Source: Ectocarpus siliculosus
Taxonomy: Eukaryota; Sar; Phaeophyceae; Ectocarpales; Ectocarpaceae
DNA: 64,000 nt
Assembly: GCA_000310025.1 (NCBI GenBank)
Contig: FN649735.1
Span: 1,612,222 to 1,676,221, forward strand
Direction of reading: 5' to 3'
Below, piece by piece: positions 1 through 64,000 of the stretch. Each line of letters starts with the position of its first letter. Position 1 is the first letter of the stretch. The notes under the pieces were generated by a model. The model was given only the letters and a program-made list of their open reading frames with translations, did not search any database and was not told where the DNA came from. The position numbers were made by a program, and so were the translations under genes.

Positions 1-931
1 GCTCGAACAGGTACGCCATTCGGAATAGGGATTCCATATTAGAACTGGCAGCAGATCTCGGTCTACCGTAGGTTCGAACCAACTTGAGGGTATCGCTCCA
101 AAGCTGGTCATGTGTCCATTCTATGTGTACTACTTGATGCAAGACTTCCGAATACTGCCCCCTAGTACATTTCCTACGTAGTCACAGCTAAACTACGAAG
201 CCTCAGATTTCCGGGTTCGGTGGTAAGCTTATCTGGTTTATGTTACTGTATATGCAATTGAGTGTAACTTAGGGAAGGTCGAAGCGTCCTTCGTAGTCCC
301 TCTGCTGTGCCAAATGCATCAACGGTGCGGGAGATGAAAACACAATCTATGACCACAGGCTCCAAGATAGTTTCGCCGGCAGTGTTTTGGTTTCGACGGC
401 TTTTTGTTTTATACCCACAATCTCGATCTTGGATATTGGATCGGGCAAGGTTCTCGGCCACATCAAACCCCTCCCCGGCTCCAAAGAAGCGTTGTTCAAG
501 CGTCGGATCTCAGCGTCTTCCGCAGGGGCGGCGGTGTTGGGTTCTTCCAAGGATCTCGGGATCGAATCTGAGAAACATGTGAGCGGGGAGACGTAGTGAA
601 GAATACTCGGTGTGGCTACTACAGCAGAGATTTCCGCCAATAGCAGAGAGACCACAGCAAAAATACGGGAAATTACTCCCGAACGAGCGAGACGTTATTG
701 TGAGATTGACTATGTAAAGCGGGGTCGCGGGTGTGCAAGATAGATTCCATGACGAGCACAAGTCAGCCCCTGTATGGTGCCACCCGCCGTCGAGTTTAAC
801 CCTCAGACGCTATTTGTCATCATGCTTTCATGATCCGCGTCCTCCGTGAGTGCGCAACTCCGCAGTCCACCTCTTCGCGGGTTGCCCCTAGCCAACACCT
901 TTCCAAACTACGGCCCGCTTTGATTCCCCAG
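1..931. other. Region upstream of the first confident kinesin exon
   Basis: No exon could be supported here. The reading frame of the kinesin already seems open at 932, so the true 5' end lies in this stretch or before the window. A weak candidate exon is about 626-704 on the + strand, between an AG acceptor and a GTGAGA donor, but it shows no recognisable domain. Other open frames here overlap on both strands and look random. Confidence 0.3.
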
Positions 932-3900
932 GAAGAGATGCAAAAGTTCATGGATCACATCAAGCAGCAGCCGAGGGCGACGTACGTGCCAATGGGCTGT
1001 GCGGAGAAGATCCTTGAGCAGGTGCACGCGCAGAAAAGTCATGTTTGAAGCACTCTGGACACTGTGGAACGTAGTGGGACCGCACATACATGCAGGTCGG
1101 TCGGAACCGACTGCTTGCCTTTCAGGCCCTCCCACCGCTGAATCCTCAGCATCGCCGATTAATTCTGTCCATCACCAGAACCCGCGACGATCGTTCCAAC
1201 CTGATAACCGGCGCTGCCAAGAATTGATTTCCTTCGATTTAGCTTGTAGCACCATCTCAAATAGAGTGGCCGCCCCTGAATTTCCCGGCGAAAGACAACG
1301 CTCTGCTAAGTGTCAGACAGAGTCTGGGCATCCGCGAAAACAATTTTTTCCCAGACTGTAGGAGAGCCAATTCGCGACCATACCAGCCCTTTGTGGAAAT
1401 TGCCTTACGTCCACACGTGGTGTTCGAAAGTACGAAAGGATTGAGCTGCTGGCCTCGGCAGGACGGCTTGGTTGACCTCGTCCAACCAAACAAGTCCATT
1501 TCCCTTGAGTGTTGTTGTTCGGTAACCTTGGTCGGCTGCGCGTGGTCGTTGTTGGCCACTCAGGCGGGGGCGACCGCCGAGGAGACCAAGACAAGGCACC
1601 AGAATGTTGTGGTGACTCTCGACGCCACGTACCGCGCGATCAACCAAAGAACAACGAGGTAGAGATGGAGAGGCCGGTGTTCCACGTTCATCATCGTGAA
1701 TCGCAGAAAGGTTTCTTAAGCGTGACGCACCTTCTGCAAAAACTGTACCGGCCCACTATTGCACCTTAGCGTATGGTGGGTTTGCTTCAACTACAGTGTT
1801 AGAGGTCGAGAGCACCGCAAAGAGCACCCCTCTGAATGGTCTGACCGTGTTCCGCATTCTCGTTTTGGTAGGCACTACGCCGACCTGATTCTGCGTCTTC
1901 AGCAGGAAATGCGAACGGAGCTCCGCCGGCTGGCGAAGGAGAGTAAGACGCAGGAAGAGCTAGTCGAGAATCTCAGGGACAAGATTGCCTCGCAGACGGT
2001 GAGGGTAGTTCGACGGACCAACCCGCAAGATGGATGACAAAAAACTAGTGGCGCGTACGTATCCAAAGGCGTAGTTGCAGTGATCCCCTTGCATTCGCCT
2101 CCCCATTTATGTCATACGCGCTGTTTTTCTCCAAAGTTCTTTTCTCCCAACGAAGGAACGTATTGCACATGAGCATCTGCTTGCGTTGACGCACCGCTTA
2201 AGCAGATATCCCGTCAAGTTTCAGATTCTGAAAGTTAGAGCACACACCACTAAACGGAGCTTTCCCTCCCTCTTGGAACCCTGCTCGGCAAGGCTGCCGC
2301 TGCTGCTAGGGAACAAGAATTTGCCGCAGAACGGGAGAAGGAGCGACTGATGCGTGTGGGCGATGTGGCCGAATTCAACGCTGTTAAGCAAAACATGGCA
2401 GAAGAGACCCGGCGAGTGCTGAGCACGGCCCAGAGTGCCGCGAAGCAGGCGTCGGAGGCTGCAGTGCAGAGCCGGTGGGTCCGCACGCCACAGAAATGGC
2501 CCGGCTGTCTCGACCTGTACGAGACACGTTTCTGTACCTGTCGTTGAGGGATACTCGCGCAGTCGTTGTCAAGGACTCGGACGGGTTGACTGGCACACGT
2601 TGTGGGCATGACTGTGCCGTTCAACACACATGTGCCAATGTAGCAAACTGACCCGTTCGTTGTTGTTGACGACGTTTGTTTGAAGACGGCCCGAGGACCT
2701 TGCCCCGGTAAGCAGGCTATTCCATCCAACCTCACCACCGCCCGACGGCACGTTATAGGGGTAATGCACATACTGGTACAATTTAGTGTCCGAAAGAAGA
2801 CCTTTGGAATTGATCGATCCGCACGATGCTTGGGTCGTTTAGTGTGTGGGTGGGTTGGTAAAGCGATTCGGTCAACGTTTTAGCGATCGACTTGTTGAAA
2901 GAAGGGTCGAGAACGACGGCTTCAACAGGTGGAGCTTCGACTGTGGATTCTCGGAAACAGCTCGCAGACACAGTATGGAGGCAGGAGACGGCTACAAGGC
3001 CACCAGTAGCCTGTCGGCCCTGCCAAAGGTTTGCATCCCGCAGAGGTTTGGTGATTGTACCCCGAACAACTTTTGTGTACCAGAATCGCATCCTCAACCC
3101 AATGCATGCCGAATACAGAACGGAAGACGCGAGGCGAAGGAGCATCCAAAGGGTAGCGCTTGAGGACAAGGCCGTGCGAACAACTGTTGCTCTGGTTCTT
3201 TCGGTGAGTTTGGAAGTACATTCATAAGCAGTGCTTCTCCGGCCGTTGAATAGAACAACTGCTGTCAAAGCGAAGAGCATTCGCTACGAAAAAGAATAAA
3301 CTCCGTTCCTGCGGCTGGGATCACGTACCCGCCAAACACGAGATGAAAAACGCTTCTGTGATTCACCATCGGTCAACATCGTCTGTGTCGTCGCTGGTCC
3401 CGTTTTGTTGTTGCGCTGCGTAGAATGTTGTCTCGGCTGTGGAGGAGAGGGAGCACCATCACAGCCGTGAAGACCTGCACAGGGGGCTGACAACCGCAAA
3501 GGGCGAGCAGGGCCTCCTAAGGACAGAATTGACTCAGGTAGGCTAAGCAGACGGGGAGGATTATATCCGTGAATCAAATGGCGGAAGAAAGAGGGCTCAG
3601 ATCTTCGCTTTCCTGCGTGTTCATGCTTCGATCAATCGCCCCGCCCGCTTCCCCGGAACGTTTGGGGGTAGAGACTCGATGTAGATCCCCACGGTTATCC
3701 GCGTAACATGGAGATAGTACAATTGGGCTCGTAAGTCACCTTCGGCCTGCGTGACTCGTTGACGTGCATCTTCTAATCCAATAATGTAATATGACTCTCC
3801 GTTCTCCATGCTTCAATATTTCGCACTATCCACCCATTCTAACTCTCCATGCGCGCATCGTGGTTAGGCTATGAGCGTCACCCAGTCCCTTCGAGATGAG

Positions 3901-6900
3901 AACGCTCAGCTGAGTAAGGAAGGTCAAACCCTTCGAGAAGAGGCCATCATATTGAAGGCGGAGCTCGAGGTAGGTGCCGTCGAGGATGGTAGAAAACTTG
4001 ACGCCCGTGTATTTCGTGGGCTGCTGCCCGAACCACTCGCCGCAGCGTAGTGAAGAGACTGTGCCTTGCGGCTTGTTCGATTCCTCGAGCGAGCTAGCGC
4101 ACTTGCACAGCTTCCCCTACGCCGGACATCGTGATTTCGGAATTCCCTCGGAAGTATCTCGACAAGATAAATTGCTTGTACAGGGGAGGGGGGAGTAGTT
4201 CACCGCTGTTCCAGGTATCCCAAGGTTAGGAAATACCTTGGAGAAGGCTTGCCGGCTTCCAGCTAGCAGCATGAACCACGGGGCGACAAGGACACGTCGG
4301 ATTGGCGAATGGGACGGAATGCTCTCCTTTGGTCTCTTGCCCATTCGCACATCGGCACCCCATGAAAAAGCAGGAAATGAGTAAGAAGGTGATGCCGTCA
4401 GGATCCGGTGTAGAGAAGGAAGACATAGTTCAGAGCCAGCAGCATGGGGCGATCAATCAGGGGGGCGACGATGCGGGTGAAGCTGTCAGAGCGCGTGTGG
4501 AGCGGGAACAGGCAGAAGCTATGGCAGAAGACGAAAACAAGTGAGTCGACCTTGGTTCTACCAAACTCAGAACTTCTGGACCGCCAAACGCGTCCGTCTA
4601 TTTTACCACCAGTTCCCCCTTACAAGGACGAACCCAACACCACCCCAACGTGTTCAGCACGCCATTGGTCCATTGACGGAGATTTTTTTTTTTTCGACAC
4701 GATAACGTCTTCTGCCTAGGGAAGTCCGCGAGTTCGTGATCGAGAGATTTCGTGCTCTACCACAGCAGGGTTGACGCACTTCTCTTGCTAGCTTGGAGTG
4801 GAGGATGACCGAACGCCGAATACCCTGTGCAGGCTCTCCCAAACTCACGGAGCCAATCGCCCCCCGAATAGACCAGACAGCAGGACAACAAGCGCCTACG
4901 AACTGTTGTTGCTTTTCGTCCTGCCGAATAGACTGCACCCATGATGTGCTGTCCAAACTAGCATGCTCGAATCGAAAGCAAACTCGAAACTGGCGAAATA
5001 TTTCGTGGTGTCTTCCCAATAGCTTCATGGTGGTACTGGAGCTTGTCCGGCGGAGGCGAGAGGCCAGAGAAGCGGCGGCAAGGGTGACCGTCCTGTCGAA
5101 CCTCCTGGAGAAAGAGCATGCCACCGTCCGACAGGTGTGTGGCGGAGTGAATTGGTGAAATGCAAACCCTTCATAGCCCCGCAAGGAAAAATGTGTCAAA
5201 CAGCATGGGATTCGGCGTCGCGTAGACCTTACGTCGTGGTTCGTGTAAGATAGGAAAACCTTAGACTAGGGCAACCGATTGTTTGTGCCTTTCTAAACGG
5301 ATCAAAGTCCGGGGATGCTCGTGGCTATCTACTTCGCTATTTCAGATGACCAATGCCCGAACCATCTTGGTCGGGCCCAATTACGAGTGGTAGACTAGAT
5401 GAAAAAAGGCAAGCCATCACGTCTGGAATCATTACGTCTGGTCATTAGACTTTGCGGTGAGCCATCTTTGTTTCCATTGCCTAGGAAAACAGTCCATTGG
5501 GGTATCATAGACCAATGCTTCGTGGTCGAGCTCCTCCTCAAGTTCCTTAGTCCGTCTTGCGCGTTTGAACATGGGGTCGTGGTTCACGTCGAGCAGTTGC
5601 ATCATGACGCAAAGGCACTCGCCAACAGCCGCGCAAAGGCACCAGATGGTGCCGTATCGGAGACGCCTAGGGTGGAGCTGGAGGCAGGAGAACCGGAAAC
5701 TGTGCAAACGGTTGGCGAACAGGAAGCTGCAGAAGCCGAGGAGGAGAAAAAGGCCATGGAGAAGGCGATGGAAGACGCCGTTGCAGAGCAGAAGAAGCGT
5801 GAGGAGGCGGAACAGGATAAGAAAGCACTCGGAGTTTCAACACAGCGGGTCGCGGAGCTAGAGGTACGAGTTTGGGAACGGTATCAGGTGTGGAGTTTGG
5901 CCTTTGTGGCGGTGTCTTTTGTTTGTGCCTCTCGGACAACGTGGAATGCTGGTGTACAGGTCGTCTTTCCCAGAATTGTGAAAACACTCTCGAGATGATG
6001 CCGGGAAAGTGAATCACCAGCCCCCCTCATGATTACGCGCAGTTATTCTTGTAGCCCACTTCCTCCCATATTTCTCGTACGTACGCACTCCCGCATGCGG
6101 TACCCACCGCAACACGCAGGCTCAAGCTATCTCCCTCACGGAGGAGTTGGCGACAGCCAAACAACAGGCGGCGGATGCTCGTGCAGCGGCACACAGCGCA
6201 GAGAAGCAGTTACTAGCGCCCTCCGTCGCCCCCGCGCCGTTGGTTGCCGTCACGGCGACAACGCCCACTGTGGCGTCAACTGCGACGGCGTCACTGGCGG
6301 CCGCGGCCGCGGCGGGTGTCGGTGCAGCTGGCCGAGGGGCGGAGGAATCGGCGGCTTCTTTGGCAGAGGCCGCGGTTGTGGCTGGAGGCGAGGGCATTGC
6401 GACCCCTGTTGGGGTCGGTGTCGGTCTGAAGATTGAGAAGGGGCCAAGCTCGGAGGCTTTGAGGTTGGAGGAGCTCAAGGCCGAGCTGCAGGCCACGACG
6501 GTCGCGAAGAAGAAGGTATTTTGTAAAGCAATTGCCAACGTTGTCCAACAAAGTTTGAACCATTATCCTATGTCGGGGATTGCGCTGTCTCCCGCGAAAC
6601 GTTGTTCTAGCGATCGATCACACACTATTTTGGTATACATCCATGGCAACTTGTTCAGGTGTGCATGTATGTGTCGACAAACACGCGTACGCTGCTTGCA
6701 AAGACATCGCAAGATTCTCCGTTCGACCACACCCTAACACTCATCTTGAGGCTAACGCAACTGCTTTATTGTGCTTGGCGGGAGAAGAATGGTGTGTGAG
6801 ATTGTTTTTTTCACCACCGCGGCGTACAGTTTCCACGTTAGTGGGGATCGACCAGCATCGCACCCTCAACACGAACTTTTTTCCGAAAGAAGCGGCCAAC

Positions 6901-9900
6901 AACGAGAGAGAGGCATTCGATGTGAAAGTTAACGTTTGACGATGTTGCTGTTCACCGATAGGTCAAGGCCGAAATCAAGGGATGGCTAAAAGACTTCGAA
7001 GAAAGGGAGGGCAGGCCGGCTGGCAACGAAGAAAAGGTGAACGAACGACCAACCTCGACTGCTGTAGCGGCAGGGGAGCATGAAAAACCGGCGCACCGTG
7101 ATCAGCACCCTACGCACCCTTCCGACGCTGGTAACAACAACGTCGCTTCTCACCTGGTGACCTCGAGTCTCAAAGCATCCATATGCTCGCGGTTTTGGGT
7201 ACTTCGTTGAGGCCGTCGTACGCCTCCGGACAGACACAGAGATGCACTTGTATTCCGCAGCAAAGAGCAAGCGGTAGCCAGCGCAACGGGTTTAAGCGAT
7301 ACGCTGTCTAACCTAATGCACTGGTATGACAACAGCTGGTGGTGATATAGCTCGATGTGGACATTAGGTTTCACCCCCTACTACTGACAACGACAATCAA
7401 GTAGCCCGTTCATGAAACAATGCTTTCATTTTTTCGATGGATCAACAATGAAATGCCAATTTCTACTCCGACGTCGACGTTCTTTCCATGCCCACGGGGG
7501 TTTCGTTCCTACCGCCGCTCCTGCCCGCCCCGCCTCGACTTCAATGGTTCCCCGAAACGTTTCTCCAGGGGGCAATCAGGGATAAGTTTGTCGAGCACAA
7601 GAAGCTGGAGAAAGCTTTAGCCAAGCTCGCGGCAGACATTCAGGCACTGGAGGTAAGCCACGACCTCCACCGCGCTCCGCCACTCGGCTGCCATGCCTGA
7701 AACCAAAGTTGTTGCCCGCGGCTGCCGTCGGGAAATCGACTACACGCACACAACATACCAAAACCTCGCGCTGCCCCCCTCCGCCATCTCGAATCGCAAC
7801 GCCCTCGTTCAGGCCCAAATAGAGAAGAATGATAGTCTTGCGGCAGAGGGCGGCGGAGGAGCAACGACCATGCCCAACACGCCTGCCACTCCCGCTATGG
7901 CCGGCTTCGGCGGTGGGTACGCTGCCGGCGCCGGCTTCGGGGACACGTCGACGGCGGCCGTCGACGCCGCCGCAGCCACAGCCATGCTCGAAAAGCTCCG
8001 CGAAGAGAATACTTCACTGACAGCAAAGCTGGAGGAGTCCGAGAGGAGGAAAGCGCAGCTCAAGACGGCGTTAGGAGAGCTCAACAACACAACCGTCAAG
8101 TGAGTGAAACACCGCATTGTCCCTTCGGAGGGGAAAGGAACGTTCAGATGTTCGGACCCAACGATCTGGTTTGGGGCTGACGAGGTTGCCTCTCTCATCG
8201 AAAGTCGGGCCCAAAACTGCGTTCCCCCTCCTCCTTTTCTTATACACTCTCGTTCTATTTCCGCCCATCCACCTTGCACTTCCTCCACACCGGCGCACAA
8301 ATCATCAACCGTTCTAGGATGCTGGGTAGCGTGCATTCCAGCGCGACTGCATTGGAACCGCCATCCCCCTCCTCCGACCCAGCAGCGGTGGTTCCCTTTC
8401 AGCAGAAGGATGGCGGGCAATCAGCCCAGCAGACAATCTCAACACTCGAAAAAGAAGGGGCCTTGGCGGCGGAAGATACGGGCATCAGGGAGGCGGAGTT
8501 GGACGAGAGCTTACGGGTCGCCCAGCAGGCGAGAGCGAGGGCGCTGTTGTGTTCAGTCACGCACTACGTGTTCAACGGGTTCGCCAAGTTCACGAAAAAG
8601 TGTCTCACAGGGATGTGGCTAATGACTTGAACCGACAAGATACTCGTGGGGAGATGGCTTGGTCCTTATGGACGCTGGGTGAAACCTTACGACGAATATC
8701 GTGCGCCTAAGGTTTTCCGCATTGATTGCTCATCGCAATCAGAGTTCGTCAACTTTCAAACCTGACCTGAGAGCGTTCGAGTGACACACAGCGTTGGCAC
8801 GGGAGGATACACCCTTCAACCCTCTACGACCTCTAGGACGATTATCAAACCTGCGTGCTTCCTACCGTTATCGTTTCCATTCGTTTCCCCGCCTCGCCTG
8901 TAGGAGGCTCGCGATGCGGCCTTGGCATCGAAGAAATCGGAGCACCTGCGCGAACAGGCTTCGCTCGCGCTGGAGGCGGCGAGGGAAGAGCTCAAGGCCT
9001 GTCAACTCGTTGTGGACGAGGCCTCCGAAGCGGCGCGGCTTCGAGATCAGGCGAGCGATCACTGCCTACTGCGCGTGACAGAAGACAAGCTAGAGGTCAA
9101 TCGTTCCCTCAATCAAGGCCTACCGTGCATGAAGACAACATTTTCCGTTGGGTGTACTTTCCACCCTTGATGAGGATATTTTACCACCTCAAAGCCCTGG
9201 TAGTTTGTTAGGATGGTGCATGGACTACCGAAAGATGCAAGGTGCAAGGTATCACACCCTGTTTCAATTGGTTTATCTTGTGATGCATCATTCTAGGTAT
9301 ACCACCGAAAGGAACGCCTGGGCGAGGCAGTACGATCCAGCTAATCCTTTCGCCGTTGAACGTGATTGTTTGCAGCGAGACCAACACGACCATGTCAAAG
9401 TTTCTCAACACGAATATCGCCAAACATCCGACCTCGATCTTTTTCGACCCCTTCTCGTGTCCATCCCCGCAATGGTGTTGCCCATCGAAAGGTGGAGGCA
9501 CTCAAAGTCGACCTCGACGCTAAATCTAGAGCCGCCACCGCCGGTTGGGACGCGGCTGCGAACGCAGAGAGCGAGGCGGAGGCTGCCGAGGCGCGCGGGC
9601 TACAGGCGGGCATTAAACGTGGTCGCGCAGAGGCTGAGTGGAAGGCAAGACGGTCCTCAACAGACTAACCCTTACCACGCATTCGTGCATGTTTCAACGA
9701 CTAGCGTTGTGCGAGGTTTCGACCCAACCGTTATCCGGAACTTCTCCATATTGCATTTCTTGTCTTCCTTCCGTTCCTTCCTTCCGTTCGTTGTCACAAT
9801 ACTCTTCCGGATCGTTGTGCATTGCTATCGACCTCGAAACACAGGTGCGGTCCCTGAAAGAAGAGCTGTCGAAGGCAACAGCTCTCTCTGGTGCTAGTGT

Positions 9901-12873
9901 TGCTGTCGCCAGTGCCGCCGATTCCGCACGATCTGCAGCGCCACCATCGCCAATGCTAGATGCCCTCGACACCAAAACAGAGATCACCGTCTGTGGCGCA
10001 AGCACCGTCGGAGCCGCAGCCGCCGCAGTTGCCGCCGCTGACACCATCTCCGACACGAAGCAAGGTATCGATCGTAGTGGTAGCGTCGAAGCCTGGGTCA
10101 GCGAAGCCGGCGATGGCGGCGATGGCCTTTCTCCGGCGGAGCGGAAAGCCCGGGAGCTAGAAAATGCGGAGAAGGAGCTGCAGAACCTGAGGGAGAGGGA
10201 GCAGGACGCGAAAGGCGAGGCCGAGAGAATGGCCGATGAGCTACAGCGGGCGAGGTGTGTGGCAAGTGGGCTAAAGCATTGGGCGGGGTTGACTATCTTA
10301 ACCAGAGCGGGGAAATATTCCCCCTTCAATTTTACTTCCTTTCCCACGCCTTTGCTGGCTGATCAAATCAATGACAAGTATGGCCAATACAACTGAACGT
10401 TTCACGACATCGATCCCATGAACAACACTGAGGGTGGGGCCGATTGTACAAATGAACGGGCGAAATCATCGCTACAGAATGTGGACCTTAAACACGCGCG
10501 CTCGCCCGCAACACAACATTACCAGCGTCAGGCAGGAGAAACAGCGGGAGCGAGAGGCCGGCCTCGTGTCAGCAGTCGCCTCGCTGGAAAAGGAGAAGGA
10601 AGCCTTATCCCGAGGAATGGAAATGGCGCAAGAAAGGTGCGCAGAAAGAGCAAGGAGCAGCAACAAAGGCGTGCATATTGGGTCATACCAATCTAGTCTT
10701 ACTCCCCGGAAAATCCGTGGCGGTGTAGCCGACAGGTTGGACAGGGCCCGTCTCGCTTCCATGGGGAGGATGACATGGGAAGGATGACATGTCTCTATTT
10801 CGGAGCAATCTTTGAATGACAACGTATGCCACCGGTATCGTACAAGACATGCAATCGTGAACTTGCTTCCCTGTCAGTTGCCGAGCTTCCGATGCCCTAC
10901 TCCGCGCGAGGAGGCAAAAACATGGGCATTCCATGTTTCGTCATCCAACAACAGCAACATCAGCGATCTCGATCGATTCACCGCCGCACCGTACCGCTGT
11001 CCGCTCCGCCACCGTATCCCAAAGGGCTGCACTTGCTATGGAACTCGTGGCCGCACACACGGAAGAGGCCGCCAAAGCCCGGCAGGAATCGGCCTTGAAC
11101 GCTGCCAAGTTCAGGCGAGCCAGCCGAGACGCCGGGCAGGCCTCTGCCGCCTCAACAACGGGGGCACTGGCAAAACCGCAACGGGCGCCAGGGGGGCGAC
11201 CGCCAACTGTGTCGGGAAATCGGTGCGTCGCGCCGTGGCCTGCGACGCAAGAGGCAAAGCATGCTACCCTGCTTTTCGCGCGAGAAATGCGCGAATGCTG
11301 ATGCTAACTATTCACCCGGGAAAGATAGTAATGGACAGAAAGGATATAGCTTGGAATTCGCTCGGTAATCCTCCACTCCCCGCAGTATGTTGAAAGAAGG
11401 CCTGCACTTTGTTCCCGCTGCTACCAAGGCTCGTTCACAACACATGCCATCTTATTATTTACGGGTGAACCTTGCACCTCGAACAACGCGGGCGCCTCGA
11501 AACATTTCGTGCATGACGTCAGGCCTCTTTTCGACCGTTTCCCGCTCGGCCACAAGGACAAGCGTAGATTTATTCCGAATGGAGTACGACAGCTCGACAC
11601 GTAGAATGTATTGGTAGAGCCACCCTCGGTCCCGCAATTTTTGCTCCGCTAGAAGAAGTAGTAGATCCCCGTCAAATTGTGCCTCTTTTCAGGCCGGGTA
11701 AACGGACCCCAAGGGTTGCTGCCAGCATGTTGGGAATGCACAGAAGGCCAACATGATCGGTGTGGTGCGGAAGGCCCACGAAATACTGGTGTTAAGCCTC
11801 ATTCTTATCCTCATGTATCTTGGCGCAACTCGGCGAAAAAACTATCTCGTCTCGAAGGCGGACCGCGGAACAGCTGCGACTGGCCGCCGCAACTCTCGTC
11901 CACGCCATTAAGGAGGGCACCGAGCTCTGGAAGAGGGAGCGCCGGGAGGAGTGCCACGCCCTGTACGTCAAGGCCGGTGGCCGCGCGGTGTCCCAGATGC
12001 CTCCGGGGCAGGCCGTGGACGACCTTCGCGTTGCTATAGCAGCGGCCAAGTAAGCGCCATTTCGGAACGCAGCGTACATAGTTGATGAACCGTTTGCTGT
12101 CGAACCCAGCGTCCAGAAATGGATCGACGCTTATTGCCGCGCTGGGTTCTGTTGTAGGGTATTACATGAACTGAAAATGGGCGTGTGTACTTTCTCTTCG
12201 TGCGGTTGGGAATGTGGACCAAAGTCCTTTGTCCGCTGCGTATTACAGTCGGCACAAACAATATTGAAGAACAGTCCACCGCATGTAATACAGAACCTCA
12301 ACTCGCGGAGCTTTTTTCTCGTCATGAGCAATGCCTCTGCTTCTGGGGTGGTGCATCCCTGCGCTTGGTGTTTGCCAGGGGCCTCAACCCTGCCAAGGCG
12401 GCGATAGCTCTCCGCAAAGCGTTCGACACGGTCATTGAAGCGGCGATGGTTGCCAAGGGGACCCTCGAACAACAGCGGAGCGCAGCCCGCAGATCCGGCT
12501 CGAACAGCAATCGGAACAGCGCATCTTCGGCAACGGGGGGGCGCGGGCGCGGTAGCCGAGGCGGAGCATCGTCCCCTGCCTCCGCCTCCGCCTCCGGAAG
12601 TGTTTCGCCTGCGAGAAACGCCGCTGCTCCCACCGCTGCAGGGAACACGGCTGCCGATGTGGCACAAAACGCCGCCGCCATCGCGACCGCGCTCGCTGCC
12701 TCCGCTTCCTCCGCCGACGAAGGCAACGAGAACGCGGCGAAGCAGGATGGCAGCACGACCAAGGTGGCGTCCCTGCAGCGGCAGCTCGAAGCGCTGTCGG
12801 CGAGGCAGAAGGAGTCGGCGGCGGCGGCGGTGGCGGCCGCGGCTTTGTCCGGAGACGGGTTCTCGGACGATGA

Positions 12874-12906
<33 letters not shown>

Positions 12907-15900
12907 AGACGGAGAGGGAGAAGGAGAAGGAAAGGCCAAGGGGGGTGCGTCTTTGTTGGAGGTTGCCACGCGGAGGTGCACGGAGATGGAAGACAAGATC
13001 GATGACCTGGAGGGTGGGTCGCCTAAGGGGCTGTTTGGATATACGTTCAGGGTAGATGTGGCTGTGATTGTCTGCTCTTCGTCGACATCCTTCATGAACC
13101 CCGCAGAGCATTTTATTCGGCTAATAGGTTGAGTCCCTACCCGCCTTGATTTCGCGTCTCGCTTTTCAATTGAAAGGCTTTCACTCTGGTCGACAAACTA
13201 AATCCATCCCCCATTTGGTTGTGACCATTCACAGCCTAGCTTTAGGTGCAAAAACCGTGGGAGTTGACTTGCAGATTTACCTACCTATGTAGAGCAGGAC
13301 GCTAGTAGTTCTCTTGAGACGTCGAACACGAAAGGAGCTCGCCAAACTTCTCTATCGTCTCGTTTCCGACAACTAGATTCATTTCTCACAAGCAAAAGGG
13401 ACTAAGTAGCCAAAACATGGCCACTGAAAGGAATATGGGTATCACATGCGGAGAGCGAAAGAAATCTAGCACTTTCATCCTCCAAACGGCGTCGACTATT
13501 CCCTTTTCGCAGTGGAGTGCAAAGCTTTACGCGAAGCGCTTGCCGAGCAGCCGCCAGCCGCAGGAAGCGACGGTATAGGCAGCAAAGCGCCACAAGGTGG
13601 AAGCGGTGGCGTGTCGTCTGCCCGGGCTCGGGCTGATGCGCTAAGGATCAAATCCTTGGAGCAGAAGAACAAAGACGGGGTTGACCAGGTGCGGAAAATA
13701 ATGAAGGCATGCACAATGCAACCCGCGCACCGATGGTGTGTAGAGAAAACACTCAGTCTGTCCCTTTTCACTATCATGGGCCTGATTGTACAGTAGAAGC
13801 GTCACGCACGAAATTGTGACATCGTTATCAAGCTTGGACTTGCCAACGTGTTCATGTTCTGTGGTTCATAAACCCAACCTGTCTTAATTCAGTTGTTCGC
13901 ACGTTTACGTTTTGGTTCCTCCAAAATGCCGGTGCCAACATGCTCCTCCATCAAAAGGTGACGAAACTTGAGGCGCACGTGGCCAAGCTTAAAGCTGCTT
14001 CAAACGCAGCGAATGGCAAGGCGTCCAAAGCCGAAGCCCACGCTGCAGAGGGTAAGGTCAAAGCTGTGGAGGCCAAGATGCAGAAGGAAACTGAGGTGCG
14101 TTTGATGCAAAGAGCAAAGTGCCTGGCGCTGGTATTTGAAATGAACCCTGGGAACAACAACGGGGTTCGCGCGTAAACAGAGGACCACAGACGCCGCACA
14201 AATCTCGCGATGCAGAGCATCTAAGGCTGTTGAAATCATATTCCAACGAAGAATATAAGTCAATACCGACAAATTTGATAGCGGGAAGGTGATTGAATCC
14301 GCCGATCCCGTAGCACCGAAAATATTACCGCCCAGAACCACAGTTCTCCAAACCTGTGAAAAGTATGGACAAGCGCAACAGCGGAGAACTCACTCCAACT
14401 GCAGATAGCAGTCAACAGTCATCGAGCGCCAGACACGAGGATACCAACAGAAGCGACTTGGACTACGTATGCGTGGGAGCGAATGATAAGTGCTTTGCTA
14501 AGGAGTCATGCTGCTGTGGGAGTTCAATACCTAACGAGTTGTTGTAAGCGAGCAGCGCAGTTGCAGAAAGCACGTCGTGCGTGTCCACTAGCGCGACCAT
14601 GGACGTATCCATGAGCGGCGCATCGCAGGATGTTATGCCCGAGACCGAATAAGACTTCTCTTTCTGGAAGAGATAATTATTGGAGGGGAGGGGTGGGACC
14701 TGTGAGCGAAGGAATACGTACAATAATCAACAGGTATTGAGTTTCAGAGAAAAAATTGGAGTTGCTCCTCATCCCTTGAATAGTCGTCCCCTGGATGTCT
14801 ATTTTCTTCGTTGACGTACTTCAGCGTTCAGCAATAGTGGAAGCGAAGACGTGATCCTAGAAAGTCTGTGCAGTGTTGCTGTACAGCGCTCCGAGTGGCA
14901 TTGGGCGTCCTTAATTTGAATAGTACAGTTGCTGGCCATTGCCACTTTCACTCTACTGAGAAAATGAGGTGCTCCTCTGAACAGCACGAACCGATTTTCG
15001 ATCCGAATACCGGTAGAAACTCGGCGCTGAGCTCGAGGCGGCCGCCAAGGGCTGGGAGAGCTGCAAGAATGACCTCGCGCAGCTCAAGAAAGAACGAGAC
15101 GACCTACGCCAGCAGGTACGAGGCATTGCGAAAGCATCATTGATCAAACAGGAACGGTCCCGAGATGAACAGGAACTTTCCATCTTACTTCATATGATGT
15201 CATTGTATGGTGCATGGGGAAAGGTTATACTGTAGTAGTCGATGTATATATATGTGCGCAATAGAACGGAAGGACCGTGAATGTCTCCAAAAATCGAGTA
15301 CCAGGTACTTCGTTTTAACAAACTGCCCAAACATGCGCAACCACAGAGGGAAAAGTCGAACATCTGCAAGTGAAACATATGGAAACGGGAACGAACCATT
15401 TCACGCAACACCCGAGAAAGACTATATAACTAATGAATGGGCACTGAGTGCGAGTGCAGGCCAGGCAACATTCGGAGGTAAAACGACCAAAGCTTTCTTT
15501 AGGAACCCCTTCCCAGCCCTCGGCTGATGGTGCAATGAAATATAATTCATTCCGTATTGTTCAAACTGCGTGTGTTACGTGGAAGGTCTCTTCCATGGGA
15601 ACCATGGGTGAGGAGATGCAGGTCCTGAGAACTCGGGCTGAGGCCGCCACACGTTTGGAATCGGAGCTGGAGGAGGCCACGGCCAACACCAGCCGCCTGG
15701 AGGACCTCTTCCAAGTAGAGCAGGCAAGATCTGGCTTGGCTGATAACACAGCGCACTGCACTTTGAAGTTGGAAATTCCTGGAGGCTCTTTTACCGTTTG
15801 AATGCCGTGAAATAACCCTGCAACCGGACGTGGAGTTGTATGGCTGTACGGGTGACCGTAAATGGTGATGAAAAATGCACCTCGACGGAAACTCCTGAGC

Positions 15901-18900
15901 TGTGACTCCAGCATGCTCACAGAGCACGTCCGGGCTTTCCTCAGAGTGTCGTAGTGCGTGGACGTGAATCAAGGCCAAGTCGGTCAATGACGATGTTGAA
16001 CTGTGCGCAACGGTGTGCTTTCGGATCCTGTGTTTTATACCTTGGCAAATGCCAACTTTGCAGGAAGTCAGTGTCGATGTCACTCCAGTGAAATTTTCAT
16101 ATTTTTCCACTATCTTTTCCTGTAACGGACCAACCTGTCGCCCTTCTCGGTTACAGTCGTTGCGGAAGAAGTACTGGAACATGATGGAGGACATGAAGGG
16201 CAAGATCAGGGTGTTCGCGCGATGCAGGCCCTTGGCTCAGTGAGTACAGGGAATGCTGACGCCCAATACGACCGGCCGACTATCTCTTCCTCCATGAACT
16301 CTTTGTTGTGTTGCCCCCTCTCTGTTCGTGCAATCCGCTCACCAGATGATCGCCGTATCATATTGCGTTGGTATCAATCAGTTTCAAATGTGGGTTCATT
16401 TTTTAGTTTTCCGTGCCCAAAAAGTCTTTCCCGGTCCCTCCACATGGATTGTCCACTTTTGTTCTTCCCTCTGCACTAAACTAGGTAGAACGTTAGCCAC
16501 AAAGCTCTCGTTGCATCGCTTGTTTTCGAACGTGCGGTTTTTTCTCCCATGTATTCTCGCTGTAGACTAATAGTCCAAGCGCCTCTTGCTGATGGGATCG
16601 TGCGTTTGTGCACCACCCAGAAACCCTTGTGTTCTCTTCGTCACCTACTGTCGGCGCCGATCGTGCAATCAGATGTGTACCACTATTGGTGTCATTGATA
16701 CCCGTCGACATGCGTGTGCGGCAACAAAAACCAAACAGGTACGAGTTGAACCAAGATTGCAAACGGGCTGTACGTTTTGTGGACGACTCGACGGTCGAAG
16801 TGGACGGTCATCACGGGGCGAAACAGTTCGTATTCGACTCGGTGTTCTCCGAAGAGCATGGGCAGGCGGCCATCTTCGAGGACACGAGAAATCTTGTCCA
16901 GTCTGCTCTGGATGGGTGAGGTTGCCTGAAATTGTCACACGGAAAACACCTGCTCTTGCATGTCTCGTTGTGGCTACAGTGGCATCACAAAAACCATTTC
17001 AACTATTCCAATCATTCCAGGATGATGCCGTCAATATTGGTTATTACGCTGATACCACTTTCAACGCTGGCTCATCAGGCAGGATACTCAAACAACCCGA
17101 AATAGTAGATGGTTCAGATTTAAGGAGCGTCAATCGTTGTATCGATGTTGCTCGCGCCCTCTGGATACACACAATACTTGAGGAGAGTGGTACAAACTTC
17201 GCGAAGGTCGGCATCAAACCTTTGGCCTCGTAACGATCCACCGTAGACATTGTAGATCCGGGGCGCGCTTCAAGACGAAGTGGATGACGTTCTACGCCCA
17301 TCGGAAATCGTTCACTCTTTCTCATGACTAGATAGTAGTGCGTATTTCCTCGAACGTACCTCAGAACGCCTGCGCCTAGTGCAAAAATTCTCGATCTGGG
17401 TAACCGGTTGGCGTGACATATTCAAATTCTCAATGCTCGCCGCCTTTTAGCTCTTCGCCGAGCTCTTGATCAATACTGTTCATACAGCAGATTCACCTTT
17501 GTCATGATTTCGAACTGCTAGGAACCAAAACCTCGACGCCCTCCCCCATCCGTTCCTGCCCTATCTTTGGCCGTGACGATGTTTTTTTTTGGTCAGGTTT
17601 AACGTTTGCGTGTTTGCGTATGGTCAGACCGGCTCGGGCAAGACGTGGACGATGACCGGAGGCAAAGGAGATCAGCGCGGTCTCACACCGAGGGCAATCG
17701 AGGAGGTCTTTGGAAACATTGAAAAGGCCAAGGGCGCTCTCGAGGTATGGCCAACAAAAACGAGTTGCAACAGCTGAAAATATCACAGTCTTCCAACCTC
17801 TCGCTGTATTCGCTAAAAAGAATTTCACCCCTCCCAACAAACAGCGGTAGATTTTATTCCGTACCGTTGTCGAAACATTACTTCCGCATGGGTCTTGGTG
17901 TGTCACCTTCTATTTTCTCGCCTGGGTAAAGGCGAGTAAAATTGGCATATAACTTTACGCAGAGTTTCCATCTCGACTTGTGTACGCATGGAGCGAATTA
18001 TCCCAGGAGGGCCACCTTGATACATATAAAACCGACGGTACTCGAGTTCTGGCCATGGGTGAGGTGTAGAGCACCGCGTTTCACTTGATTACTACCTACA
18101 ACAATTTTAGCAAGAGGTCGAAAATTTCACACCCAAAACTGTGCCTGAGTCAAGGATATATATTTGCGGTCATTTTGGATTTTTAGGGTCATGATCACAA
18201 GACTTTTGTGTGATCATGAAGAACTACGCGAACTGACCTGTCGTGCCATGCGCCCTGCGTGTCAGGTCAAAGTGTCGTGCTATTTCATCGAGCTGTACCT
18301 CGACAACCTTCGAGACCTTCTGTTCGCGATGGACCACCCTACAGGGACGCCGCCGAGGCTAGAGATCCATATGGATAGCAACAAGATGGTTGTCGTCAAG
18401 AACGTGGTGGTCAAGGTGGGAGGGCACTTCTCGTTCATTCACTAGCGGATATCGCCGTCGCCCCCTCCCTAATGCAAGGCACCAAGTTAGGATGTATGCT
18501 GCCGTGCTTCCGTGCCAAAAGGGTGAACTTTCGCCAACACCACTCCCCGCTTGCTCCCTTCACCTTCGGAAAACAACATTCGGCCAACCCACACTCCATG
18601 GGCGAGCAGGAGGCGCGTGACGCGAGTGACCTGATGCATCTGTTCGCCGCGGGGAACCACCAGCGCAAGGTCGGCGGCACGAAGATGAACGCAGAGTCCA
18701 GCCGCTCTCACTCCGTCTTCAGCGTCCTTCTGGAGGTAATTATCTTCGCCAGATACTCGTACGCCGAACTGTCGTAGGAGCTCTCCGATGCCTGTGTGTT
18801 GTTTGCAAAACCTTCGTCAACGAAAGGTAGTCGCAAGATTAGCCCAACCCAATCTCCACTCCCTCAGAATATCGCTCGTGATACAATGCGCCTGCAATCA

Positions 18901-20405
18901 TCCTTGTGCCCACTCTCCATCATGAGTACGTTACAAGACTTAGTCTCCCCTGCTGGTTCCAAGCAGTACAAGCCTAAGAAGTGGCTTCATACACCTTGCT
19001 GAGTTCAACCCTGCTCTCGCTGTGCGCCGGGACGACCACATTCAGGTGTACAACAAGGCTTCCAAGAAAACAACAACCGGCAAGCTGTCGCTGGTGGATC
19101 TCGCGGGCTCGGAGAGGGCTGACAAGACGGGGGCCACCGCGGACCGCCTGAAAGAGGCCCAGAGCATCAACAAATCTCTGTCAGCATTGGGGGACGTGAT
19201 CTCGGCGCTTTCCAGAAACGAGAAGTTCATCCCATACAGGAACAACAAACTCACCCAGGTGATTGGCTCATTTCGATCACAGATGTCGAGATGTTCGAGA
19301 ACATTCCTGGGGGCGATATCACTTCGGCGGCACAGCTTCTTTACAGCCTGAGGACTTGGTACCCACGCCGCCTGGTGTCGCGGAAGCGTCATATGTCAGA
19401 CTTTCCCTCTTCCGGGACAACGCCGGTGTGACGACTTGCAGATGCAGAAAAGGCGTCATGACGTGGATATGCAGAAACTATAGAGAGGAGACACGAGATG
19501 GTACCCGAGGGACGAGGGAGAGGAGTCACACGCTGTAGATGGCGAAGTACTGCCGCCTTAAAAAGAAATCCTGCACTGGGCAAGAGGGTTGCTATTTCAA
19601 TCCGGCCGTGTCGTGAGACTGCATCGGATCCCCTGCTGACAAATCACTTGTTGTGGTCCCACATGTGTCATGGAAAACAAACAGGTTATGCAAGACTCCT
19701 TGGGTGGCAACGCCAAAACGCTCATGTTCGTCAACATCTCGCCGGCGGACTACAACCAGGACGAAACCGTAACGGCTCTCACGTACGCCACCCGCGTGAA
19801 GCTAATCACGAACACCGCCGAGAAGCAGCAGGTGGGCAACTGTTCGTCCCCCGCTCGGTGTCACCCGTGCTCACTTTCATGCATCGAATCCGTGCGAAGA
19901 ATAACAAACGAGCATCGCCGAGACTGGATGGTGGAACGCATGACATTTTCGTGAACATGTATGCATATGCCCGGGTCGGTTCGTTCGACATCAAAGTATC
20001 TGCTGAAAATAACGCCGGCCACCGGCATCGACGACAACACCGTTCTACTGATTTCCTGCACTCATCAAATACGCGTCTAGCCACCCAACCCCTTGGCTGC
20101 CTTTCTAACATGAAGGGCCCATTGGCGGCGTTTGCAGAATCCACACGTCATGCGTTCCTGCTGTTTCCTTCTCTTGCTGGTATCGAGGTAGTTTCCAACA
20201 ATCCCCAGCTATTTCGAACCCCGACACATCATACGCACTCATGGCAGCTTAACTTCGTTAGGGGATACGTCGCAACAGCGTGTTTGCAACCCCGTGGAGT
20301 TTACCTGCAGGATTGCATCTAGAGTACTGCTTGTGTACATCAGTGGGCACGTTTCGATCGCAATCGCAAACTTTTTCTCCACATTGCTACCCTGTGTTAC
20401 GGTAC

Positions 20406-20436
<31 letters not shown>

Positions 20437-20566
20437 GTAGGATGGGGAAGAGGTATCGCGGCTCAAGGAAACTATCCGCAGGCTCCGTGCAGGAGAGCAG
20501 CACGACGACCGTGCCTCGGGTGGCAACGGCGACAGGGATGAGGACGGTGGAAAAGAGGACACCTAA
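932..20566 (+). CDS. Kinesin-14 family C-terminal-motor kinesin (KCBP-like motor), multi-exon, 5' end unresolved
   Basis: A microtubule motor with a long N-terminal coiled coil and a C-terminal ATPase head, expected to move toward microtubule minus ends. Exons read: 932-1021, 1564-1658, 1872-1998, 2293-2474, 3483-3537, 3868-3969, 4374-4540, 4720-4769, ~5022-5134, ~5594-5863, 6120-6515, 6962-7036, 7569-7652, 7813-8099, 8318-~8567, 8904-9095, 9492-9644, 9845-10254, 10532-10636, ~10955-11222, 11858-12049, 12379-13013, 13513-13688, 13958-14095, 15017-15115, 15586-15723, 16157-16239, 16739-16915, 17597-17744, 18266-18415, 18610-18735, 19046-19258, 19685-19831, 20441-20566. Phases agree at most joins; the ~5022, ~8567 and ~10955 borders are unsettled. 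The motor shows GQTGSGKT (P-loop), NAESSRSH (switch I) and DLAGSE (switch II), preceded by [14 protein letters not shown], the neck type of kinesin-14. The closest remembered family is plant KCBP, but no MyTH4 or FERM domain is visible. An acidic tract with about 12 aspartates sits near 12,870-12,904. Confidence 0.9.
16157..19831 (+). other. Kinesin motor-domain exon block
   Basis: Seven exons (16157-16239, 16739-16915, 17597-17744, 18266-18415, 18610-18735, 19046-19258, 19685-19831) encode a complete motor head and join in frame without forcing. In order: neck/beta1 (IRVFARCRP), a segment ending [15 protein letters not shown]-loop exon ([10 protein letters not shown]), exon with [11 protein letters not shown], switch I exon, switch II exon with [15 protein letters not shown] and [10 protein letters not shown], and the final exon with [18 protein letters not shown]. 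No catalytic motif is missing, so the head should be an active ATPase. Confidence 0.93.
20441..20566 (+). other. Last kinesin exon: short C-terminal tail with a basic helix
   Basis: The exon starts directly after a (CTG)n-rich acceptor and encodes about 41 residues ending in TAA at 20564-20566. It opens with [16 protein letters not shown], a basic amphipathic-looking helix just C-terminal to the motor, then a charged Gly/Asp-rich end. In KCBP the equivalent position holds a calmodulin-regulated helix. Whether this one binds calmodulin cannot be judged from sequence alone. Confidence 0.75.
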
Positions 20567-20655
20567 AAGAGCGATACACAAAACAAGAACGTAATCTGTA
20601 CCCTTTTCCGTTCCTCAAGAGATGACGAAAGAAGAATACGGCCTAAAAATTGTGT

Positions 20656-20661
20656 AATAAA
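20656..20661 (+). promoter_or_regulatory. Candidate poly(A) signal of the kinesin gene
   Basis: AATAAA lies 90 bases after the kinesin stop codon. The spacing is right for a 3' UTR signal, but the hexamer is short and algae often use other signals. Confidence 0.3.
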
Positions 20662-20905
20662 ATGTCGAATTGATTGTTGATCGCGCCCTAGGGTCCAGCA
20701 TTTCAATGCTTCCTGGACAAGCATGCTGAAGAATCACGGTGCGAAAATAGTATTTGGAATCACGTATGGAAGAGAAACGATGGATAGTTGGAATGCATAG
20801 CAACGCCGATTACCACCCAGATGTTGTTCATGGTACAGGGACGTCGTGATAAAATACTTGTGTCTGGCATGAAAGGAGGCTTGTTGAAGGCGTATACAAA
20901 ACAAT

Positions 20906-21116
20906 CGATTTTTTTAAGCCCTCGGAATTGCCATGGCGTTCTCTTTGGGGGACGCGAGGAACATTACGTGGTACGAAGCCTCTCGAACGAGAGAAGGAAT
21001 TTAGCCCTACCGCTCTGTAGACGTATTGTGGCAGGAGTGTTGAATTCGTAGACAAATGGAGACCGATGTTTTTTTAAACCATTGGAGGTGCCATGGCGTT
21101 TCTATTGGGGTACGCG
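20906..21116. repeat. Pair of diverged short direct repeats
   Basis: Two stretches of about 55 bases, near 20,906-20,960 and 21,066-21,116, share a T-run, then a block around GCCATGGCGTT, then TTGGGG and ACGCG, with scattered differences. They lie in the same orientation 160 bases apart. The origin is unknown. Confidence 0.55.
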
Positions 21117-22661
21117 GGGGGGAAAGTAGTACGTAGAACGGGGACCCAACCGAAGAAAACGTTTGAGTGCTACATCTGTCGAATTTGTATTCACACTAAG
21201 AGCCCTAGTGTGCCAGAGGGAGTAGGGCAGAGACAACGAGCAAGGTAGACGTATAGAAAAGCTTCTGGTTGTTTGCCAATTCAAATAAGTCGTGTATTTT
21301 CCCACCCATCCACCCCTTTTTCTTTCTAAGCGTGGGGGAAAGGAGAGGACCGAGTCCATTAAACGGTACGGTTGCAGTAGTGAGGAGAAGAAAATGATAG
21401 GGTACCATTTGGAGGATTTGATCATCCGAGCCTACTGCGTGCAGTGACATGTGTTCCCTTCACCGGAGGGAACAGAACCCTCGGCTGCTGCTTGGAGGGG
21501 TTAGCGAGAGAGAGGAATTTGAAGGACAAGTTATAAAACCCCAGGAAGGTGCCGGCGGGAAACATGCTCTGCCAGGTTGGTATCTCTCTCATTTTCCTCG
21601 GGGTTATAGAAAATTATCAATGGAATCAATTCAAACTAAACAAATAGACCATGAACCTCCTGCGCCACGTGGGAGACAGGCACATCACAAGAACCAAGCG
21701 GGGGGGCGTCAAGGGTCTGTTGTTGCTGTGTTGTACCCTTCGATCACTCCAACGAGTGTAGACGAGTCTTAGTCAAGAACTAATCGAGCAGGTTTATCGC
21801 AACAAGTGCTTGTAGAAGAACTGTTATGACTAATACTGCAGTGAAAAACGTGGCCTGCATCAGCTGTGTGCTTCCAGGTACCAACGATTTCAATTTTAAA
21901 CCCGCCTTCAGTCTCAGAACAACGTCATACCATTGGACCGACATTCGCTCTCATCTTGTCACGGGTCGGGCTGATGGTGAACTTACCTCAGGGGAAGTCG
22001 GTCCCGTCCATATCCGGCCGCATGTGGCGCAAAGTTACTCTGTGCCCACTGCCAGACTGCCGCCATGGTCGGAGCTGGGACGAAAACGACGGACAGGTCC
22101 CACTACAGAAAGGCTCACGGGCTCGCGTCCCCTTCCGTATGCTGCCCCAAAGAAATCCCGGTCGACGAGGACAGAAGAGCACGATTTTCTCGCCTCTCAC
22201 TTATGCAGGGGCGCACATGTCACGTCAAACTACTGTACACGCCCGCATAGACAGACTAGTCGGCAGATTTTCCGCTGTCGAAACCCGTTGCTGCACAAAA
22301 AAATCTCTCATTACTTCCTCCTTGATCCCGTTGGCGTCATCCCGACGCCGGCATTCTGAAGTATAGGCATCCCTTGCTCCTTTGGTGTACGCCGGTATGA
22401 TGGGCACGTCAGTAAATAATCTGTCTGTTTTACCCCTCTCCTCTCGTGTATTTGATGACTGGGGCGACTACGCTGAGGACAGAACTCTGCCTTGTTGCGC
22501 TCCGCCGCGTCATAGCTGGCTTCTGATACAACCTGAGTGGCCGCACACCTCGACTGAAACGTCGACCACGAGATAGATTTTACCCGTGTGGAAGCCAATC
22601 TGCGCGTCTCTTGCTGACACGCTACACCAGTATACCCCCCTGTGTGCCTGGCCTTGCGCAG

Positions 22662-22722
22662 TCGCCAGTCAAAGACTATGACTATAATAACGGTTATTAT
22701 AGTCATAGTCTTTGTCGCCAGT
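22662..22722. mobile_element. 45-base palindromic miniature insertion with 8-base target duplication (hAT-like)
   Basis: Bases 22670-22691 and 22693-22714 are perfect 22-base inverted arms around a single G. The arms begin CAAAG and end CTTTG. Directly outside both ends is TCGCCAGT (22662-22669 and 22715-22722). An 8-base target duplication and a terminus fitting YARNG are typical of hAT transposons, so a tiny foldback remnant is likely. It lies about 207 bases before the ARP6 ATG. Confidence 0.7.
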
Positions 22723-22928
22723 CTGGCCTGGAGGCTCCGTGTGATCATCATCAGGACAAACACCCCCCCTCACCCGTGCTTCGCTGTCGCCGCCACGCCG
22801 TGGGCACCCACCTGGATCAACACCACCTCCACCTCTCTCACCTCTTGCTTCTTGCGGTACCGCAACACACACACAAGAATCCCACGTATGCAGCTCGCAC
22901 CGGCTAACGAGAGTGCTTCGCGTCTACC

Positions 22929-25900
22929 ATGTCGAAAACGCTGGTGTTTGACAATGGGGCAGGTGGTTTGAAGGCTGGCACAGCAGGGCAGCTCCGACCT
23001 TCCCATACCATGCCCAACTGCACTGGCAGGATCAAAGGACAGGCTCAGGTGCTGTGTGCGAACATTGTTTTACTTTCTTTAGTTTAACTTCAGATGGCTG
23101 CAGCCGGTATAGCAGTGTGACTTGAGCTGCACTCATCTTGGGGTGTACCTGTAAATTTTGCTGTCTACATGTATGGGGGTGTTGTATCTTCCGTCATGAA
23201 GCTACTTGTCATGTGTCATGTGTTCGCACATGGCTATGGCTCTTCGCACGCCCCACCCTCACGATGTAACGTTTCATGTTTTCAACAATTTCCTGCTTCG
23301 TTGGGTTGCCGACCGCTGGTGTTGTATGTTGTTGAGAGGTGTATGTATATTCCACGAGGTGAAGTCCAGGCGTGAAGGCTCAATTCGACGACCGCACATC
23401 AATATCTCATGTACCGCTGTGTAGCATGCGTGCAGAGCACGCTCCCTTGGGGCTCACGAAATTCGGGGGCAGAGGACAACTTCCTCTCCGCACCCCCGCC
23501 GACAACGAAACAGCAGTAGTCATCTCTTGTTATCTTCACCTCTGTATTGAGCCTCACACGTTTGTTGTTGTTGTTGTTGTTGTCTTCACATCATAAACCG
23601 TTCCGATCTCCCTCTACCCAGTACCTTCGTATGTCCGTACTGATCCAACACTCGACGCGGTCGATTCCCGTGGTCACAGGTTAACTTACCCTAAAAAGGT
23701 ACACTCAAATAAACTGGCCCCGAGGGGTCCGCAAGTCAATAGAAATCAAGGACAGATATTCTGGAATCCTCCACTCCCTCTGCGCGCTATGCGAGGTATC
23801 AACTGAGACTGGGAGTCACTATCATGGGCCGGAGAGAAAGAGGTACACCCCCTTGGTTCAATCTTGGTACTTCACAACGCAAGCAGAGACAAGGCCATCT
23901 GGCACAGAAAAAGAGAGAAAAAAGGGAGAAAAAGAGAAAAAAGAGAAAAAATAAAATAAAAAGGAAACAGTAAGAAAAAGAGAAATAAAATGAAAATAAA
24001 ATGAAAAAGAGCGAGGACAAAAAGGGACCAGGCCGAAAATAACAAGAAATAAGAGGCAGAAACAGGCACACGATGGAGAGACCACTAACGAACAAGCAAA
24101 CACGCCACGTTTGGTAAGAGGCCGAAATAACATGGATCGCTACCTTGTGCTGCTGGGTACCTGTGCGTTCAACGACAGCTGCAACGACGAAAAGAGGCGT
24201 TTTCTTTTTCGCGTCACGGGCAGAGGCCTCCGCTGTTTTTCTTCGGGCTTGTGCATTGTGATTATGGTGTCGAGACGGCAGCAGTTTGGTACTTACACCA
24301 ATAGCCATCTCCCGGAGACCCTTAAGGTGAAACAAGCTGCCCGACCCCCCCCCCCCCGTCGTCTGAATGTATGCATACCATACGATGCAGCCTTGAGCTC
24401 GCCTGGCGTCAACAATATGGAGTATCATTTACGTCAACATCTTGTCTGTAGCCATCCTCCGACACCGTGTTCTCTCGTTGGCGTTTCTCGGACCAATACC
24501 AAAATCAGATGGTGGTCGGAGACGAGACGGCGCATGCGGCGAGAGACTCGGCGCCGATATCGATCCTGAGACCGTTCGACCGCGGGTACATCACCAACTG
24601 GGAACCCGAGTTCGAGGTGCGCGTTCGACAAGAAGATAATCTGTTGCTTTTGCCGAGAGGAAATACCGGAATCGAACCACTGGGATAAGGAGGGTCTCGA
24701 CGTGTGTACGGGACGTTGAAAGGAGGAAGAGCATTCAAGGGGTGCCTAAACGGACCAAATGGGTGCAGCGACAAGCTTATGTCAAGGTCAAATTGGACTG
24801 GTAACGTCGCTTGTGTATTGTAACGCCCCCTGATTTCGCCAGGGTGGTTGGGCACACGCGGCCTGTAGTTATCCCGAAACCTGTGTAGTTTGCGGCGGTG
24901 GTTTTATCGATGGTGGCGGCAGCTGCTGCTGCTGCTGCTGCTCCTGCTCCTGCTCCTGTTTTCTGCTTTGCCCAATTGTTTGCATAGCGTTTGTTAACTC
25001 CTGCTGCTGCGGCTGCTATTTTCTTTGTGGTGCTATTGTTTGGAAGCCATCATCGGGTTTTATCTTGTAGACCGTGACCCCGGTCTTGTTTTTTCATTTC
25101 GTGCCGTCAGAAGCAGTCCACAGGTATGGCGGAACGTGCGGGATAGGGAATCACGCCGGTGTTTAGTGTGAAAACACCACCACCACCACCAACCACAACA
25201 GCAAACCCCAACAACAACCTTACCAACAACACCGTTTTCAATTGCCTTATCCTCGTCAGGTGTGGCGACGCATGCTTGGACGAAATTTCCTCAACGCCGA
25301 CCCTCGCGACAGCCGCCTCCTTGCCACCGAGGCCCCCTTCGGTCCCCTCGTTCTCCAGGAAGCGGCCAACGAGGTGCGACCTAGACTTGGCGGTTTTAAC
25401 GACTATAGGACGGGGGGTGTTCGTATTGAGAAGGGAAGGATCTTAGAACATGCACGTGCAATCACAGCAAGACTACCTGTTCGAGATATAACCACGGTCG
25501 CACGAGAATTTTTGTAAGAATGCAGGGGGAGAGGACATGCTTGCTTCTAGTAAGAAAATTGGTGGTGCTTTTTTTTTTGTTCCTCTTGCGTTGTTTTCAG
25601 AGAGAAGACAATTGTATCGTGTGTGGAAGGAGTTGTATTCGCGCCAACACACAGCGGAGGTGTGGCTGCAAGGCTGCAGGTTTAGGTCCACTAGCTACTG
25701 TCCTGTTGGCTGCTCGTTGGATCGGACGCCATTACGGCAGCAGGAATGGAATATCCAACCCCGGCCATGGCATCGAAGTGTTGAGAGATATGAAGACGAG
25801 CAGTGCGGTATTCTGCATCGGGTGTGGCACATTGTGTCACGCAATCTTTCCCCTCACCTTTTGAGTCCTTTGTGTTGGTCGACGTTCGAGCGGTAACTGC

Positions 25901-26206
25901 TGTCATCCCGTATCACATTTTTCGTTAACGGGTGGCATCCCCTGTGAGGGCGGTACCCTTGTGATGGCTGTATACTTTTTACTTTTCCAACCATTCTAGA
26001 AGTTGAGCGACTACGCTGCTCACGCCCGCTTGGCATCCGAGCAAGACCAACACGTGAATGACGGGCGTCCTTGATTTTTCGTCTCGACTATCGCACCCAT
26101 CGTCGACGGCCTGCTGGAAACCATGATCGACACTTTTTACCGTGTTTTGGGACTCCCCCGGGCGTGGCTGGGCTGAGCTTGGCTGGCGATCTGTCACATG
26201 CTGTGT

Positions 26207-26237
<31 letters not shown>

Positions 26238-26462
26238 GCTACTGCTGTTGTTGCTGCTGCTGCAGGTGGTGTTTGAAGAGTTCGGGTTCGCGGCGTGCTA
26301 CCGGTGTCCTTCCGCGGCACTGAGCTGCTACCACGAGCAGGTGCTGGAGGAGGAGAGGGAGAGCATGTGAGTTGCTGCTGCTGATACTGCTGATACTGCT
26401 GCCGCTGCCGGGACGTTGTTGTTTTGGTTGTCTCGCCGTAGCAGTGCACCAAGCAGGTTTCT

Positions 26463-26527
<65 letters not shown>

Positions 26528-29500
26528 ATCTTTCTATCTATCTCTATCTATCTCTCTCCCTCTTGTCCCTCTTGACCCTCTGTCTCTCTCTCTCGTGGCC
26601 CTCTCGTTGCTGTAGCAGCGCCCGAACGAATATCAACCCCAACTACTGGTATGCGCACCATCCCCCAGAATGCAGCAGAGTTCGTTTTCCATCCCTCCGC
26701 TAACCTGCTGCTGCTCGTCCTCCTCTTCCGCCCTCCCGTGTTCCTATTTCTCCTCGTGTCCCCCCCCCCTTTTTTTTTGTGTGTCGTGCTTTGTTCTTCC
26801 AACAAAAACTGGCTTCAACGACGATTTATTTCGTTTTTGGACGCCCTCCACTCTCTACGTACGCCCGCAGCCTGAAGGCGCAGATGAAGAAGAGGCGGGC
26901 CGAGCTCAACGCTCACTACGCGCGAGAGGCGAGGGAGGCGGCGGCCAAGGCTAGGGCTGAGGAGGAGGCCGCGAGGGCGGCGGCCGCGGCAAAGGCGGCG
27001 CATGGCCGAGGGACTCGCCTGAGCACGGGGGTATTGGTCGGGGGCGGGAACACCCGGTGAGGAAGGGGGGGGGCGGGGGGGGCGTACGCATGTTTTGGAT
27101 GCCTTAGCTGTTAGACCATTGACCACGGGCGGGTTCGGGGCATGCCTTAGCTGTTATACAATTGCCCACGGGTGGGTTTGGGGCACTCGGGTGTTGCTTG
27201 CGTTTTGCAGGTGGGCGGGTTCGTGCGTCGTACAGCAGTTATCCTTTGTCGCAGAGGAGACAAGTCGGGCACGTAGACCCTTCCCGTATTTACCACTTCC
27301 TTGGTTAATGGGCGGCGATGGAAAAGGGGCGGTAAGGGGGCGCGAGCTCTCGATTCAAACAGGATGAGGGAATGGAAAGCAAGGGGATTTGCTGCCCCCC
27401 CTTGTGCGTATCTCTTCGTCTGGGATCGACCGTGCCGCCCGGCGAAAAATGAGCAGCCATCGGTGGTATGTAGGTGTAATTGCGTGCACCCCTCCCCCCC
27501 TCTGAGCCCATTCATTATTATAAAGTACGCGTGCATTCACAGAAAAGACTGCTCGTTCGAGATATAGCCACAGTCCAAGGGTATGTGCCGAAGCCTTTTT
27601 TTGTTGTTGTTGGATGAACACGAGTCGTCGAGGGCACTGATTTAACTGGAATGGAACAGTTGAAAGATTAATGCTTTTATTCTAATAAGAATGGAACACA
27701 GGGGACGCCGTGTCCTTTTTTCCCTTGACGGGATGGAGGCTCGACGAAAAGAGGCGTGCGGGAGGGGCGGGGATATCAAGGAGCGGCGTGAAAAGGCCAG
27801 CAGGTCGAGGTCGGGGTGTTGGGGGCAAAAGCGGTTTGGTTGTCGGAAGACTTTTACTCTAGCTCGTGAAGGCTTCGAGTATCTGGCTTTCTCGATATAC
27901 CCTCCGCCGCATGCCCTCGCAGCCCTTCCCCGTGCCATGTTACGCCGCGCATTTTCTGCCGGTCCCGATCCCCACCAATCAAAAAACACCCCTCTCGGCT
28001 CCTCTCCCCCGGCCGTCTCAATTTGACGTCTCTTTATTGACGTTAATTTTTCGGCGTGTGAAGTTATTCGGGTGTTCCTAGAGAAACTCGCGCCCGGTTC
28101 TTTGCTCTCTCTCGTCGCCATCTGCCCTCTCCTGTCTTCCTTGATCTCTCCCTCTTCGTGAGGGGCGAGGAAGGTTGACGGGAGAGGGTGGGAGGCGCTT
28201 GAGAGAGACGTTGGATGGGTGTGTGCCGTGGCGGACAGGTTTCCCTCAGCTAGAATTGCTGTGAAAGGAGAAGTATTACGCCACGGACATTTGTTGTGCA
28301 GGCGCGGCTGCTGCTTTGTATACTATTGGTACGGTTGTCTTCCCCATAACACACGCTGAGCAGGCGCTCATCACGTTGTGCCAACTAGTAGTTGACACCA
28401 CTTTGAGCTTGGTATCAGACATCTGTGCGTTTCTAGCTCTCATCTTTCGTTTATTCCCTCGGAAACTTCGACAATACTACCTTCTTTTGTCTACTATTTT
28501 GTCATGTGATTTTTTTTGGGGGGGGAGGGTCTCGTTTTTTGGCTTCGGCTCGCGGGCAGTGAATTTGTGCTTGGGCCGCGATAGACGAGAAGAACAGTGC
28601 TTTGCCTGGGGTGCGAAATGAAAGGAGACGATATTTTTCTCGGAATGTTCCGTTTGGTGAGCCCAAAACCTCCGCAATGGTTTGCCGAAGAACAATTTGG
28701 TGGGCACTGCTGCGTACCACTACCGCAATCGAATGGAGCCGCGCTCGCGAAGTTCTCTCGTGCTCGCGAAAGGCGCGGCAGCGCCTCTGTTCCCTCGAAA
28801 CGCGACTCCGACACCGATCACCTTCTCGTGTCAAAGCTCAAGCTCGGTACAGCCGTAGTTGCATGTGTAGGTTGAATAACTAATTTCATCGAGCTGCTTA
28901 CATCGTGCAGTTTGACTTCGATAAACTCGTACTTGTATTTTTTTTGCGACCATCATCCCTTGCGGCTTTCCACCCCTTCCTCTTGCGTGTGGAAATACGA
29001 AAACCCCTCTCCCAAGACAACGGTACGATCCCACCGATCCGGAAGGGGTGATGGGACTGGCGCACTCGAAGGGAAGCAGCGGTAGCAGTTCCGCCGCTGC
29101 CGCTTCCAAGTCGCCGGAAGAAGAACGAGAAGAAGACGAAAAGGAAGAGGACGACGAGGAAATGGAGGAGGAAGAAGTTTGGGAGAAGGAGGAGGACGTG
29201 CAGCTGGACGACCCCGCCGCCGCCGAAGGCGGCGGTGGTGGTGGTGGTGCGGGTGCGGCGGATCTGCTGCTGCTTGGCGGCGGGGCCGGGAAGGGGCTCG
29301 CCATGTCGGACGTGTGCATCGTCGTGGACTCCGGGTTCTCGTTCACGCACATCCTGCCGTTCTACCAGGGCCGCGCTCTGCACAAGTCGGTGAGCGCTGC
29401 TGCTGCTGGTGTGGGAGCGGGCTACAGAGGGCGCCACCGCTTGAAAAACTTGTTGTTTTTGCCCCCCCCCGAGGCTCGTTTCTTGGTTCCTCTGTGGGGT

Positions 29501-31375
29501 TGCTTTAGGATTCGGCTTCAATGGTGTTTGGTGTTAAGTGGACAGGATTCGTACCGTACGTTCAGGTTCTTGAACTTCTCCTTACTTGATGGGATTTCAT
29601 TGACGGGTTCTTCATTTAGTGGTGGCGGTTTCTGAAGTTGTCAGCTTGTTTTCATCCCTCTGACGAGCATGTAGGTTGTTTGGTGCCAACCAAACTAGAG
29701 GGGAGTTGGGGGATGCCGTACATTCCTCTGCATGTGTTGTGTACCCTTGGTAAGTGTGTCTTGAGTTTGTCGTTGGTGGGCATTCGGCTTCCTTTTTTTT
29801 TTATCAGAGCCGGGCTCTACTCGCAAGCACGAAATGGGTCGGGTTGAGCCAGGGGCGGCGAGAACGGGCGGTCAGACACGCGACTGGAATGCCCTGTCAC
29901 TTTTAACACAATATTTTGGTACTATCTTTATTCTCCTACCGTAGTGTCTCGTTTTACCAATGTACTTTTCGCGCACTCTGCTGCCCCCCCCCAACACACC
30001 CTGTGCTGCCCCCCTCACTGCACTCGGTTCCTGTCTTGCTGTATGCGCCTCTTGCGTGCTCTTGGAACCCTTTCCTGTCCTGTCGTATCCAGGCGCTTAG
30101 GGTGAACGTGGGCGGGAAGTTGCTGACCAACTACCTGAAGGAGGTCGTGTCATACCGGCAGTGGAATATGATGGACGAGTTCGAGGTGAGACTTGGCTCC
30201 TCCTCGGACTTGTCTTAGAGCCCACAGGCCTTGTCTTAAGACGCATCGGCCTATTTAAGTTGTATGCCAGTCCAAGAACGGTTGTTCTGCCGGCGTCGAC
30301 TGCGTGTTTCGCGGTGTTGTTCGTGTCGGGTGGTGTTGACAAAGGGCGTGAGCTTGTGCATGTTTCCGTGGCGTTAGTCGTGCCTAGTGCACTTGACAAC
30401 AGGCGTTCACGTCTGCATGTTTCCGTGATATTGTTCGTGCCGAACACGCTTGAAAACAGGCGTTCACTGCTGCTGTATCACTGTCTTAGCTCTCTGTTGG
30501 TGGGCGGTCGGGAACGGTCTTACGATTACGGTTGGGCCATGGTTTTGAGAGATCGGCGCGCTTCAGGCCTGGCGCACGATGGTATTCCTTTGAAGGTTGT
30601 CCTGTATTCGGGACGATTCGACGCGCCGATAGTGGCACGATGATGAGTGATGAGTTCTGGCAGCTTTTTACGTCCCTCTCCCCACGCACGCAGAGACCGG
30701 GTTGGGATTGTCTGCGTGCGCGCGATATTCGAAAGGCTGCTGTCCCTCCCCACCCACCGCCGAATACATTTTTTTAGCCACGTTTGGCAAAATACGAAGG
30801 CACGATTGGCCATCGGTGATCAGTCCTGTGGGGACAACGCTCCGTCCTTTCGAGGACGCGTGGCCAATGGTCTAACAGCAGGGCATGCAAAACATAAGAC
30901 GCCCCTCGCCCCCCCACCCCCCGGTCTCTGACAGGTTATGCAGGACGTGAAAGACTCGTTGAGTTACGTTAGTCTCGACCTGGACGCCGATCTTCGCGCG
31001 GCACGCAACGTCAGACCAGGCAACCCGATCGTCAGGTGAGCACAGCGGCTGCTACTATACCGCTTCTCTAAGGAACGGTGCTGTCGATGAAGAACAGTTC
31101 GCGGCGGTCGAGTCTTCAAATTTGTTTTTCTCCCAGTGATGGACGCTCAGTCGCGGCGGCGGGGGCGGCAATCGGTGATCATCCCGTGAGTCTTCCCTCG
31201 CGCATTCGCACGCACGCTCTGTTCTCTATGTGTTTTTCGCTGCTGTTCCTATGGCGTTCGTGAAGTGCTGTTGCCTCTCTGCTGTTGTTGTCGATGCTGC
31301 TGCTACTGTAGTTGCGTTTTTGCTGTTGTTGATGGCGTTCGAACAGTGCTGCTGCCACTGTTGTTGTCGTTGCTA

Positions 31376-31435
<60 letters not shown>

Positions 31436-33240
31436 AAGTCCATTGATTCCGTTCACGCTGTCGTCGTTTGTTCATCTGCCAACCAGAGAATTCGTCCTCC
31501 CGGACCGCAAGACCGTGATGAAGGGCTTTGCTAGAGAGGTGGACTGGGACGCCCGCGTGAAGCGACGACAGCAGGAGGAGCTCGGGGTGGAGGATGAACA
31601 ACAGCCGCAGGTAACTTTAACTCTGTCTACCTAAACGCCAGGCATGGCCCGGCACCTTTATTGTTGATGAATCTTTTTTTTGACCTGGACGCGAAGCATG
31701 CGCCGGCACCTTTATTGTGGAGGCTTCTTTTCTCACATAAATTCGGAACGTGGTTCGGCACCTTTGTTTGTTGATGCGTCTTTGTTACCTAAACGCTATT
31801 TAGAACATGGCTCTCGGCACCTTTTGGGGTGATGCGTGATGGTGTTCAGTTCACGACCATACGATGTTAGCTCCTTGACTCGATACGGCCGCCGCCGCCG
31901 CCGCCGCCGCTGGCGGCTGGTGCTCCTTTCCGTGTGTGCGCATGTAGGTCCTGACGATGGGAAACGAGCGGTTTCACATACCGGAGGTGCTCTTCAACCC
32001 GTCCAACATCGGGCTGAGACAGATGGGGCTCTCGGAGGCCGTCGCGACATGCATAGAACGGTGACTATAGAAGCAGCATGTTGATTATAGCCGGTGAATA
32101 GAGAACGGAGATGGTAGGCCGGGGATTAGTAAACGGGGATTATTGAACGGAGGTGACGGTGATTTAGAAAAGAACGGGGATTGTAGAAGTGATTATCGCA
32201 CCCGTGATTATGGCACGGGGTTTGTGCCGAGGCTTGGGTGGTGGGTTTGTTGGAGAAGTTGTACATAGGGCCATGAGTCTATGAATCTGTCTGCGGGCGA
32301 ATCTATCACTCGATGAGTCAGTCGTGTAGGGCTTGGTGAGGTCTCGCTTTGACGCCGGGGGAAGATGAGGCCACGTGTCCGGTGGTGCATGTGTTGGCAT
32401 TGTTTTTTCATTCGGCGCCGTTTGGGCTTTCTCCTTTGGCGTGGACTGCGCCAATCGGCTGGTCAGAAGAATTAGGTACGCAGTAGCGGGGGGTGGTGTG
32501 ACGACGGCCCCCTTGTTATGCATGGCCGACGGTGCACGATTCCTACATGACTTTTCTATTTCTTGCTGTTTTTTGGCGGTCTCGATGCCCGTTTCCGGGC
32601 GTTTTTGCTTTCTTTTGGTATGTGTGTTTTCTCTCTTCATCTCGCTGCGTCCCCCGACACTGCTCTCCTCGGGTACCGCTTCTGCTTTCCTTAACCCACC
32701 CTTTTTTTTGTATGTTCCCCTACGGCGCCCATTCCCCTCCCCAATGCTGCCAAAGTTGCCCCGCTGCGCTGCGACCACAGTTCTACGCTAACGTCCTCCT
32801 TACGGGGGGAAACTGCGCCATCCCCAACCTGAGGGAGCGGCTTTACAGAGACCTACGGGCCTCCGCCCCCATTCACTGCGAGGTCAACGTCATCCTGCCG
32901 GAGGAGCCCATGCTGCACGCTTGGCGAGGTATGGAAACCTTTCCAAACGGTATCTATCTCGCCGATCATTGCGGAAATGCGGGGAGACCTGAACAAATAG
33001 TATTTTTGTGGCGTTCGTGTGAACGTGTGAAGTCTGTCCTTGTGTGTACGTGTAGCTTTCCGATCTCATGTTCTGTTGTTTTGTGTGCGTGTTAACTCAC
33101 ATACCTTCGGTCTCATGAACCCAACGTTAGGTGGGTCGCTTTTCGGCGCCAGTCCGGAGTTCGGCAGCTTCGCCGTGAGCAAGCAAGAGTACGACGAGTT
33201 CGGACACCACATCTGCAAGATCAGATACGCCGACTGGTGA
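22929..33240 (+). CDS. ARP6: Actin-related protein 6 (SWR1/SRCAP complex subunit)
   Basis: A nuclear actin-fold protein that helps the SWR1/SRCAP complex exchange H2A for H2A.Z. Thirteen exons join in phase to 582 codons: 22929-23048, 24509-24616, 25260-25373, 26266-26366, 26616-26648, 26871-27056, ~29017-29389, 30093-30185, 30935-31035, 31487-31610, 31948-32060, 32756-32928, 33131-33240. Family landmarks in order: [13 protein letters not shown] at the N-terminus, [120 protein letters not shown] and the C-terminal [17 protein letters not shown]. Known homologues have roughly 400-430 residues; the excess is a lineage-specific insertion from exons 5-7 (basic Ala-rich helix, then an acidic run). 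The acceptor of exon 7 (29,017) is the least certain join. Confidence 0.93.
23897..24030 (+). repeat. Purine-rich A/G tract in ARP6 intron 1
   Basis: More than 100 bases are almost pure A and G (AGAGAAAAA-type units). The long Phe/Ser/Leu-rich frames on the opposite strand here follow from this composition and are not genes. Confidence 0.8.
24921..24958 (+). repeat. CTG/CTC microsatellite in ARP6 intron 2
   Basis: Roughly seven CTG units run into CTCCTG units on the sense strand, about 300 bases upstream of the exon 3 acceptor at 25,259. Confidence 0.85.
26206..26265 (+). repeat. CTG microsatellite running into the ARP6 intron 3 acceptor
   Basis: About 18 CTG-type units with a few interruptions continue to the CAG acceptor of exon 4 (26266), taking the place of the polypyrimidine tract. 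Confidence 0.9.
26462..26522 (+). repeat. (CT)n microsatellite in ARP6 intron 4
   Basis: An almost pure CT dinucleotide tract of about 60 bases followed by a diverged CTAT/CTTT tail, about 100 bases upstream of the exon 5 acceptor at 26,615. Confidence 0.92.
27061..27185 (-). mobile_element. LINE 3'-tail fragment in ARP6 intron 6, partly duplicated
   Basis: A G-run is followed by a block resembling the reverse complement of the LINE tail (GATGCCTTAGC and GTTAGACCATTGACCACG). A second diverged copy of about 40 bases follows near 27,140, giving a local tandem duplication. Read on the - strand the element ends in poly-C like the LINE at the right edge. Confidence 0.65.
30302..30475 (+). repeat. 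Minisatellite with units of about 57 bases in ARP6 intron 8
   Basis: Three diverged tandem units begin near 30302, 30358 and 30416. Shared blocks are GCATGTTTCCGTG, TTCGTGCC, CTTGACAACAGGCGTTCAC. The first unit is the most diverged. Confidence 0.75.
30761..30921 (+). mobile_element. 5'-truncated LINE 3' end in ARP6 intron 8
   Basis: About 160 bases match, with modest divergence, the 3' terminal non-coding part of the LINE at 62,898-63,055. Shared blocks include TTGGCAAA, CGATTGGCCATCGGTGATC, CTCCGTCC, GAGGACGCGTGG and GGCATGCAAAACATAAGA, then a C-rich end. The element stops 13 bases before the acceptor of exon 9 (30934), so its C-tract now lies at the intron's pyrimidine tract. Confidence 0.85.
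31376..31435 (+). repeat. (CTG)n microsatellite in the ARP6 intron before the EFVLPD exon
   Basis: About 19-20 nearly perfect CTG units on the sense strand, about 50 bases upstream of the acceptor at 31,486. It is the longest pure triplet run in the window. The poly-Cys, poly-Leu and poly-Ala frames across it are not genes. Confidence 0.95.
31620..31842 (+). repeat. Four diverged tandem units of about 55 bases in an ARP6 intron
   Basis: Units are anchored on CGGCACCTTT at about 31650, 31704, 31756 and 31815, with spacings of 54, 52 and 59 bases. The rest of the unit carries ATTGTTGATG and ACCTAAACGC-like blocks. Confidence 0.75.
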
Positions 33241-35360
33241 TGGCCTCATGATCCGGTCGCTTCGTGATGCCGCGGAACGACATTCATGTTCCCGTCGACA
33301 TCTTGAGCGTTGCTTGTTGCCGATTGTCGTGATGGCGTGGAGATGCGCGTACAGGTTTAAAGTTGGATTCGTTCCGTGTTGACACTGGTCGACGATTGAA
33401 GTGCCGATGAGAAATGCTGAAAATGCCGGTGAGAGGTGCTGCTCCTGTGTGCTACCACTTCTTGTGGCTGCTGCTGAGCGGAGCGGTTGGTTCCAAGAAG
33501 CACAGCATATTTTTTAAGCTGGTGATGAGTGCATTCCTGCCATTGGCTGTTAACGCCGTCCGTGCACGGGTTGTGTGTGTTGTTGGCTGTTCGTGAGGGA
33601 CTCGAGTTGGGTGGGTGTGATTTGAAGGCGTGTGCGGTGGCACCAGTCACTGTGGTCCTGCCTGCGTGCACACCATTTTGTCTCGTGGTGTTTGTGTGCG
33701 GATGTACAAAAAAGACCTCGAAGCGAGAGGTTCTCATTTTCTTGCCGTCCCCCGCCCGCGGGTCTCTTACGACCTACAACAGTCTGCTGCTGTCTTTGCA
33801 GAGCTACAGACATACGATCCGCGTTCGCGCAGAGAGAATCTGCTGTGCGTTCTTCCAATGTTTTGTTTGGCGAGCAAGGCCTTGGCAGTCCCCTTTTCTC
33901 CCGTCAGCATTTGTATGGTCACGAACAAGCGTCTTCGAAGTGTACCATCACGCCGCAATTTGAGCACGCGAGCGTGACCATCCGATCAGGCGCGTACGTG
34001 TAGGCCACGGCGCGCGTGGGAGGGGGGGGGGGGGGGGGGGTCGACCCCGCTTCATCGACAAAACAACGAGAAGCGTATGTAGATTCATCTTAACCGATCG
34101 CGACGCTCTTTTTCGAAGTGCTGCTGCTTTCATTTTGTGGCTCTACATTGTGGCCGTGTAGCATCCACAATGCTCTGGTGGTGGCACAAGTCTTCTGAGC
34201 TCCTGTCCCCTGTTCAGCCGTCGTCGACAAAGAGGAAATAAGAAATATTTTCCAGCTAGTTTACAAGTGGATGTACAATCGAAAGACTTGTACATCCGCT
34301 GGAGAAATTCACTACAGAATCGAACGGGTGTGTTGGAAGTATTTGCTTTGGAGACGCCCTTTGTACAGATTTCCCTCGCTGACAAAACAAAGAGAGTTTG
34401 CATCAGCATGAACGGTAAATCCGTAAATCCCCCGTCCGCCCACCGCCCGCATCCAACGACCACCGACCGGTACGCGGAACGTGTCGCGCATTGGTTCGGT
34501 AAGAATCCTTTTCGAACTTTTGGAAACCCCATTTTCTGTCAGCGAGTCCATTTTGCAGCTCTGGTCATCGGCTATCTCTTACCCGTGTTCGGCGTTATAG
34601 TCGTCTCCCTCCCTCCCTTCAACTCTCTCCCGGCTGGTACAATGGTGAGGCTATCTCCTGCTTTAGCGATTTGTGTCACTGTATCGGCGTAAGATCCGTT
34701 CTGCACCATGCGAAACATGCCTTTTTTTGAAACAGCAGTGGGCAACTGAGCCTGCTGTTGAGAATATCGCCAGGTAGAGTCATCAGTCGAGGACGGTGGC
34801 AAGCACAACTGCTGTTGATCTGTTGATGTTGGGGGACAGGTGATTGTCGTGGTGGAGATGTTCCCGCCCCCGCATAGTTGCCATGATCATACCTAGCCTA
34901 CGCACAATACACAACCTGTCAAACAATGCTTGGTAAGGTGCCTGTTCCCCGCTGGTGATGAGGCGGTACGCAAGGCTATTGTGCACTGCTGTGCACTAGC
35001 CGCCGCGTGGGGAGGGCTTCAAGCCACACGTGGGTCTCTGAACTAACGCCGCCACTGCTCGACACCAAACCTTATGACTTATATCTCAAAGCATATTCCA
35101 TGCCAGTGCTTGGCTGCTTGGCCTCAAGTGCCTCGGCTACTGCTTTATTGCAAGGGATCTACTGTGTAACCAAGGGAGGGAGGAGTTCGTGGACGCGGAC
35201 TTCGGCCACCTGGACCCAGGTTGTTGGCACCAGTACCCAGGTTGTCGGCACCAGTCCCGGGGCTGTACATCCGGCGAAATCAAGTCTTCACTACCTGTAT
35301 GCATGCCGCTGCATAATGGCTCAACGCCGATCTGCATTCTTAGTATGCCGCTGCTTGCCG

Positions 35361-35398
<38 letters not shown>

Positions 35399-35489
35399 GC
35401 CGCCGCCGCCGCCGCTGCTGCTGCTTCGCCGTACCCTTGACGCCGGTCCTGCTGGAACGCTGCCGGTACCGCTTTCTGCTGTCAAAAAG
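33241..35489. other. Region between ARP6 and the first confident SKI8 exon
   Basis: About 2.2 kb. It holds the ARP6 3' UTR, a poly-G run near 34,022-34,041, a perfect 10-base-stem hairpin at 34,269-34,297, an unrecognised open frame at 34,267-34,692, and a CTG/CCG tract at 35,363-35,428. The SKI8 promoter and start codon must lie here. Confidence 0.5.
35363..35428 (+). repeat. CTG/CCG tract at the 5' end of SKI8
   Basis: About twelve CTG units, then six CCG units, then CTG again, about 60 bases before the first conserved SKI8 codons. In the SKI8 frame it would read poly-Leu, poly-Pro, poly-Leu. It is either coding low complexity or, as elsewhere in the window, the 3' part of an intron. Confidence 0.85.
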
Positions 35490-38400
35490 TACCGGGCTAC
35501 GCATCGATCGGAGAACGCCCATGAGGAAGGAATCTGGAGTGTAGCTTGGACCGAAGCAGACAACATCCTGTCCGGGAGCGTTGACGAGCGCGCGAGAGTA
35601 TGGTGAGCGATTAACAGACAAGTAGTGCCAACAACACCTCCTCGATCGTACAGCTTTTAGAAGGAAAGCATACGCCGATCATCATGCGTTGTTTGCTGCG
35701 AAGCGTGTTCCACAACTCTCCCTTACGTCAGAGGAACTCAAGGACTTCAGACACGAAAGTTTACTGCTCCCGGTACGAGGCATTCACAACGGCAGTTCCA
35801 CGTTTGGCGACTGCTTTCATGTTGGTTGGCTGTTGACGCTCACAAATTCCGTTTCGCTCAACCGCGTAGGAATCCTGTGTCTGTAGTCCTCGTTATCGTC
35901 TCATGCCAGTTGCCGGGCGCTGGTGAAACCGGAGCAAGTTGCTCTCGCTGCGGACATTTTGGCAACGAAGTCAAAGTCGGCTGTAATTACATGGAGAGTG
36001 GCGGCTGCTTCCCTGGGAGGATAGTGTCCATTAGGGCCGTTAGGGTGTCCTCCGGAGCCCCCACCCTCCCACGCCTCCGTTTCGTCCGGGACAAGAAACC
36101 ATGGTAGAAACTGCGGTAGATATGCCTAGGGAACATTTGTCTGTGGAGTGTCCACAAACACAAGTCAAGCCCGTGGCACCGCTTCGCTGCACCCCCACCC
36201 CCTGTTTTGTTCTTCTTCCCTCGACATAGGTGTTCGGAGTTGGCCCCCGTGCACTCTCTCAACGGCCACCGTTTAGGGGTCTTGAGCGTTCGGGCATTCA
36301 ACCACGGCAAAGGTGAAGAGGCGTCGCTTGTTGCGGACACGCCGGAGTGGGGCGCGGGGCGCGCGTTGTGTTTGGCTGGGTGGTTGGGCGGACGGAGCAC
36401 GCCGGCGGCGGTAGGAAAAAGGAGGGTGGCAGGAAAAGGCAGTTGAGGCTTGAAGCCGTGAGGTGGAGGCTGAAACGGCTTGCTTGCTGCCGAATCTGTG
36501 AGGGAATCAATTGGTTCGAAACCATCGTTGGGCAGGGGTGGTTCCGCACACGCTTATCGAAGGGTCTTGGGGTATGTACCGGCTTGCGCTGAGGCTGCTC
36601 GGTTGAGGCCAAGTGCTTCCCGCGGTTCTCGGGGTGCACCTCGTCTAGCTTCGGTGCGGCACGTGAACACCGACCCATATCGTCGGCGCTTGCTTTCCTG
36701 TGCGCTCCCCTGAGTTTCGGCATTGTACCGTAGAATCCCAAGATCTCTCTCGAGTACGGTGCCCTGCCGCTTGGACCATCTCTCTCAAGTACACGGCAAC
36801 CCGCGACCCGCCCCCTGCCCACTTCTTCTCACACGCACACACACGAATACGTTCACGCACGGATCGTCCCGCCGATGCTTGCCCGTGACCCACAGAGGCG
36901 GTGTCAAGTTCGATAGATAGCTGCATCCGATTCTGGGACTTGGAGAGCGGGGAACAGACCGCTGTGGAGGAGCCGGGACCAGGTAAGGCGGCGAGGGCTA
37001 AACGTTACATGTACCCTGGCAGACGCTTCGCTTGGATATCCTGTACGGGGGGATGGGGAGGGGGGGGGGGGGGGGTACTCATAGTCGTGCATGCCGTAGT
37101 CGTTAGACCATTGACCTCGCACCCCTACAAAGACCGGGACGGAGCACGCCGGGTTCTCACCGGACCAGGCTCTCACATCACCAAGCGCGAAGCGCCGTGA
37201 GGTATTCGGCGAGTCGCATGAAGGGTGAGCTGCATCCTGCTAAGGGTGTTCGGCATCTTGTGCTTACTTGCTTGCCTACGGATGACAGCTGCGTATGACT
37301 TGATTTATTTTCTGCTGCTTTCACTTCCAGAGACAGCTGTAAGCGGTGTGTGACTGCCTCGAGGGTGCTTGACTAATATTAACACAACGTGCGATCATCC
37401 CCTTTGCGCGGAGTCAGGGTTCTCGACTCCGCACAACATAATCTACTCGACCACCATTCATGGTTACCGCAAAAAGAAAAAACTGAAGGCAAAAAAAAAA
37501 GCGCTAACCTGGTTGCCGAGCTCACGAAGTGATTGGTTTGTTTTACAACATCGCTGCCAAGCGACGAAAACCCAACCCCGATGGCAAACATCGGGGGGAT
37601 GGGGGGGGTTACTCATAGTCGTGCATGCCGTAGTCGTTAGACTATTGACCTCGCACCCCTACGAAGCCGGGACGGAGCACGCCTGGTTCGCGCCGGACCA
37701 GGCTCTGACATCACCAAGCGCGAAGCGCCGTGAGGTATTCGGCGAGTCGCATGAAGGGTGCGCTGCATCCTGCTGAGAGTGTTCGGCATCCTGTGCTTAC
37801 TTCCTTGCATACGGGTGACAGCTGTGTATGACTTAATTTATTTTCTGGTGCTTTCGCTTCCAGAGACAGTTGTAAGCACTTTGCAACTGTCTCGAGGGTG
37901 CTTGGCCAATTTAACACAACGTGGTGCGATCATCCCCTTTGCGCGGGGTGAGGGTTCTCGACCCCGCACAATAATCTACTCGACCACCATTCATTGTTAC
38001 CGCAAAAAAAAAAAGCCAAACGGGAGGGTGTTATTGTTGTTGCTGATTTCGTTCTTGTTGTTGTTGTCGGTGGTGGTGTGTTGGTAGTGTTGGTGTGGTT
38101 GCTGCTGTTGCTGCTGTTGGTGATGTTGTCGTTGGTATTGTTGTTGTCTTGCCTCTCATTCATCCCGGCATGCATGCTATGCTTGTCGTTCGTCTTCGTT
38201 CTCTTGTCTTCCTCTGCCGATTCGTGCCTTTTTACTCGCCCCATCAATGTACATATGGCCGTTACCGTGACAATCCAACCAGCACAACCAGTCATGTACG
38301 TCGNNNNNNNNNNNNNNNNNNNNNNNNNNNNNNNNNNNNNNNNNNNNNNNNNNNNNNNNNNNNNNNNNNNNNNNNNNNNNNNNNNNNNNNNNNNNNNNNN

Positions 38401-41400
38401 NNNNNNNNNNNNNNNNNNNNNNNNNNNNNNNNNNNNNNNNNNNNNNNNNNNNNNNNNNNNNNNNNNNNNNNNNNNNNNNNNNNNNNNNNNNNNNNNNNNN
38501 NNNNNNNNNNNNNNNNNNNNNNNNNNNNNNNNNNNNNNNNNNNNNNNNNNNNNNNNNNNNNNNNNNNNNNNNNNNNNNNNNNNNNNNNNNNNNNNNNNNN
38601 NNNNNNNNNNNNNNNNNNNNNNNNNNNNNNNNNNNNNNCGTAGCTGTCATCCGTACGTAAGGAAGTAAGCACAAGATGCCGAACACCCTTAGCAGGATGC
38701 AGCTCACCCTTCATGCGACTCGCCAAATACCTCACGGCGCTTCGCGCTTGGTGATGTGAGAGCCTGGTCCGGTGAGAACCCGGCGTGCTCCGTCCCGGCT
38801 TTGTAGGGATGCGAGGTCAATGGTCAAACGACTACGGCATGCACGACTATGAGTACACCCCCCCCCCCCCCCTCCCTCTCTCCGCCTTTTTGCTTTTTTT
38901 TTCTCCCCATAACGTTTTCCTATGGCAGTGGAGGCGTGGACGTTGGCGGTGAGCACGGACGACAAGCTCCTGGCGTCGGGAACACAGAAGGGATCCGTCA
39001 ACCTCTGGGCTTTGGATGGGCACAAAAAGGTAACCAGACAGCGGCATGGGCGGATTGACCGTACCCCTGGATAGATAACCCCCCAACCCACCTGTGTCTC
39101 GCCTGCTTGGTTGCTACCCAATGAGGCGCGACTTGCTGTTGTGGCATGCGGGTACAGGTATCGCCGCCGCCATGTTTGGCGGGTAGGTTAGACTTGATTT
39201 TCTACACGTGCTCACCGCCAGAGATGTGGTGATATATATGGCTGACCCCGAGTGGGATATATAAGAGTCGACACGCACGCAACCGGGGCTACGGGTCCGA
39301 CAAAGAGGGGTAGGTGGTTGTCATGGGAATGAAGCCCAGTGGCAACGCGGGGGTTCGACTGCGGCCTCAAACAAGATTGAGAGTTGTGCGCTCATCTCCT
39401 TACGTCGCCGCGAGAGCGGGGATGTAAACTCCGGGTGCAGCGGAAGGATTGGTGTTCCTGAGTTGAAAAGTCAATTTTTGAATAGAGCGTCTTGCTTGTT
39501 AGCTCGCATCCTCGGCCATCCGGTAGTCTTGGGGATGGTATGTGAAATCTTTTTTTTTCATGGGTCGAGGGCTTGGACTTGTTCATCGACCGCATCTACT
39601 AAATACTACTGCTGCTGTTTTATGCGTGTCTCGATGTGGTATGAAAACGAGGGTTTTGTTTAGGAGATGCTTGGGCGTGGAATGTCCTCAAGGAATGACA
39701 TCCGAACAGGTATTCTCCCCAGATCCGGTCACAACTATCTGCCTGTCAACGCCATGTTGTGTCGCGATGTATCCCGCCAAGATATACCGCACCGTGCGAC
39801 GCCCGTTCCAGGGGCGAAACGCCTCGACCACGCTGCCGTCCTGTCTCGCCTAAGTGTCGTGTTACGCTAACGCTTGAGTTTGTGTGTTGGTGGTGGGGCA
39901 GGTGGCATCGATGGAAACGAGAGACAAGTTCGTGATGAGCGTGGCGTTCAGCCCCGACAACAAGTACCTGGCCTCGGGGGGACTGGACGGGTTGGTCAAC
40001 ATCTTCGATGTCGAAGTGAGCTTGTGTTTAGGCAAGACAACATATAGGCGAGCCGTTGTGTCCAGCACTCTTTGCCGCGGTGGTGGGGGATTAGTACTCA
40101 TAGTGGGGCTGGCCGCAGTCGTTTGACCGTTGAACTCGCGTCCCTACAAAGCCGGGACGGAGCACGCCGGGTTCTCACCGGACCAGGCTCTCACATCACC
40201 AAGCGCGAAGCGCCATGAGGTATTCGGCAAGTCGCATGGGGGGTGCGCTGCATCCTGCTGAGGGTGTTCGGCATCTTGTGCTTACTTGCTTGCGTACGGA
40301 TGACAGCTGGGTACGACTTGATTTATTTTCTGGTGCTTTCACTTCCGTAGACAGCTGTTTTTCTGGTGCTTTCACTTCCGTAGACAGCCGTAAGCACTGT
40401 GTAACTGCCTAGAGTGTGCTTGACCAATTGGACACAACTGTGCGATCATCCCCCTTGCGCGAAGTGAGGGTTCTCGACCCCGCACAACATGATCTATTAT
40501 CTCGACCATTTTGTCGGACGAACCTACTCAAGCCTCGGCTACTGAACACACCAAGCTGAGGATGGGTAGGAAAACGGTACTTGTTGTGGCTGGCGCGGGA
40601 TGTAAATCCACGACCACCTGCCCAAATGTTGACCCCAGCTAACCAGGAGATAATGAACGGCTTTATGCTCAACGGAAACGAACAGGGGGGGAACGGTAGT
40701 TGCGGCCTACTCAAACGATGACGCTTTGGCCTGTGTTTGTAATGAAATATACAAGGACAACCAGCTATTGCCCCCCCCCACCACTATCCGCCTCCGGCCG
40801 CTGCCGCGACCATCGCCATTAGCAAGCTAAGCTGCACCAAAAGCTGGAGGGCCACGCGATGCCCATCCGCAGCCTGTGCTTTTCAGCGGACGGCTCGCTG
40901 CTCTTCACGGCGTCGGACGACATGCGGGTCAACGTCTACGATGTGTGAGTTCTAAGCGAAACAAGCTCGCTTTTTTGTGTTCGACGCACGGGACGCGTCT
41001 TTAGTGTTACCTAGGTGCTCGCGGTGCAGTCGCTGCCGGTGTTGGTGTTGTTTTGCCCATGCTGCGCTCCGGTGCTGCTGTTTTTCGGGTGGCTTTCCTC
41101 TTCGTCTGTGCTTGTACTGGGTTTGGCCTGTAGGTGTTTTCTGTGTTTGTGCTGGTGTTTGATGTTGACTCTCCTGTCTCTCTCGCGCTCTGTCTGTCTG
41201 TTTGTATGTCTGTCTGTCTGACTGTCTGTCTGTCTCACCCCCCCCCCCCCCCTCCGCCCTCCTCTCTCTCGCTCTCTCTCTCTCTCCGTCTCTCTACATC
41301 TCGTCTCTCTCTGCTCCTCCCCTCTCCAATGTATATCGATGTCGTACCCAACAGGAAGAACACGAGTCTGGTGGCGTCCTTCACGGGACACACGTCGTGG

Positions 41401-42419
41401 GTGCTGAGCGTGGACTGCTGTCCAGACGGTCGGCACTTCGCCACAGGGTATGCACCTTCTCCCCCTCCTCCTCATCCTGCTGTTGCTGCTGCTGTTGTTC
41501 GCTGTACGCATCCCTTACCTGAAAAGCCGTGGGTCACGTCATACCCGAAGGAAAGCGAAGCTTGGTTCGCGCCGTCACACACATACACGCATGCGCGCGA
41601 AAAGGGGGGGGGGGGGGGGTTGCATGTGCTTCAGAGCGATTCATTCCAAGCACCAAATAGTGTACCTGTGACAACGACAGGCGTCTTCGTCGGTTGGACC
41701 GGTGCAGGCGTTACAGGGCACACTTGGCAGAGATCGGAACGATTATTTGTGTCAAGGCAGCAAGATATCGAAAGCACGTGTGTTCCCTCTCGCTGCGCCT
41801 GCCCACGTTCTCGTGTGCTTGATGTTTTCGGCTGATTGTTGGAACACCACAGGGGAAGCGACCAAACGGTTAAGATCTGGGATATGGCCGCCAAGGAATG
41901 CGTCCACACCTTCGACTCGGCACACAACAACCAGGTCTGTTCACACGCCCGCGTTTGCATGCCTCCGTTCGTTCTGTGAAGATTCGATGGCCTTGACGCC
42001 TTGTGATATGTTCGTGTTTTCGATCATTTTTCTCCCGTTTGAAGTGAATGCGGGCAAAATAAGTAGGGTCCCGGCTTGCACTCATGCACCTTTTCACCAT
42101 CATCAGCAGAAAATGTAGCCCTGTTATGTTATATTGGCTTCTCTGTTGTTGTGTGAATGCGAGCATGATTTCGCCAGTGGGTTTCCTGACGTTCGACTTT
42201 TGTTCTCGGCGTGCTCTCTGCGAGACCCAACAAACAACGCCCTCTCTGACCTTTTGTATCATTCTGCTTGCTCATTCTGGTGGCGGTGGGCGTTCCTTCG
42301 TTGGCCGTGGCGTCGTCCGCTGTCGTTAGGTGTGGAGCGTGGCGTACAGCCCAGCGGGGGATAAACTCGTGTCCGGCTGCGATGACGGAGTGCTGCAGGT
42401 CTTCGAGAAGGCAGCATGA
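35490..42419 (+). CDS. SKI8: SKI8/WDR61/VIP3 WD40-repeat protein (Ski and Paf1 complexes)
   Basis: A seven-bladed WD40 propeller shared by the Ski complex (cytoplasmic exosome cofactor) and, in animals and plants, the Paf1 transcription elongation complex. Exons: 35490-35602, 36230-36312, 36896-36982, 38929-39029, 39902-40015, 40823-40944, 41355-41447, 41853-41934, 42330-42419 (TGA). All joins agree in phase. Blades are seen at [27 protein letters not shown] with [98 protein letters not shown] with [18 protein letters not shown], and [31 protein letters not shown] and GHTSWVLSV are nearly identical to human WDR61. The start is unresolved: in-frame ATGs at 35316 and 35361 precede a poly-Leu/Pro stretch, or a short upstream exon may splice to 35490. 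Confidence 0.92.
37061..37475 (-). mobile_element. SINE-like element, copy 1, in SKI8 intron 3
   Basis: About 400 bases. On the + strand it starts with a G-run and a block containing GTGCATGCCGTAGTCG and TTAGACCATTGACC. It continues through AGCGCGAAGCGCC and GGATGACAGCT to TTCTCGACTCCGC and a short A-run. The last ~100 bases on the - strand (ending poly-C) resemble the LINE tail at 62,898. No coding capacity is evident. Confidence 0.85.
37602..38013 (-). mobile_element. SINE-like element, copy 2, in SKI8 intron 3
   Basis: A full-length relative of copy 1 in the same orientation, about 125 bases downstream of it, with the same G-run start, internal blocks and A-run end. Differences are scattered substitutions, so it is an independent insertion or an old duplication. 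Confidence 0.85.
38304..38638. other. Assembly gap (run of N)
   Basis: 335 unresolved bases inside SKI8 intron 3. A reverse-oriented repeat copy starts right at its 3' side, so the gap probably reflects the assembler failing in repeated DNA. Open frames crossing it are meaningless. Confidence 0.99.
38639..38872 (+). mobile_element. SINE-like element, copy 3 (partial, inverted), in SKI8 intron 3
   Basis: It matches the tail part of copies 1 and 2 in reverse complement and ends in a C-run at 38,858-38,872, about 57 bases before the exon 4 acceptor (38928). Its 5' part is lost in the N gap. With copies 1 and 2 it makes an inverted-repeat arrangement around the gap. Confidence 0.85.
40083..40510 (-). 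mobile_element. SINE-like element, copy 4, in SKI8 intron 5
   Basis: A more diverged relative of copies 1-3, in the orientation of copies 1 and 2. It has an internal tandem duplication of about 32 bases near 40,334-40,388 (the TTCTGGTGCTTTCACTTCCG block appears twice). Confidence 0.85.
41176..41310 (+). repeat. TCTG/CT microsatellite with a C-run in a SKI8 intron
   Basis: TGTC-type tetranucleotides, a run of about 14 C, then CT dinucleotides, all pyrimidine-rich on the sense strand. It ends about 45 bases before the acceptor at 41,354. Confidence 0.9.
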
Positions 42420-43849
42420 CTCGGCCTTTGATGTATCCGTAAACATGTTGCTGCGTGGTGGGAGTTGTGTAAAATATTGTAGCTTAGAAAAGAAGGTGTG
42501 AAAAGAGGGAAACATCGTCGACGTACTCTGGAGAGATGGAGCACCCTTGGTGAAGGTAATGCGGTAGTAGCCGGAACCCGACCGCCCGGCCGTGGGTCGG
42601 TTATTTTACCTCCTCAATATTTCCTGTGACTTCTCTGACGCGGGCGAACCGCCTCCGCCGCGACGTAACAGCAGTTTCACGAATTCGAACAATGTTCTTG
42701 GTCCCTCATCATTCATGGTGTATGTTCTTTTTTTCCATCGGCGTTTCGAAGACATGAACACCTACATGTCGTGTGTAGCGGGAATCAAATCCCGCTATCC
42801 TTCCACCTAAATCAGACATCTCACCTCGACGCCAATGTGAAAAGAGGGTATCATCCGGTCGACAGGCAGCAGGCGTTCGGGAGATGGGACCCTATTTGCA
42901 ATCGTCACCTCTCCACGGATGCAATATTTGTAACATTAGGTTTGATTTCCTGCGAGGAAATGGTCATGTGGCGAAGGGGGCCAAGGTTCGAAAACGGGTG
43001 GGCGGGGCAACCCGGATTGGATGGGGTCGCGCCGCAGTGTTACCCTGGAGGCGATTGCTTTAGTTTGAAGCTGTGCTGACAGAAGGCAGGCAGGTACATA
43101 AGTACAGGGTGGTTGTGTCGGCCAACGCATCTCGTTTCCAAACCGACGGCGCGGCTACCGCTACCCCGCCGATGTTTCTTCGTCCTTCCGTAAAAAGTGT
43201 CTCCCATCATGTACACGCATAAAAGTCCTCAGTGTACTACACGTATAATATTGTACAGCAGTAGTTTTGCAAGCCGGTTGTTGCTGCGCCCCCCGTTTGA
43301 AAACTGGGCAAGATTGCGCGGTCCCTTTCGAACGCCCAGCCCGGAGAGAGCGCAAACCGGAATTGTGCACAACAATGGGACAGCAGATACACAGAATTGT
43401 TGAGTCCACAGTTGAGTCCACAGGACACGGCGACATCGACTGCCTGCAGTGAAGGAAGGAAGGCGAGGCATTTTTTGGAGTACGCGGGATCTTCAGGACG
43501 TCGATTTTATTCGTGCGAGGAATCCACCCAAATCGGGGGTTTTTTTAACGAGACCCCTCTGCTCTCTGCTTCCAACTCTGTTCCACAGTCCGCACTTATA
43601 AAAGTTTGTTAGCTCTTAATAAACGAACTACCCCGGTATGGTCGTATGGTCTGCTACGATCCCACGAAGAGACCAACCAAACAGCCGAGAGGCCCGGAAG
43701 ATCCGCCAACGAACCCAAGAAAAACGATCTTCCAGATGTGGCGTCATGTGCGGCATTTTTCGGAGATGAATTTCGGAGATCGGAGGCATGACGCCCAGTG
43801 TTGAACTTTGACCGGCACTTTTGACCCCTATGGAAGGGACACAGCAAAA
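42420..43849. other. Intergenic region between SKI8 and the duplicated amine oxidase unit
   Basis: About 1.4 kb. Apart from the SKI8 3' UTR I see no supportable gene. A short inverted repeat (AGCGGGAATCAAATCCCGCT) lies near 42,778-42,797. It resembles a stem-loop but lacks the arms of a tRNA. Confidence 0.45.
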
Positions 43850-43995
43850 AGAGTCAAAGAGTAGCTGGGAGCACGGCTATCCACGGTGCCCGCACGGCCT
43901 TCATCACTAAGGACTCTACCTTAGGCGTCTCCGCGGGCGGCAAGTGCCCGTTCAGACAGCAGGCTTTCCTCCCTTCTCAAAGAGGCAGAAAGAAC

Positions 43996-45580
43996 ATGTT
44001 GCCTCCCCATCCCCTCGATCAGCTCAGGTGAGCACGGCTGCTGTTCTGTACACGTCCCATGGGTTACACAGGGAAGCGGTGATATTGGATTGTCCAGAGA
44101 GAATGGTCACGAGACTCGGCGGTTGGATCACCGACAGGAGGTAAAATGTGTGCTCACGCTCCTGTTGCCCTAATTTGTATTCAACCCGGCTGCTGTTGCT
44201 GTGCTGTTCTGATCACTGATAGCGCCGCCGAGATAACGGCCGTGGCAACAGCGATCAAGGAGAGCGATTATGACGGGAAGCCGGAGGGCCCCGCCGCGCC
44301 TCGCTTCAACGCCATCACGCTGGCCGAGCCTGCCAAAGCCGACCTCTTAGAAGCCTCCCTCGTGTGTCCCAGGAAGGCCCAGGTATGCATGTACGCACTG
44401 GCTCCATTTTACCCCAGAAGTGTAACTGCCCGCCGGTGGGGCGCGTATCTCTGAATCGTATCAATTACCGTTTCATACGAGCGGGCCGGCCTATTGGGAG
44501 GTTTTCGCACCCATCGGAGGAAGCTCACCGGGTGCATCGCTGGGTGTTGTCGCTAGAGCGGGGGTGCGAAAACATCGAAATATTACCTTGCTTCGGGCAT
44601 ATGTAGTCTAAGATTGATTGTGTACTTCCGGCTATGCGGGCACCTGGTTGGTCTGTAACGGTTATTCGATGACATCGGCGTTTAATTGTGTGTGTGTGCA
44701 CCTTGCTCCGAATCCCATTTTGTACCGCAAAGCTGTTGGTAAGCTGGTACCCGCACGCCGCTACGGTGTTATTCAGTACCTATCGGGGTCATCGCACTGG
44801 AGTACCTGCACAGAAGCACCGGGATGCGAGTACAGAACACCGTATCACGAGTATGGCCGCTATGGTGTACTCGGCGTCGCAAGTATCCAGGTTATCGCAA
44901 CGGGCGTACCTTCGAAAAACTACACGACAAAGAAAGTACATGTATTTCCGCAGCAGTGCCGAGGTTCCCACCCGTCTTGGTTTTGGCACCGCGCCGGGAA
45001 TGCGATAAAAAGCTAAGAGAGCAACGGAAAATGTGATCGCACCCAGTTCATTCACTCGTAGGCTACGTCACGCGTGAAGCAGGCCTCCTGTCCTGCGGCT
45101 GCTGCACAGCATTTCACCGCTGCCGCGCTTACAAGACCCGGGAGATATTTCCGTATAGATGGTGTTGCTCCGACCCCCCCCCAGTGGGAAGGCGATGGCG
45201 CGCCGGCAAAAGCACGCTTGCAAAAGTCTGTCTTCTTTCCATCCAAACTCTACCATATAAATTTCTCGTACTATTGAGTTCGACGCCATCTACATTCGAT
45301 GCCGCACACTACGCTCCTTGAAAGGTAATATTCATGTGTTCGGAATCTACGGCTGCGTACGAGGCGCTCGTGGAGATCATGTCAGCGGCCGGCAGCGATC
45401 CGCCTGTGGCTGCGGTGGTTTCATGCAAGCCGCTGGGCCAAGGCTTTCAGCCGCTGCTGTCGCCCGACGATTGCGATCTTGCGGAGAAGATCGTCAAGCT
45501 TGACGCCGGGGTGGCAAAGCTGCTGGAGGAGCGATACGGCATAACGGACATCGGTGAGAGAGAGACTGAGAGAGAGAGAG

Positions 45581-45621
<41 letters not shown>

Positions 45622-45624
45622 CAC

Positions 45625-45673
<49 letters not shown>

Positions 45674-47851
45674 GAGCGACTCGCTGGTGGAGCCCTTGCC
45701 TATTGCCTTAGATCCAGCGAATCTATCTTGCGAGTGTGGGCTAGCAAGCGGGCAGAGGCAGCGGTGGAACAAAGGCTACCGCCATGTTGGTGCAATCATC
45801 TTCTTTGTGTCTCCTCTTGACGATTGTAGGCTGCTCTGGATATTTCCCAACACGCGATTAATGTAATACAATCTCCTGGGAGTTGGCTTTCACGTCTCGT
45901 TCGGGCTCATACCTGATGCCAACAGCAGGTGCGAGAGAAGTAGGCATCGACCACATCGGGATCTTGTCGCTCTTTCTACAAATATCTCGGTCGCGGCGGC
46001 TGTTGTGTCCAAAACTCTTGTCTGTACTCTCTGTGCGCCGTGCCTTGGAAAACGTGCTTTGTTACATAGGTTTGCTCGCTTGCGATCCTTGGAGCTATCA
46101 TGTCACTGTCGACGACGGCAACACCCCACCCCTGGGTTGGCGCGACGATGGGCTTCCCGCGAGACTTGTCCAAACGTTCCTCTACATGCGCGACGACGCT
46201 GACGACAACCACTACGCTCACCCGGTAATAAAGGGTTGCGCCGCCCGCCCCTAAGTTTTTCTTGGCGCTGCGAGAGGCTAAACCAACCTGTGGCGTGCCT
46301 TTCCTGACGTGATCGAAAGGTGTACTGAATTGTGTGACTTCTGCGTAAGCCAGAGGGCGTGCAAGTGTTGAAAAGGGAGCAGTTTCCCCTTCCGGTAGAT
46401 CGCGCCACAACCTCTCGTGCGGCACCGATTGGCCGTCCCCAGTCGTGTCAAATGTGAGCATTCTCAACCTCTTCTTTGAGTGCGTCCACCACATGCGTGC
46501 TTCGAGAAGGATGCTTGGCCACCACAACTGGCACTTCAGTTTTCACCGTGACAATATCACTCCTCGAACATATCCCGCTGTTGATCAATATATGCTTGCA
46601 TCCCGCGCGCCTTATTTCTCACGAACATATACACACACCCGCGCCCCTCTCGCCTCCCCTACACTGCCAAACCCGCCGGACCACGGCCGCCGCCGCCACA
46701 GCTTGATATGCTTCCGGTGGTGGATCTCAACGCCCAAAAGGTGGTCCACGTCGACAAGCAGGTCGCCGCCCCCAAGGTGCCCAAGGGGTCCGTCAACTAC
46801 CACCGCAACAAGGTCGCCAGCAACACGTACCTCCCGACGCGGTTCCGCTCTGATCCGCCGCGCCCGCTGGAGATCACCCAGCCCGATGGCCCGTCGTTCT
46901 CAGTGGACGGGAGCTTGGTCTCGTGGCAGCGGTGGACGCTGCGCATCGGCTTCAACTATAGGGAAGGGCTAGTTCTTCATGATGTCAAGTTCGACGACCG
47001 TCTAGTGATGTGGCGCGGCAGCCTCGTCGAGATGGCGGTCCCATATGGGGACCCCAAAGAGCCGTTCACGAGGAAGTGCGCCTTCGACGTCGGGGACTAC
47101 GGTTTAGGGTTCTGCACGAACTCACTCGAGCTGGGCTGCGATTGCCTCGGCCATATCCACTACTTCGACGCGACGCTGAACGACAGCCGCGGGCAGCCGT
47201 ACGAAGTCGAGAAGGCGGTGTGCATGCACGAGGAGGACGCGGGACTCCTGTGGAAGCACGTTGAGTACAGGAACGGGCACAACGAGAGCCGCCGGTCGAG
47301 GAGGCTGGTCCTGTCATTCATCGCGACCGTCGTCAACTACGAGTGAGTTGTTAGCCTTCAGTCCGCGGGCTTGAAACGGCAGAGAAGCTGCACAGTTCTC
47401 CGTAGGTCACAACGGAATGCTGACGATGTGGCATCGGTTTTCCATCTCTATATGCTGTCCAGGGTTCAACTGCAATGCGCTGCGCGCTTTGTGTCTGAAT
47501 CACATACTCGGCCTGTCAGTCCGTTCAGCCCACCCTCTACCTAACCAGCCCCTCTCCTCGATGATGCTGCATCGCCCCCCGCGCGTCGTGTCCATATCAT
47601 CCACTGCTGCTCTACTGTCTTGCGTTCCGCGCACCGAAAGGTATCTGTTCTACTGGTACCTGATGCAAGATGGCCGCATCGAGTTCGAGATTAAGCTGTC
47701 GGGCGAGCTTTCGACGAACCTCCTTTCGGAAGGCGAGTCGACCCCGGAGCACGGTGTTATGGTGGCTCCTGGGGTCAACGCCCAGCTCCACCAGGTACGC
47801 GTAACTCCGGTTAAGAAATATCTTTCTCTGTGTGTGGGTCTGTGTGTGTGT

Positions 47852-47891
<40 letters not shown>

Positions 47892-49323
47892 TTTCGGGAT
47901 GGCTGAACCGTTGTGTCACTAATGTTTGCCGCACCACAGTACGTAGTGAACGAACGGCCGCGGGTTTCTCAAATTCCATGATGTTGGCGTTTGTCATGCA
48001 ATCAGCCTTCTTCCGGAACGTCCTGAACATGAAGCGTCCAACTCCATCCGCGACAGAGTACCTTTTCTCACGATGGGGCACCAGCAGTTGTCAAAGCGGC
48101 CCGGCGTCGCGCACGGATCTGAGCACACCCTTCGCCCCCCGCCGCCGTTCCTCCCGTGCATATTTCATTATTCATTGCCCTCTTTTCCCCAAAACCGCGC
48201 CCCCCGCCCCCGCAGCACATGTTCTGCGCTCGCCTCGATATGTCCGTGGACGGCCACAAGAACACCGTCATGGAGGCGGACGTGGTCCGTGTGCCTCGTG
48301 GCGAGGACAACCCCGCAGGCAACGCCTTCCGCGCCCAGTACACCCCCCTCGTCACGGAGAAGCAGGCCCAGCGGGAGGCGAACCCGCGGGCCGCCCGGTC
48401 CTGGTTGATCCAGAACCCTTCCTCGATCAACCCGATCAACGGGAAGTCCGTAGCGTACAAGCTCGTGCCTCAGACATTCGGCCCGACGCACCCGCCGCTC
48501 ATGACGGGAGAGGACAGCGCGGTCACCGCCCGGGGCGAGTTCGCGACCAAGGCTCTCTGGGTTACGCCGCACCGGGATGATGAGCGGTGGCCGGCCGGCG
48601 ATTTCACGGTGCAGAGCACCGGCGGGGAGGGACTCCCCGCCTGGACGAAGCACGACAGGTGAACACAAAACACTATTCTTCGCGTGTTGTTGTGACACGT
48701 TCGTGACGACGGTCGAAGGTTTGGAGGGCCGGGGCGGGCACGTGGTAGAGGGAACCTTCTCTTGTCAGTGCTGTGTTGTGGAGGCTCTGCGTGCATGGCG
48801 AAGCCGTCTCTCCGTGTCTTCGGATCATTGGTGATCATTAACGAGTTTGCCGGCGAAAACCCGTCATCGCACCGACACCCGAACCCGCACTACTCCACCC
48901 ACGTACTCCCGGGCATTCGTTGTGAAAGTTCTCCAAACCGCATGAATTGTTGACAGTGATGCTTCTTAAGCTTTCCGAACCCGAAGCCAAGTGAAATCTG
49001 GAGCTACACCATTCTCGGCAAGGACTGCACGCCCACCCAGCAATGCCAATGCAAGAGAGCGTGATACACGTAGGAATCCGGTAGCGCACACATCTCCTGA
49101 TCCCCTCTCCGCGTGTTGGCGCAGGAACGTCGAGGGCGAGGACGTGGTCTTGTGGCACTCTTTCGGACTCCTTCATGTGCCCCGGGTAGAGGATTTCCCC
49201 GTCATGCCGTGCGAGTCGACGGGCTTCACCCTCAAGCCCGACGGGTTCTTCTCGGGCAACCCGACGATTGATCTCGCGCCGAGCGCAGGCGGGGACGGCA
49301 AGAGCAAGTGCTGCTCGCACTGA
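43996..49323 (+). CDS. Copper amine oxidase (TPQ primary-amine oxidase), copy A
   Basis: Oxidatively deaminates primary amines to aldehyde, ammonia and H2O2 using copper and a self-made topaquinone. Exons: 43996-44027, 44223-44382, 45325-45553, 46070-46224, 46702-47342, 47641-47794, 48216-48658, 49125-49323; phases close to 670 codons, normal for the family. The TPQ tyrosine is Y405 in TVVNYEY (split by intron 5). Copper ligands are H456 and H458 (HQH, split by intron 6) and H622 in GLLHVPRVEDFPVMP. The catalytic base is D321 in AFDVGDYGLG, followed by NSLELGCDCLG. The N-terminus has the HPLDQLSAAEI start of the family; no signal peptide and no SKL-type end (it ends KSKCCSH). Relative to copy B, the upstream ATG is GTC here, so the first available start is 43996. 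The substrate cannot be told. Confidence 0.93.
45556..45672 (+). repeat. (GA)n and (ACAG)n microsatellites in intron 3 of amine oxidase A
   Basis: GA dinucleotides with two CTGA interruptions, then about ten ACAG tetranucleotides, starting right after the GTGAGA donor at 45,554. The corresponding intron of copy B (57,383-57,902) lacks them. Confidence 0.95.
47841..47888 (+). repeat. GT and CT microsatellites in intron 6 of amine oxidase A
   Basis: Short GT run followed by about 14 CT units. It is absent at the same place in copy B and therefore arose after the duplication or was lost there. Confidence 0.9.
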
Positions 49324-50850
49324 TTTCGGAGTGCTGCTTGCCAGGACACGAGCACCAGGCAGCACTTGACGTGGGGTGTGTATGGTGCGCTTATTTTCCT
49401 GGTGTGAGTCGGGGCAGGATACAAAAAACGCCGGTTTTGTGCCATCTTGAGTCTCGATTTCTTACAACTACGCTTTCACCACCGCGAGCACAGGCTATCA
49501 CATAACAGGGAATAGTGAATAGGATCCATCGCTGAGCTGTGTTTCTTTATCCTACTGTCAAATTCGTAACGTAAGCCTCACTATCTGAACGGGATATTTC
49601 TCGTTTGCGGGCACCTACTGATGTCCTTGAGTTGTGTCGAAGTTCTGTACATGTATATATATCTGAACAACGGATGGGAGCGGGGTGCGGGGCAAAGGGT
49701 AATGACGGTACAGGGAGGGTCCTGTTTTTGTGCCCATTTTTTTAGGCCGGTTGTCCTGTTCAAGGCCGATGAAATCGCATAGCATACATTGATTTTCAAT
49801 TTTTCTCATTCTCTTAATAGGGTCCGGTGCCCCGTAGGAGGCCGGTGTTTTCCCTGAGACCATAGTGGCCTTAAACAGGGACCTATACTGTAGATACTGC
49901 TGTGATGCGATCGGCAGGCGTGGGATACGGTCGCCACGAATGCGATGCGTCTCTCACCGGGTTATGTGCTGGTCTTCGGACAACCTAGTTTAGCCCTGCC
50001 TTGATTTGGTGACAATTTCTATTTGTATTTTAGTGCGGTGTTTAGTGGTGCGAGGTAAGCGGGCGCGCGTTTGATGACGTGTACGAGCGTGGAATCGATC
50101 AAGTTTTCATACTATGTTTTTCTGCGCTGTTGGGTTCGACATGGCGGGCGCCCCATCGGAGATTGGGGTGGCGAAAGCACAAGTTGCGTCACGTGGGCGT
50201 TAGTGCGGGGGTTACAGCAGGCAACGCTCTTGCGAACATCAGATGTAGGTACGTAGGCGTTTCGTCAGACTTGCGCAGAGGGATGTGCCGCGTTCGCTTG
50301 CAGTAGTCTCGAACGGGGTGACAACAAATGTACAATACTTGAGTGATCCGCTCGCCCTCATCCATCACAGGGAAGGTTGACGTCCGGAACTCGATTTGGG
50401 AGGAAGGCCACCTGGAGAAAATTCGTGTCTGGCATCGATCATTCATCGAAGTTCAGCAAGCAGAAGAGGGTAGTAAACCACTATCACATGGGTACGTGGT
50501 TTGCATTGTGTACTTGCATACAGCCATATCTTCCCTCAACAGGGTAGAGCGAAAGGCGGTAGTGAACTCTGTAAATTTCATTCTGAAGACAGCGATGACC
50601 ACGAATTACAAGAATCAATCGGACAAACAACGTAGGCTCGAGGTACATCAGAAAACGGTCAGGAAAGGCTCTTCTTTCCATTCTCAAATTGCTAGCGAAG
50701 GATTGAGGTCTCCCTGTCGCTGTCGGTAGGATACCCTTTCAACGGCTCCTGCCGAAGGCTACACAGGTTCCAAGATGAGCAGCGCGCTCAGGGACGCGGG
50801 GGCGGGGAAAGATGCTGAAGCTCAAGGGCACCGGATAAACCACATGTCAT

Positions 50851-53179
50851 GGACCTTCTGGTGTATTGTTAACTGCCCTGTCCCGGTGCGTGAAGGAGGA
50901 CTACCCTGACGCTGCCTTGACGACGAGTGTTTGTATGCATAGAACGGATGGAGAACTTGGCTACAAGAACAGGTGCTCCGTCAAGAAGCCCACGCTAAAA
51001 CCTATTTAGGGTACGCCATAGAGAAAAGAAAAAAACGAGTTTCGGCCAAACAAGCTAGACGTTCGATAACTTGTGGTCAGTTCAGCCGCTCGGTGGCGGA
51101 AGGCTAGTCTATAGACTATATATTCTCGTCTTCTTACGTATAGTCTATGCTTCCGGATCTGGAGCATAGCTCCAGAGCACGCCCAGCCTTGCCTTCACAG
51201 ACAGCCAAGTTTGCTATCCAGCCCGACAGCCCAGGTGCCACCTTCGATATACACGCTGCCACCAGCTTCACGTCTGTACCACCGACTGAGAACCGAGAGG
51301 GAGCACGTGCGGCAGTTGTGCTGTAATTGTACATACACTACGGGGAACGATTGGCCCCCCGCCCCCCAATGGGGCGGGCGGCCAGCATGCGTGGGATGGG
51401 TGCGACGGTTCGATAAGCAGGGGAAGTAGACGCAATGATGACATCGCTTCGGAAAAAGGGTACTCGAAGTCGTCTTCGTTAGGTAGACGATGTAATGTCG
51501 GTACGTATACGTCTGTCCGTTGCGTAGATCAGTGTTCTGCAAAATAAAATGAACACGAAAGGGACTTTCGTGGAATGAATGGTCGAGGCCCGATCACAAA
51601 ACGTGAAGCGGACAGAAGACGGGGGTGGGGAATAATCTGAGGAGGGAATGGGGAAAACAAAAAAGACGCCGTATGAAAGCGATAAAGGCAAGGGGCCGTT
51701 GTCAGCGGTGGCCCTGTATGCGGGGATGAAATTCGCGGCGGTGTGGTATCCGTCCGTGCGAGTGGTGGTTGTGGCGAGCGAGATGGCGGACGTAGTGAAT
51801 CCGTGTAATCACACAGAGGATTGTGCAGAAGTAAATCGCCCCGCCGCCAGCCGGTCGGGTTCCGGTTACCCTATGGAAACTTCTCTTGCCTAGCAAACAG
51901 GAAGAAGTCTCGAAAAAGGGGGAGGAATGTGGAGACACCTTCATAAAGAAAGGTACTATCTCCCCAACGTCTGTGGAGGACGATCCTTCTTTTCACAGTT
52001 AGTTGGGAAATCCGGAAATATAAGGAAGGCCGGGTTGTTTTTAAAGACGCTTAGAAATCGATTCACCTTGCATATATGACAATTTTTTCATGCTCGGACG
52101 GGATGGGTGGTCAAAGGAAGAATATCAAATAAAGGGGATGATAAGTTCATCATCCCCTCCCGTGAGCAAATTAGCTCCGATACTGATCTCCCGAGAAAAT
52201 GGTTCGTAAGGAAGGGGTGTGTGTGTCGTATTTTCTCTCGTACGCGCCAAAATATATATGAATGTAGTTTTCTTGTTTATATTTTTGAAATATGTTTTTG
52301 GTGACATACGCTACGTGTACAGCCACATATTGAAGTATCTTGAACAGTTCTTTGGTGTTCGCCGGGACCAAACATTCAGGGCGGCAACAACGAGCAAGTT
52401 GGACGGGAAATAACGAAAAGGGAAGACAATATTTCATTCAGAAAATGTGCTTTATTCAGGTGAACGTCTTTTCCAGCTTCGTGCCCTTGGTATGCTGTGC
52501 ACAGTCTTCACCCTCCACCCTTTCCTTTCAGCGTAATACTGAGCTGCAGGCAAGGGCGCCTGGCGCCCGAGCCTGGAGACCTTGTATATATAACATGATT
52601 TTGGTTCTCAAGTATGAAAATCTCCCCGCACACAGTCTACATATGGTCTGGCTCGCTCTCACTCACTTGTGCAAGAGAGCAGGAACTCCAGGTGGTACCA
52701 GACGCCATTAACGCTATAAGGTTGCGGCATTCTTGCTAATGAAGTGATGTGGCGGCGCCTCTCCTCCCCTGTCGGTAGTCTGGAACGGCGCGTTACACAA
52801 ACCACAGACCGCAGACCGGCACAATCAACCGCAAAGCAGACCAAGATCAACAAATCCCTCTGGCGATGACCACACTCCCCCCTCTGTGAATCACCGTCAA
52901 CCCCTACAACTCAACACCAACTATGCATAGCTGGCTTGACTACTGCTAGCCTGCTGCAGACTGAGGACTGCAGGAAAAAGTCGAGCAGGCCAACCGGTGA
53001 AGTTGCCACCCCAACCGTCGAAACTAAAGTGCCAAATAGACGGAGGCACAATGCGCTTCGCTCGCCGAAACGCCTCTTTCAATTTGTGGAGCGCCGCGCC
53101 AAACTGCTGGACCATACGTTGGGCAACAGGCCACAGGTAAGACGTAAGACCATCGTTGTGCGGCCGTCACGCAAAGAAT
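50851..53179. other. Spacer between duplication units A and B
   Basis: About 2.3 kb without a supported gene. It has a cluster of palindromes at 51,097-51,176 (for example TAGTCTATAGACTA at 51,105 and a TCTGGAG/CTCCAGA stem near 51,158) and AT-rich stretches near 52,010-52,340. Open frames are short and unrecognised. Confidence 0.45.
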
Positions 53180-53251
53180 AAGGAGAACCTGGGAGAACGC
53201 TGGTCCACGGTGCCCTCGCGGCCTTCAACACCAAGGACTCAATCCTATAGC

Positions 53252-56200
53252 ATGTCCGCGAGCGGCAAGTCCCCGTCCAGACAGCAACTCTACTGCCATC
53301 TCCAACAGCCAGGAAGAAACATGTCGTCTACCCACCCCCTCGATCAGCTCAGGTGAACACGGCTGCTCTGTATACACGTAACGAGGACTCGTGTAGCGGG
53401 ATTCCTGACGTCCTGCTCAAAATGGATCAACGGCCAATCCGGGGGGCGGGGGTCGATTGTGTAGTAACAAGTCATGCAAAAAAACTGTTCATGGTTGTGT
53501 TGTATAGGATTTAGAATGGTGATGCAGCACATGACCTCTACATCACCTCTCTTGTTTGCTTCAGTATGGTTTTTTCATGTTTGGAGGCGGGAAGCTTGTT
53601 GTCAGACGCGCGGAAGAGAAAGGTTGACTCAGGGCCTTGGTGTATTAACGAGTGCGCCGGGCATGCTAGCCCATGCACCACAGCAGAAGGGGGACCGCCC
53701 CTCTACCAACACATACCGCTATGATTCACGAAACCCCCTAGCTAGATCTCCATAGATCAGTATCGAGTACACAGTATCCCCCTACTCTGTACTCCATATG
53801 ATCTAAGAAACTCTTCAATCATCACTATAGGTAAAAAGGCGATAGTCAATGCCAAACAAACAACTTAACAGTCGTTCATCATGCCATCCACTCAAACCTC
53901 ACAATACCGTATAATAGTAGTTCTGTGACCTCCCCTGAACCTTACGATGCCAAACGCATTTTCCCTCAGCATACAGTCTCCTCAAGAAGGTTCGTCAAGG
54001 ATGAATCAAATCTAAAATCCAAAACACAGAAATAAATGCAGTCAAGATGAAGAAATACCCCAATGTGTACATACGGAAACACCAAGGAAACCCTACGACT
54101 TACTGCGGATACCTAAATATGAACCGATATTCAACAACCTCCCCCGCCGGGATATCCTTCCTCCAACATGAAAGATCCAATCAAGCCTTCAAGGCTATAT
54201 ACGTGTGGTACGAGAAGAAGCTAAAATCCAAACATCAAACATCAACCCGTGCAAGCCAACACACTGCTTGTTGTACTGCAGCGGGGGTCATGGTAAGACA
54301 TCCCCCCCCCATGATTGTCGATGGCAGTGCAACCAGCAGTGATTCTGCATGATCGTGTTTTGGAGGCGGGCAGCTTGTTGTCAGAAGCGCAGAGAAGAAA
54401 GGTTGACTCAGGACCTTGGTATATTAACGAGTGCGCCGGGCATGCTAGCCCACAGCAGAAGGGGGACCGCCCCTCTACCAACACATACCGCTAATGATAC
54501 ACGAAACCCCCTAGATCTCCGTAGATCAGTATCGAGTGCAGAGTACCCCCAAACATTTCACTGCGTTATACATAAACCTACAACAGCAATGAAAGTATAG
54601 GTTTTGCTAGTACTACACGAAATCCTATGCAACAAACGTCTTCACAGAACAGGAGGGAAGAAAAATTCGGACTGGGGCAAGGGTGCCCGAAAAATGTTGT
54701 CCCTTCCGATTATTTTCTTTTTTCCCCTTGTTTTTGAGCTATTTTTTCATCGTATGCATTCAAAAGTGCACGCATCAACCCTGTTGAACGTGTCGTACCG
54801 AGATCAAACGCTATCTGTGACACTAAAATGCCCATTAAATGCCGGAGCTAAGAACGTGTCGTTGGCACACGACAGTCATCCACATCGTCCACACCACATC
54901 TACCCTCGAATCAAGTTTCAGTGATTCCAAAAGCCGGGAGTAGCATCCCGCCTCCACGCGCGGGTATGAAGAACCCGCTCGATGGAAACCGCGGAACGCC
55001 TTTCATGTAGGAGCTCAAAATACAATTAGATGAGATGAGAGTGTTATGTGGTATCGCCTATGCCGCCGTTCCGCCTACCACTTTCCGACATTCAGTCTCT
55101 CTCTCACGCACAGTACGCGAGCTAAACCGCCGTTTCGGGGTGCGTTTACGCCCCCTCGAGCGTACGTCAGGCTCCTCTTCCTTCTCCTGCTCCCCTCTTC
55201 CTCCTCCTCTTCATCCCCTCTTCCTCTTTTTCTCCCCCGTACCCCGACCCCTACCCCCTTCCCTCCCTCTTCCTCACTGCCCTCTCGCCCTCTTCGCTCA
55301 AGTCCGAGGCTACCTCTTCTATACACCGGAAACATACTGGCTAAAATATTGCGCCGCAACAGCCTGGGCTAGGCATACGCACCCCGATGAGGGTGCGCTG
55401 ACCATGCGAACCCCACTGAGGGTGCGCTGACCATGCCCTCCTTCTCGTTGTTTATACTACACGCATACAGACGCGGCGAGCGCCCTCGCGCGCACACGGC
55501 GGCTATAGGGGGCACGCAGATGAATAATAACCTTACAGGACACGGTGGCCCTTTCATAAGTACGGGGGGGTGGTCACTTCGCACCTTCCCCCAAAAAACA
55601 ATTCCCCCATAAGAAAAGGGTACCTAGGTGTGCATTATTGTTTTATGAGGCACCTTGGCTAGGGGAGGGGGCAGGATGTCAGGGATCCCGCTATTATGCG
55701 CAGTGGCCCCCTTGTGTACATGCCCCGTGGGTTACCGTATACGACACAAGATAACATACGCCCTGAACCGATATTCAAAGCTCGATTACGCCGCGACGAA
55801 GAGGACGCAACGATACATTTTCGGAAAGCTTTCGACGAGACGGCTTCAAATCCGCCATTTCGGCGCTGTGACGCTTTCTGCTGTTGAGAAATTGAGCTTT
55901 GAAAATTGGTCCAGTGTATTCAACTTGTGTCGTATTCAGTAGGCAATAAATCGGTGATGGCATTGAATTGTCCAGAGAGCATGGTCACGAGGCTCGACGA
56001 TTGGAGTACCAACAGGATGCGTGCGTTCCGGTTGCCCAAATTTATTTTCAACTCGGCTGCTGTTGCTGTGCTGTTCTGTTCACCTACAGCGCCGCCGAGA
56101 TAACGGCCGTCGCAACAGCGATCAAGGAGAGCGATTATGACGGGAAGCCGGAGCCCCCCGCGGTGCCTCGCTTCAACGTCATCACGCTGGCCGAGCCTGC

Positions 56201-59200
56201 CAAAGCCGACCTCTTAGAAGCCCCCCTCTTGTGTCCGAGGAAGGCCCAGGTATGTATGTACACCCTGGCTCCGATACCCCCATAGTCCAAACTGCCCGCG
56301 TGGGGCGTGTATCGCTGGGAATCGTATCAGGTACCGAAATCTTGGAATGGACGGACCTATGGAGGTGTTCGCGCTCTTCGGAGTAATCCCCCGTCGGTTG
56401 CACCGATCGGTGTTATCGCTCGAGCCGAGTTGCGAAATCATTATTAACGTGCGGCTTCGGGCGTGAGCTTGCGTGCTACCGGCTACGGGCCCCTTGTTGG
56501 TCTGTAACGGTTACTCGCTCACTCGGCGTTTGCTTGGTGTGTGTGTGTACCTGGCCGTGAACCCTGTTCCGTAGCGCTGCTGATGCGCTGTCCCCAGCGA
56601 GCGCCTCCGGTTTTATTCAGTATCTATCGCACCTATCGGGGTCATCGCAGGTGCCTGTACAGAACACCGTAGCACCAGCAAGGCCGCTATGGCTTACTTT
56701 GCGTATCACCTACATATATCGTTATCGCACCGGGGGTGCCTTCGAACAACTTATCCATTGTACTTGTATTTCCGCACTAGTGCTGAGGTTTTCCCACCCA
56801 TCAGGATTATGGCACCGCACCAGGGTGCGATAGAAAACCAAAGAAAGAAAAAATTGAAAGGGGGTCGCACCCGATGCACTCGTTGCGTGTGGTTTCGGCA
56901 CGGTTGAAACAACCCTCCTGGGTAGGGCAGAGTGCATCTGTATTCCACCACGGCCGCGCTTGGAAGGCCTGGGAGAACTTTCCGTGTAGACGATAATATT
57001 CCAACCCTCCCTCCGGAAGGCACCCGTGGGCGCCGGCGAAAATACTTGGATATAAGCATCTGTCTTCTTCTTTCCATCCCAAAACTCCCACCACTATATC
57101 TCTCGCCTTGAGGTCGACGCCCTCGACATTTGGTCCCGCACGCTCGTGGAAAGGTCATATTCATGGTGTCGGAATCCACGGCGGCGTATGAGGCACTCAC
57201 GGAGATCACGACGGCGTCCGGCCGCGATCCGCCCGTGGCCTCGGTGGTTTCTTGCGAGCCGCTGGGCCAAGGCATCCAGCCGCTGCTGTCGCCCGGCGAT
57301 TGCGATCTCGCGGAGAAGATCGTCAAGCTTGACGCCGGGGTGGCGAAGCTGTTGCAGGAGCGATACGGGGTAACGGACCTCGGTGAGGTTTGTTTCAGCT
57401 GAAAGTTCGATCCGGCAATGCTGGTGGAGCCCTTGCATCTTTGTTTTAAGATGAAACCATGTGCTGTATTTAGCGAGTGTCGCTCGCTGGAGGGTAGCAA
57501 GCGAGCAGAGGTGGCGATGGGATAGATGCTACCGCGATTTTGATGTAGCATGCACGGCCTTCGGATCTCCTCTCTACGTTTGTAGCCGTTCTGGGAATTG
57601 TCCAATAAGGCGGTTATTTTGTGTCTTGGGTCTGAATAATGTAGACGCGGGTATTCGAGTACATATTTTGGGGTTTGGTACGGCTATTCTGCGACGTTCG
57701 CCATTATATTGGGTCAGTGGAAGAAGGGGATCCCATCTCATACCTGAAGACGCCAACAGCATGAGCGCGAAAGAAGTAGGCAGCGTTCACATCAGGATCT
57801 TGCCGCTGTATGTACCCGTCTCTCGGTTGTGGCGGCTGTTGTGTCTAGAAAGCCCGTCCGTACGCTCTGTTCGCCGTGCTTTGAAAACGTGGTGCCTCAC
57901 AGATTTGCTCGTTATCGACCCGTGGAGCTATCACGCCACGGTAGACGACCGCAGCGCCACTCCTCTGGGTTGGCGCGACGACGGCCTTCCCGCGAGACTG
58001 GCTCAAACGTTTCTATACATACGCGACGATGCCGACGACAACCACAACGCTCACCCGGTAAAAAGGGTAGCGCCGCCCGGCCTCTTCCGTAGTAGATTTA
58101 CTTCAGTAACGGTAGACCTCGATTTTCTTGCTGTGTACTTGAATGCCTGCGCGAGGATAAAACCAACCTGTCGGCGTGCTTTCCCCCGACACGATCTAAG
58201 GGCGCGTTGAGTATCTACCACTCGTGCGACAGCCAAGAACGTGCCAGGGGTGAATGAATAACGCCAGCTGTCAAGTAGAACAGGCCACAACCTCTTTCTC
58301 GACACCTGCTGACCAGATTCGCTCGTGAGTATTCTCAAACTGTTCTTTAAACGTGCCACGTGCTTGCAATGAGGAGAAAGGAGGCTTGACCAGCACAGCT
58401 CGCATTCTAGCTTCTTACGAGGAACCGCTTCTGCAACACCTGCTGTACAAAATTCCCATTTTCATCCCCGCCGCATGCCCTGTTCCTCATGCACGGGCAC
58501 ACACCGCGCCCTTCCCGCCTCCCCGACGCCACCAACCCCGCCGGACCATCGCCCCCGCCGCCACCGCAGCTTGATATGCTTCCGGTGGTGGATCTCAACG
58601 CCCAAAAGGTGGTCCACGTCGACAAGCAGGTCGCCGCCCCCAAGGTGCCCAAGGACTCCGTCAACTACCACCGCAACAAGGTCGCCAGCAACACGTACCT
58701 CCCGACGCAGTTCCGCTTTGATCCGCCGCGCCCGCTGGAGATCACCCAGCCCGATGGCCCGTCGTTCTCAGTGGACGGGAGCTTGGTCTCGTGGCAGCGG
58801 TGGACGCTGCGCATCGGCTTCAACTACAGAGAGGGGTTAGTCCTTCATGACGTCAAGTTCGACGGCCGTCCGGTGATGTGGCGCGGCAGCCTCGTCGAGA
58901 TGGCGGTCCCATATGGGGACCCCAAAGAGCCGTTCACGAGGAAGTGCGCCTTCGACGTCGGGGACTACGGTCTAGGGTTCTGCACAAACTCACTCGAGCT
59001 GGGCTGCGATTGCCTCGGCCACATCCACTACTTCGACGCGACGCTGAACGACAGTCGCGGGCAGCCGTACGAAGTCGAGAAGGCGGTGTGCATGCACGAG
59101 GAGGACGCGGGACTCCTGTGGAAGCACGTGTATACCAGCGGGCACAACGAGAGCCGCCGGTCGAGGAGGCTGGTCCTGTCATTCATCGCGACCGTCGTCA

Positions 59201-60913
59201 ACTACGAGTGAGTTGTTAGCCTTCAGTCCGCGGGCTTGGAACGGCAGAGAAGCTGCACAGTGCTCCGTAGGTCACAGCAGAATGCTGACGATGTGGCATC
59301 GGTTTTCCATTTGCATATGCTGTCCAGGGTTCAGCCGCGATGTGCTGCGCGCGTTGCTGCTGAACCACACACTCAGCCTGTCAGTCCGTTCAGCCCGCCC
59401 CCCTCTACCTTACCACCCCCCGATGATGCTGCCCGCTCCCCCCGTGGATATTATCACCAACCGTTTCCCTGCTCTCGTGCGTTCTGGACACCAAAAGGTA
59501 TCTGTTCTACTGGTACCTGATGCAAGATGGCAGCATCGAGTTCGAGATTAAGCTGTCGGGCGAGCTCTCGACGAACCTCCTTTCGGAAGGCGAGCCGACC
59601 CCGCAGCATGGCGTCATCGTGGCGCCTGGGGTCAACGCCCAACTCCACCAGGCATGGATGGCTCCGAATAAGAAAAATGTCCCTCTCGCTCGGTTTAAGG
59701 GCGTGGCTGAGGTCGTTTCATTATTCATAGCAATGTACCACACCGCAATATGTAGCGCGAACGACGGCCGGGTTGTCTACCTCCATGATGTTGAGTTTCA
59801 TGCAATCAGCGGCGTAGCATGTAAACTTTGGCGCTGTGAATGATGGGGTCCGACTGGACCGCCGACACAGCACCCGTCCACCGTTCGAAACTCGCGGATT
59901 TCGCAGCCGGCCCGGCCCCGCGCACGGATCTGAGCACACCCTTCGCCCCCCGCCGCCGTTCCTGTCATGCTCGTTTCACGTTTTATGGCCCTCTTTTCGC
60001 CGCGACTCCCACCCCCCGCTGTAGCACATGTTCTGCGCACGCCTCGACATGTCCGTGGACGGCCACAAGAACACCGTCAAGGAGGCGGACGTGGTCCGTG
60101 TGCCTCGTGGCGAGGACAACCCCGCAGGCAACGCCTTCCGCGCCCAGTACACGCCCCTCGTCACGGAGAAGCAGGCCCAGCGGGAGGCAAACCCGCGAGC
60201 CGCCCGGTCCTGGTTGATCCAGAACCCTTCCTCGATCAACCCGATCAACGGGAAGCCCGTAGCGTACAAGCTCGTGCCTCAGACATTCGGCCCGACGCAC
60301 CCGTTGCTCATGACGGGAGAGGACAGCGCGGTCACCGCCCGGGGCGAGTTCGCGACCAAGGCTCTCTGGGTTACGCCGCACCGGGATGACGAGCGGTGGC
60401 CAGCCGGTGATTTCACGGTGCAGAGCACCGGCGGGGAGGGGCTCCCCGCCTGGACGAAGCACGACAGGTGAACACGAACCAATGTTCTTCGCCTGTTGCT
60501 GTGACACGTAAATACGTGACGACCGTCGAAGGTTTGGATCGCCGGGGCGGGCACGTCGTAGAGGGAACCTTGTCTTGTCAGCCGTGTTGTGGAGGCTCTC
60601 TGCGTGCATGGCAAAGCCGGCTCTACGTGTCCTCGCAAAATTGATATACGATACGTGCCTATTGGGGTTACGGGGCAAACAAATCTGCTGACTCCTTCGC
60701 TACGTGTTGGGCAGGAACGTCGAGGACGAGGACGTGGTCTTGTGGCACTCTTTCGGACTCCTTCATGTGCCCCGGGTAGAGGATTTCCCCGTCATGCCGT
60801 GCGAGTCGACGGGCTTCACCCTCAAGCCCGACGGGTTCTTCTCGGGCAACCCGACGATTGATCTCGCGCCGAGCGCAGGTGGGGCCGGCAAGAGCAAGTG
60901 CTGCTCGCACTGA
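53252..60913 (+). CDS. Copper amine oxidase (TPQ primary-amine oxidase), copy B
   Basis: Paralogue of copy A with the same activity expected. Exons: 53252-53352, 56090-56249, 57154-57382, 57903-58057, 58570-59207, 59498-59651, 60025-60467, 60715-60913; phases close to 692 codons. Each internal exon has the same length as in copy A except exon 5, which is one codon shorter (WKHVYTSGHN against WKHVEYRNGHN). Key residues are all kept: Y427 in TVVNYEY, D343 in AFDVGDYGLG, H478 and H480 (HQH), H644 in LLHVPRVEDFPVMP. It starts 23 codons before the position of copy A's start (MSASGKSPSRQQ...), but M24 (MSSTHPLDQL) matches that start, so either could be used. Intron 6 has a GC donor (CAG|GCATGG) where copy A has GT. 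Intron 1 is 2.7 kb against 0.2 kb in copy A. Confidence 0.92.
53579..53785. repeat. ~200-base direct repeat, left copy
   Basis: Begins TTTGGAGGCGGG and runs through GCTTGTTGTCAGA, AGTGCGCCGGGCATGCTAGC, AGAAGGGGGACCGCCCCTCT and AGATCAGTATCGAGT, to a C-run. It is closely matched by 54,358-54,552 in the same orientation. Terminal direct repeats this size enclosing ~570 bases recall a terminal-repeat retrotransposon in miniature, but no primer-binding site or clear TG..CA ends were found. Confidence 0.75.
54358..54552. repeat. ~200-base direct repeat, right copy
   Basis: The counterpart of 53,579-53,785, with small indels (it lacks a short block next to CTAGCCCA and another near CCCCCTAG). The open frames inside both copies also correspond, which is a by-product of the repeat and not evidence for a gene. 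Confidence 0.75.
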
Positions 60914-62305
60914 TTTCGGGGTGTTACGCCAGAGATGCGAGCACCAGACAGCACTTGACGTGTAGTTTGTATGGTGCGCTTGTTCCAAATGTATGTTGCT
61001 GGTGTGAGTTGTACAGTTGGCCCCCAGATACAAGAAACGTCAATCTGGTGCAACCTTGAGTCTCCATTCGTTCAACTACTTCGTCACTACCGTCGAGCAC
61101 AGGCTATCATATGCCAGAAATTTGCGTCGGATCCACCGCTGAGCTGTTCTACCCTGTGTTCATGTTTTTCGTGAGAAGGCTTGCGTAAATTACTTAACAG
61201 GATGTTCTTTAGTTGGGGCACCGACCGCTTTGCCTGTTACGTGAGCTATGTCGATGTTCTGTACAGAGCAGCGGGCGGGAGGGGTGCAAGGACCAACAGG
61301 GTGACCAAGGTGGCTTCTGTGATGTGAGCGGCAGCGAGATGCATGTACGTGCGGTCGCTACCAATGCGGTGCGCGGTTCTCTCTCGTCGGATTGTACATA
61401 TCGTATGGTCTTTGAGTACTCTAGTTTAGCCTTCATTTTTTGGTGCCCTTGTCTTTGGTATTTCAGTCCGATATTCTGCGCGGTTCAAGGGAGCGCGTGT
61501 TTGATGACATGTACGAACGTGGTGGATTCGATTTTATCCCGAAGTTATTCTGCTCTGTTGGGGTCTCTGACGGAGCGGGTGCCATCCATGGGAAATTGGG
61601 GGGTTGAAAGCACGAGTTGTGCCACGTGAGTGTTTGTGGGAGGCAACGCTCTTGCGGAGTCCATCAGAGATGGTTGTATGTAGTCGTATTGTCAGCCTTG
61701 CGCAGAGATATGCTGCGCTCGCTTGTGATAGTCTCGATTTCCAACGGGGCGATAGCATATGCACAATACTCAAGTGATCTGCGCGCCCGCATACATCATA
61801 AGAAACATTGACATCCCGAGGTCAATTGGGGAGGGAGGTCATTTGGAGACAATCCGTATCTCATGTTGCAGGTCATGAAGATTCATCGAAGTTCAGCAAG
61901 CAGACGCGGTTCATTGACCACGGAAACATCGGTACGTGGTGTGCGACGATGCTTACCAACCCATTCCCACGCGAGGATCTACATATATTTGTCTCAACAG
62001 GAAAGAGCGAACGACGGAGTGAATGAACTCTGTAAACAATCATTCTGAAGACAACACCCACGAATTACAGCAATCAATCGATGACTTACTAGGCTCGAAA
62101 TACACCGAAAAGCGAAACGTTCATCATGTTAATGACGGCTCTTCTTTCCGTTCCCAAATGGCTAGCGAAGGATTGAGGTCTCCCTGTCGCTGCCGGTAGG
62201 ATAACCCTTTCAACAGCTCCTGCCGAAGGCAACAGGTGCAAAGACGAGCCGCGTTCGGAGGGAGGGGTGGGGGAGAATTTGAACCTCAAGGACATACGAT
62301 AAATA

Positions 62306-62897
62306 GCACGGTGACATCTCCTACGGCTAACCTCCATGTGCATGCCTCTCGTTGCATCACAGCTATCGCTTTGCACAACGTGCACGTTTCGACCACAGCA
62401 CGTGAGTGTTCTGGCCGTGTATGCATGCGAACCATACTCGGTCGCCAAAAGCGTGGTCACTTCGTAGTTCAGCACAACATGAAAACCCCAACCTGTACGT
62501 CTGCTATGTAAGCACAGTTGGTGACACAATCTCCATCGGCCCAGTCTACAGAGAAGAGATACAGCACATCTCGCAAAAAAAAAAATGAATAAAGTGTACT
62601 ACACTGTAGATAGAATTTGAAGGGAACTGCCTAAAAATAGGTCCGCACGGCGAATCCTTGAAGCATTGAAACGGAACTCGCACGAAACCTGCTGCGTGGC
62701 AGTTGAGTACACAGCGATCACCCCCGGGTTTTTCGGTTGGCCTGTTGTATTGGACTACTCACAAGTGCATCTTGCTCTTCGTTACACATCTTGGCCGCGA
62801 TCGACGTCTTGAAGTCTTTCCAACAGTCGGAGCAGGACGTGTACCGCCCCTCTCGGTAGTAGTGCGTCGCTTGGCTAACAGGCGCTGCAAGAGTCAA
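62306..62897. other. Spacer between duplication unit B and the LINE
   Basis: About 600 bases with no supportable gene. There is an A-run and AATAAA-like sequence near 62,576-62,592, about 1.7 kb after the amine oxidase stop and thus too far to be its obvious poly(A) signal. Confidence 0.4.
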
Positions 62898-64000
62898 GGG
62901 GGGGGGGGGGCGTACTCTTATGTTTTGCATGCCTTAGCGGTTAGACCATTGACCACGCGTCCTCGAGAGGACGGAGCATTGTTCCCACGGGACCGATCAC
63001 CGATGGCCAATCGTTCCTTCCTACTTTGCCAAAGGTGGCTCAAAAATGTCTTCCGTATTCTGTCTGTCCTAACGATATTACTTCCCGCCTTTTCAAACCA
63101 CTTCCCACTCCGCAGTACACCTACCGTCCTCTCCTCTCTATTTCATGCCGCAAACATCTCCCTGTACGTCCCTTGTATTTTTCCCAGCTCAGTCATGTAC
63201 ACTTCCCTCTCCTCTTCGTAACAAGGACATTTCGCGACTACATGAACACGGTCTTCGCATTCGAAGCCGCAATCACATTCGAACTTGTCGTCTTCGTCGT
63301 CTACCGTCCTATGTCTTCGTCGACGTTCTCGAAGGCCTATGTCCCCAGTCCTGAATTTGACCTTGAGCTTTGTCCCTGCATCCTTTGGTCCATGTAGGTA
63401 ATCCTTGAACCCTATTCCTTCTTTCAACATTCCGTACACTTCTAGACCCTCCTTATCCTCGGCTTCTTTCCTTAGATTCTGTTCTTCTCTCTCGGCACAA
63501 GCAACAGATATCTTCTCCTTGAATCCCTGTAGACCCTCCGTTTCCAGCGTTTCATCTTCGTCGATGTCTAACCCCTTCCATATGTCCTCTACAACCTTGA
63601 CCCATTCCGTGGGTTGTCTAACCCTCTTTTTGTTTGCCCACTTCGCCTCCCATACTATTCTCGGCAACCTCTCCTCTCCCATCCCGCACATGCGATACTG
63701 CCATGTCAGCTTCCTTGCGTCTCTTCCCGACCGTAGGGATTGGATCCCCAATTCTGCGCTGACGGCTGCATTACTTATCTTGGAGCATCCTAGGATGATT
63801 TTCGCTGCTTTCATCTGCACCGCCTCGAGTTCTTTCACTACCTTCTTATTTCCTTCCCATACCTCTCCGGCGTGCTCTAGCGGCGGTACGATTACGCTCT
63901 TCAAAACCGTCAATTTGATGCGTGTATCGAGGTGCCGGTTTGCGAGTATTGGGTGCAGCTTCCCTGCTCGTGCTTTGCCCTTTTCCGCTACCTTAGATAT
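62898..64000 (-). mobile_element. Non-LTR retrotransposon (LINE), 3' part, running off the window
   Basis: On the - strand: the end of a reverse-transcriptase ORF (stop at 63143-63145), about 245 bases of 3' UTR, and a terminal poly-C tract (G-run 62,898-62,910 on the + strand). Poly-C in place of poly-A is unusual. The same 3' end recurs at 30,761-30,921 and 27,061-27,185, showing the family has been mobile in this genome. The 5' part lies beyond 64,000. Confidence 0.85.
63143..64000 (-). CDS. LINE ORF2 C-terminal part: reverse transcriptase thumb region and zinc knuckle (partial)
   Basis: The frame is open from the window edge to TGA at 63143-63145, about 285 residues. It shows the post-RT region typical of non-LTR elements: NRHLDTRIKLTVLKSVIVPP, then GEVWEG, an ELEAVQMKAAKIILG helix, and AELGIQSLRSGRDARKLTW. 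The C-terminus has a cysteine/histidine cluster (CDCGFECEDRVHVVAKCPCY) like the zinc knuckle at the end of LINE ORF2. The palm motif (YADD-type) is not in the window. No in-frame stop is seen, so the copy may be young. The apparent ATG near 63,913 is internal; the ORF enters from outside the window. Confidence 0.85.
   Translation of the reverse strand: MSKVAEKGKARAGKLHPILANRHLDTRIKLTVLKSVIVPPLEHAGEVWEGNKKVVKELEAVQMKAAKIILGCSKISNAAVSAELGIQSLRSGRDARKLTWQYRMCGMGEERLPRIVWEAKWANKKRVRQPTEWVKVVEDIWKGLDIDEDETLETEGLQGFKEKISVACAEREEQNLRKEAEDKEGLEVYGMLKEGIGFKDYLHGPKDAGTKLKVKFRTGDIGLRERRRRHRTVDDEDDKFECDCGFECEDRVHVVAKCPCYEEEREVYMTELGKIQGTYREMFAA

Follow-up and report, generated by a model that had tools for sequence, protein, structure and literature searches.

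Ectocarpus siliculosus carries a short, non-autonomous retroposon that RTE-X LINEs probably mobilise in trans by means of a 3' tail common to both and ending in poly-C, with target-primed reverse transcription at C-tracts. We give this reading a probability of roughly three in four. The observations behind it, made in and beyond a 64,000-nucleotide stretch of DNA (the window), are a 3' tail common to the two elements, C-tails on both, C-tracts at the 5' junctions of both, duplications of a C-tract plus adjoining sequence in a minority of copies, and nesting of the elements in one another. From here we infer the strand that is nicked, the pairing of tail with target, and the use of the LINE enzyme in trans. 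The short element, matched by description, is almost certainly RTEX-N1_Ec32, a non-autonomous family of ~600 bp and >6000 copies that has its 3' end in common with RTE-X LINEs and is described as a "possible" SINE whose 5' origin is unknown (PMC12477816). The likeness to that family and its partners RTEX-1/RTEX-2_Ec32, as that paper describes them, lies in the genus, the length of ~600 bp, the abundance, and the RTE-X 3' end. As to the genus, two primers published for Ectocarpus match this genome exactly. The headline of a SINE and LINE with a common tail is therefore already published for Ectocarpus; the addition here is the insertion target, namely C-runs. The term "poly-c" does not occur in the main text of PMC12477816.

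The elements and their common tail

Four related SINE-like copies, termed a to d, and several pieces of LINE lie in the window. The clade label RTE-X for the LINE is the name used in PMC12477816.

27068..27184, minus strand: LINE-type tail, diverged, in which a 43-bp tail module is repeated; G-run on the plus strand
30762..30914, plus strand: fragment, 3' end of the same LINE as at 62898, 87% over 157 nt
37061..37593, minus strand: SINE-like copy a, complete at 533 bp with a single 5' monomer
37443..37453, minus strand: A-box-like TGGTCGAGTAG in copy a (in copy b at 37976-37986)
37594..38014, minus strand: SINE-like copy b, 5'-truncated at majority-sequence position ~114
38639..38872, plus strand: SINE-like copy c, 3' part only, the remainder inside the N gap 38304-38638
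40079..40508, minus strand: SINE-like copy d, diverged, 5'-truncated at ~141
62898..64000, minus strand: RTE-X-type LINE (L009), 5'-truncated, 3' part with a C13 tail, extending ~260 bp past the window
62898..62958, minus strand: LINE 3' tail common to the SINE, 61 nt including the C-run, 85% to copy a

Copy a has its C-tail at the low-coordinate end, and its 5' end adjoins the C-tail of copy b. Copy d is 83% identical to the majority sequence, with a short, interrupted C-tail and an internal 33-bp duplication at about 40326-40391. The unit had been described as ~400 bases long, a length that proved to be that of the 5'-truncated copies b and d (copy c being cut by the N gap); the full element measures 533 bp, and many copies carry additional 67-bp repeats at the 5' end, monomers that are linked by C-runs. 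It is short and has no coding capacity, the longest stop-free frame of the majority sequence being 55 codons on the sense strand and 99 on the antisense. Genome-wide, its head gave 1906 matches (at most 2 mismatches; 0 for the reversed control) and its body 2377 (at most 3 mismatches; control 0), the latter falling below the published >6000 in a stricter search. Among the matches listed, 39 other copies each scored 395 bits over 221 bp, compared with 399 for the query's own place, which points to recent spread.

The sharing of a 3' tail with the LINE is real. Copy a and the LINE 3' end are 85% identical across 61 nt that take in the C-run (E 2.9e-13), and the majority sequence of 57 copies matches the same LINE end over 51 nt at 82% (E 2e-10), with a local score of 57 against a maximum of 27 among 2000 mononucleotide shuffles, so the similarity survives at the consensus level. 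The preliminary description had extended it to the terminal ~100 bases, of which no more than the final ~50 nt reach significance by themselves. Two weaker colinear islands are visible by eye, one of them a 14-nt computed match, and would lengthen the shared stretch towards ~90 nt. Neither of the tail motifs first picked out is in all copies: exact GGTCAATGGTCTAAC occurs only in copy a, the LINE, and the tail fragment at 27110, and GGCATGCA in copies a, b, and c and the LINE, being absent from d. A conserved fold of the tail was considered and rejected. RNAalifold was given 9 tails representing about 5 tail types, in an alignment where part of the SINE rows was misplaced, and returned 15 pairs, 3 of them with two-sided change, and a covariation term of only -0.49; four tails folded one at a time did not outperform shuffles (z -0.68 to +0.93). 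By eye one can trace a CGTCC...GGACG hairpin in several of the tails, which falls short of a demonstration.

C-tracts at both ends of the insertions

The poly-C terminus proposed for these elements is typical of both. In the DNA examined, a C-run of at least 3 was parsed at 108 of 117 distinct SINE-type 3' ends (median 12) and 11 of 14 LINE-type ends (median 13), lengths that come from a draft assembly and may be wrong. Among the titles and abstract openings listed by searches of open-access literature, none concerns a poly-C-tailed non-LTR element. The unusual 3'-end recognition by the reverse transcriptase that was suggested earlier can now be linked to C-tract targets.

Where do the elements land? 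Copies that are 5'-truncated lack the element's own 5' end, and 23 of the 33 readable ones have a C-run of at least 5 within 40 bp upstream (LINE-type 8/10, SINE 15/23), compared with 3.97% of 20,000 background 40-mers (binomial 3.6e-25); 12 copies with an unreadable left flank were set aside. No such run precedes the other 10, window copies b and d among them. Full-length copies chosen by position (55 of 57 used) show a C-run of at least 6 in the ~63 bp upstream at 20/55, any C-run touching the element having been removed first. The same holds for 2.2% of random 63-mers and for 3/38 stretches 237-300 bp upstream (Fisher p 0.0016 for 20/55 versus 3/38), and G-runs of at least 6 occur in 3/55 of the same upstream flanks. 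These counts suggest that the LINE and the SINE-like element both tend to land just after C-runs, a preference that appears strong, not absolute.

Target-site duplications are present as well. Of 70 copies chosen by position, 5 were excluded because the 3' end was incomplete and 8 because they were truncated; the remaining 57 and the 31 best-scoring made 88 copies, and the 78 with N-free flanks entered an anchored comparison. A duplication of the form C-tract + X, where X is at least 6 nt following the C-run on both sides, was found in 12 of the 78 and, among mismatched pairs, in 20 of 6006; in 2 of the 12, X consists of a TG or AC repeat. In the other 66 there is no unique X of at least 6 nt, the duplication being either absent or, if wholly inside the C-run, invisible.

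Three LINEs with different truncation points have the same flank order. The window LINE has the 5' flank ...CTTA-(C)n-TGACTC and the 3' flank (C)n-TTGACTC, a duplication of (T)TGACTC with a one-T difference. Clear duplications also flank the LINEs L071 (GGGTC) and L074/L075 (TCCGGCGATG); the latter landed at the C-run preceding a SINE, so that other members of the SINE family show its target in the empty state. Among the other loci, L014 has a plausible X without a preceding C-run, and at L035 a 6-nt X follows just one C. A full-length LINE on C15 (L076/L077) has the 5' C-run with no unique X visible, and on C131 the LINE 5' end was not located and an N gap lies at the 3' end.

Could there be no target preference at all, the upstream C-runs being derived from the element or from slippage after insertion, with nesting inflating the counts? 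Full-length SINEs do have a C-run separating X from their 5' end, their monomers are linked by C-runs, and the elements do nest in each other's C-runs: by a strict regular expression, another element's tail is in 11 of 84 readable full-length flanks (5/55 position-chosen, 6/29 best-scoring), and 9 of the 33 truncated copies have a left flank that overlaps another element. However, dropping those 9 leaves an upstream C-run in 15 of 24 plain truncated cases (LINE-type 5/7, SINE 10/17; binomial 8.8e-16). Where X is found, moreover, the C-run is external to it, towards the flank, and the flank order recurs in the three LINEs despite their differing truncation points. This explanation is unlikely.

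Origin of the 5' part

Is the element a classical SINE, with TGGTCGAGTAG as the A box of an internal pol III promoter and the truncated starts near 92-141 as its transcripts? An A box had been hinted at near the presumed 5' end. The match to the A-box consensus is indeed perfect, but it lies 141 nt into the full element and has no good B box: the long form, at 165, has two mismatches and a distance of only 24 nt from the A box, and the short form matches once on the sense strand, at 199, with one mismatch. T-runs of 13 at 94 and 10 at 114 lie upstream of the A-box-like site and should terminate pol III transcripts begun upstream of them. The T-rich runs are also seen just upstream of TGGTCGAGTAG, in element orientation, in copies a and b. 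Starts at 92-141 account for 7 of the 23 readable truncated SINEs, but 5 of the 7 come from copies selected by a pattern spanning TGGTCGAGTAG, so neither its conservation nor the cluster of starts is independent evidence. Of 65 position-chosen copies whose 3' end is complete, 57 carry the 5' monomer, which would lie outside such a promoter's transcript. The tRNA-derived head raised as a possibility did not materialize: Rfam gave no tRNA, 5S, or 7SL match in window positions 36900-40700 (E up to 5) or in one two-monomer copy (E up to 10), and ARAGORN found no tRNA at 25 loci apart from a tRNA-Lys next to a copy in L120. In all, these searches and the A/B-box scan yielded only the A-box-like site and weak B-box-like sites. 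The element thus appears to fall outside the strict definition of a pol III-derived SINE, which calls for A and B boxes inside the element, spaced as in a promoter. That it is a classical pol III SINE is quite unlikely, and a simple pol III promoter within the element is presumably not what drives its transcription. Nor was a separate short form with starts near 112-141 established, the truncated starts being scattered over 20-475 and the sample partly chosen by the head pattern.

The LINE has AP endonuclease and reverse transcriptase domains, found in two separate pieces of L071 (Exo_endo_phos PF03372, E 4.5e-11; RVT_1 PF00078, E 5.8e-34). When SINE positions 1-440 were compared with LINE DNA (5'UTR, endonuclease, reverse transcriptase, and 3' end), nothing scored better than E 1.2; that DNA covers one family, from L009, L071, L076, and L126 plus the mostly flanking DNA of L072 and L074, and other tail types occur at L029/L061, L091, and L010. 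This main LINE has a well-defined 5' end, with 19 main matches plus 3 partial pieces beginning at query 152-154 of 949, and its 5'UTR does not contain the SINE monomer, which rules it out as the origin of the SINE head. An internally deleted LINE, the case that the preliminary description named against itself and of which several RTE-linked short elements are examples ("5'-end of RTE" table entries in PMC3747384), is therefore very improbable for the 533-bp unit, since the SINE matches the compared family in the tail only. The tail-sharing relationship is supported as a homology apparently limited to the 3' end together with a common insertion-site preference. In the broad sense of SINE, the unit would fit a tail-sharing, non-autonomous LINE partner: short, with a LINE 3' end, otherwise unrelated, and flanked by target-site duplications.

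Proposed mechanism and related systems

How might trans-mobilisation at C-tracts proceed? The LINE enzyme, an AP-type endonuclease with reverse transcriptase, would nick a C-tract on its G-rich strand, whereupon the 3'-OH end of the G-tract would pair with the poly-C tail of the RNA and prime first-strand synthesis. A second nick would fall a few to ~12 nt beyond the C-tract, giving the order flank - [C-tract + X] - element - poly-C - [X] - flank. The target-primed model does not account for the additional C-run that full-length SINEs have after X, ahead of their 5' end.

Mammalian L1 and Alu have poly-A tails and TTTT/AA target sites. The Ectocarpus system resembles them in having a homopolymer tail matched to a homopolymer-like target able to pair with it, but uses C/G in place of A/T; the common tail sequence, unlike the case of L1/Alu, suggests stringent rather than relaxed recognition. 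Tail sharing is known from pairs such as the tobacco TS SINE with RTE and from an eel SINE; 58 SINE/LINE pairs are counted in PMC3747384, with CR1 and RTE as the predominant partner clades. The termini listed there are (CA)n, (CAA)n, (CCAT)n, (ACAATG)n, or (CTTGTAA)n for green-algal RTEX LINEs, and (TTG)n or (TTGATG)n for RTEs of flowering plants. The Ectocarpus pair is like these in its common 3' tail and terminal repeat and differs in that the repeat is (C)n and that no tRNA, 5S, or 7SL head was found. Microsatellite-targeting non-LTR retrotransposons (Kojima and Fujiwara 2004, as cited in PMC5035012) also use simple-repeat targets, whereas the target here appears to be a mononucleotide C-tract and the preference is not absolute.

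A wider picture, which we hold tentatively and at a little less than even odds, is of a C-tract/poly-C system that breeds its own landing sites, each insertion leaving new C-tracts for further ones, and that comprises RTE-X LINEs and at least one short element mobilised in trans. In that picture the head of C-run-joined 67-bp monomers would not be pol III-derived, and so the SINE-like family may use another kind of monomer promoter. The open remark on a possible SINE in the 2025 Ectocarpus repeat survey becomes a set of testable statements on the RTEX-N1-like family: C-tract targets, poly-C priming, tandem 5' monomers, and no recognisable pol III head. If true, this would be homopolymer-tail retrotransposition matched to C/G tracts instead of A/T, and new insertion sites in a brown-alga genome, older copies included, would be predictable.

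Structure and head of a short interspersed family

Four copies of one repeat lie between exons of a WD40 gene in the window (C10:1612222-1676221), the gene being called from a Pfam WD40 match at 39905-40015 (E 1.9e-8). Copy a is full length, copies b and d are truncated at their 5' ends, and copy c is interrupted by an N gap; window 38304-38638, which adjoins copy c, is an N gap.

Placed elements of the window
37061-37593, minus strand: SINE copy a, full length
62898 (start), minus strand: 3' end of a LINE truncated at its 5' end and extending ~260 bp past the window

Elsewhere in the window, direct repeats at 44157-49333 and 56024-60923, ~11.6-11.9 kb apart and 79-98% identical in blocks, form an apparent tandem gene duplication, the downstream copy of which reads, by eye, like a copper amine oxidase.

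The majority sequence of 57 full-length SINEs is 535 nt long and terminates in a C-run. Median identity is 97.2% to the majority and 94.3% between pairs, in a set skewed to young copies because it was listed through a 0-mismatch head match. Across the genome searched (189.5 Mb, 492 contigs), the head has 978+928 matches at up to two mismatches and the body 1239+1138 at up to three, with 0 for each control. Among the best 40 matches listed for a 221-bp 3' query, the 39 other copies all score 395 bits versus 399 at its own locus, a uniformity that is a sign of recent spread. No stop-free frame of more than 55 codons was found on the sense strand.

Many copies carry one or two extra 67-bp units upstream of the innermost one, with C-runs as joints; a scripted count on position-chosen copies gave one unit in 25/57, two in 20/57, and three in 12/57. 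The arrays have linkers in common (e.g., CCCCCCACT preceding the last unit), and arrays of up to three units with shared linkers look inherited, so SINE transcripts should begin with the first unit or from further upstream. What promoter might they use? The A box for pol III hinted at in the preliminary description survives in part: an A-box-like TGGTCGAGTAG lies at position 141, but the best sense-strand B-box-like sites are mismatched (the long form at 165 twice, the short form at 199 once), and similarity to tRNA, 5S, or 7SL was looked for and not found. Runs of T13 and T10 occur at positions 94 and 114. A promoter in the monomers, of the pol II type or of another kind, is the better guess. 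In L120, another stretch of this genome, a tRNA-Lys(CTT) gene at 650-723 adjoins a full-length SINE, probably by chance.

A tail shared with a LINE

The 3' tail likeness first noticed between the SINE and the LINE persists in consensus, where the SINE majority and the LINE tail are 82% identical across 51 nt (E 2e-10), with a local score of 57 versus a maximum of 27 in 2000 mononucleotide shuffles. Is the SINE simply an internally deleted LINE? For the main LINE this is out, there being no significant match beyond the tail: SINE positions 1-440 found nothing better than E 1.2 in its 5'UTR (L076), endonuclease (L071), reverse transcriptase and 3' end (L071, L009), and a stretch from L126 spanning the N gap of L071.

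The main LINE has a sharp 5' end: 19 main matches, plus 3 partial pieces, begin at query 152-154 of 949. Domains for an AP endonuclease and a reverse transcriptase are present in one LINE copy. The C-terminal 339 aa (L009 1365-2384, minus strand), which have no Pfam match at E <=0.001, finish in a Cys/His-rich stretch that looks, by eye, like a zinc finger. At least three further tail types (L029/L061, L091, L010) share this core and the C-run. In L061 (~1920-2000) and L029 (~2520-2600), a third tail type, ~100 nt long with poly-C at its end, begins at the identical base (AAATGTTGGTGG); it may be a mini-element consisting of a tail alone.

SINE/LINE pairs with a common tail have precedents (PMC3747384), and for Ectocarpus the headline itself is already known. 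As described in PMC12477816, RTEX-N1_Ec32 is ~600 bp long, has >6000 copies, shares a conserved 3' end with RTEX-1 and RTEX-2, and is possibly a SINE, with a 5' region whose origin that paper leaves undetermined. The SINE here is like it in size, abundance, genus, and partner, a match by description only. As to genus, two qPCR primers published for Ectocarpus siliculosus (PMC2546422) have exact matches in the genome searched, the alpha-tubulin forward primer at two places and the ubiquitin-conjugating-enzyme forward primer at one, which makes it Ectocarpus or a very close relative. What about the poly-C terminus? In the passages of PMC3747384 that were covered, the repeats given for the ends of green-algal RTEX LINEs and flowering-plant RTE LINEs do not include (C)n, and searches of an open-access library found no paper on poly-C-tailed non-LTR elements.

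C-tracts as probable targets

The new result is an apparent preference for C-tracts as targets. The cleanest test comes from 5'-truncated copies, since full-length SINEs bring their own 5' C-run. Of 33 truncated copies whose left flank is readable, 23 have a C-run of at least 5 within 40 bp upstream (LINE-type 8/10, two of the ten being of the third tail type; SINE 15/23), against a background of 3.97% of 20,000 window 40-mers (binomial 3.6e-25). Nine of the 33 adjoin another element; without them the count is 15/24 (LINE-type 5/7, SINE 10/17; binomial 8.8e-16). The run is absent in 10/33, window copies b and d included. Six SINE fragments (L012, two in L027, L053, L112, L122) consist of the tail alone, at 47-73 nt, and are possible extreme 5' truncations; four have an upstream C-run of at least 5, and four have another copy alongside.

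Once the element-touching C-run is deleted, C-runs of at least 6 are left in 20/55 full-length copies, versus 3/38 control stretches taken from farther upstream (Fisher p 0.0016) and 2.2% of random 63-mers; G-runs of at least 6 occur in only 3/55 of the same flanks. Another element's tail lies within 11/84 readable full-length flanks.

Where a duplication is readable, full-length SINEs have the order flank, C-run, X, C-run, monomers on the 5' side and poly-C, X, flank on the 3' side, X being the sequence duplicated beside the C-run. In L060, X is AGATGCTGT, preceded by nine Cs. The target-site duplications raised in the preliminary description are thus seen in a minority: X of at least 6 nt immediately follows a C-run on both sides in 12/78 usable full-length copies (10/88 were excluded for N in the flanks) versus 20/6006 mismatched pairs, and in 66/78 no unique X of that length was seen. 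Two of these 12 have a TG or AC repeat as X; L014 and L035 have X without a preceding C-run.

The order seen in the SINEs recurs in three LINEs, where X = (T)TGACTC, GGGTC, and TCCGGCGATG. The last sits at the C-run preceding a SINE, and its unfilled site is readable because the host's family sequence is known. On C15, a full-length LINE carries a C-run at its 5' end, with no X visible by eye. The extra C-run between X and the SINE 5' end (L016, L033, L060, and other full-length copies) is present in L016 although the first monomer is truncated, and is missing in all three of the truncated LINEs above. It may be copied from the template, or the reverse transcriptase may add it.

A model for insertion

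How might such insertions arise? Most likely, LINE and SINE alike insert by C-tract nicking and poly-C priming. (i) The LINE endonuclease would nick the G-rich strand of a C-tract. (ii) The 3' end of the G-tract would pair with the poly-C tail and prime reverse transcription of LINE or SINE RNA. (iii) A second-strand cut a few nucleotides past the tract would yield the duplication of C-tract plus X. We infer the strand choice, the tail-target pairing, and the trans-mobilisation. That both elements have one target is support for a common enzyme which does not depend on the tail likeness. Every insertion would also deposit a fresh C-run, which fits the tandem placement of copies a and b. It is the C-tract target, together with this proposed poly-C priming, that is new over what is published for this genus.
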